From Actinomycetales bacterium (lineage in GTDB: Bacteria; Actinomycetota; Actinomycetes; Actinomycetales; Kineosporiaceae): a stretch of DNA of 38,961 bases. The stretch is taken from contig JAAYAH010000186.1 of NCBI GenBank assembly GCA_012719445.1, positions 1 through 38,961 on the forward strand, in the 5' to 3' direction. Below are positions 1 to 38,961 of the stretch, piece by piece (position 1 is the first letter of the stretch; the number at the start of each line of letters is the position of its first letter). The notes under the pieces were generated by a model. That model worked only from the letters and a program-made list of their open reading frames with translations, was not told the DNA's origin and ran no database searches. The translations under genes and the position numbers were made by a program.

Positions 1-284
1 CGGCGTCCTATGCGGTGGCCAGTTCCTGGCCGGGCGGGTTCGTGGCCAACGTCAACGTCACCGCCGGCTCCTCGGCGATCACCGGGTGGCGGGTCACCAT
101 GACCCTGCCCAGCGGAGCGGCGATCTCCAACATGTGGAACGGAGTCAACTCCGCCACCACCGGCACCGTCACGGTCACCAACCAGAACTACAACGGCTCC
201 CTCGGCGCCGGACAGTCCACCAGCTTCGGCTTCCAGGGCACCGGCACCGGCAGCGGCGCCACCGTCTCCTGCACCGCCAGCTGA
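1..284 (+). CDS. CBM2-terminated secreted protein, 3' end only
   Basis: Only the C-terminus of this gene lies in the window; reading frame 3 is open from the left edge to the TGA at 282-284. The visible residues are one family 2 carbohydrate-binding module (cellulose/xylan-binding beta-sandwich), beginning ASYAVASSWPGGFV and ending GATVSCTAS. It is almost identical, in protein and DNA, to the CBM2 modules that end the next two genes, so this is very probably a third secreted polysaccharide-active enzyme of the same locus. The catalytic domain lies upstream of the window, so its activity cannot be named. A strong hairpin follows 64 bases after the stop. Confidence 0.85.
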   Translation, partial: ASYAVASSWPGGFVANVNVTAGSSAITGWRVTMTLPSGAAISNMWNGVNSATTGTVTVTNQNYNGSLGAGQSTSFGFQGTGTGSGATVSCTAS

Positions 285-347
285 CGGTCGTCTCCCACAC
301 CGCCGGTTGAGGACCGTCTCCCGCACCGTCGGCTGATCCGTCCTCGG

Positions 348-385
348 CTCCGGTCTCGTCCCGCTCACCCGGGACGAGACCGGAG
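348..385 (+). terminator. Hairpin terminator after the CBM2 gene
   Basis: A perfect 16-bp inverted repeat (CTCCGGTCTCGTCCCG, 348-363, with its complement at 370-385) encloses a 6-base loop. No U tract follows, as is usual for actinobacterial terminators. It separates the truncated CBM2 gene from the esterase starting at 456, so the two are probably separate transcription units. Confidence 0.8.
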
Positions 386-455
386 TCGGTCATGCTCCGC
401 CCGCCCTCAGTCCTGTCCCGCCCGCTGATCGTCCCGCGCCCCGAAGGTGTAGACC

Positions 456-1922
456 ATGACGCTCGAACGTCCCTGTCTCCGGCACCCGGTTCTGTTGCGT
501 TCCGCGGCGTTCCTCGCCTCGACAGCCCTCCTGGCGACGGTGGTCGGCGTGACGGCGCCCGCGGTCGCCGTCGTCGGGGATGGCACCCCGTCCGACCCGA
601 ACATCGCCTTCGTGGGGAGGTGGGACACGACCAACGCCTCGGCGTACGTCCCGAACTGGGCGGGTGCCTACGTCAAGACCGGGTTCACCGGTACGACGGT
701 CAAGCTCAGGCAGCGCAGGACGATCGATCTCTACTACAGCATCGACGGGGCGCCGTACAGCTACCTGACGAACGTAAGCGGCACGGTGAATCTCACGCCG
801 ACGCCGCTCGCCTCGGGGAACCACACCCTCCAGGTCTCCTACCGGGTGGTGGGCGGGTCCTACACCGGGGACGCGGTGTTCCAGGGGCTCGTACTCGACT
901 CGGGGGCGAGGACGCTGCCGACGAACGTCTCGCCGAAGCTGATCGAGTTCGTCGGGGACTCGATCACCCTGGGCACCACGTCCAGCAAGGTGGCTCTGAC
1001 CGCCTACGGCTGGCTGGTGGGGGAGCAGCTCGGGGTTGAGCACACCCAGCTCGGGTACGGGGGCGGGTGCCTCGTCGCCTCGGCCGACGGCTGCGCCAGC
1101 GTCGCGGCGCGGTTCCTCAAGACCGGGTACGCGGCCACCAGTGCGAACTGGGACTTCTCCCGGTACCAGGCCAGTGCCGTGGTCATCAACCTGGGGACCA
1201 ACGACAGGAGTCACTCGGTCTCCAGCGCCGATTTCCAGAACGGGTACGTCGCGTTCCTCAGGACGGTGCGGTCGAAGTACCCGAACGCCGTCATCTTCGC
1301 CATGCGGACCTTCTCCGGGCGGTACCCGAGTGAGACCCAGGCGGCGGTCCAGACGGTCAACAACGGTGGAGACCGGAACGTCTACTACGTGGACACGACC
1401 GGTTGGATCACGAGCTCGCTGCTGAGCGACTCGGTGCACCCGAACGACGCCGGCCACCGGGCGGTGGCGGCCAGGCTGGCTCCGATCATCGCGGCGAAGC
1501 TGGGGACGTCGACGACCTCGCCGACCACGACGACGAGCACCACGACGACGAGCACCACGACGACGAGCCGGACGACCACCACCACCACGACCCAGCCGCC
1601 GACCACGACGACGTCGTCCGGCGGCGGGAGGACGTGCTCGGCGTCCTACACGGTGGCCAGTTCGTGGCCGGGCGGGTTCGTGGCCGACGTGAAGGTGACG
1701 GCGGGCTCCTCGGCGATCACCGGGTGGCGGGTCACGATGACCCTGCCCGGCGGTGCGGCGATCTCCAACATGTGGAACGGAGTCACCTCCGGCACCACTG
1801 GCACCGTCACGGTCACCAACCAGAACTACAACGGCTCCCTCGGCGCCGGCCAGGCCACCAGCTTCGGCTTCCAGGGCACCGGCACCGGCAGCGGCGCCAC
1901 CGTCAGCTGCACTGCAGGCTGA
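456..1922 (+). CDS. Secreted CE2-like SGNH acetylesterase with C-terminal CBM2
   Basis: A 488-aa secreted esterase that probably removes acetyl groups from plant polysaccharides such as xylan. A signal peptide spans about residues 1-38. An N-terminal beta-sandwich (AFVGRWD at about 51) precedes an SGNH hydrolase domain, the arrangement of carbohydrate esterase family 2. Visible catalytic blocks are GDSIT with Ser169, a GGG stretch for block II, GTND 247-250 (block III), and DSVHPND with Asp325 and His328 (block V). A Thr/Ser-rich linker (about 350-385) leads to a CBM2 at 394-488. The ATG start has GAAGGTG about 8 bases upstream. The CBM2 is nearly identical to those in the flanking genes. The SGNH and CBM2 calls are firm; the CE2 assignment rests on domain order. 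Confidence 0.88.
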   Translation: MTLERPCLRHPVLLRSAAFLASTALLATVVGVTAPAVAVVGDGTPSDPNIAFVGRWDTTNASAYVPNWAGAYVKTGFTGTTVKLRQRRTIDLYYSIDGAPYSYLTNVSGTVNLTPTPLASGNHTLQVSYRVVGGSYTGDAVFQGLVLDSGARTLPTNVSPKLIEFVGDSITLGTTSSKVALTAYGWLVGEQLGVEHTQLGYGGGCLVASADGCASVAARFLKTGYAATSANWDFSRYQASAVVINLGTNDRSHSVSSADFQNGYVAFLRTVRSKYPNAVIFAMRTFSGRYPSETQAAVQTVNNGGDRNVYYVDTTGWITSSLLSDSVHPNDAGHRAVAARLAPIIAAKLGTSTTSPTTTTSTTTTSTTTTSRTTTTTTTQPPTTTTSSGGGRTCSASYTVASSWPGGFVADVKVTAGSSAITGWRVTMTLPGGAAISNMWNGVTSGTTGTVTVTNQNYNGSLGAGQATSFGFQGTGTGSGATVSCTAG

Positions 1923-2006
1923 CCCACTCCTCACGTCCCCGAGCCTGACCCGCAGCCGAGTCCTCTTCCAACCACCAGCCGAACCGCAGTTCCGCGATCC
2001 CGCCCT

Positions 2007-2032
2007 GCTCCTCGACCCGCGGGTCGAGGAGC
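2007..2032 (+). terminator. Palindromic hairpin between the two esterase genes
   Basis: A perfect 26-base palindrome: GCTCCTCGACCCG followed directly by its complement, centred on CCGCGG. It lies 85 bases after one esterase stop and 60 bases before the next start. It could form an 11-bp stem with a 4-base loop, best read as a terminator. Because it is an exact palindrome close to a start, an operator role is also possible. Confidence 0.6.
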
Positions 2033-2092
2033 GTCACCGGCCCTCCCGCCCCCCGGGAGTCGCCGTCCTCACTCGAGCCTCCGGGAGAGACC

Positions 2093-3445
2093 ATGACAAT
2101 GACCCGCGCCACCTGCGTACGGGGTGCGGCTCCGGCGCTCCTCGCCCTGGTCGCCGCGTCGCTGGCAATCGTCGGCCTGACCGCGTCACCCGCTACGGCC
2201 AGCGGTACGACCACCACCGACTGTCCGCCGGCAACGAGCAGTTCAGCCGGTCTGCCCAGCGGGATCATGGATGGTCTCGGAGTGTCCACCCTGGCCGCGG
2301 CCACCACCCCGGTCACGGTGTGGATGGCCGGGGACTCCACGATGCAGAACGGCACGAACTGCCCCGTCGGCTGGGGTGCCCAGCTCAGGTCCTACTTCAC
2401 CGGCAGCGTCACGGTGAACAACAGTGCCGTCGGTGGCCGGAGCATCCAGACCTGGCTCTACGACCCGAACGTCACCTCGACGAAGAACGCCGCGGGTGAG
2501 TGCGTGATCAACCCGGCGACCTACTCCACCCGCTGGCAGGCCATGCTGAACTCCTCGACCGGGATGAAGGCCGGTGACTACCTGTTCGTCCAGTTCGGCA
2601 TCAACGACGGCTCCAGCACCTGTCCGCGGCACGTCGGATCGGCCCGGTTCAAGGAGCTCCTCGGCATGATGGTCACGGCAGCCCTGGACCGCGGTGCCCA
2701 CCCCGTCCTGGTGACCCCGGTGGCGGCGATCACCTGTTCCGGGAGCACCGCGGTGGGCAACCGAGGGTTCGTCACCGAGACCAAGGCGGTCGCCGCCAGC
2801 CGCGGGGTGCCGGTCATCGACCTGAACGCCCTGAGCGTGCAGCTCTACAACTCCCTGAAGCTTTGCCCGAACAACAGCGACTACACCAGCGGTGCCGTCG
2901 GGGCGTTCTTCTGCAACGACCACACCCACTTCGAGGCCGCCGGGGCCAGGCAGATCGCCGGCCTGGTGGCTTCGGCCCTTCGCGACCAGGGCATCGGCCT
3001 GGCCGCCTACCTCAACACCGACCCGGTCACGACGACGTCGCCCACGTCGACGACCTCGCCGACCACGACGACGAGCACCACGACGACGAGCCGGACGACC
3101 ACCACCACGACCCAGCCGCCGACCACGACCACGTCGTCCGGGAGCGGCGGCAGGACCTGCACGGCCTCCTACACGGTGGCCAGTTCCTGGCCGGGCGGGT
3201 TCGTGGCCGACGTGAAGGTGACGGCCGGATCCTCGGCTATCACCGGGTGGCGGGTCACCATGACCCTGCCCAGCGGAGCGGCGATCTCCAACATGTGGAA
3301 CGGGATCACCTCCGGCACCAGCGGCACCGTCACGGTGAACAACCAGAACTACAACGGGTCCCTCGGCGCAGGCCAGGCCACCAGCTTCGGCTTCCAGGGC
3401 ACAGGCAGCGGCAGCGGTGCCACCGTCTCCTGCACCGCCGGCTGA
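2093..3445 (+). CDS. Secreted CE12-like rhamnogalacturonan acetylesterase with CBM2
   Basis: A 450-aa secreted SGNH hydrolase resembling carbohydrate esterase family 12 (rhamnogalacturonan or xylan acetylesterase), which deacetylates pectin side regions so lyases can act. A signal peptide covers about residues 1-40. Family landmarks are MAGDSTM with catalytic Ser82, the AVGGRSI block, FGIND with Asn171, and DHTHF with Asp276 and His279 followed by GARQIA. A Thr-rich linker precedes a CBM2 at about 356-450 that matches the modules of the two preceding genes. The start used is the first of two ATGs (2093 and 2099), behind GGGAGAG. The partner esterase upstream and the PL9-like sigma fusion downstream suggest a pectin-directed locus. 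Confidence 0.9.
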   Translation: MTMTRATCVRGAAPALLALVAASLAIVGLTASPATASGTTTTDCPPATSSSAGLPSGIMDGLGVSTLAAATTPVTVWMAGDSTMQNGTNCPVGWGAQLRSYFTGSVTVNNSAVGGRSIQTWLYDPNVTSTKNAAGECVINPATYSTRWQAMLNSSTGMKAGDYLFVQFGINDGSSTCPRHVGSARFKELLGMMVTAALDRGAHPVLVTPVAAITCSGSTAVGNRGFVTETKAVAASRGVPVIDLNALSVQLYNSLKLCPNNSDYTSGAVGAFFCNDHTHFEAAGARQIAGLVASALRDQGIGLAAYLNTDPVTTTSPTSTTSPTTTTSTTTTSRTTTTTTQPPTTTTSSGSGGRTCTASYTVASSWPGGFVADVKVTAGSSAITGWRVTMTLPSGAAISNMWNGITSGTSGTVTVNNQNYNGSLGAGQATSFGFQGTGSGSGATVSCTAG

Positions 3446-3477
3446 CAGCCGTCGCCCGCACCGCCGGCTGATCCCCT

Positions 3478-3522
3478 GCTCCGGTCCCGTCCCGTACCGT
3501 TCGGGCGGGGCGGGACCGGAGC
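3478..3522. terminator. Hairpin between convergent esterase and 175-aa genes
   Basis: GCTCCGGTCCCG (3478-3489) pairs perfectly with CGGGACCGGAGC (3511-3522). The 21-base interior can pair further (CCCG with CGGG). It sits between the plus-strand esterase stop at 3445 and the minus-strand stop at 3605, so it can serve both directions. Confidence 0.75.
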
Positions 3523-3604
3523 CCCTCGCACGAACCTGCCCGGCGCACGTCGTCCCCGCGAGAACGACCGGTGGTGGCCGGTCACCGGGAGACGCCCCAC
3601 CTGC

Positions 3605-4132
3605 TCACCGCCGCGGGGGACACGGCACTCCCTGGTAGTGGATCTCCCCGTTCAACAGGGGACGCAGACGGGCACCCTCTGCTGCGAAGTGGACGAGGAC
3701 CTGGACCCGGGTGCCGTCCGCGCACTCCGCGTCGTAGACGACGAGCGGGCTGCCGTCCTCCTCCGGCCGGTAGGCGATGGGGTGTACCGGCCGTCCGCCG
3801 AACTCCTCGACCAGAAGTGGAGCCAGGACCGGATCCCCTTCGGCCGACCGTCCGGCCATCCGCACCAGACCCGAGGTGTCCCCGTGGGCGATGGCCGCTG
3901 CGACGTCTCCGGCCGCGGTGACCAGGACGGGACGAGGGTCTCCGCTGCCGGAGAATCCGTTGATTCCCTCCGGGCCGACGGTGCCTCCACCGATCCGAGA
4001 GACCACCGTCGGGAGGAGCAGCACAGCCCCGACGAGGGCGGCAGCCCCGACGAGCGCGCGACCGGGTGGTACGGGACGCCCCGCGCCACGCACCGGCTCG
4101 GTCCCACGGGAAGAACCAGACCCTGCCGTCAC
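3605..4132 (-). CDS. Membrane-anchored protein coupled to the sigma-factor fusion
   Basis: A 175-aa protein I cannot assign to a family. It has a short basic Pro/Gly-rich N-terminus, one hydrophobic segment at about residues 26-46 (RALVGAAALVGAVLLLPTVV), and a roughly 125-residue soluble region that should lie outside the cell. That region contains VVYDAECADGTRVQVLVHF and ends in QGVPCPPRR, with two cysteines that could form a disulfide. Its ATG overlaps the stop of the upstream sigma/beta-helix gene (ATGA, 4129-4132), so translation is coupled and the two proteins are likely made in fixed ratio. By context it may be an accessory or regulator of that fusion; this is inference. Confidence 0.8.
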   Translation of the reverse strand: MTAGSGSSRGTEPVRGAGRPVPPGRALVGAAALVGAVLLLPTVVSRIGGGTVGPEGINGFSGSGDPRPVLVTAAGDVAAAIAHGDTSGLVRMAGRSAEGDPVLAPLLVEEFGGRPVHPIAYRPEEDGSPLVVYDAECADGTRVQVLVHFAAEGARLRPLLNGEIHYQGVPCPPRR

Positions 4133-6282
4133 CGCAGCGACGCCCCCACCGTCGAGCCGCCGCGGACGGCGAGGAACGGCGTGGAGGGGAGGTCGCCGTC
4201 GGGAGGGCGAGGGCCCTCCGCCGTCGACGGGTCCGTGCTCAGCAGGGACGCGACTGACCAGCCGGAGGTGTACCAGGAGTTGCCGCGCTCGACGGACCCC
4301 TCGGCGAGAGCCGCCTGCCGCTTCCCGTTTCCGACGGCGAGGTTCGACCTCAGCGTCGCTGCGAACCCGGGAAGGTCGAACCCGTTGTGCCGGTTGCGGA
4401 ACGCGGTGTTCCCCTCGAGAGTGATCATGCCGTTGTTCGTGGCCCCGGTGTAGCCGTCACCGGCGTTGTCCCACGCGGCGCTGTTGGTGATGACGTGATC
4501 CGACGGTCGCTTCCCGGAGTTGAGGACGAACCCGTTCCCGGAACCCCCGTATTCGGTGAGCTTCCATCGGTTGACCCCGTTGTCGAAGGACCAGGAACTG
4601 TCCACGGTCACCGCGCCGACGAAGCTGGCGATCCCCAGCCCGTCGTCGGAGTTGCGGAAGAACCGGCACCTCCGGATGACGTTGCCCTCGCCGGAGCCGA
4701 AGGCCATCAGCAGGCCGTCGGCGTCCGCGCCGTGGTTGGCGTCGTCGTGGTTGTCGAAGAAGTCGCTGTCCAGCACCTGGTTGCGATCGGTGCCGTCGTC
4801 GACGAACGCCAGCCCGCTGCCCTGGTTGTCGTGCATGGAGAGCCGCCGGAAGGTGACGTGCCGGCAGCCGCGGCACACGTACGGGGCCGCGGGGGAGTTG
4901 GCGACCTCGATGCCCTGGACGGTCCAGTACCGACCCCGGTGGGTGACGAACGGTGAGGACGCGGAGACCCTGGCGGCGTCGAGCACCGGTCGCTCGCCCC
5001 GGTAGTTGCTGAGCACGATCCGGCGGGCGGCGGTCCCGTCGGTCTCGATCACCACGGGCATCGTCGGGCGGTACCTGCCGCCGCGCAGCGCGATCGTCTG
5101 CCCGGGGCGTACCACCGAGATCGCCTTGTTCAGGGAGGCGAAGGGACGGCCGAGCGTCCCGGGGGCCGCGTCGTTCCCGTCGGGGGCCACGTACCAGTCC
5201 GCGTCGACGACTCCCGGTCGGCCCGCCCGAGCGGAGGTTCGTGTCGGGGAGGAACCGGTGGCGAAGGACGGCGTGGCCGAGACCGAGGGCGAGGGCGCCG
5301 GCGCGGGTGTCGGCGGCGAGTCCGGGGCGGCCGGCAGGTAGTAGACGGCGAAGCTGAGCGCCGCGGCGGCACCGGCCATGGCAGCTCCGCCGGCGAGGAC
5401 GGGTTTGGCCAGCAGCGACTTCGCGGTCACGGCCTTGGCCCCCGCGGAGGCCGCGGCCGACCCGCCGTGGCCTGCCGCGGCCGCCCCGCTCAGCAGCTCC
5501 GGGAGCCGGTGGAACAGGGTCGCCGGGATCGGCACCAGCGCGATCCCCCGCAACAGGTTCTCTGGACTCACCAGGAGCCGTCCGGTCGCCTCGCAGCGTG
5601 GGCAGTGCCGGGTGTGCCGGGAGAGCCGGTTCAGCTGCTCCGGGCCGGGCACGTCGTGGTGGCCTCGCAGCATGGACTGCAGCGTCCGGCACCGGTGCCC
5701 GGACCGTAGGGCGCGGTGCACCAGTCGGGCCGTGTGCAGCCGGGCCTTCATCCGCTGGACCCGGACCGCGGCGTGCTGCGGAGTGACCCCCAGCGCGTCG
5801 GCCAGGTCCGATCGGGAGAGCGCTCCGGCGAGCTCCTGCCACCACAGGGCCAGCAGGTGCTGGTCCTCCTCCGACAGCAGCCGGGTCGCCTCGGCGATCT
5901 CCCGGCGCTCCCCGGAGAGGCCCAGTTCCAGCACCGTCGCGTCGACGAAGTCGAGCGAGGGGTCCGCCCGGTCACCGAGCTGGTCGAGGGACGACTCCCG
6001 GGCCGTCCGGCGGGTACGAACCCGGGCGCGCTCCTTCACCTGGTTGACGGCGATCGCGAGCAACCAGGATCGGAATCTGTCCGGATCACGCAGGGAACCG
6101 ATGCGCTGGGCCGCGCGGAGCATCGTCTCCTGGACCACGTCGTCGACGTCTGGGTGGCCGTTCATGGCACGCCCGACGACGTTGTAGACCAGCGGCAGGT
6201 GCTTCTCCAGGAGCAGGTCCAGAGCGTGCTTGTCGCCGGTCTGCGCGGCTAGGACCGGTTCGCTCTCAATAGGTGTTTCCAC
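4129..6282 (-). CDS. ECF sigma / zinc-finger anti-sigma / TM / PL9-like beta-helix fusion
   Basis: Residue numbers are for a 717-aa protein starting at GTG 6282. The N-terminus is an ECF sigma factor: region 2 (about 27-87, with DVDDVVQETMLRAAQRI) and region 4 helix-turn-helix (about 135-187, with RSDLADALGVTPQHAAVRVQ). Next comes an H-x3-C-x2-C zinc-binding anti-sigma motif (His223, Cys227, Cys230), one transmembrane helix (about 295-317) and a Pro/Ser/Thr linker. The C-terminus (about 362-707) is a right-handed beta-helix resembling pectate lyase family 9 (WYVAPDGND, GEGNVIRRCRFFRNSDDG, GNGFVLNSG). The Asp ligands at 522, 546 and 547 remain, but the positions matching Pel9A Asp237 and catalytic Lys273 appear to be Gly550 and Val585, so a binding sensor is more likely than a lyase. 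The frame runs to TTG 6366; GTG 6282 is preferred for AAAGG about 9 bases upstream and because family similarity starts there. Confidence 0.9.
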   Translation of the reverse strand: METPIESEPVLAAQTGDKHALDLLLEKHLPLVYNVVGRAMNGHPDVDDVVQETMLRAAQRIGSLRDPDRFRSWLLAIAVNQVKERARVRTRRTARESSLDQLGDRADPSLDFVDATVLELGLSGERREIAEATRLLSEEDQHLLALWWQELAGALSRSDLADALGVTPQHAAVRVQRMKARLHTARLVHRALRSGHRCRTLQSMLRGHHDVPGPEQLNRLSRHTRHCPRCEATGRLLVSPENLLRGIALVPIPATLFHRLPELLSGAAAAGHGGSAAASAGAKAVTAKSLLAKPVLAGGAAMAGAAAALSFAVYYLPAAPDSPPTPAPAPSPSVSATPSFATGSSPTRTSARAGRPGVVDADWYVAPDGNDAAPGTLGRPFASLNKAISVVRPGQTIALRGGRYRPTMPVVIETDGTAARRIVLSNYRGERPVLDAARVSASSPFVTHRGRYWTVQGIEVANSPAAPYVCRGCRHVTFRRLSMHDNQGSGLAFVDDGTDRNQVLDSDFFDNHDDANHGADADGLLMAFGSGEGNVIRRCRFFRNSDDGLGIASFVGAVTVDSSWSFDNGVNRWKLTEYGGSGNGFVLNSGKRPSDHVITNSAAWDNAGDGYTGATNNGMITLEGNTAFRNRHNGFDLPGFAATLRSNLAVGNGKRQAALAEGSVERGNSWYTSGWSVASLLSTDPSTAEGPRPPDGDLPSTPFLAVRGGSTVGASLR

Positions 6283-6305
6283 CCGGGAGTGCCTTTCTGA
6301 CGGCC

Positions 6306-6332
6306 ACCGACCGAATCGGTTCACCGGTCGGT
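6306..6332 (-). promoter_or_regulatory. Inverted repeat upstream of the sigma-fusion start
   Basis: ACCGACCG (6306-6313) and CGGTCGGT (6325-6332) are perfect inverted 8-mers separated by 11 bases, and the left arm overlaps a smaller palindrome, CCGAATCGG. The site ends 24 bases upstream of the preferred GTG. It could be an operator or a 5' UTR hairpin. If the longer frame to 6366 is translated it would lie inside coding DNA. Confidence 0.4.
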
Positions 6333-6831
6333 CCCGCATGCTCACACGTGGCCTCGAAGGAGTCAACAGCGCGCCGTGCAGGCGAGGAAATGAGGGTTCC
6401 CATGATGACGATTGCGGGGTAGGCCGTTATTCCAGGGTTTCCCGAACCGTCACGACCGCCTGTCCCGAGCGGTGGTGCTCACGGTGAGCGGCTGTGCTCA
6501 TGCGACACCGCGTCGCCCGGGTCAATCTCTGCCCGTGGTGGATCCGCGGCTCACGAGACGGACCGGGGCCGCCCGCCCCACTCGGGGAGGTCTCCTCCGG
6601 AGTGCCGGGGCGGTCGTGCGCACGCGTACCGCCCACGGCACCCCGCTGGGCGCCGGGACCCTTGGCACCGTCGTCGGGTTCGCAGTCACTGCTGTCTGCG
6701 TGCTCCTCTGGGTGTCGCTCATCGGCGCGGTTCCCCCTGGAGCTGAGCCCGCACGGGGCGCGGACCACGTCCTGCAGGGGGCGGTGGCGGTGGATCCCCC
6801 CGATTCATGCATGACGGACAGTGATCGTGCC

Positions 6832-6837
6832 TATACT
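6832..6837 (+). promoter_or_regulatory. Candidate -10 element for the 204-aa gene
   Basis: TATACT lies 26 bases before the preferred ATG at 6863 and is a good -10 match in otherwise GC-rich DNA. No -35 with ideal spacing is evident (TGACGG is only 14 bases upstream). Confidence 0.4.
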
Positions 6838-6862
6838 GACGATCATCTGCTTTGGGGGAACC

Positions 6863-7477
6863 ATGGGCATCGCAGGCAGCACGTCCCGCCTCGTCCGGTA
6901 CGTGTCCCGCCGGTCCGATGGCTGTCCGTCAGCCGACGACACGGGGTCGAGCCCTCTCGGCTGGCTGGTCGTCGGCGCCCTGACGCTGGCGGCCGCGGCG
7001 TTCGCCTACGCGGTCCTCGTCGGTGACGAGGTGGAGTCGATCGATCTCGGCCCTCAGGGCGCCAAGGTCTCGTTCCAGGGGGCCGCGGGGGAGACGCTCT
7101 CGCCGGAACAGGTGCGCCACAACGAGGCGACCGTCGAGGAGCGGCTCGCCACGTTGGAGTCGGAGGCCATGGCTCGGGCCGATCCTGAGTCGGCGGCCGG
7201 TGTCGAGCGGATCGCGGGGATCTGGGACGCGAGGAACGGGTTCCAGTACGTCATCCAACAGTTCGGTGACCAGGCGGTGATCCAGGAGCAGAGTGCCTAC
7301 GGGATCACCGCCTCCGGGACGGGGACGGTCCGCGGCCCCGACGTGTCGTTCCAGGTCCAGGCCGTCAACGGGGTCAGCTCCGTGCTGCAGGTGAGCCTCG
7401 TCGAACCGGGCCTCCTCCGGGGCACGTTGAGCAACCAGTTCGGATCCTTCCCGGCCGAACTGCGCCTGCTCCCCTGA
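6863..7477 (+). CDS. Single-pass membrane protein of unknown function
   Basis: A 204-aa protein that I do not recognise. A short basic cytoplasmic N-terminus (STSRLVRYVSRRS) is followed by one transmembrane helix at about residues 30-52 (LGWLVVGALTLAAAAFAYAV). An acidic, probably helical stretch rich in Glu (about 75-110) leads to a beta-rich C-terminal half. The ATG at 6863 is preferred over an in-frame GTG at 6821 because GGGGGAA stands 3-8 bases before it and because the GTG would lie upstream of the candidate -10 at 6832. It is divergent from the sigma fusion and convergent with the GH9 gene, separated from the latter by a strong terminator. Its location suggests, but does not show, a role in the carbohydrate locus. 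Confidence 0.75.
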   Translation: MGIAGSTSRLVRYVSRRSDGCPSADDTGSSPLGWLVVGALTLAAAAFAYAVLVGDEVESIDLGPQGAKVSFQGAAGETLSPEQVRHNEATVEERLATLESEAMARADPESAAGVERIAGIWDARNGFQYVIQQFGDQAVIQEQSAYGITASGTGTVRGPDVSFQVQAVNGVSSVLQVSLVEPGLLRGTLSNQFGSFPAELRLLP

Positions 7478-7544
7478 TAGGAACGGCTCCCGACGGAGGC
7501 GAGCCTTCCGACGGCATCGGTGACCTGACGGACGGGTTCCGGGT

Positions 7545-7579
7545 GACGTGGTCGGCGCCGGTACGGCGCCGACCACGTC
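7545..7579. terminator. Bidirectional terminator before the GH9 gene's 3' end
   Basis: A perfect 15-bp stem (GACGTGGTCGGCGCC, 7545-7559, pairing with 7565-7579) has a 5-base loop. It lies between the convergent stops at 7477 and 7587 and should terminate both transcripts. Confidence 0.88.
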
Positions 7580-7586
7580 GATGCCC

Positions 7587-10238
7587 TCAGGACGCCGAGC
7601 AGGACAGGGTCGGGGTGGCCGACCCGCCGCGGAGGAATCCGGTGACCCCGAAGGTCGTCGAGGCCCCCGGGGCGAGCGACCCGTTGTAGCTCTGGTTCGT
7701 CACCTGAAGGGCCTGGCCGCCGGCAGCGGCCACCACACCGCCCCACAGGTCGTAGACGGACTGCCCGGACGCGCAGGTCCAGGTGACCGTCCAGTCGGTG
7801 ATGTTCGACGTCCCGGTGTTGGTCACCGTGACCGACCCCTGGTACCCGCTGTTCCACGAGCCGACCAGGTCGTAGTCCGCGGTGCAGCCTCCGCTGCCGG
7901 CGCCACCGGTCGGCATGGCCGGTGCGGTACTGCCGCCGGTGGGAGCCCAGCAGACCCCACCGCCGGTGGAGGTGGTGGTCGTCCCGGTTCCCGTGTCGGT
8001 GCCCGTCGTCCGGGTGGTGGACCGGGTGACGGTGTACCCGGGCTCGGGTTCGGCGCCGAAGACCAGCGTCCCGTCCTTGTAGACCGGGATCCGCTGGGTC
8101 GGCTCGAACTCCTTGCTGCCCAGTCCCGAGCGGCTGTAGTCGTTGTCGGCGTCCCAGTAGTCCTGGTAGGTGACGGAACTCTGCTTGGCGATCAGGCCGA
8201 ACTGGAGGTCCCGCTTGCCGATGAAGGCGCCCGGCCAGGAGATGGTGACGTAGTAGAGGTTGCCCGACGTGCCGACCCGGGTGGGACCGGTGAGCGTCGC
8301 CGGCTTGTCGCCGACGCCCGCAGCCTCGTCGTAGTAGATCGCGGTCTCGACATCGGCGACGGTCTCACCGGCGTCGATGAGCTCGCTGATGTCGAAGTAG
8401 TACCGGGCGGACAGGTCGTCGACCAGCGTCGGCGGGGTGACCGTCTCCTGGTGGATCCGGACCGAGACCTGGCTGCGCTGGTTGCTCTCCTGCTCGACCT
8501 TGGCGTCCAGCCAGAACGGGTTGGTCTTCTCCTCGGCCGGCGGCGTCCAGACGGTGTTGGTCTGACCGGAGCCGAAGTAGGTGAAGAGACCGGCGAGGGC
8601 ACCGACGAACCCGGCGTTGTAGTCGATGGTGACCTCGTTGTAGACGAAGTCCCTGGTCTCGTCGTTGTGCTGGTCCTTCATGTCCGGCCCGCCTGCCAGG
8701 GCACCCCAGAGGATGTGCCGGTGCTCGGGCGGGTCGAACATGCTGTTGGTCAGCGAGCCGTGCGCCGCCCGGTGGTGCGGGTGCTGGACGTGGTGGTCGG
8801 TCTCCCTGGCGGTGAAGCCGACGATGTAGGAGCGGTTCAGCGGGTTGTCACCCATGATGTAGTTCATCTGGGACAGCGCCCACTGGGACAGCTCCACGCC
8901 GTGCTCGACCGAGCCCAACGGATCCGCCGCGGCGTGTTTGCGGTAGACCAGTGCGCAGAGCTGGGCCGCGGTGTTGTACCGGGCGGAGCCCCAGCCGTTG
9001 ACGACGCTGAACCCGCCGGGGCTGGCCTCCATGTAGGCGTTGCCGCTGATGTTGCCCATGTGCTCGACGGCCCCGGCCGTCCAGTACTCGATGTTCCAAC
9101 GGAAGTAGAACCAGAAGTCCGTGTTCATCGTGTCGGAGACCACGCCCTTGGTCAGCGGCGCGAGCAGGGCGAAGGCGCCGCCCCAGACGACGTCCCAGGA
9201 GTGCACCCAGATGTTCTGCCAGGTGCTCCGCGGGTCGCTGATGATCTTCTTCATGTACCCGGTGTACTCACCGGCGGAGTTCCGGGCGGCGATGGCGTCG
9301 ACGTAGGAGACGTCCTTCGTCGCGGCGAACAGCCAGGCAGCGGCCCAGGACAGCTCGTCCTCGTCGTAGGCGGAGCCGTAGAAGCCGCCGCTGAAGCCGA
9401 TGCCCCGGTTCGCCACCGCGAACTCGTAGAGGGCCTTGCCCGCCTCGAAGCACCGCTTGGAGTACGCGGGGTCGTCCTCCGCCGTCAGCAGCGACATGGC
9501 GGTCAGTGCCGCCGACGCCCCGGCCGCCTGGTCGGAGCCGGGCGTCTCGGCGGTGGCGAACATGGCTCCGCGCGGGTGGTGCAGCAACTCCGGTGGCGTC
9601 CACTCGGTGTGGTCGATGGAGCCGTTGCCGACCTGGTAGTTGAACGCGATGACCTTGCCGCTGGAGTCGCGGAAGGTGGACTTGAGGAAGTAGTCGTTGA
9701 ACCAGTACAGCTGGTCCATGATGTGGTCGTAGCTGCCGGTCTCGACATAGGCGTCCTTGAACTCGTACACCCCCCAGGCCAGGGTGGAGGCGGCGAAGGA
9801 CTGCGGCAGGCCGAACTTCACGTGGTCACCCGCGTCGTGGAAGCCCTGGGACAGGTCCAGGTAACCGTCGCCGTCGGGATCGAGGACCGACCGGTACTTG
9901 CTGATGAACGACGACGACAGGTTCGTCCCGGACACGACGATCTGACCGGCGTCCAGCTTTCCCGTCACCAGTTCGATCTTCGCGTCCTCCGGCTCGGAGT
10001 CGGCCCGCCACTCCAGCGGCTGACGGTCCATCGAGCGAGCCGGGCCGGACTTCTCCGCGTCGTAGAAGTAGATGGATTTCTGCAAGGCCTCGCTGAGGTT
10101 TCCGTACGGCGTGGAGGTCAGGGTCGGCGACGCAGCGTCCACCGGTCCGGCTCCGCCCGTGAGCAGGCCGATGGTGAGCGCGACGGCCCCGCACCCGGCA
10201 ACGCCGTGGAAAGCCCTCCTGTGGTCTCCGCGATACAC
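7587..10238 (-). CDS. Secreted GH9 cellulase with CBM3c and CBM2
   Basis: An 883-aa secreted endoglucanase with the architecture of processive family 9 cellulases such as Thermobifida Cel9A. After a signal peptide (about 1-35) comes the GH9 (alpha/alpha)6 barrel, with SQGFHDAGDHVKFGLP holding Asp135 and Asp138 (nucleophilic-water aspartates) and YNEVTIDYNAGF holding the acid Glu535. A CBM3c, the module that feeds a cellulose chain into the barrel, follows at about 573-726 (starting NPFWLDAKVEQ). A Thr/Gly linker carries a small Cys-flanked insert (CWAPTGG...GSGGC). A CBM2 closes the protein at 785-883; it is clearly diverged from the near-identical CBM2s at 1-3445. The GTG start at 10238 is chosen for AAAGGAG 8 bases upstream and an adjacent signal peptide, although the frame stays open to 10421. 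Confidence 0.95.
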   Translation of the reverse strand: MYRGDHRRAFHGVAGCGAVALTIGLLTGGAGPVDAASPTLTSTPYGNLSEALQKSIYFYDAEKSGPARSMDRQPLEWRADSEPEDAKIELVTGKLDAGQIVVSGTNLSSSFISKYRSVLDPDGDGYLDLSQGFHDAGDHVKFGLPQSFAASTLAWGVYEFKDAYVETGSYDHIMDQLYWFNDYFLKSTFRDSSGKVIAFNYQVGNGSIDHTEWTPPELLHHPRGAMFATAETPGSDQAAGASAALTAMSLLTAEDDPAYSKRCFEAGKALYEFAVANRGIGFSGGFYGSAYDEDELSWAAAWLFAATKDVSYVDAIAARNSAGEYTGYMKKIISDPRSTWQNIWVHSWDVVWGGAFALLAPLTKGVVSDTMNTDFWFYFRWNIEYWTAGAVEHMGNISGNAYMEASPGGFSVVNGWGSARYNTAAQLCALVYRKHAAADPLGSVEHGVELSQWALSQMNYIMGDNPLNRSYIVGFTARETDHHVQHPHHRAAHGSLTNSMFDPPEHRHILWGALAGGPDMKDQHNDETRDFVYNEVTIDYNAGFVGALAGLFTYFGSGQTNTVWTPPAEEKTNPFWLDAKVEQESNQRSQVSVRIHQETVTPPTLVDDLSARYYFDISELIDAGETVADVETAIYYDEAAGVGDKPATLTGPTRVGTSGNLYYVTISWPGAFIGKRDLQFGLIAKQSSVTYQDYWDADNDYSRSGLGSKEFEPTQRIPVYKDGTLVFGAEPEPGYTVTRSTTRTTGTDTGTGTTTTSTGGGVCWAPTGGSTAPAMPTGGAGSGGCTADYDLVGSWNSGYQGSVTVTNTGTSNITDWTVTWTCASGQSVYDLWGGVVAAAGGQALQVTNQSYNGSLAPGASTTFGVTGFLRGGSATPTLSCSAS

Positions 10239-10534
10239 GTGCAAGCTCCTTTCGGAAACTCCGATAACAAGGTGCGCCGCGCTGAGCCGAAATATGTCTT
10301 GCGGGGAATGCCCCGGCTCGGTGTGTTCGCGGAAGGTAGCTCGCGGAAGCGATTCGCGGAAGACCTGGCGATAGGTTTCGATCGGATTTCCGGTCGATCT
10401 GGTCCACATCCGGCTTCTCAACAGGAGGAATACTTCTCCCGAGCTGTTGTGATATTGATCTCATGTTGCCCTCGTGTCGACATCCTCACCGTCTCCCGGA
10501 TTCCCGAGGGTGACGGGACGACGTCCCTGCGTCG
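10239..10534. other. GH9 promoter region
   Basis: This is the non-coding region between the GH9 gene and the 3' repeats of the lanthipeptide synthetase gene. It holds the GH9 ribosome-binding site (AAAGGAG), three TTCGCGGAAG-type repeats (separate entry), and a small palindrome GGGACGACGTCCC at 10515-10527. I could not pick a convincing -35/-10 pair, and I saw no CebR-type TGGGAGCGCTCCCA site. Confidence 0.5.
10326..10362 (-). promoter_or_regulatory. Three direct repeats TTCGCGGAAG upstream of GH9
   Basis: TTCGCGGAAG (10326-10335), CTCGCGGAAG (10340-10349) and TTCGCGGAAG (10353-10362) recur every 13-14 bases, 88-124 bases before the GH9 start. Each core is also a TTC-N3-GAA inverted repeat, except that the middle copy begins CTC. 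A related TTTCGGAAA lies at 10250-10258. The helical-phase-like spacing suggests an operator for a cellulase regulator. Confidence 0.45.
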
Positions 10535-10602
10535 CGGCAGCCCCATTCGGAGAGCGGCAGTCCCACCCGAAGAGCGGCAGTCCTACTCGAAGAGCAGCAG
10601 GT
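10535..10602 (-). repeat. 20-bp tandem repeat at the lanM 3' end
   Basis: Three 20-bp units (10535-10554, 10555-10574, 10575-10594) begin with CGGCAG and end in AGAG on the plus strand, followed by a partial fourth starting CAGCAG. The unit at 10575-10594 contains the LanM stop codon; the others lie just beyond it. They look like decayed tandem copies of the last codons of the gene. Confidence 0.7.
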
Positions 10603-13600
10603 TCGGGACGGCGTGCGGCCGGGCCAACCGGAGGAACCCGTAGCCGATCCCGGCGAGGCCCTGGAACAGGCCCGGGTGGTTCAGGGTGACCGGAAGCCGG
10701 GACGAGACCCGGAACCCCGAGCCGTCGCGGGCCCGGTATGCCATCTCGCCGGCCCACCCGTGCGCGGTGTCGGCAAGGTCGGGCCGTCCGAGCGCCAGCC
10801 CGGCCGAGTGGAGGAACTCCAGCCGGCCGAGGTTGCCGCAACAGAGGTGGTCGACCCCGTTGAGGCCGTACCGCAGCGTCTCCTCGACACAGCTGTCGAC
10901 GTCTGCGACCAGGTCCGTGCGGTCGAGGTACGGGAGCGCGCCGAGGCGGGCGACGCCGATCCCGGGCCCGCCATGGCACCAGCTCACCAGCCCGCCGCTC
11001 CGGCCGGTGCCCGGGAGCCACGACCCGGTCCCGGGGTCGCGCAGGGTTCGTTCGAAGGCCATCGCCTCCCGGGCCGCCGCGAGGTAGGCGGCGTCGGGCA
11101 CGAGCTCGTGGAGCCGGCACAGCGCGTAGGCGATGCCCGCGGCACCGTGCGAGAACCCGGACAGGTAGCACCGGTCGGGGCTCGCCCAGGCACGCAGGCC
11201 GCCGCCGGGGTCGCCGCGTCGTTCCAGGAGGTGGTCCCCGCAGCGCCGGGCGGCGTCGCGGACCGCAGTGCCGGGTCGGACGGCGTGCAGCCGGACGAGA
11301 CCCAGGATCGCCCCCGCGCTGCCGTACACGACGTCGAGGGCGCCGTCCGCCGCGATCCGCCGCGGCGTGAGGTGCCGGGCGACCCACTCCGCCTCGTCGA
11401 CGAGCTGCTCGTCGCCGAGCCACTCGCCGGTTGCGGCGAGGGCGTAGATGATCGATCCCAGGCCGACTCCCACCCCGAGGCTCGTCTGCTCCGCCCCGGG
11501 ATCGTCCGCGACCCGGGGGAGGTTCCGGCGCAGGGTTGCCATCGCCGAGTAGGCCATCCGGCGCCGGCTGTCGTCACCCCCGCACGCGTGCAGGGCGGCG
11601 AGGAACAGCGCGATGCCGGTGCTCCCGGCGAACAGCGTCTCGTCGACCGGTCGGAGGTGGTACTGGCTGCCCTGCGGCAGCTGGTTGGCGCAGACCCAGG
11701 TGCGGCTGCCGTCCTCGGAGACGATCGCCCGGTCCGCCATCTCCCCGGCGAGCCGCTCGGCGAGCGCCAGGTACTCCGCGCCGTCGAGCCGCCGGGGCCA
11801 GCACTCGCTCGCGGCCGGCGGCGCCTCCCGCTCCTCGACGTGGAACTGGGTGCGTTCCTTGAGCACGAACGCGGCCCGGATCAGGGCGTCCTGGAACTCG
11901 AGATCGCCGGGGGACAGGCTCTCGATCTTCTCGACGGCGACGTCGATGCCCGACCGGGTGAGGAACCCGGGCAGGCGTCGTCCGTCCGCCATGACCAGGT
12001 CGGTGTCCCCGGCCCGGACCGCGAAGTGGGGGACGTCGAGCCGCAGCAGCGCCGCGAACTCCTCGTGGAACACCGGCCAGCCGGCGGGGGGCGAGCCGCC
12101 GGCGTCCGGGTAGTGCCGGCTCAGCCGGTCCAGGACGACGCTCCGGTGGATCCCGGAGCGGACGGAGGTCCGTTCCATGCTCGCGCGCAGCAGCTCGGTG
12201 TAGATCCGGGTCGACCGCAGGACCACCCGGATCCGGGCGGAGGCCAGTCGTCGCAGCGGGGCGTCCGCCGTGAGGATCCTCCGGCGGACGGTGAGCAGGC
12301 CCAGGTACACCTCGCGGAACCCGCGCACGATCTCCTCGAGATGGTCCACCGGTCTCGCGACGCCGTCGCTGAGGTGGGGGACGTTCGCGTACGGTCGCAC
12401 CCGGCCGGGCACGTGCCGGCGCTCCATCCCGTCGCTGTTCGGATCGTCCCAGACCGGGTAGACGCTGCCGACCGGGTGCTCCTCGACACAGCCGAAGCCG
12501 CTCACGTCGAAGGCGTCGCCGGTGGCACCGACGACCCAGCTCGGCAGCAGCCCGGTGGCGAGCACCGAGCGGCGCAGCCGTCGCATCGCGACGACGTAGG
12601 CCGACGGCGTTCCGTCGAACCGCTCGACGTCCCGCTGACCCTGCAGGACGGTCTCCGCGTCCACCAGCACCGGGTACTCGCCGTCGGCCACGATGTTCTC
12701 GAAGTGACAGTCACCCGCCTCCAGGGCGAAGAGCACGCACAGCAGCGCCCCGGCCCGCTCGTAGTACGCGCGCGCGTCCTCCGGGCCGGCGCACGGCCGG
12801 TGGGCGACGTACTCCACCCACCCGTGGTCCTGGCGGTCCACGTGCCGCAGGACCCGGAACCACCGTCGCCCCAGGAGCTCGTTGAGGCTGCCGAGCAGGG
12901 CGTTGAATCCCACCTCTGCGGCAAGGCTCTTCGGCTTGTACACGACCCGGACCCCGGACTCGAACGCGCAGATCATCACCGTGCGGCCGCGGTGGTGGCG
13001 GTCGGAGCGGTCGTCCGCGATCCGGACCACCGCGCCGAGGGCCGTCCCCCCGAAGACTGCCTCCAGGGCGGCGGCGTCGGCGTGGAGGCGCAGGACGAAC
13101 TCGGCCTTGGCCTCGATCCAGAACTCGATCACTTGTCCGATCAGGCGGGCGAGCGCGGCGTGTTCCAGGAAGAAGTCGGCTGCCCGGTGGGTACGGAAGA
13201 AGGCGATGAACCGGTCGTAGACGTGGTGGTGCGGCCCGGCGGTCCTTCGCCGGACGATGGCGTGGAGCGACGTCTGCACGGTGGCCCTGAAGGTTGCGAA
13301 CTCGTGGTCCAGCGCGGGAGAGGCCAGCCGGGACAGCAGCCGGAGCAACTGCAGGCCCAGGTCCTGCTCGGCCGAGTCCGAGAGCCGGACGCGGGAGGCG
13401 TCGACGGCCCGGGTCCGCAGCTCCCGGCCAGCTGCCTCGACGGCGCCCGTGAACAGCTCCCGGAACTGCGTCTCGTCCGGCGACCGGCTGCGCCCGCCGT
13501 CCGGCCGGTCTCCGGACTCGGCCGGATCGAGCAGCTCGGTGAGGAACAGCCGGAACCAGGTCACCCAGGACGGGAGCCCGGCCGTGACCGGAAGTTCGTC

Positions 13601-13822
13601 GTCGGTGAGCAGCGGCAGGAGCCCGGGCTCGTCGAACCCGTCCCAGGAGAGCCGGCGGGCGAACCGGGTGGCGTCCTCGCCGGCGACGTTCGCCTGCCAC
13701 AGCCGCACCAGATCCTCAGCCGCCGGGCTACCCGTCGCCTGCCCGGGTTCCCGGGAGGCGCGCTCGTACACCGAGGCAGCTCGACCGGCCAGCCGTCGCC
13801 AGTAGTCCGCACCCGGCGTCAT
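10583..13822 (-). CDS. lanM: Class II lanthipeptide synthetase LanM (CCG type)
   Basis: A 1079-aa bifunctional enzyme that dehydrates Ser/Thr in a precursor peptide and then adds Cys thiols to form lanthionine rings. The N-terminal dehydratase has the kinase-like signatures YKPKSL (Lys296, Lys298), GDCHFENI (Asp371, His373, Asn376) and VDAETV (Asp388, Glu390). The C-terminal LanC-like toroid has WCHGGPG (Cys949, His950) and HLCCGNLG (Cys994, Cys995). The CCG variant, giving three Cys zinc ligands, is known from ProcM-type enzymes, which are noted for tolerating diverse substrates. The length is normal for LanM. The ATG lies 7 bases after the stop of the upstream gene, so it is the last gene of a three-gene operon. 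No transporter or leader protease follows. Confidence 0.95.
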   Translation of the reverse strand: MTPGADYWRRLAGRAASVYERASREPGQATGSPAAEDLVRLWQANVAGEDATRFARRLSWDGFDEPGLLPLLTDDELPVTAGLPSWVTWFRLFLTELLDPAESGDRPDGGRSRSPDETQFRELFTGAVEAAGRELRTRAVDASRVRLSDSAEQDLGLQLLRLLSRLASPALDHEFATFRATVQTSLHAIVRRRTAGPHHHVYDRFIAFFRTHRAADFFLEHAALARLIGQVIEFWIEAKAEFVLRLHADAAALEAVFGGTALGAVVRIADDRSDRHHRGRTVMICAFESGVRVVYKPKSLAAEVGFNALLGSLNELLGRRWFRVLRHVDRQDHGWVEYVAHRPCAGPEDARAYYERAGALLCVLFALEAGDCHFENIVADGEYPVLVDAETVLQGQRDVERFDGTPSAYVVAMRRLRRSVLATGLLPSWVVGATGDAFDVSGFGCVEEHPVGSVYPVWDDPNSDGMERRHVPGRVRPYANVPHLSDGVARPVDHLEEIVRGFREVYLGLLTVRRRILTADAPLRRLASARIRVVLRSTRIYTELLRASMERTSVRSGIHRSVVLDRLSRHYPDAGGSPPAGWPVFHEEFAALLRLDVPHFAVRAGDTDLVMADGRRLPGFLTRSGIDVAVEKIESLSPGDLEFQDALIRAAFVLKERTQFHVEEREAPPAASECWPRRLDGAEYLALAERLAGEMADRAIVSEDGSRTWVCANQLPQGSQYHLRPVDETLFAGSTGIALFLAALHACGGDDSRRRMAYSAMATLRRNLPRVADDPGAEQTSLGVGVGLGSIIYALAATGEWLGDEQLVDEAEWVARHLTPRRIAADGALDVVYGSAGAILGLVRLHAVRPGTAVRDAARRCGDHLLERRGDPGGGLRAWASPDRCYLSGFSHGAAGIAYALCRLHELVPDAAYLAAAREAMAFERTLRDPGTGSWLPGTGRSGGLVSWCHGGPGIGVARLGALPYLDRTDLVADVDSCVEETLRYGLNGVDHLCCGNLGRLEFLHSAGLALGRPDLADTAHGWAGEMAYRARDGSGFRVSSRLPVTLNHPGLFQGLAGIGYGFLRLARPHAVPNLLLFE

Positions 13823-13829
13823 CCGTCTC

Positions 13830-16061
13830 TCACCGGACCGGCGGCCGGCAGCGGGTCGCGGCCACGGCGGCCTTGAGCACGTAGGCGGCGGTCACGGTCG
13901 GGCTGCTCCAGGTCACGGTGCGTGGGTGCCCGCCGGTGCGGTGGAGGTCCATCCGGATGAACGGCTCGCCGACCCACCTGGCTGTCGTGGACCGTCCGGC
14001 GAGCCAGTCGAGACCGCGGTCGGTTGCGGCGTCGATCGTCGCCTCCCCGGGCGTTCCCGGCACTCTGGCCTCGAACAGGCCGAGCAGGGCGAGAGCCGTT
14101 GACAGCACCTCGTCCGAGTCCCCGCAGCCCCAGGCACCTGATGGGCGCTGGCGTCGGAGCAGGAAGTCGACGCTCTCGGTGGGCACGTCCCCGTCGACGC
14201 GTCGCAGGAGACGCAGCGCGACCCAGGTGCCGTAGAAGGGGCCCTGGTACCAGGTACTCCGCCACCAGCCGCCCGGTTCCATCGCACCGGCCAGGTGGCG
14301 CGCTCCAGCGACGAGGAGACCCGGGTAGCGGTCGCCGTCGTCGAGGAGGGCGACGGCGTGCAGGAAGTTCGCGATCACCTCGGGGTCGAGAGTGTCGCCC
14401 CAGGCGAGTCGCACGAACTCGCGCTGACGGTCCTGGGCCGCGGTGTGCCCGCTCCCCGGCAGCAGCCAGGTGGAGACCGCGCCGTCGGCGGGCGCGGTGT
14501 CCACGGCCAGGTCGAGCAACGGGCGGGCGTAGGCGTCCAGGGCGTCCCCGGCCCCGTTGCGGACGAGTACCTGGGTCACCTGGGCGAGCGTGTCCGCGTC
14601 GGGGGGCAGCTCGGAGAGCTCGGGGAAGTAGGCCCAACCCTGCTCCGGGTCAACCCGCCTCTCGGCGACGATGGCGTCGACCTCCTCGAGGAGCAGCGGA
14701 TCGAGTTGGCCGTTCCACACCTCGTTGGCGTCGGTCAGGGCATCGGCGATGATCGCGCGCGGGAACACCCTGCCCACCTGGCGCTCCGAGTCGTTCCGGA
14801 AGCCGTCCAGGAACGGGAAGGCCATCACGTGCACGGCGTCCGGGAAGTCCTCGCACCACTCCCGCAGGAGGTGGTCGAGACTCGCGACCAGCGGTACCGA
14901 GGCAGCGACGGCGTCCGGTCGGGGGAGCTCGGCCAGTTCCCGCACGAGCAGGTGCCGACGCCAGGACCGGGACAGCTGCAGTCCTCGGACCCCAGGGGAC
15001 GGTGCGCGACGGGCCTTGACCAGGGCACCGAAGTACAGCTTGGCCTCGAGGGGACCCCCGTCGCCGTAGCTGACCTTCACGTGGTCGAAACCCTTGATCG
15101 CGTACGGCTCGGCTCCGCCGCGCCGCTCGCCCTGCGTGGTCAGGACCTCGACGCCCGGCCACGCGCGCAGGTGCTCCCATGCCTCGGGTCGGCACAGCCC
15201 GAGCGCGATGAGGAACTGGAAGAAGTCCTCCCATCGCGGGGTGACCGCCGGGGTGCGCGGTCCGAGGTGGCACTCGAACCCGACGCCGGGGTGGACCCGC
15301 CCGCCGACGGTGACGGCGAGGGAGACGGCGGGGGAGAGGCGGAAGAGCTTCCCGGCCAGGGCGTCGACCCGCTGTCCGGGGCCACGCCAGCCGATGGCGT
15401 CCAGGTACTCCGGCAGCCGGTCCCGGGGGAGATCCCTGACCACGAGCCGGAACAGGGAGACGTCCCGGGGGAGCATGAGCCCGAGCTGGAAGATCTCCGC
15501 GTGGTCGGGCAGCGCGGCCCAGCACCGGGTGAGATTGGCGCTCACCGGCTCGGGGACGGGCGCGCCGCGGACCTCCCCGACGACGCGCAGCAGGCCCGCG
15601 AGATCACCGGGGCCGGCGGAGTTGCCGCGCAGCGGCGCGCCGAGACCGATGAACAGGCTCGGCACCTCCCGGGGCGGCCGGCGATGGGCGAGGTCGAACT
15701 CGAGCCAGCAGTTGTCGAACCAGGGGTAGGGCGGGGTCTCGTCGGCGAGCCTGCCGAGGAAGGCGCCGAGCCGCCGCCACTCCGGGTGCCGGCGGCCCTG
15801 CTCGCGCCCCGGCGGTGTCGCGCACCAGGCGAGGAACGACTCCAGGCTGCCGTCGCCCCGCTTGAGGCAGAGCATGTGGTCCAGCCCGGCGCCGGGGTCA
15901 CCGAGCCTCGCCTCCCAGCCCAGCTCCTCGACCTCCGGCAGGTTCGCGATCAGGTCGCCCGGGTCCGGCCGGTGCGAGTCCGGGAACACCACGGGCAGCT
16001 GCCGCCAGAGCTGGTCGACGATCCTCGGGGGTGGTCGGACATCGGGCAGGGGACGGGTCAC
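13830..16061 (-). CDS. Two-part protein with C-terminal squalene-cyclase-like alpha-toroid
   Basis: A 743-aa protein between the precursor and lanM. The N-terminal ~400 residues match no family I recognise. The segment around GFDHVKVSYGDGGPLEAKLYF faintly recalls aromatic prenyltransferase strands, but that is weak. The C-terminal ~330 residues carry alpha-toroid repeats of the prenyltransferase/squalene-oxidase type: QGWAYFPELSELPPDADT, WWRSTWYQGPFYGTWVALRL and QRPSGAWGCGDSDEVLSTAL. The position equivalent to the class II cyclase DxDD reads DADT (Asp488, Asp490, Thr491), so canonical terpene cyclisation is uncertain. The GTG start overlaps the precursor stop (GTGA, 16058-16061), implying translational coupling. 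The likely role is modification or handling of the lanthipeptide; the reaction is unknown. Confidence 0.88.
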   Translation of the reverse strand: MTRPLPDVRPPPRIVDQLWRQLPVVFPDSHRPDPGDLIANLPEVEELGWEARLGDPGAGLDHMLCLKRGDGSLESFLAWCATPPGREQGRRHPEWRRLGAFLGRLADETPPYPWFDNCWLEFDLAHRRPPREVPSLFIGLGAPLRGNSAGPGDLAGLLRVVGEVRGAPVPEPVSANLTRCWAALPDHAEIFQLGLMLPRDVSLFRLVVRDLPRDRLPEYLDAIGWRGPGQRVDALAGKLFRLSPAVSLAVTVGGRVHPGVGFECHLGPRTPAVTPRWEDFFQFLIALGLCRPEAWEHLRAWPGVEVLTTQGERRGGAEPYAIKGFDHVKVSYGDGGPLEAKLYFGALVKARRAPSPGVRGLQLSRSWRRHLLVRELAELPRPDAVAASVPLVASLDHLLREWCEDFPDAVHVMAFPFLDGFRNDSERQVGRVFPRAIIADALTDANEVWNGQLDPLLLEEVDAIVAERRVDPEQGWAYFPELSELPPDADTLAQVTQVLVRNGAGDALDAYARPLLDLAVDTAPADGAVSTWLLPGSGHTAAQDRQREFVRLAWGDTLDPEVIANFLHAVALLDDGDRYPGLLVAGARHLAGAMEPGGWWRSTWYQGPFYGTWVALRLLRRVDGDVPTESVDFLLRRQRPSGAWGCGDSDEVLSTALALLGLFEARVPGTPGEATIDAATDRGLDWLAGRSTTARWVGEPFIRMDLHRTGGHPRTVTWSSPTVTAAYVLKAAVAATRCRPPVR

Positions 16062-16783
16062 AGGGGTTCGGGTCCGGTCGGCGCGTCTGCGGTGTCCCAG
16101 GTGAGGATGTCGCCGGACCCGCACGCCGTCCAGCACTTGCAGCCGTCGTCGTTGGTGAAGTCGATGTCACCGCACTGGTGCGTCTGGTCGGTGGTCAGCG
16201 GTTGGCAGCCGACGCACTCGGGGATCGGTCCGTTCGGTCCCCCGCCCCAGCCGCCGCCCCCGCCGCCCCACCCGTTCCCGCTCGCGTGGGCCTGGCCGGC
16301 CGCGAGGAGAGCGCCGTGCTGGGCGAGGTAGTAGTCGCCCGGGAGGTAGGCGACGCTCTGGGGGAGGACGACGTGCTCGGCCTCCTCGGTGTCCTCGAGC
16401 ACGGTGATGGTGACCTCGTCACCGAGGTCGACGTCGAGCCGGCGCCGGATGAAGGCCCTGGTGTCCCGCTTGAGCACCTCCTTGCCCTTCTCGTTGGTCA
16501 TCGCCCAGGCGATGAGGTCGAGGACGGGGTCGTTCGCCAGCTCCGCCTGCACGATGAGCTTCGAGTGTTTCTTCGGCAGGACGAGGTAGAGCTCGGTGTC
16601 CGTCTCCTCGACCACCACCAGCCGCTTCCCGGGAGGGAGGACCCGGTGGAAGTCGCGCAGCAGTTGCTCAGCGGAGAGCATGCGTTCGGGATCAGCCAGC
16701 AGCGCCGTGCGGTACTTCGCCTCGCTCGTCGCCCGGCCGATGATCATGTGCTTGAGCAGGAAGAGACCGGTGGGTTCGGCCAT
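16058..16783 (-). CDS. Lanthipeptide precursor with duplicated NHLP-type leader
   Basis: A 241-aa precursor, long for a lanthipeptide. Two tandem segments resemble the nitrile-hydratase alpha-subunit leader (NHLP): about residues 18-72 (ALLADPERML...RLVVVEETDTELYLVLP) and 84-142 (DLGDEVTITVLEDTEEAEHVVLP). A small-residue stretch (GALLAAGQAHASG) and a Gly/Trp spacer (about 170-183) lead to a C-terminal core of about 52 residues. The core has six Cys (190, 193, 204, 215, 217, 221) and nine Ser/Thr, suited to several (methyl)lanthionine rings. The ATG has GGAGG 12-16 bases upstream. First gene of the operon with lanM. The Cys spacing CxxC...CxC could alternatively bind metal; LanM next door favours ring formation. 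Confidence 0.9.
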   Translation of the reverse strand: MAEPTGLFLLKHMIIGRATSEAKYRTALLADPERMLSAEQLLRDFHRVLPPGKRLVVVEETDTELYLVLPKKHSKLIVQAELANDPVLDLIAWAMTNEKGKEVLKRDTRAFIRRRLDVDLGDEVTITVLEDTEEAEHVVLPQSVAYLPGDYYLAQHGALLAAGQAHASGNGWGGGGGGWGGGPNGPIPECVGCQPLTTDQTHQCGDIDFTNDDGCKCWTACGSGDILTWDTADAPTGPEPL

Positions 16784-16886
16784 GTTCTCGCGATCCTCCG
16801 TCCGTCCGCGGGGAGACGCGCCCGGCCCGAGACCGGCTGGTGTCGGCAGCGGGAAGATCGAGGTGATCGTCCACTCCAGAACGTAC

Positions 16887-16905
16887 TCCGGATAGCCTTA
16901 CCTAA
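16887..16905 (-). promoter_or_regulatory. Iron-box (DtxR/IdeR-type) candidate
   Basis: On the minus strand the site reads TTAGGTAAGGCTATCCGGA, matching 15 of 19 positions of the actinobacterial iron-box consensus TTAGGTTAGGCTAACCTAA as I remember it. It overlaps the candidate -10 of the lanthipeptide operon, 104 bases before the precursor ATG, and lies 58 bases before the divergent cupin gene. Binding of an iron-loaded DtxR-family repressor here would shut the operon off in iron-replete cells. Confidence 0.55.
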
Positions 16906-16922
16906 CAAGACAATCGACTCAA
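16895..16922 (-). promoter_or_regulatory. Candidate promoter of the lanthipeptide operon
   Basis: Minus strand: -35 TTGAGT (16917-16922), a 16-base spacer and -10 TAAGGC (16895-16900). The -10 lies inside the iron-box candidate, a common arrangement for DtxR-family repression. Confidence 0.4.
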
Positions 16923-16962
16923 AAGACAGTGATCGTCTCCGTGGAAGGGGCAAGATGCTGCG

Positions 16963-17436
16963 GTGACCTCCCGGATCCCCGACCGCCCCCCGGCCCCGCC
17001 CCGACCTGACCTGGCCGAGCGCCTGGACCTGGAACCGCATCCGGAGGGCGGGTGGTTCCGGGAGACGTGGCGGTCCCCGGTCGTCCTCCCGCTCGTCGAC
17101 GGTTACCCGGGGCCCAGGTGCGCGGCAACAGCCATCTACTACCTGCTGTCCCCGGGAGAGCGGTCCCGCTGGCACAGCGTGCGTTCGGATGAGCTGTGGT
17201 TGTGGCACTCCGGTGGCCCGCTGACCCTGCGGCTGGGCGGGACCGGGGCGGAGCCGTCCGCCGACGGCGGGACGGTGACGCTCCTCGGCGGTGACCTCGC
17301 GGACGGGCAGCTACCCCAGGCCCTCGTGCCCGCCGGGGTCTGGCAGTCGGCCGAACCGGCGGGCGATCTCCCTGTCCTGGTGAGCTGCGTTGTGGCGCCG
17401 GGGTTCGAGTACGCCGACTTCCGGCTCGCTCCGTAG
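16963..17436 (+). CDS. DUF985 cupin-superfamily protein
   Basis: A 157-aa single-domain cupin of the DUF985 (Cupin_5) family. The hallmark segments are in order: LEPHPEGGWFRETWRSP, TAIYYLLSPGERSRWHSVRSDELWLWHSGGPL, a glycine-rich middle and PAGVWQSAEP. The family folds as a small beta-barrel and is often sugar-nucleotide-epimerase-like in structure, but no reaction is established. The GTG start has GGAAGGGG about 12 bases upstream. It is transcribed divergently from the lanthipeptide operon and shares the 179-bp intergenic region with the iron-box candidate, so it may be co-regulated. It ends 20 bases before the convergent membrane-protein gene. Confidence 0.85.
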   Translation: MTSRIPDRPPAPPRPDLAERLDLEPHPEGGWFRETWRSPVVLPLVDGYPGPRCAATAIYYLLSPGERSRWHSVRSDELWLWHSGGPLTLRLGGTGAEPSADGGTVTLLGGDLADGQLPQALVPAGVWQSAEPAGDLPVLVSCVVAPGFEYADFRLAP

Positions 17437-17456
17437 CCGCAGGACCGGGCGGAGGA

Positions 17457-17921
17457 TCACCGGGAGTCGTCGGCGCCGTCAGTGTCGTCCCGGCGGGGAG
17501 CGGGCAGGTAGCGGCGGCGCAGGAGACGCCACATCGGGTTCCGCGACCGGGTCGGATCGCGGAACTGCCCGGTCTCCCAGGTGAGGACGTCGTCGGTGGT
17601 CCAGCCGGCTGCCCGGGTCAGGTCGTTCACCCGCTGCTCGAGGAGACCCAGGTGCCGGCTCGTGTGTGCCATCCCGGCGGAGTTGAGGGCGTAGTAGAGG
17701 ATCGCCGGCACCAGAAGCAGGAGCAGGACGACCAGGGTTCTGCCGACGTCCCCGGACAGGCCGAAGACCAGGGCCGTGCCCGCGGCACCGTAGGAGAGCA
17801 GGTTGAACTGCCCGGTCACCCGGGAGGTCTGCTCGGCGCGCAGGGTCCGGTACTCCTCGAGAAGGAGGTCGATCAGCTCCTTCTCCGGTCCGGTCGGCGA
17901 GGCGTTCGACGCCTTTGTCAT
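17457..17921 (-). CDS. Small two-TM membrane protein
   Basis: A 154-aa membrane protein of unknown function. An acidic N-terminal helix (KELIDLLLEEYRTLRAEQTSR) precedes two hydrophobic segments at about residues 43-60 and 65-83 (RTLVVLLLLLVPAILYYAL). A second amphipathic helix and a basic tail (RLLRRRYLPAPRR) follow. Both ends are probably cytoplasmic. Curiously, its DDVLTWETG is close to GDILTWDTA near the end of the lanthipeptide precursor, and the DNA matches at 20 of 22 bases (finding listed separately). It is convergent with the cupin gene, and downstream of a decayed CBM2 fragment on the same strand. Confidence 0.75.
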   Translation of the reverse strand: MTKASNASPTGPEKELIDLLLEEYRTLRAEQTSRVTGQFNLLSYGAAGTALVFGLSGDVGRTLVVLLLLLVPAILYYALNSAGMAHTSRHLGLLEQRVNDLTRAAGWTTDDVLTWETGQFRDPTRSRNPMWRLLRRRYLPAPRRDDTDGADDSR

Positions 17922-17930
17922 GATCGAAGG

Positions 17931-18168
17931 CTACCGCCGGGTCGGCTCCGGGGCGCCGGACCGGCCTGTCCCCGGAGGGGAGCCGGCGGCGAGGGTGCCG
18001 TTGTCGGGGGCGTTGCGGATCGTGACGGTTCCGCTGGTGCCGGTGTTGACGCCGTTCCACAGGCTGGTGATGGCCTGCCCGCCGGTCACGGCACCGGCCG
18101 CCCCCGTGATCGTGGTGGTCGACGGCTGCACCGTGACGATCTCCGGAACGTCATCGGTACCAAGGGAC
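17931..18168 (-). pseudogene. Relic of a CBM2-encoding gene
   Basis: The minus-strand frame ending in TAG at 17931-17933 encodes AITSLWNGVNTGTSGTVTI followed by a DNGTLAAG stretch. This parallels the AISNMWNGITSGTSGTVTV and YNGSLGAG positions of the CBM2 modules at the left end of the window. The N-terminal half of the module, its tryptophans and any catalytic domain are missing. The tail (SPPGTGRSGAPEPTRR) is not CBM2-like. There is no convincing start codon or ribosome-binding site, and the fragment directly abuts the stop of the upstream membrane-protein gene. Best read as the decayed 3' end of a former secreted enzyme. Confidence 0.6.
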
Positions 18169-19662
18169 TCACACCGCGAGCGGAGGCGTCTCCGGTCGTC
18201 GCCCCTCGGCAGCTCTCCTCAGCCGATCCGTCAGCGCGCAGGTTCCGGTCGCGCCGAGGAGGAAGGCAAGGGCCATGGCGAGGATCCTGGTCTCCGGGTA
18301 GCCGGCGGAGACGGCGGCAGCCGTGAGGGCGGCCAGCGCTCCGACCCCGCAGGCGGCGGCCAGGCCGACCAGCCACCAGGTCAGGACCTGCCGCCCGGCG
18401 GTCGTGACGTCGTCGAGGCGCCGCCGCACCTCGCGCAAGGTGCCGAGACCGGCCACGACGATCAGCAGCGCCACGGTGGGGACGGCGGCCCGTGAGGCGA
18501 TCACCGCCAGCCCGTAGCGCACCGGCATCGCGGGCACGAAGAACACGCCCAGGAACCAGGTCATGCCGGTGACCAGGGTGTCCATGCCGGCGCCCGGTCG
18601 CCCGAGCGCGGGGGCACGTGTCGAGGGACGACGTGATCGGCGCGCGGCGAGGCGGGCAGTTCCCAGGACGGTCAGGGCGAGGACGGCGACGGGCGCGGCC
18701 GAGTCCACGTGGGCGAGGTTGTACAGCAACGCGGTGTCGTAGACCACGAGCACCAGGACCCCCAGTGCCCCGGCGGACACCAGGAAGGTGACCCAGCCGC
18801 TGACCGTGCGCGGCGCGCCGTCCGCACGGTCGGCGGGTCCTGCCCGCACCAGCAGGGTGATCGCCAACGGGGTCACCAGCGTCGACCCGGCCCTGATCCA
18901 CAGGTTGCCGGTGGTCCAGGGGCTCGGCAGCAGCCACTCCACCCAGCAGAAGACCCCCGAGATCGACAGGGACCCGGCCCAGACGGCGACCCCGCTGCCC
19001 AGTCGCCGGTACAGCCCTGGGTCGAGCCAGCGCGTGACGAGCAGGTACAGCAGGATCCCCAACGGAAGCTCGAGGAACGACTGCACCCGAAGCACCGTGG
19101 GTGCCAGCAGGTGCGGGGCGGGGAACGCGGCGGCCACCGAGTCCACCGCGGGTCCCCTGGCGAGGTGGAACCACTGCGGGGGCAGGTACCGGGCGACGAA
19201 TCCCGGATCACCGGCGTGCACCCGGGTGATGTAGACGGTGAGCAGGACCTGGTTCAGGTACACCAGGGCGATCACGACGGCCAGCCAGGTGCCCGGGTGG
19301 GTCGCGACGGCTCTCACCGGGTGCCGGAACCGGCGGCTGTCGCCACCGACAGGGAACGGCTCGGCCCGCCCGCGCACCGCGGCCACCCCGAGCGGGATCC
19401 CCACCAAGGTGGCGACCACGACGAGCGCGTCGACGCCCCATCCGCCCTGCACCCGCCAAGGGTAGGAGATCTCTTCCGGTGGACGGTTCTCCGGCGGGTG
19501 GGGGTCCCGGACCCAGGCGTGGAGCTGGTCGAGGGTCGACTCGCCGGCGATCAGTGACGACGCCGCACGGGGGAGGGGACCCAGACGAACCGGGAGACAC
19601 CGGGGATCCTTCCGGGCAGGGACGCCGGGGAAAGCCGTCATCACGAAAAGATCATCACTCAT
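18169..19662 (-). CDS. Polytopic membrane protein of unknown function
   Basis: A protein of about 497 aa with roughly 10 hydrophobic segments spread from about residue 77 to 475 (for example VDALVVVATLVGIPLGVAAV, LELPLGILLYLLV and VSAGALGVLVLVVYDTALLY). The first 70 residues are soluble and Pro/Arg-rich. I cannot assign a family; no transporter or glycosyltransferase motif is evident. The start is uncertain: ATG 19662, GTG 19665 and ATG 19641 are all in frame, none has a clear Shine-Dalgarno, and the region is covered by GTGATGA repeats. It is divergent from the tandem paralogue pair. Confidence 0.75.
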   Translation of the reverse strand: MSDDLFVMTAFPGVPARKDPRCLPVRLGPLPRAASSLIAGESTLDQLHAWVRDPHPPENRPPEEISYPWRVQGGWGVDALVVVATLVGIPLGVAAVRGRAEPFPVGGDSRRFRHPVRAVATHPGTWLAVVIALVYLNQVLLTVYITRVHAGDPGFVARYLPPQWFHLARGPAVDSVAAAFPAPHLLAPTVLRVQSFLELPLGILLYLLVTRWLDPGLYRRLGSGVAVWAGSLSISGVFCWVEWLLPSPWTTGNLWIRAGSTLVTPLAITLLVRAGPADRADGAPRTVSGWVTFLVSAGALGVLVLVVYDTALLYNLAHVDSAAPVAVLALTVLGTARLAARRSRRPSTRAPALGRPGAGMDTLVTGMTWFLGVFFVPAMPVRYGLAVIASRAAVPTVALLIVVAGLGTLREVRRRLDDVTTAGRQVLTWWLVGLAAACGVGALAALTAAAVSAGYPETRILAMALAFLLGATGTCALTDRLRRAAEGRRPETPPLAV

Positions 19663-19678
19663 CACTAAAAGTCATCAC
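19637..19678 (-). repeat. Four GTGATGA heptamers around a start codon
   Basis: TCATCAC on the plus strand (GTGATGA on the minus) occurs at 19638, 19652, 19659 and 19672. Three copies lie within the first codons of the membrane-protein gene and one just upstream. They might be an operator, or simply alternative in-frame starts. Confidence 0.5.
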
Positions 19679-19697
19679 AGGCAAGATGAAGAAGTCG

Positions 19698-19726
19698 TTG
19701 CTGTGTGTTCCCTGAGTTCGTATGAT
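19698..19726 (+). promoter_or_regulatory. Sigma-70-type promoter of the paralogue pair
   Basis: TTGCTG (19698-19703), a 17-base spacer and TATGAT (19721-19726) form the best housekeeping-type promoter in the window. Transcription would begin near 19733, leaving a leader of about 65 bases before the ATG at 19799. This excludes the longer open frame from 19703. Confidence 0.7.
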
Positions 19727-19798
19727 CCGACCGCGTTCTTCACCTCACCTGCGCCGGGGCGCTCTGGGGTCTTCGCTGTCACCAGGGGGAGGGATCTC

Positions 19799-21112
19799 AT
19801 GCGCTCCAATCCACCACCCGACTCGCCACAGCAGCCGACGGACGGAACCCCGGGAGAGGGGTTGGAGCCCGGGAGCACCGTGTCGCCGGAACCCGCACCG
19901 GCCGGGCCGGACCCGGAGCCGCCGTCCTCACCGCCACCGGCGGACGAGGGTGGGCCGACGCCCCCTGCGCCGCCCTCCCCGCCACCGGCGGGTGAGGGGG
20001 AGTCGACGACCCCGGCGCCGCCGTCCCGGAAGGGACGGCGGAGGGCACTGGTGATCGGCATCGTGCTCGGCGTCCTGGTCCTGGTGATCGGCGGCGTCGT
20101 CGGAGGGGCGACCTACCTGTCCGGCCACCGGGAGAAGGTGCAGCGAACCGAGTACCGCGCCGGACACGCCGCCTATCTGCGCGCCGACTGCGAGCAGGCC
20201 GTCGGCCACCTCCGCCGGGCGATGGAGCACCGTCCCGACCGGGACATCGCCGTCCGGACCGGGCAGGAGCTGCAGGCGTGTCAGGCGCTCCTGGCTGCCC
20301 GGCGGAAGGCCGTCGGAGCCGAGCCGGCCGACGCTCTGAACGTGTACCTGGGGTATCTGTCCGACTCCCGGGCCGAGACCCTCCGGCTCGCCGTCCAGCG
20401 GCAGGTCATCACCCTGGTCGAGGACGTCACTCCGAAGGACCTGGTGGCCGCGGACCTGTGCGCCAACCTCGACGAGATCGAGAAGGCTGTCGATGAGGCC
20501 CTCGCCGCCGAGGGGAAGGTCGAACCGGAGATCACCGATGCCTCCCTGACCGTCGCCGCCGGCAGCGCGGACGTCCGGTCCACCTGGTTGCCCCCGATGC
20601 TGTCCGCCTGCGGAAAGGCCTGGCAGAAGGAAGGGCTCGACGACCGTGCCCTGGAGGCCTTCCTGCGGCTGCGGAAGGAGTACCCGACGAGCTCCTTCGC
20701 CGGCAAGGTCCTGCCCGACATCGTGGAGATCAGTTATCGGGTTGCCCGGGAGAACGGGAAGACCCTCATGTTCGACCTGATGGAACTCGGCACCCTCGCC
20801 GCCGGTGGGAGGGAGGCACAGGTCGCGCTCCTCAACTGCACTCCGATGACAGCCTCGATCATGGTCGCCGGCCCGGAGGCGGTGAGCCGCACGGCGAAGC
20901 GGAGCCCCGGCGCGAAGGTCTACGCGACCTACGAGCAGTTCGCCTCGCGTGGCTGCCCCGCCGGGTCGACCGTGGCCAGGTTCTGGCTCCTCCCCGGCCG
21001 CTACAAGGTGGTGATCGACCTCGGTGAGGGCCGCATCCTGTACGGGGACTGGACCCTGCGGAAGGCCAAGGCCTACATCACCTCCGTCGCCTGGATCCGG
21101 CAGGCGTCGTAA
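19799..21112 (+). CDS. Membrane-anchored extracytoplasmic protein, paralogue A
   Basis: A 437-aa protein with a cytoplasmic Pro/Glu-rich, disordered N-terminus (1-78), one transmembrane helix (about 83-107) and an external domain of about 330 residues. The external part starts with a TPR-like helical hairpin (GHAAYLRADCEQAVGHLRRAMEHRP), continues helical with paired cysteines, and ends in a beta-rich segment (PGRYKVVIDLGEGRILYGDWTL). I do not recognise the family. It is paralogous throughout the external domain to the next gene, so the pair arose by tandem duplication. The start is ATG 19799 behind GGGGGAGGG and downstream of a good promoter. Confidence 0.8.
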   Translation: MRSNPPPDSPQQPTDGTPGEGLEPGSTVSPEPAPAGPDPEPPSSPPPADEGGPTPPAPPSPPPAGEGESTTPAPPSRKGRRRALVIGIVLGVLVLVIGGVVGGATYLSGHREKVQRTEYRAGHAAYLRADCEQAVGHLRRAMEHRPDRDIAVRTGQELQACQALLAARRKAVGAEPADALNVYLGYLSDSRAETLRLAVQRQVITLVEDVTPKDLVAADLCANLDEIEKAVDEALAAEGKVEPEITDASLTVAAGSADVRSTWLPPMLSACGKAWQKEGLDDRALEAFLRLRKEYPTSSFAGKVLPDIVEISYRVARENGKTLMFDLMELGTLAAGGREAQVALLNCTPMTASIMVAGPEAVSRTAKRSPGAKVYATYEQFASRGCPAGSTVARFWLLPGRYKVVIDLGEGRILYGDWTLRKAKAYITSVAWIRQAS

Positions 21113-21181
21113 CCGTCCCGCGGCCTGCCCGCGACACCGCCCTCGTTCCCGTCGCCACCGGTCCGACCCTGGAGAGATCCC

Positions 21182-22447
21182 ATGCGCTTCAACCCGCCCC
21201 CGAACTGGCCGGCTCCGCCACCGGGCTGGGTGCCCGACCAGGGCTGGCAGCCCGATCCGGCCTGGGGACCGGCTCCCCCCGGGTGGCAGTTGTGGGTGGA
21301 CGACGACCCGGTTCCGGCGACGTCCCCGCAGGCCGAGGCCGCCGTCGACGTGACCGCCGGGACGCCTCCGGCGGACGTGCCCGCGGCCGGGGAACCCGCC
21401 GGGGCGGAACCAGGGAAGCCCCACAGGCGACGCCGTCGGCTGCTGCTGGTGACCGGAGCCGTGATCGGTGCTCTGGTCCTGGTGACGGGTATGGTCCTCG
21501 GCGGCATCGCCGGCCTGACGTACTACTGGAAACACGGGCAGCGCACGTCCTACGACGCGGGACACGCCGCCTACCTGCGCGCCGACTGTCGCGCCGCGAT
21601 CACCGAGTACACCCGCTCACTGGAGCACCACCCGGACCAGCGGATCACGAACCTGGCCCGGCAGGAACGGGACGAGTGTCAGGAACTCGTCTCCGTCCTG
21701 GACCGGGTGGCAGGCCTCGACCCGGGGAAGGCGATCGAGGTCAACCTCGACTTCATCGCCGGCACCAGGGCGGACGTTCTGCGGCCACCGGCGAAGCAGC
21801 AGGTCGTGCGCCTGGTGACGGACGCCTCCCCGAAGCAGTTCGTGAACGCCCTCCTGTGCGGACGGCTCGCCGAGATCGAGAAGATCGTCGGCAAGGGTGC
21901 CAAGAAGTCCGAGTGGCTGCCGCCGGTGCTGCTGTCCTGTGGCAGGGACCGGGAGAAGGCCAAGCTCGACGTGCCCGCCGAGGATCTCTACAAGCGCCTC
22001 CGGAAGGAGTTCCCGAAGAGCTCCCAGGCGACCAAGGCGACCGCCGGACTGATACGGATCAAGTTCGCGAGAGCCAAGGCCAACAAGGCGAAGAAGTTCT
22101 CCCAGCCGAGGCAGATCGGCAGCTTCTCGTCGTCCAACGGTGACGCCCGCCTGCACTACCAGAACTGCATGCCCCGGAAGATCGAGCTCATGTTCCTCGG
22201 ACCGGAGACGTTGACCCGACCGGTGAAGAAGTGCGCCACGTGCAAGGAGTTCCGGTCCGAGGAGGCCGCTCGCAACGCTCGCTGCACCGGTGCTCCCGAG
22301 GTGACCATCAGCCTGAAACCGGGTACCTACAAGGTCGTCATCGTGGACGGACCCGAGTACAACCAGGGAGTCGTGTACGGGGTCTGGACGTTCCGGCGGG
22401 GCGTCGCCTACGGGGCCGGCATTCTGGCCCTCGTCCCGGACGCCTGA
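21182..22447 (+). CDS. Membrane-anchored extracytoplasmic protein, paralogue B
   Basis: A 421-aa paralogue of the preceding gene. The N-terminus carries Pro/Trp repeats (PPPGWVPDQGWQPDPAWG) of the kind common at the front of actinobacterial membrane proteins. An Arg cluster and one transmembrane helix (about 87-113) follow. The external domain has the same TPR-like start (GHAAYLRADCRAAITEYTRSLEHHP) and the same C-terminal strand PGTYKVVIVDGP, with an extra Cys cluster (KKCATCKEF). Function is unknown. The start ATG has GGAGAG 6 bases upstream. Only 69 bases separate it from paralogue A, so co-transcription is likely. A long hairpin follows its stop. Confidence 0.8.
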   Translation: MRFNPPPNWPAPPPGWVPDQGWQPDPAWGPAPPGWQLWVDDDPVPATSPQAEAAVDVTAGTPPADVPAAGEPAGAEPGKPHRRRRRLLLVTGAVIGALVLVTGMVLGGIAGLTYYWKHGQRTSYDAGHAAYLRADCRAAITEYTRSLEHHPDQRITNLARQERDECQELVSVLDRVAGLDPGKAIEVNLDFIAGTRADVLRPPAKQQVVRLVTDASPKQFVNALLCGRLAEIEKIVGKGAKKSEWLPPVLLSCGRDREKAKLDVPAEDLYKRLRKEFPKSSQATKATAGLIRIKFARAKANKAKKFSQPRQIGSFSSSNGDARLHYQNCMPRKIELMFLGPETLTRPVKKCATCKEFRSEEAARNARCTGAPEVTISLKPGTYKVVIVDGPEYNQGVVYGVWTFRRGVAYGAGILALVPDA

Positions 22448-22475
22448 GCACCGGCTCTCCGGACCCGGCCGATCG

Positions 22476-22526
22476 TCTCACCGTGGCGTCCGATGCCCCC
22501 GGGGGGTGCCGGACGTCACGGTGAGA
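22476..22526 (+). terminator. Long hairpin after paralogue B
   Basis: TCTCACCGTG (22476-22485) pairs with CACGGTGAGA (22517-22526), and an inner CGTCCG (22487-22492) pairs with CGGACG (22510-22515), one mismatched pair between them. It starts 28 bases after the stop codon. Confidence 0.75.
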
Positions 22527-22559
22527 GCCCGGCCCGGGTCTGGTGAGAGCCCGGCCCGG
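22520..22559 (+). repeat. 18-bp direct repeat
   Basis: GGTGAGAGCCCGGCCCGG occurs at 22520-22537 and again at 22542-22559, period 22. The first copy shares the right arm of the terminator hairpin. The role is unknown. Confidence 0.6.
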
Positions 22560-22690
22560 TGCCCGGTCCGGCCGGGTGTCTGGTGGGGGCGAGGGTCTTG
22601 GGGCACCCTCGGAGGAGGCGATGCGTTGCCCGAGGGGAGGCGGCGGGCGCCGTCGTCGCCTCCCCGTTGGCTCGGAGGGAAAGGGGCACC

Positions 22691-23716
22691 ATGTCGGCCC
22701 GACGCCGGAGGATGATGCGCCGGCTCGTCGACGGCGCTGTCGACGTCGTGAGTGACCGGGCGCCGTGGCTGTCCGATCACGCCTACCGGGTGGTGGCCAC
22801 CCCGATGCAGTGGGTGGACCCGGGCGGTGGAGCCCGTACCGCCGAGGCCCGTCTTGACGGCATCCGGGAGCGGGTCACCGGCATGGCGGTGAGCGGACGG
22901 ATCCCGCGGGCCGAGCAACGGCGGATCAGACGGGACCTGGACCGCACCCGGGAGGACCTCGACAGGATCGCCCCGCGCCTGCCTGCCGTGCAGGCCAGGG
23001 CCCTCGCCGTCCGGTTGACCGCCTATGCCGAGGTCCTCGGGACGCTCCCCGGAGCGCCGGCAGCACCCGGGAGGAGACCGGTCCGAGCCCGGGACGCCGT
23101 CGTCCTGGCCGGGACGGGTGCCGTCGCGTGGACCGGTCTCCTCCTGCCGGCTGCGGGCACCGTCGTCGTGGAGGGCGGGCTCGTCGCCGGTGCGGTCACG
23201 GCCGTCGGGCTCGTCGCGGCACGCGGCAGGCGGGAACGCAGGGAGCGGGTCGGCGCCCTCGTCGCCGCGTTGGCCCAGGTGGACGGCGCGATCGGCGGCG
23301 CGGACGGGGTCGACGCCCGGGCGCTCGACCGGGACCGTCGTGACCTGGTCGCACGCGCCCTGTTGCCGGGTCGTCTCGACGGCCGCGGCATCGAGACGTT
23401 GCGCCGGATCGACACCCACCTGGACGACCTGTTGATCCGGCTGGTGCAGGGCGACCTCGCGGCCGACGCCTCCCATCTCGTCCGGGCCACCGTCACCCGG
23501 TACCTGCCGGACACCCTGGAGCCGTTCCTCGTCCTGGCCGATCCCCACACCGTCGTCCGGGGACGGCCGGCGGCCGTCGAGGTGGCCGACCAGCTCGCCT
23601 CGATCGAGAGCGGTCTGGCCGAGGCCGCCCGACGCCCCTCCCGCCAGGCCCCGGAGACCCTCCTGTTCCACCAGGGGGAGTTCCTGCGCTCGAAGTTCGG
23701 TGAGTCCCCGACGTGA
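22691..23716 (+). CDS. Membrane-associated helical protein of unknown function
   Basis: A 341-aa Arg-rich, strongly helical protein. Residues about 55-110 look like a coiled coil (RIRRDLDRTREDLDRIAPRL). Two adjacent hydrophobic helices at about 138-177 (DAVVLAGTGAVAWTGLLLPA, then VVVEGGLVAGAVTAVGLVAA) form a hairpin, so both ends should be cytoplasmic. The C-terminal half is helical with DTHLDDLLIRLVQGDLAADA. I do not recognise a family. The ATG at 22691 is chosen over an upstream frame extension because GGAGGGAAAGG stands 6-16 bases before it. It is isolated between a terminator and the SDR gene. Confidence 0.8.
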   Translation: MSARRRRMMRRLVDGAVDVVSDRAPWLSDHAYRVVATPMQWVDPGGGARTAEARLDGIRERVTGMAVSGRIPRAEQRRIRRDLDRTREDLDRIAPRLPAVQARALAVRLTAYAEVLGTLPGAPAAPGRRPVRARDAVVLAGTGAVAWTGLLLPAAGTVVVEGGLVAGAVTAVGLVAARGRRERRERVGALVAALAQVDGAIGGADGVDARALDRDRRDLVARALLPGRLDGRGIETLRRIDTHLDDLLIRLVQGDLAADASHLVRATVTRYLPDTLEPFLVLADPHTVVRGRPAAVEVADQLASIESGLAEAARRPSRQAPETLLFHQGEFLRSKFGESPT

Positions 23717-23829
23717 GCCGGTCGCCGGGCTCACCCTGCCCGCCGGTCCCGTCGCCGGGTGACAGCGCCGGGTGACGGTGCCGGGTAATCCGGATGCGTA
23801 CCGGCGCCGTCGTGGTCCATCGTCGACGC

Positions 23830-24615
23830 GTGCCGACGACCCCGCTGGAGAACCGCGTCCTCATCGTGACCGGGGCGAGCCGTCGTGTCGCCATCGGCGC
23901 CGCCGTCGCCCGACGGGCCGTTGCGGACGGCGCCGCGGTCCTGCTGCATTCCTGGGTCCCCTACGACCTCGGGCAGCCCTGGGGCGGCGACGTCGAGGGA
24001 CCGCAGGCCCTGGTGGAGGAGCTGCGCCGGCAGGGGGGCCGGGTCGAGCACGTCTCCGCCGACCTCGCCGACCCCGACGCGCCCGCCGCGCTCGTCGAGG
24101 CCGCGCGAGCCGCCTTCGGGCACGTGGACGGTGTCGTGGCGAACCACGCCCGCAGCATCGGGCAGACGTTGGAGAACCTCACCGCGGAGGAGCTGGACGC
24201 CGGCTTCGCGGTCAACACCCGGGCGACGCTGCTGCTGGTCAAGGCGTTCGCCGAGCAGCACGACGACCGGCGGCGCGGCGGACGCGTGCTGCTGTTCACC
24301 TCGGGGCAGTACCACGGCGCGATGCCGGCGGAGCTGCCGTACATCGCCTCGAAGGCGGCGCTGCACGAGATCACCCGCAGTCTCGCGGTCCACCTCATCC
24401 GCCGGGGCATCACGGTCAACTGCGTCAATCCCGGGCCCAACGACACCGGGTACGCCGACGACACGGTGCGGGCCGCCGTGGCAGCGCTCAACCCGGGTGG
24501 GCGCTGGAGCACCCCGACCGACACCGCTGCCCTGGTCGCCTGGCTGCTCAGCGACGAGGCCGAGTGGATCACCGGCCAGACCGTCGCCTCCGACGGCGGC
24601 TGGTCGGCGCGCTGA
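23830..24615 (+). CDS. SDR-family NAD(P)-dependent oxidoreductase
   Basis: A short-chain dehydrogenase/reductase of about 261 aa. The Rossmann nucleotide-binding motif is near the N-terminus (VLIVTGASRRVAIG, a TGxxxGxG variant with the extended form seen in enoyl-ACP/3-oxoacyl-ACP reductase-like members). Also visible are SADLADPDAP, the structural NHA, and the catalytic Ser-Tyr-Lys set in FTSGQYHG and PYIASKAAL. The C-terminus WITGQTVASDGGWS is typical of FabG-like enzymes. The substrate cannot be named. GTG 23830 is preferred because the conserved domain starts there; an upstream ATG at 23794 is possible. It is convergent with the GGDEF gene. Confidence 0.88.
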   Translation: MPTTPLENRVLIVTGASRRVAIGAAVARRAVADGAAVLLHSWVPYDLGQPWGGDVEGPQALVEELRRQGGRVEHVSADLADPDAPAALVEAARAAFGHVDGVVANHARSIGQTLENLTAEELDAGFAVNTRATLLLVKAFAEQHDDRRRGGRVLLFTSGQYHGAMPAELPYIASKAALHEITRSLAVHLIRRGITVNCVNPGPNDTGYADDTVRAAVAALNPGGRWSTPTDTAALVAWLLSDEAEWITGQTVASDGGWSAR

Positions 24616-24675
24616 CCGTCCTGGGCGTCCGGGACGCCGCCCTCGGCCGCCTCGAACACCACCATGGCCCCCGGA

Positions 24676-27540
24676 CTACCTGGGGGCGATGGCTTCCTCG
24701 AGGCCCGACTCCTTCCGCAGCCGGGCCATGGCCGCCGCGTGCATCGCCTCGTCGAACATGACGACCGATCCCGGGCCGAGGGCCTTCGCGTGGTACATCG
24801 CGGTGTCGGCGTCGCGTAGGTACTCGTCCGCGGTGCTGCGCCCGGTGGCGCTCACGGTGATGCCCGCCGCGGCACTGATGGTCCGTGTCCCCTCGGGCAA
24901 CGTCATCGGCGCCGCCAGAGTGGTGAGCAGACACGAGACGACGTCCGGCAGCCTCGGGATGTCGCGGACACCGTCGAGGAGCAGCACGAACTCGTCGCCG
25001 CCGAACCGCGAGACGGTGTCGGTGACACGCACCTCGGAGCTCAACCGGTTGGCCACCTGGACGAGGAGGTCGTCGCCGATCTGGTGGCCGAGGCTGTCGT
25101 TGACCACCTTGAAGCCGTCCAGGTCCAGGAAGACGACCGCGAACATGTGGTCGGGACTGCGTCGGGTGCGCAGGATCGCCCGGTCCAGCCGCTCGAGGAA
25201 GAGGGCACGGTTGGGCAGACCCGTGAGCGTGTCGTGGTGGGCGTCGTACCGCAGCCGTTCCTCGAGCTGCTTGCGTTCGGTGACGTCGGTCATCGACCCC
25301 ACCAGGCGCGAGACCCTCCCCGCCGCGTCGCACACCGACCGGGCCTGGGTGACCATCCATCGGTAGCTGCCGTCCGCGGTACGCAACCGGTGCTCGACCT
25401 CGATCGACGGATCGTGTCCGTTCCGCTGGTGCGCCAGTGCCTGGTCGACGGCGCGCCGGTCCTCCGGATGGACCCGGCTCAGCCACTCCTCCGGAGCCGC
25501 GACGATCTCGTCCTCGGTGTGTCCCAACAGTGCCTTCCATCGGGCCGAGAAGTACACCTCGCCGGTGAGGAGGTCCCAGTCCCACAGGCCGTCGTTGGAG
25601 GCCTCCGCCGCGAGGGCGTAGCGCTCCTCGCTGAGCCGCAGCCGTTCCACCGCGCGTTCCTGGTCCAGCGCCACCGTCAGGAGTACCGCCCAGTGGTTGA
25701 ACCGCTCGAAGGCCGCCTCCTCCAGGACGTCGAAGGGGCCCACCATGGCGAGGAAGCCGTGGTCGCTGCCGTCGAACCGCACGGGCAGCACGAACATGAT
25801 CTCGTCGGCACGTCCGTCGTCCAGGCCGACGAGGGACGCCGGAGGGAAGGCCCTGAGGGCACAGCACTCGTCCCGGCGTCCTCCGCCGCCGTCGTCGCGG
25901 TACGCCCCCACGATCCGCAGGCTCTCGCAGCACCCCTTCTCGTCCGCGTCGGTCCAGAAGGCGAGGCACCCGGCCCGCACCTCGGTGCCGTCGAGCCAGG
26001 TCAGGGAACGGACGTCCACGTGCTGTCGGCGCACCAGGTCCGTACTGATCATGTTGTAACGGCGCTGGATCTCGACGTGCGGGTTCACCACGGCACTGCT
26101 CTGGTTGTACCGGTGGCTCTCGAGTACCCGGGCCATGACGTCGAAGGCGCGCCGTTCCAGCGCGATCCCGGCGAGGACGTCGCCCGGGGCGAGGCGGCCC
26201 GCGACGGCCTGGGCAAGCTCCCGGACCGGAAGCAGCGCGCGCAGCGGGTTCGGGGAGCCCGCCACCACGTGCCGCAGCGCGTCCGCGGCGGCCTTGTCCG
26301 CGGCACCGAGGTCGGCGTCCCGCACGCGTACCACCGCGGCGAACAGCGTGACGAGGTGCTGGACGGCGGCCTGCAGGGTGTGCTGGTGCGTGGCTGTCGG
26401 CTCCTGGTCGCCGTGGAGCGCGTGCCCCAGTTCGGAGACGAACCGGACGGTCAGGTCCTCCAGACCCGGCTGGTTCGTGGCGCCGGACTCCGTGCCGCTC
26501 CGGCAGCCGCAGGACTCCCTGGCGACGAAGGTGACCGGCGTGCAGTGGAGGCCGGGTTCGACGGGGCCTCCCGCCAGGGCTCGCAGGGCGAACGCGCACG
26601 CCGTGGCACCCGCGAGCGTGAAGCTCTGGGCAACCGTGGACAGCGGCGGGTGGTACTCGGCAGCCTCGGTGATGTCGTCGAATCCGACTACCGCCACGTC
26701 GTCCGGCACGCCGACGCCCACCTCGGCCAGGGCCTCGATGAGGGCCATGGCGGTCACGTCGGTGCAGGCCACCACGGCGGTCGGCATCTCGCCCCCGGTC
26801 CGGAGACGGTGGACGGCCACGGCACCGTCGTAGGACTCGTCCAGCCGCCAGGGGACCAGGACGGCCTCCGACGGGACCAGGCCGTTGGCCAGCATCGCCT
26901 CCCGGTACGCCTCGTACCGGATCCAGTCGTCGGCGTTGGCCGGTTCTCTGCCCACGAACGCGATGGCCGTGTGCCCGTGGCCCACGAGGTGGTCGACGGT
27001 CGCCTGGACGCCCTGGCCGTTGTCCGGCACGACGGTGGGGCAGGCGAATCCCTCCGGCGCCTCGTACACGGTCACGACGGGTCGGCCCGTCGCGGCGAAC
27101 GCACGCAGGTAGGAGCAGCCCACGGCCGCCTGGGGGATGACCAGGGCGTCCAGGTGGTCCCAGGCGAGCTCAGCGGCGAACAGCTTCTGCTCGAAGACGC
27201 TGATCCCCGCGTCGTGGGTCTGGATCGCGACGACCCGTGCCCCGTTGGCGGTCGCGGTGTCGATGACACCGGTCAACAGGCTGCCGAAGAAGTAGCCGTG
27301 AACGTTGGGGGCGATGAACCCGATGACGGGTCGGCCGTGCCCGGGACCGGACTCGCAGGTGTCCTCCTCCCGGCAAGGGGCTTCGTCCGCCACTGGAAGC
27401 ACATCGACCGTTCGGATCCCGGGCTGGAGGGGCCGGCAGGACTTTCCCCCGTGCGAGGGATGATCCCCCGACCGGCACGCCCCGCAGCCGGCCGGTGGGT
27501 GACGTGGTCTGTCCCGGTTTCCACCCTGCTGTCCGGTCAC
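24676..27540 (-). CDS. LacI-type sensor / PAS / diguanylate cyclase (EAL lost)
   Basis: A 954-aa cytoplasmic signalling protein. Residues about 71-345 form a LacI/GalR-type periplasmic-binding-like domain (VIGFIAPNVHGYFFGSLL...AVVGFDDITEA) without the DNA-binding HTH, ending in a conserved SCGCR motif. A helical region, a PAS domain (about 645-765, NDGLWDWDLLTGEVYFSARW) and a GGDEF domain follow. GGDEF 847-851 is intact, with an RVTD inhibitory site 9 residues before it, so it should make cyclic di-GMP. It ends at LEEAIAPR, exactly where the upstream paralogue continues into EAL. No TM or signal peptide is seen. The start is uncertain: GTG 27540 has GGGGTGAG nearby, but GTG 27402 or 27393 would fit the paralogue better. 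Likely co-transcribed (49-bp gap) with the next entry. Confidence 0.88.
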   Translation of the reverse strand: MTGQQGGNRDRPRHPPAGCGACRSGDHPSHGGKSCRPLQPGIRTVDVLPVADEAPCREEDTCESGPGHGRPVIGFIAPNVHGYFFGSLLTGVIDTATANGARVVAIQTHDAGISVFEQKLFAAELAWDHLDALVIPQAAVGCSYLRAFAATGRPVVTVYEAPEGFACPTVVPDNGQGVQATVDHLVGHGHTAIAFVGREPANADDWIRYEAYREAMLANGLVPSEAVLVPWRLDESYDGAVAVHRLRTGGEMPTAVVACTDVTAMALIEALAEVGVGVPDDVAVVGFDDITEAAEYHPPLSTVAQSFTLAGATACAFALRALAGGPVEPGLHCTPVTFVARESCGCRSGTESGATNQPGLEDLTVRFVSELGHALHGDQEPTATHQHTLQAAVQHLVTLFAAVVRVRDADLGAADKAAADALRHVVAGSPNPLRALLPVRELAQAVAGRLAPGDVLAGIALERRAFDVMARVLESHRYNQSSAVVNPHVEIQRRYNMISTDLVRRQHVDVRSLTWLDGTEVRAGCLAFWTDADEKGCCESLRIVGAYRDDGGGGRRDECCALRAFPPASLVGLDDGRADEIMFVLPVRFDGSDHGFLAMVGPFDVLEEAAFERFNHWAVLLTVALDQERAVERLRLSEERYALAAEASNDGLWDWDLLTGEVYFSARWKALLGHTEDEIVAAPEEWLSRVHPEDRRAVDQALAHQRNGHDPSIEVEHRLRTADGSYRWMVTQARSVCDAAGRVSRLVGSMTDVTERKQLEERLRYDAHHDTLTGLPNRALFLERLDRAILRTRRSPDHMFAVVFLDLDGFKVVNDSLGHQIGDDLLVQVANRLSSEVRVTDTVSRFGGDEFVLLLDGVRDIPRLPDVVSCLLTTLAAPMTLPEGTRTISAAAGITVSATGRSTADEYLRDADTAMYHAKALGPGSVVMFDEAMHAAAMARLRKESGLEEAIAPR

Positions 27541-27589
27541 GGTGACGTCTCACCCCTGAGCCGTGACACGACACCCGCCGGAAGGGACC

Positions 27590-30500
27590 TCACGGGTGCC
27601 CCCGGAGCCGCTCGGCGGAGACGTCTCGCGGCTGCGTCGGGGGCAGGAACGCGGCAGCGTCCATCGCCGGCACCGGCCGGGAGAAGAGGAACCCCTGGAC
27701 CAGGGGGCAGCCGAGCTCGCGCAGCAGTTCGGCCTCCGCCTCGGTCTCGATCCCCTCGGCGATCACCTCGAGACCCAGCCGGCTCCCGATGTCGATCATC
27801 AGGGTGACCAGCTCCCTGCTTCGCGAGTCGGCCCCCATGCGACCCACGAAGGAACGGTCGATCTTCAAGGCGGAGACGGGAAAGGCCTGGATCGTGGAGA
27901 GCGAGGAGTAGCCGGTCCCGAAGTCGTCGAGGTGCAACGCGAAGCCGTCCTCGCGCAGTCGGCGCATGACGTCGATCGCGGCGTCCCGGTTGTGCACGAT
28001 GACACCCTCGGTCACCTCGATCACCAGCGTGGACGGCGAGACACCGGAGGCCGCCAGCTCCCCCTGGAGGGTCGGCCGCAGTTCGGGGTCCCAGAACTGG
28101 CAGTCGGAGAGGTTGATGCTCACGGTGAAGTCCGCACGGCCTGGTGAGGCGTCGAGCCATGCCCGGGTCTGGCGGCAGGCTTCCCTGATGGTCCATCTCC
28201 CGATCTGGCGAGCCTGGCCCGTGATCTCGGCGACGGGGAGGAAGTCGCCCGGAGCGATCAGCCCCCGCTCGGGGTGCCGCCAACGGATCAACGCCTCGAA
28301 GCCCTGCAGCCACCGGTCCTCCAGCCGGAGGATCGGCTGGTAGTGGAGCTCGAACTGACCGTCGATGATCGCCTTCTCCAGATCCGACTCCAGCTGCAGG
28401 CGTGCCAACGCGCTGACGTGCATCGCCTCGTCGAAGACGACGACCCGACCGGGTCCGAGAGCCTTGGCCCGGTACATCGCGGTGTCGGCGTCCCGCACGC
28501 AGTCCTCGGCGGTCCGGTAGTTCCCGGTGCCGATCGCGATGCCGGCGGAGGAGCTGATCGAGCGCACGGTCCCGGCAAGGAGCAACGGCACCGCCACGAG
28601 CGACAACAGGCGTTCGACGGCGCCCGGCAACTCCAGCGGATCGCGCACGTCCTCGAACAGGATGATGAACTCGTCGCCACCGAACCGGCAGACGGTGTCG
28701 CTGCCCCTGACCTCTGTCGTGAGCCGTTTCGCCACCTGGACCAGCAGTTCGTCACCGATCTGGTGCCCGAGGCTGTCGTTCACCACCTTGAAACTGTCCA
28801 GGTCCAGGAAGACGACGGCGAAGGTGTACCCGGGGTATCGCCGGGAGCGGCTGATCGCCTGCCCCAGCCGCTCGAGGAAGAACGCCCGGTTGGGGAGCCC
28901 GGTCAGCACGTCGTACGACGCGTCATGGCGCAGGCGCTCCTCCAGGCGCTTGCGGACCGTGATGTCGGTCATCGAGCCGACGACCCGGCGCACCTGCCCC
29001 GCCTCGTCGAGCACCGACCTGCCCTGCGTGAGCATCCAGCGGTAGCCGCCGTCCGCGCAGCGCAGCTGGTGCTCGAGCTCTATCGTCGCGGTGCGGCCGG
29101 CGAAATGATCGGCCAGTGCCCGGTCGACGGCACTCCGATCGTCGGGATGGATCCGTTTGAGCCACTCGTCCGGCGTGGCGCCGACCTCGTCCTCGGTGTA
29201 CCCCAGCAACGCCTTCCACCGGGTGGAGTAGTAGACGGCGTCCTCCGTGAGATCCCAGTCCCAGAGCCCGTCGTTCGCAGCCTCCGCGGCGAGAGCGTGG
29301 CGTTCCTCGCTGACCTGGATACGGCGCATCGCCCGTTCGGACGTGATGGCGAGCTCCTGGTCCAACGCGACGGTCAGCAGGACGACCCAGTGGTTGAACC
29401 GCTCAGTCACCTCGTCTCCGCGGATGTCGAGCGCACCGGACAGGGCGAGGAACCCCCAGTCGCTCCCGTCGAAGCGCACGGGCAGCACGAGGCTGACGTC
29501 GCCCGGGTTCGCCCGGGCGAGCTCGATGAACGAGGCGGGTGGGAAGGCGGTGACCTCGCACCGCTCCTCGTGATGCCTGACGGTGCTGCCGTCGGCGTAG
29601 GTGCTGATCAGCCGAAGGACCGTGTCCCGTGGCCCGTCCCGCCCGCTCTCCCACAAGGCGAGGCACCCGACCCGGGCTTCGGTCCCCTCCAACCAGGACA
29701 ACGACCTGACGTCCTGGTGGTACCGGCGCACCAGGTTGGTGCTGATCAGGTTGCGCCGCCGCTGGATCGCGAGGTCCTCGCGGAAGACCGAGAGGCCGCC
29801 ACTCGTGCACTTGTGGCTGCGCAGCAGCCGGGTGGACACCGCGAACGCCTGGCGTTCCAGCCGCTCCGCCACCGCGACGTCATCGGGGTCGAGGCAGGAC
29901 GCCACCTGACGTGCCAACTCGGAGATCGCGCCCAGAGCGCCCAGCGGGGTCTGGGAGTCCGCGGCCAGTCGTTCGAACACTTCGGTGGTGGAGGCCACGA
30001 TTCCGCTGACGTCGGCGGAGGGGGTCCCGGCCACCGTGGTGAGCAGTCCGACGAGACGGTGACCCGCCAGGTCCAGCAGTTGTCGCCGCGCCGGCGTCTG
30101 TTCGCAGTTGGCGAACAGGGCGCCCTCGAGATCCTCGACGAACCTGGCGCAGACGCCGTCGATGCCGGGTGCCAGCGTCTGACCGAGCACTGCGTCACGA
30201 CAGCCGCAGGACTGCCTGACGACCAGCGTCGTCGGCGTGAGATGGAGACCTGGCGCCGGTGGATCGCCGTCGAGCGCGTCGCAGACGAGGGAGCACGCGG
30301 TGGCTCCTGCCAGTGAGAAGCTCTGGGCGACCGTCGACAGCGGCGGCCGGCATCCGGCGGCCTGGGGAATGTCGTCGAATCCGATGAGGGCGATGTCGTC
30401 CGGAACCACGAGGTCGGCCTCGGCGAGCGCGTCGATCAGGGCGATCGCCGTCCCGTCCGTGCACGCGATCACCGCGCTCGGCATCTCCCCCCGGGCACGC

Positions 30501-31090
30501 AACTGGTCGACGGCCCCCGCACCGCGATAGGTCTCGTTCACGTCCCAGGGAACGAGGACCGGGTCCGTGTACGCGAGTCCGTGCGCCAGAACAGCCTCTC
30601 GGTAGGCGGCGTACCGGCTCCAGTCGTCCGCGTTGGCCGGGTCGCGACCGACGAAGGCGATGCGGGTGTGTCCGTGACCGGCGAGATGGTCGACGGCGAC
30701 CCGGACGCCCTGCTCGTTGTCGGGGACCACCGTCGGGCAGGTGAAGTCCTCCGGCGCCTTGTACACCGTCACGACCGGTCGCCCCGACTCCGCGAACGCG
30801 CGGAGGTAGGCGCCGCTCACGGCGTCCATCGTCACGACGAGGGCATCGAAGTGATCCCAGCCCAGGGGTACGGAGAACGGCTCGTCGGAGAACGTGTGTA
30901 TCCCGGCGTCATTGGCCTGAACGGTCACGACACCGACATCACGGGCGGCGGCCACGTCGAGGACCCCGGAGAGCAGGGTCCCGAAGAAGTACCCGTGAGC
31001 GTTGGGCGAGATGACCCCGATGACGCGATGGTCATGGTCGCCGGCCCGTCGGGCACCGTCGGTGCCCGAGGAGTGCGCCACCAACGCCAT
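27590..31090 (-). CDS. LacI-type sensor / PAS / GGDEF / EAL cyclic-di-GMP protein
   Basis: A 1166-aa paralogue of the downstream gene with the complete architecture. The LacI/GalR-type ligand-binding domain (about 23-295, VIGVISPNAHGYFFGTLLSG) ends in SCGCR. Next are a helical region, PAS (about 604-720), GGDEF (804-808, with RGSD at 795-798) and EAL (932-934 within FEALIRW). The EAL domain keeps the metal and catalytic landmarks SINLS, EVTE, LDDFGTGYSSL, KIDRSFV and AEGIET, so both synthesis and hydrolysis of cyclic di-GMP are possible. The ligand is probably a sugar, by family. The ATG at 31090 is chosen because the extended frame to 31327 would run back through the sdh terminator; no ideal ribosome-binding site is present (AGGAGGG lies 27 bases upstream). 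Confidence 0.9.
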   Translation of the reverse strand: MALVAHSSGTDGARRAGDHDHRVIGVISPNAHGYFFGTLLSGVLDVAAARDVGVVTVQANDAGIHTFSDEPFSVPLGWDHFDALVVTMDAVSGAYLRAFAESGRPVVTVYKAPEDFTCPTVVPDNEQGVRVAVDHLAGHGHTRIAFVGRDPANADDWSRYAAYREAVLAHGLAYTDPVLVPWDVNETYRGAGAVDQLRARGEMPSAVIACTDGTAIALIDALAEADLVVPDDIALIGFDDIPQAAGCRPPLSTVAQSFSLAGATACSLVCDALDGDPPAPGLHLTPTTLVVRQSCGCRDAVLGQTLAPGIDGVCARFVEDLEGALFANCEQTPARRQLLDLAGHRLVGLLTTVAGTPSADVSGIVASTTEVFERLAADSQTPLGALGAISELARQVASCLDPDDVAVAERLERQAFAVSTRLLRSHKCTSGGLSVFREDLAIQRRRNLISTNLVRRYHQDVRSLSWLEGTEARVGCLALWESGRDGPRDTVLRLISTYADGSTVRHHEERCEVTAFPPASFIELARANPGDVSLVLPVRFDGSDWGFLALSGALDIRGDEVTERFNHWVVLLTVALDQELAITSERAMRRIQVSEERHALAAEAANDGLWDWDLTEDAVYYSTRWKALLGYTEDEVGATPDEWLKRIHPDDRSAVDRALADHFAGRTATIELEHQLRCADGGYRWMLTQGRSVLDEAGQVRRVVGSMTDITVRKRLEERLRHDASYDVLTGLPNRAFFLERLGQAISRSRRYPGYTFAVVFLDLDSFKVVNDSLGHQIGDELLVQVAKRLTTEVRGSDTVCRFGGDEFIILFEDVRDPLELPGAVERLLSLVAVPLLLAGTVRSISSSAGIAIGTGNYRTAEDCVRDADTAMYRAKALGPGRVVVFDEAMHVSALARLQLESDLEKAIIDGQFELHYQPILRLEDRWLQGFEALIRWRHPERGLIAPGDFLPVAEITGQARQIGRWTIREACRQTRAWLDASPGRADFTVSINLSDCQFWDPELRPTLQGELAASGVSPSTLVIEVTEGVIVHNRDAAIDVMRRLREDGFALHLDDFGTGYSSLSTIQAFPVSALKIDRSFVGRMGADSRSRELVTLMIDIGSRLGLEVIAEGIETEAEAELLRELGCPLVQGFLFSRPVPAMDAAAFLPPTQPRDVSAERLRGHP

Positions 31091-31263
31091 AGACGGAGAG
31101 TCGGCAGCGGCGCTGTCCCTCCTGAAGGACAGGTGGTCGAACCCACAGGTGACCCAGGGGTGTCGCCGCCGACGTGTGGGGTGCAACCGAACGATTCGGG
31201 CGGACGAAGGACCGCTCTCGTGGGTGGACCCGCCGCGAGGCCGCCGTCCGGCTCGCACAGCGG

Positions 31264-31301
31264 ACTGGCGGGCTCCCCCGGTCATGGGGGAGCCCGCCAG
31301 T
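31264..31301 (-). terminator. Terminator of the sdhCAB operon
   Basis: A perfect 16-bp stem (ACTGGCGGGCTCCCCC, 31264-31279, pairing with 31286-31301) with a 6-base loop, 36 bases after the sdhB stop on the minus strand. Confidence 0.92.
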
Positions 31302-31336
31302 CGTGCCCGGCCGTGGCCGGAGACCACCCTGCTGGG

Positions 31337-32076
31337 TCAGAGACCTCGCACCAGCGAGGTGCGGAGGTCCTTGTTGAGCTGACTGATGACGTCGAACGGG
31401 ATGCTCTTGGGGCAGGCGTCGGCGCATGCGCCGACGTTGGTGCAGCCGCCGAACCCCTCGGCGTCGTGCTGGTTGAGCATCTTCACGATGCGAGCGGCCC
31501 GCTCCGGCTGGCCCTGCGGCAACTCCCCGAGGTGGGTGACCTTGGCACCGATGAACAGCATCGCGGCCGCGTTCGGGCAGGCTGCGACGCAGGCCCCGCA
31601 GCCGATGCAGGCCGCCGTGTCGAAGGCGCGGTCGGCGTTCTTCTTCGGCACCGGCGTCGCATGGGCCTCCGGGGCCGCGCCGGTGCTCACCGAGATGAAG
31701 CCGCCGGCGGCGATGATCCGGTCGAGCGGGCTGCGGTCGACGACGAGGTCGCGCAGCACCGGGAAGGGGTCGGCCCGCAGCGGCTCGATCGTGATCGTGT
31801 CGCAGTCCTTGAACGACCGCATGTGCAGCTGACAGGTCGTCGTCACCCGGGGGCCGTGCGGCTCCCCGTTGATGACCAGACCGCACATGCCGCAGATGCC
31901 CTCACGGCAGTCGCTGTCGAACTCCACCGGCTCCTCGCCCTTGGCGATGAGCTGCTCGTTGAGGACGTCGAGCATCTCCAGGAACGACATGTCCGGGGAC
32001 ACGTCGTCGAGCCGGTAGGTGACCAGCTTCCCCGTGGCGTTGGGTCCGGCCTGACGCCAGATCTTGAGATTGATCT

Positions 32077-32080
<4 letters not shown>
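31337..32080 (-). CDS. sdhB: Succinate dehydrogenase iron-sulfur subunit
   Basis: A 247-aa iron-sulfur subunit that carries electrons from the flavin to the quinone site in complex II. The [2Fe-2S] ligands are Cys58, Cys63, Cys66 and Cys83 ([11 protein letters not shown]...C). The [4Fe-4S]/[3Fe-4S] motifs are [12 protein letters not shown] (Cys158, 161, 164, 168) and [12 protein letters not shown] (Cys213, 219, 223). Length and motif spacing match actinobacterial SdhB of the sdhCAB type. The GTG start overlaps the sdhA stop (GTGA, 32077-32080), so it is translationally coupled. A strong terminator closes the operon. Confidence 0.97.
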
Positions 32081-34032
<1,952 letters not shown>

Positions 34033-34044
34033 GGGTCGCATCCT

Positions 34045-34761
34045 CTACTTCACGAAGCCGAACATGATGAACAGCGGCGGAAGGGCGAAGCCGATCGAGA
34101 CGACCAGCGCGACGGCGTTCCCCAGGAGCTGGGAGATCCGGCGTGCCCCGGGGGTTCCCGCCCAGCCGAGGGTCTGCACCGCGCTCCACACGCCGTGCTG
34201 CAGGTGCAGGCCGACCGCGACCAGCGCCGCCAGGTAGAACACCGTGATCCACCACACCTGGAAGCTGGCGACGACCAACTGGTACGGGCTGTCGCCGATG
34301 GTCGCGTCAGACACCGCGGAGTTCACGTTGATCTTGTTGGTCGTGAAGTGCATGAGGTGCCAGGTGAGGAAGGCGATCAGAGCGACCCCGCCCCAGCGCA
34401 TGGTCTGGGTGCGCCAGGCCGCCGCTCCCGCCGCCCGTACGGCGTAGCGCGTCGAGCGGGCGTTGTGGGCCTTGCTCCACAGGTAGAACGCGGAGTAGGC
34501 GTGGCCGATCACGCTGAGGACCAGGACGATCCTGAAGATCCACAGGAAACCGGAGTACGGCAGGATCGGTTCGCCGAGGGTGCGCAGGTGGTGGGCGTAG
34601 GAGTCGAACGCTTCCTGCCCCGCGAAGACCTTGAGGTTGCCGTACATGTGCATGAGCACGAAGAGCACGAACAACGATCCGGTCAGGGCCATGAGCAGTT
34701 TCATCGCGACGGTCGTACGCCGTGCGCTCATCGTGGGAGGGGTAAGGGTCTGGGTGGACAC
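34045..34761 (-). CDS. sdhC: Succinate dehydrogenase cytochrome b subunit
   Basis: A 238-aa membrane anchor with five predicted transmembrane helices, the single-subunit form (SdhC/D fused) found in Bacillus and actinobacterial di-haem, menaquinone-reducing complexes. Helices begin at about residues 20 (VAMKLLMALTGSLFVLFVL), 70, 120, 160 and 205. Several histidines sit in or beside helices (HMYGN, HAYSAF, TWHLMHF, HLQHGVW) and would ligate haem b. First gene of sdhCAB. The GTG start is supported by the family N-terminus rather than by a strong ribosome-binding site; a much longer open frame upstream is antisense to the FG-GAP relic and not used. Confidence 0.93.
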   Translation of the reverse strand: MSTQTLTPPTMSARRTTVAMKLLMALTGSLFVLFVLMHMYGNLKVFAGQEAFDSYAHHLRTLGEPILPYSGFLWIFRIVLVLSVIGHAYSAFYLWSKAHNARSTRYAVRAAGAAAWRTQTMRWGGVALIAFLTWHLMHFTTNKINVNSAVSDATIGDSPYQLVVASFQVWWITVFYLAALVAVGLHLQHGVWSAVQTLGWAGTPGARRISQLLGNAVALVVSIGFALPPLFIMFGFVK

Positions 34762-34866
34762 GCCATGACCGTAGTACCTCGCCGACGGGCCTCTGCGGGA
34801 CACCCGTCCCGGTGCCCGCGCGGCGCCCGTGTTTCCCGCCGTCGGACCCGGTCCGGAGCATGCTGA

Positions 34867-35505
34867 CCGCGGGGGACCGGCGGCGCGTCGGACACCCCTC
34901 ATCGCACCCGACTGGTCGTCGGGGTGCCGGGGGAGGACCTCGGCCGGATCACGGACGCCGGGTCGGTGCAGCAGTTCGTCCAGGGCGACGGCGGCGACCA
35001 GGGCCTGACCATCGGTCGGGTGCTGCACCAGGACGTCGCCGGGATGCCGGGGCTGGCCGAGGCCGGTGACCGGTTCGGCGCGGCCCTGGCCCTGCAGGGG
35101 GACCTGCCCATGGCGGGCGACTCCGGATCGCCCCCCGACCTGGTGATCGGGGTGCCGGGGGAGGACATCGGGAGCGTCGCGGATGCCGGTGCCCTGTGCT
35201 GGCTGCCGCTGCGCCGCAACGGGTCCGCGATCATGGCCAGGAGAGGCAGTCTCCTGCCCGGCACCCCGGTGACCGGTGATCGGCTCGGTGCCGCCCTGAG
35301 CACCCGGGTCACCGCGGAGGACGAGTACTCGCCGATGGCGGTCACCACCGGCGGCAGCAGCACTCCGCGCCGCCCCGGGACGGTGCTGACCTGGTTCGCG
35401 CCACCGTTCCTCGTGGGGCAGCCCAGCACACTGACCCTGTCGACGCGGGCTGCCGCCGTCGGGGGGCAGGTCCCGGTTCCAGCGGCCGACACCTCCGGGG
35501 TGTGA
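34867..35505 (+). pseudogene. Truncated FG-GAP (integrin-alpha-like) repeat protein
   Basis: The frame is open from just after a stop at 34864-34866 to TGA 35503-35505 and encodes about two FG-GAP beta-propeller blades: RLVVGVPGEDLGRITDAGSV, GDRFGAALAL...PDLVIGVPGEDIGSVADAG, and GDRLGAAL. FG-GAP proteins normally have around seven blades plus a signal peptide. Here the 5' part is absent and there is no start with a ribosome-binding site before the first blade (the first GTG is 34924). It is probably the 3' remnant of a secreted protein gene cut by an old deletion next to sdhC. Confidence 0.65.
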
Positions 35506-35584
35506 GATCCGCCGTTGTCGCTCGGATCCGGGTCCGCGCCCGCGGTCGCCGGGGGGAGGGGCGGCCGCCGCAGGCGGGAACGGA

Positions 35585-35623
35585 GGCGAGGCCCGGGAGC
35601 TGGGCATGCTCCCGGGCCTCGCC
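35585..35623. terminator. Bidirectional terminator
   Basis: A perfect 16-bp stem (GGCGAGGCCCGGGAGC, 35585-35600, pairing with 35608-35623) with a 7-base loop, between the FG-GAP relic and the 3' end of the flotillin gene. Confidence 0.9.
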
Positions 35624-35684
35624 GAGTCACCGTGGTCCGGCGAGTTCGGCCCCTACCTGCCGAACCGTGCCCGGGGCCACCGAC

Positions 35685-37247
35685 TCACCGGGCGTCCGGG
35701 GTCTCCGGTGCGGCCTCCACCGTGAGCAGGCCGTTGTCGCTCCGGCCGTTGTCGCTCCGCCCGGCGGTCTCCGTCACGCCACCGAGAAGGGCACCTAGAT
35801 CGATCCCGCCTGCCTTGGCCGTCTCCAGCACCTGGAGCAGTAGCGCCGGCACGGAGCCCGCCACCCGGGACAGGGCGTCCTTGCCGTCGCCGCCACCGCT
35901 GAGCACCGTCAGGTTGGAGATGTTGCCCATCGGAGCGGCCACCTCCCGGGCGATCAGAGGCAGAGCCGCGATCAGGTCGGGCAGGACGCGCAGCCGCGCG
36001 GCCTCGTCGTTGAAGGCGCTGAGCGCGGCCGCCAGTTCCTTCTGGCCCTCTGCCTCCGCCAGCAGCGCCGCCTTCTGGCCCTCCGCCTCGGCGAGCATCT
36101 GGGCCCGCTGGCCCTCGGCGCCGGCCAGCAGCTTGGCCTTGTCGACCTGCGCCTGCGCCTCGCCCTCCCGCTGCAGGGCGGTGGCTTCCGCGGTCCTGGC
36201 CTTGAGGTCGGCCTCACCCTGGAGTTCGCGTTGCCGGGCAGCCGCCTCCGCGTTGGCGATGGCCACCCGCTTCGCACCCTCGGCCCGAGCGGTGGCTGCG
36301 GAGCGCTCGGCCTCGGCCGGCGCGACGACGTCGGCCTCGAGCGCCTTCTGCCGCTGGGCGGCACGCTGCTGCTCCACGGCGATCTGCCGTTCGGTGCGCT
36401 CGCGCTCGGTCTCGACCTCGGCCAGCACGACCGCGCGCCGTGCCTCGGCCTCGGCGAGCGGGCCGGCCTGGTTCGCCCGCGCCTGCGCCGCCTTGACCTC
36501 GGTGTCGATGGCGGCCTGCTTCATCGCCAGTGCGCGCTCGGCCTCGGCGATGGCCTCGCGCGACTTGGTCTCCGCGGTCTGCCCCTCCTGGAAGGCCAGA
36601 GCTGCGGCGATCCGGGCGTCGCGGCGGGCCTGGGCCTCGCCGACCTCGGCGTCCCGGGTCACCTCGGCGATCCGCTTGCGACCGAGCGCCTCGATGTAGC
36701 CGTTGCGGTCGCGCACGTCCTGGATGGTGAGGACGTCGAGCTCCATGCCGATCGCGGCGAGGGCAGCCCCTGCCTCCTCGGCCACGCTGCGGGTGAGCTG
36801 GTCGCGGTTGCTGTTCAGGTCCTCGACGGTCATCTTCGCGCAGATCGCCCGCATGTTGCCGGAGATGATCTCTGTGAGCTGGGCCTTGAGCTCCCTGCGG
36901 TCGGCGGTGAGGAAGCGCTGGGTTCCGGTCTCGATCGCCTCGTCGGTGGAGCCGAAGCGGATCAGGGCGACGACGTCGACCGCGATCCCCACCCCGTTGC
37001 TGGAGATGGCGTTGCCGACGCTGACCTGGATGTTGAACGGCTCCAGGCTCATGAAGTCGACGCGTTCGAGCACGGGCACCCGGAACCGGGCCCCACCGCG
37101 GACGATCTTCGGTCGGCCGCGCCCCGTGAACACCGCGACCATGTTCGGCGGCACCTTGACGTAGTTCCTCGCGTACAGCAGCGTGACGAGGAAGAGCGCG
37201 ACAACCACTGCGGCGACGGCGATGATGACGGGCAGATTCGCGGGCAT
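35685..37247 (-). CDS. Flotillin-like SPFH-domain protein
   Basis: A 520-aa flotillin: scaffold protein of ordered membrane microdomains. An N-terminal membrane helix (about 5-27) is followed by an SPFH/band 7 domain (about 28-200, with VPPNMVAVFTGRGRPKIVRG and NGVGIAVDVVALIRFGS). A long Ala/Glu/Arg coiled-coil flotillin region (about 200-430) contains the typical EA-rich repeats (MLAEAEGQKAALLAEAEGQK). The C-terminus holds the conserved LPDLIAALPLIAREVAAPMG-like block. AGGAA precedes the ATG. It lies 63 bases downstream of the NfeD-like gene, the standard flotillin/NfeD operon pair, which supports the call. Confidence 0.95.
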   Translation of the reverse strand: MPANLPVIIAVAAVVVALFLVTLLYARNYVKVPPNMVAVFTGRGRPKIVRGGARFRVPVLERVDFMSLEPFNIQVSVGNAISSNGVGIAVDVVALIRFGSTDEAIETGTQRFLTADRRELKAQLTEIISGNMRAICAKMTVEDLNSNRDQLTRSVAEEAGAALAAIGMELDVLTIQDVRDRNGYIEALGRKRIAEVTRDAEVGEAQARRDARIAAALAFQEGQTAETKSREAIAEAERALAMKQAAIDTEVKAAQARANQAGPLAEAEARRAVVLAEVETERERTERQIAVEQQRAAQRQKALEADVVAPAEAERSAATARAEGAKRVAIANAEAAARQRELQGEADLKARTAEATALQREGEAQAQVDKAKLLAGAEGQRAQMLAEAEGQKAALLAEAEGQKELAAALSAFNDEAARLRVLPDLIAALPLIAREVAAPMGNISNLTVLSGGGDGKDALSRVAGSVPALLLQVLETAKAGGIDLGALLGGVTETAGRSDNGRSDNGLLTVEAAPETPDAR

Positions 37248-37310
37248 CGGGTTCCTGTCTTCAGATCGGCGCCCCTGCTGGGGCGTTGCGGCGGTCGCTG
37301 GGGGAGTTGA

Positions 37311-37979
37311 TCAGTCGGAGAGAGCGTTTCGGTGGACGATCACACCTCCGTCGACCACATCGACTATTCGGACCACCGTTCCGGTTCCCACCGCTTCGGC
37401 CACGTCGGACATCGCCGTCTGGGTGACTCGCGCACCCTGCCGGTCGTTGAAGGTCACCTGACCGGAACCACCGGGAAGGATCTCCAGGGTGACCACGGCG
37501 TTCCGCCCGATGTAGCTGTACCGGCTCAGCAACGAGTTGTACTGCTGGCGGGCGAGGGGCTTCAGGACCCAGGAGTAGGTGGCGGAGCCGACGGCCAGGA
37601 ACCCCACGACCGCGACCGGCCAGCTGAGCACCGGCGGCAACCCGAGGGCCGTGGACACCAGGCCGGCCGCGGAGAACCCGACGGCAGACGCCGCGAGCAC
37701 CCTCAGGCTCCAGCGCGACGGCTCGTGCAGCGAGCCACCGGCCGGCACCGTCCTGCGGTCCGGAGCCTCGATCTCGGCGTCGTGACCGATCTCGGCGTCG
37801 TGACCGATCTCGGCGTCGTGACCGATCTCAGCGTCGTGACCGATCTCAGCGTCGTGACCGATCTCAGCGTCGTGACCGAACTCGGCGTCGTGACCGAACT
37901 CGCCCGCCAACAGGCTGATGAGCAGGAACCCGAATCCGACGGCTCCCACGGCGACGAACGCCGTCTCCGATCCGTTCAC
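37311..37979 (-). CDS. NfeD-like membrane protein with GHDAEI repeats
   Basis: A 222-aa partner of the flotillin. An N-terminal helix (about 8-25) is followed by seven copies of a GHDAEI/F hexapeptide (residues 29-70). Two more membrane helices (about 90-140) and a C-terminal OB-fold-like beta domain (YIGRNAVVTLEILPGGSGQV...GTVVRIVDVVDGGVIV) resemble the soluble domain of NfeD/YuaF proteins. By family, NfeD-type proteins accompany flotillins and affect membrane organisation. The His/Asp repeat in the first loop is unusual and could bind metal ions. The GTG start has GGGAGG 10 bases upstream. Confidence 0.85.
   Translation of the reverse strand: MNGSETAFVAVGAVGFGFLLISLLAGEFGHDAEFGHDAEIGHDAEIGHDAEIGHDAEIGHDAEIGHDAEIEAPDRRTVPAGGSLHEPSRWSLRVLAASAVGFSAAGLVSTALGLPPVLSWPVAVVGFLAVGSATYSWVLKPLARQQYNSLLSRYSYIGRNAVVTLEILPGGSGQVTFNDRQGARVTQTAMSDVAEAVGTGTVVRIVDVVDGGVIVHRNALSD
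37770..37895 (-). repeat. 18-bp tandem repeat encoding GHDAEI (7 units)
   Basis: Seven in-frame 18-bp units (126 bp). Units differ by few, mainly synonymous changes (for example GCC/GCT at Ala), apart from the first, which encodes GHDAEF. The near-identity indicates recent slippage, so copy number probably varies between strains. Confidence 0.92.
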
Positions 37980-38266
37980 GCTCCCATGCCTCCCACCCGC
38001 TCACCCACCCCCGGATCCCGCCCGCCACGGCCCGACGGCACACGTCATTCGCCATCCGGCGATCGGTCCGGCGGAGAGCGACCCTACTGGCGGGCGGGTG
38101 TCCGCGACCCCGAAACCGCCCACCTGTACCGACATCGCCACCGTCGGTCCCTCGCGTCGTGTCCGCGTGGACACCGTCCGTGGCGGGTGCGTGCGCGTAC
38201 CACCTGAGCAGCCCGGCCACGCCCATCGGGGGAGGTCCGGGACCGGCCCTGCCCATCAGGAACGGT

Positions 38267-38844
38267 TCAGGACACGTCGCCCTCGGCTGAGGGGAAGTCC
38301 GCTGCGAAGCTGACCTGCTTGGAGGCGACGGTCGCGGCTCGACGTCCCGGCGCGCTCTGCCACTGCCAGGTGAGATTGGTGTGGGCGATCACCTGCTCCG
38401 GAGGTGGAGCGCCGTACGCGGTGAGGTCCTCCGTCGTGTGCGCGTCACTCACCAACGTCACGTCGTAACCCCGCACGAAAGCTCCGTGCAGGGTCGAACG
38501 GATACATGCGTCGGTCTGCGCGCCCACCACGACGAGTCGCCCCACCCGCGCTCGGCGAGCAGCACCTCCAGTTCGGTGCCCTCGAACGCGTCGCCGTGGG
38601 ACTTGTGGACGCGAGGCTCGGAGTCGTGGGGGGCCAGTTCCGGAACGTGCTGCCAGGCATCGCTGTCGCGCAGGAGATCATCATCGGAGTGCTGCACCCA
38701 GACCACGGGCACGTTCTCCCCGCGTGCCCGCTCGACCAGGGTGCCGATGTTCGCGATCACGCGGGCTCGGTCGTGAGCCTCTGCCACCACCCCGTTCTGG
38801 ACGTCGACGACGAGGAGTGCGGTGTTCGGCCGGTCGGGGGGACC
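38267..38844 (-). pseudogene. Isochorismatase-family cysteine hydrolase, frameshifted and 5'-truncated
   Basis: Two minus-strand frames join into one isochorismatase-like amidohydrolase. The first reads TALLVVDVQNGVV (catalytic Asp), VVWVQHSDDDLLRDS and KSHGDAFEGTELE (catalytic Lys), ending at LLAERG. The second continues VGRLVVVGAQTDACIRSTLHGAF, with the nucleophilic Cys, and runs to TGA at 38267. One G is missing in the GGGTGGGG run near 38541-38547, which shifts the frame; restoring it joins the halves cleanly. At the other end the start codon is absent: the coding frame runs straight into the terminus of an IS3-family element at 38845. Without the element and frameshift it would be an intact enzyme of about 185 aa. 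Confidence 0.85.
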
Positions 38845-38961
38845 TGACCCCGGATCTTGGACACGCTGAATCCAGCACGTGCTGGAGAGAGCGAGATGAT
38901 CCAGGACATGGCCCGCAAGAGCTACTCCGATGAGTTCCGTCGGCAGGCTGTCGATCTGTAC
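38845..38961 (+). mobile_element. IS3-family insertion sequence, left end
   Basis: The element appears to begin at TGACCCCGGATCTTGGACAC (from 38845), which looks like an IS3-type terminal inverted repeat, followed 51 bases later by an orfA start. It continues past the window. The junction lies in the 5' end of the isochorismatase gene. The right end and target duplication cannot be seen, so the exact boundary is an estimate. Confidence 0.7.
38896..38961 (+). CDS. IS3-family transposase OrfA, N-terminus
   Basis: The first 22 codons are visible. MARKSYSDEFRRQAVDLY is the classic opening of IS3-family OrfA, a helix-turn-helix protein that binds the element ends and is joined to OrfB by programmed frameshifting. 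The ATG at 38896 has GGAGAG about 8 bases upstream; a second in-frame ATG at 38908 begins the most conserved part. The rest lies outside the window. Confidence 0.85.
   Translation, partial: MIQDMARKSYSDEFRRQAVDLY

Follow-up and report, generated by a model that had tools for sequence, protein, structure and literature searches.

The known enzymes that build a cyclised terpene directly onto a ribosomal peptide are few. The closest described are NctPC and ChrPC, prenyltransferase-cyclase fusions that modify tryptophans of RiPPs (Hubrich et al. 2024, as cited in the 2026 review PMC13290415). According to PMC13290415, NctPC combines an ABBA P domain with a cyclase C domain likened to MstE, and ChrPC combines a trans-IDS-like P domain with a C domain. 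A third enzyme, MppC, is of the ABBA type and geranylates one core Trp in a leader-dependent manner (PMC12715784).

The window, that is, the whole stretch of 38,961 nucleotides analysed here, carries on its minus strand, at 10583–16783, three coupled genes for a 241-aa precursor, a 743-aa middle protein (P-C) and a CCG-type LanM, which confirms the three-gene lanthipeptide operon proposed in an earlier note on this DNA. The GTG start of the P-C gene overlaps the stop codon of the precursor (GTGA), and LanM starts 7 nt after the P-C stop. DNA alignment of both gene junctions was uninformative. P-C lies in a 768-aa ORF (13830–16136), which more likely starts at GTG 16061, giving 743 aa. No prenyl-diphosphate synthase lies within the three-gene operon; no protease was found, and no NHLP exporter scored above the family cut-off. 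The features are as follows:

10583–13822, minus strand: LanM, type 2 lanthipeptide synthetase, 1079 aa (TIGR03897 757.9 bits, cut-off 304; PF13575 (DUF4135) 353.7 and PF05147 (LANC_like) 176.7, both also above their cut-offs)
10835–10843, minus strand: CCG motif at the presumed zinc site of the LanC part, C994–G996 (sequence read)
13830–16061, minus strand: P-C fusion gene, 743 aa, GTG start (start codon inferred)
13833–14879, minus strand: C domain, monodomain class II terpene-cyclase-like, residues 395–743 (profile against PDB sequences)
14589–14600, minus strand: DADT motif, D488–T491, class II general-acid position (sequence; DADT also in MstE)
15012–16061, minus strand: P domain, ABBA (PT-barrel) prenyltransferase-like, residues 1–350 (AlphaFold models, Foldseek, VIA)
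16058–16783, minus strand: precursor peptide gene, 241 aa (TIGR03793 51.2 bits, two stretches)
16061–16228, minus strand: Cys-rich C-terminal stretch, presumed core, residues 186–241 (translation, residue counts)
16130–16132, minus strand: Trp218 in CKCWTAC, proposed prenylation site (analogy: related loci have precursors with a Cys-flanked Trp)
16349–16516, minus strand: second NHLP-like lobe, residues 90–145 (TIGR03793 23.8 bits, E 1.8e-4, alone below cut-off)
16556–16753, minus strand: first NHLP-like lobe, leader residues 11–76 (TIGR03793 31.5 bits, E 6.4e-7, alone below cut-off)

We propose, with a probability of roughly two in three, that this operon makes a terpenoid lanthipeptide through the putative activities of its two enzymes. 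The NHLP-type leader would be bound by the enzymes, and LanM would dehydrate Ser/Thr and close thioether rings on the six-Cys C-terminus of the precursor. The P domain would transfer an isoprenoid, probably long (C15–C20), to a Trp of the core, with Trp218, which lies between cysteines, as the likeliest site; the fused C domain, a candidate monodomain class II cyclase, would then protonate and cyclise the attached chain through its DADT acid motif. With both domains on one chain, the prenylated peptide could be handed from the P to the C active site. We infer the substrate, the order of the steps, the chain length, the site and the activity of both domains. With both steps in one chain and three genes in all, the system is compact and easily moved to a laboratory host, where it would tell whether the two modules, prenyltransferase and cyclase, can be swapped between lineages, a question that bears on designed peptide-terpene hybrids.

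The scores of the synthetase are those of a class II LanM, and the sole DUF4135 match in the genome is this protein. Its LanC part reads HLCCGNLG, with CCG in place of CHG, so the CCG motif reported earlier is real. We take this position to be the zinc site, and the CCG type to be linked to ProcM, the prochlorosin-type LanM; the likeness lies in the CCG motif of the LanC part, and the two are set apart, by description, by the presence here of one precursor with one Cys-rich stretch. This stretch, the presumed core, contains six Cys, nine Ser/Thr and two Trp.

The precursor exceeds the cut-off of the proteusin-type leader family marginally (NCBIfam leader_NHLP, TIGR03793, 51.2 against 50.9 bits). 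At E ≤ 1 its own genome gives two NHLP stretches, both in this precursor, and no third; this limit is lax, as five of 14 control genomes also give matches, none of them above the cut-off. The two lobes show no significant similarity to each other (BLAST, best E = 3.1), which excludes a recent duplication. Besides, the NHase-alpha model spans both lobes in a single match (residues 13–142 to profile positions 43–158; 22.3 bits, cut-off 27.2), and TIGR01323 likewise matches across both in one stretch. A profile from nine NHase alpha chains matches both lobes through its C-terminal half only, and single-lobe NHLP leaders of other loci match NHase alpha too; these two comparisons favour neither description of the leader. 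Because the lobes are not recent duplicates and NHase-alpha models cross both in one match, a two-lobed NHase-alpha-like leader appears to describe the precursor as well as the doubled NHLP leader of the earlier note, of which the two NHLP-like lobes stand and the duplication, if meant as recent, does not.

The middle protein had been described as a toroid fusion, and its second half is indeed toroid-like. Its first half is predicted to be a different fold. An AlphaFold model of P alone, built from eight sequences (pLDDT 71.5, pTM 0.76), contains ten strands arranged as five pairs; all 50 matches listed by Foldseek (the best 50 of 247 with E ≤ 10), as well as all 50 listed by VIA (best Z 16.8, rmsd 4.2, 299 aligned), are prenyltransferases. 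The full-length model agrees, with prenyltransferases alone among the 50 matches listed by each program (VIA Z 16.8, 305 aligned). We take the listed prenyltransferase structures to have the ABBA fold. No other fold for P occurs among the matches listed. The ten paired strands and the ABBA matches exclude a reading of the middle protein as a toroid only: on these models, residues 1–350 are an ABBA prenyltransferase fold and a putative enzyme, and it is this fold that allows a chemistry to be predicted where none had been, namely prenylation and then terpene cyclisation.

At E ≤ 0.01 the P half of none of the 23 members of the P alignment, the window included, matches a Pfam or NCBIfam family, and a P profile finds nothing significant among PDB sequences (best E 0.26, to an unrelated protein); as modelled, the kinship of P with described ABBA families is at the level of the fold only. 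The alignment keeps twelve invariant residues (E50, D61, W95, W119, E121, G194, R205, L220, E263, K329, K341 and Y343). The branch of the window P domain in the P tree is very long (2.73), and with it the lack of a significant match to the sequence of any solved structure means that the function of the domain could have drifted.

The C domain, of about 349 residues, matches class II cyclases in profile comparisons with PDB sequences (SHC 2.4e-27, 8pak 9.5e-25, 8paj 1.7e-24, MstE 1e-5); in Pfam, the window protein alone reaches SQHop_cyclase_C at E = 0.0035, under the gathering score. AlphaFold models the C half poorly (pLDDT about 40), and these profiles are therefore the basis for the C fold. 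Its acid motif, DADT, falls within DxDD or DxD[ST]. It is nevertheless conceivable, if unlikely, that P prenylates the lanthipeptide and that the C domain serves in docking or substrate binding and does not cyclise, so that the product would be an ordinary prenylated lanthipeptide. This would agree with the lack of a recognised cyclase beside most P genes (see below) and with the fact that the two relatives separated from the window C domain by the shortest tree paths, L002 and L115, carry DLDD or DADD in place of DADT. However, DADT is also found in MstE and in the cyclase next to P in locus L056, and DxD with D, S, T or V as the next residue is kept in 12 of the 13 rows of the C alignment. 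Since MstE has it too, DADT is no sign of a broken DxDD motif, and we discarded it as a weakness; the DANT of the MstE chain 6sbe presumably reflects a catalytic mutant.

Returning to a C domain that cyclises, its closest relative is the C half of L002, with 34% identity. The C tree, built without MstE itself, has a major split with 100/100 support, and the cyclases encoded beside P genes lie on the other branch from the window C domain, which groups with cyclases that are free-standing or fused to isoprenoid-synthase-like halves. The identity of such a half is firm in L065 (also L118), with 56.5 bits to polyprenyl_synt (cut-off 27); those of L002 and L061 match weakly, under the cut-off (E 0.016 and 0.018), and a joint profile of the L065, L002 and L061 front halves reaches polyprenyl synthetases at E 5e-5. 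The front half of L064 carries no such assignment. Because the window C domain groups with these cyclases and not with the ABBA-adjacent ones, the P-C fusion looks domain-shuffled, as judged from sequence.

The locus can thus be set against the described systems. With a predicted ABBA P domain and a class II C domain fused in a single chain, it has the layout of NctPC as defined in PMC13290415, the P-before-C order being taken from the name; it also shares with NctPC a RiPP Trp as predicted target and a low similarity to cyanobactin enzymes, and differs from it, by description only, in that the NctPC C domain is likened to MstE whereas that of the window falls on the other branch in the C tree. 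ChrPC, within the same source, is likewise a P-plus-C fusion, and L002, whose C half comes closest to that of the window, has a front that is weakly isoprenoid-synthase-like; by description, the operon differs from ChrPC in that the window P domain is predicted to have the ABBA and not the isoprenoid-synthase fold. The MppC/MppE/MppM system (PMC12715784) resembles the operon in its ABBA-type prenyltransferase, its class II LanM and a Trp prenylation that depends on the leader and takes place on a macrocyclised core, as predicted here, and is distinguished, again by description, by an MppC with no described cyclase domain and a Nif11-type leader. MstE and 8pak/8paj also have a single cyclase domain with a DxD[ST] acid motif, and 8pak is encoded beside a P-family gene (L108), but they are separate proteins and the C genes beside P fall on the other major branch.

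The lanthipeptide of new type suggested earlier is hence partly anticipated, as P-C fusions have already been described in NctPC and ChrPC (PMC13290415), and it is the combination that looks new. Judged by the grouping of its C domain, the absence of the P-C fusion from the other sampled genomes of the phylum (Actinomycetota) and the two-lobed leader, the operon looks like a new variant. A fuller version, which we put forward tentatively and hold to be doubtful, is that an ABBA P domain was joined, independently of the ABBA-linked cyclases found, to a cyclase branch of ChrPC-like layout, and that a bare three-gene operon with a two-lobed NHase-alpha-like leader would yield a polycyclic terpene on a multi-ring lanthipeptide, unlike the products of NctPC or ChrPC.

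We retrieved P in 44 distinct loci (46 less L002, with no P, and L051, on the same plasmid as L005), which are interdependent, as L004/L007, L009/L010/L011/L105, L110/L111/L112 and L095–L101 are near relatives and L108, L109 and L114 belong to one genome. A MstE/8PAK-type cyclase gene adjoins P in only six of them (L056, L107, L108, L110, L111 and L112), that of L108 being identical to PDB 8pak, and most P genes are without a recognised cyclase. Because of this the constant element is the prenyltransferase and not the toroid, and absence of the toroid gene from most homologous loci, which the earlier note had named as counting against its idea, is largely what we see. Nine more loci, from Myxococcota (L095–L103), have P-containing ORFs of 699–1009 aa, stop to stop, with a fused front half that may be toroid-like; this is doubtful, because a profile from four of the nine reaches squalene-hopene cyclase at E = 0.0019 over 26 positions only, and the front half of L099 has no Pfam match. 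A partner of about 595 aa, found beside P in seven loci, has no Pfam match and no PDB match (best E 0.33).

LanM-P-C neighbourhoods recur: L056, L110, L111 and L112 contain separate P and C genes plus LanM. Within the DNA examined per locus, LanM is near P in 17 of the 44 distinct loci and was not seen in 27, and it occurs in none of the eight loci reached through the C domain, some of which are shorter than 10 kb. Trp is likewise present in several neighbouring precursors. A scan by leader pattern recognised a precursor in 11 distinct loci, and in eight of these the core contains Trp, between Cys in L009, L011, L105 and L109, and at the C-terminus in L003, L007, L048 and L050; the NHLP precursors of three distinct loci (L005 = L051, L012 and L046) have none. 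Further Cys-flanked Trp occur in L056 (GCTWGVSC), L110–L112 (SCTWGANC) and L106 (SCGWDSC); because the search filters for these cores demanded Trp and would miss Trp-free loci, the cores illustrate the Trp idea and do not test it. The window CKCWTAC differs in order from the CTWGxxC of related loci.

The precursors lacking a core Trp leave some room for P-C to act on a non-Trp residue or a small aromatic molecule, its place in the operon reflecting a different pathway. Indeed, MstE acts on a small-molecule substrate, and the P gene of L013 adjoins an eCIS_core protein and not a recognised RiPP gene. We consider this improbable, given the overlap of the P-C start codon with the precursor stop codon, the frequency of LanM in P loci and that of Trp in the scanned cores. 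The long P branch, the rarity in phylum samples and the draft state of the genome (283 contigs) might suggest that the cluster is a mere remnant, decayed or joined in assembly, and makes no working product; we hold this to be very improbable in view of three open, tightly coupled frames with family-level matches, the invariant residues shared by all P rows including the window, and the retained DADT.

Apart from the operon, which we continue to read as encoding a terpenoid lanthipeptide, the P family as a whole represents a prenyltransferase fold missed by Pfam and NCBIfam, found in RiPP loci of cyanobacteria, of myxobacteria and of an Azospirillum plasmid. None of 35 pattern matches in a cyclase search of viral contigs was confirmed. 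Among 292 cyanobacterial genomes, 36 matched the P model and 14 contain P; the other 22 were left out because their matches were weak and confined to the C-terminal positions ~305–419 of the model, where one alignment row carries a fused oxygenase.

Three genes lie closely consecutive on the minus strand of the window:

10583-13822, minus strand: LanM gene, 1079 aa, starting 7 nt past the P-C stop
13830-16061, minus strand: P-C fusion gene, 743 aa, with an inferred GTG start overlapping the precursor TGA
16058-16783, minus strand: precursor gene, 241 aa

We put at roughly two in three the probability that this operon makes a lanthipeptide with a cyclised isoprenoid on Trp, a product for which we infer every chemical step. 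The 768-aa start proposed for the middle protein in the earlier note is less likely, as it falls within the precursor gene.

Residues 1-345 of the fusion (P domain) have relatives at ca. 20-35% identity; no Pfam or NCBIfam family matched the P part of any of 23 P-family members at E<=0.01, and the P sequence gave no significant match among solved structures. AlphaFold models built on eight sequences reached a pLDDT of 54.9 for the whole protein (good in the N half only) and of 71.5, with a pTM of 0.76, for the P half alone; both show five strand pairs with helix pairs between them. In each of four fold comparisons, all 50 matches listed were prenyltransferases (best VIA Z, 16.8), which we take to be ABBA (PT-barrel) enzymes. 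Twelve residues (E50, D61, W95, W119, E121, G194, R205, L220, E263, K329, K341 and Y343) are invariant across 23 P rows, and the window P domain sits on a long, unplaced tree branch.

Profile comparisons matched residues 395-743 (C domain) to squalene-hopene cyclase, the monodomain cyclases 8pak and 8paj, and MstE. The acid motif is DADT, as at the corresponding place in MstE; the MstE chain 6sbe has DANT, presumably a mutant of the catalytic acid. In 12 of 13 C rows compared by pattern, DxD precedes a D, S, T or V, the exception being the fusion in locus L061. A tree of the 13 C domains placed the window C domain alongside four fusions plus two stand-alone cyclases, in a group that a 100/100 split separates from six cyclases encoded beside P genes. 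The front of the fusion is clearly a polyprenyl synthase in L065 and weakly similar to one in L002 and L061, with L064 as the fourth; the row nearest to the window C domain is L002, a fusion from Gemmatirosa, at 34% identity. The exact place of the window C domain within its half of the tree is unsure because of long branches. L061, a contig of Myxococcus qinghaiensis (as is L010), joins a weakly isoprenoid-synthase-like half to a cyclase (7694-9589) in a ChrPC-like layout, and a small Cys-containing ORF upstream (6655-6960) could be a RiPP precursor.

This kind of pathway is already known, since NctPC and ChrPC, both credited to Hubrich et al. in passages of a 2026 review (PMC13290415), and MppC (PMC12715784) are in print. 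As outlined in those passages, NctPC fuses an ABBA-barrel P domain to an MstE-resembling C domain and geranylgeranylates Trp, upon which the C domain cyclises, while ChrPC has like chemistry and a trans-IDS-like P domain (PMC13290415). The ABBA-type enzyme MppC belongs to a class II lanthipeptide cluster, depends on the leader and geranylates one core Trp (PMC12715784). The window C domain would be ChrPC-like; its P domain, unlike that of ChrPC as outlined there, is ABBA-fold. In contrast to the cyclases beside P genes, the window C domain lies in the other half of the 13-domain tree, from which the NctPC C domain is absent; on this tree, the simplest reading would be that the window fusion arose independently, joining an ABBA P domain to a ChrPC-like C domain.

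The precursor matched TIGR03793 at 51.2 bits (cut-off 50.9), spread over two stretches. BLAST gave no significant similarity between the two leader lobes, and the NHase-alpha models of Pfam and NCBIfam span both as one match below cut-off; judged by these matches, the leader may be a doubled NHLP, as the earlier note had it, or a two-lobed NHase-alpha relic. The C-terminal 56 residues of the precursor contain 6 Cys, 9 Ser/Thr and 2 Trp, one of them Trp218 within CKCWTAC. The whole genome contains no second DUF4135 match besides the window LanM, no NHLP stretch outside the precursor and no NHLP exporter above the family cut-off; 91 matches to the exporter below cut-off resemble ordinary ABC transporters, and each of the 14 control genomes also matches.

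A leader-pattern scan in which Trp was no criterion picked out precursors at 11 distinct P loci. Trp stands between Cys at the precursor's end in four (SCDWCSC in L009, L011 and L105; SCCWESC in L109), and four others (L003, L007, L048, L050) have precursors with a final Trp, which ends 16 of their 17 precursor-like ORFs; core Trp is absent from the precursors of three, L005 (= L051), L012 and L046. Scans requiring Trp found, near P genes, GCTWGVSCQSSSN in L056, SCTWGANCGK in L110, L111 and L112, and SCGWDSCN in L106. Precursors are NHLP-like in L056 (below cut-off), L003, L005 and L012, and Nif11-like in L048; that of L111 has no family match.

Within the DNA stretches covered, LanM is present in 17 of 44 distinct P loci (L003, L004, L005, L007, L009, L010, L011, L012, L048, L049, L056, L105, L106, L109, L110, L111, L112) and was not seen in the other 27, part of which stop at contig ends; none of eight loci fetched via the C domain has LanM or P. 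An MstE/8PAK-type cyclase gene adjoins P in six loci (L056, L107, L108, L110, L111, L112), that of L108 being identical in sequence to PDB 8pak. In seven RiPP loci (L003, L004, L007, L048, L049, L050, L052), P adjoins a conserved protein of ca. 595 aa (e.g. L007:9147-10928), for which neither Pfam nor PDB sequences gave a match; with the Trp-ending precursor-like ORFs of L003, L007, L048 and L050, this may be a system for C-terminal Trp prenylation in which P has an unassigned partner. In nine Myxococcota ORFs of 699-1009 aa (L095-L103), a repeat-like half comes first and P follows at the C-terminal end, reversing the order of the window fusion; that the first half is a toroid is doubtful. On Acaryochloris plasmid pMB07 (L006:7700-9323), P-family matches spread over three open frames of what appears to be a broken gene; both a Nif11-type precursor and a RiPP radical SAM C-methyltransferase lie close by. 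In L013, an open frame (1609-3978) comes directly after a P-family gene (317-1624) and encodes eCIS_core (Pfam E 9.9e-32), a domain associated with contractile injection systems, not RiPPs.

The P profile matched only the window's own genome among 396 of its phylum and 364 of its class, two overlapping samples, and the full P-C protein as query matched 0 of 97 relatives. In the phyla of a Nostoc strain and a Myxococcus strain, strong P matches occurred in 14/292 and 22/146 genomes, respectively. The C profile matched 2/296 genomes of the class at 1e-12 (the window's own and one weaker), 13/292 of the Nostoc phylum at 1e-9 and, at 1e-3, six of the 11 genomes or records from which earlier loci came; several weaker matches may be ordinary squalene cyclases.

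The window has 70.8% G+C, and its gene content points to an actinobacterium. The operon lies between a GH9 cellulase that carries CBM2/CBM3 and a DUF985 cupin (Pfam). Pfam scans of 22 window ORFs, several without match, revealed no further RiPP family. The cellulase (7587-10421) forms a cluster of CBM2-bearing enzymes with a CE2/GDSL esterase (456-1922) and a GDSL esterase (2093-3445), and a single minus-strand ORF (4129-6366) joins sigma-70 region 2 at the front to a Pel9A-like right-handed beta-helix at the back. Two adjoining minus-strand proteins (24676-27540 and 27590-31327) each combine a LacI-type periplasmic-binding domain with PAS and GGDEF, the second also with EAL, and would be sugar-sensor-like fusions to c-di-GMP turnover domains.
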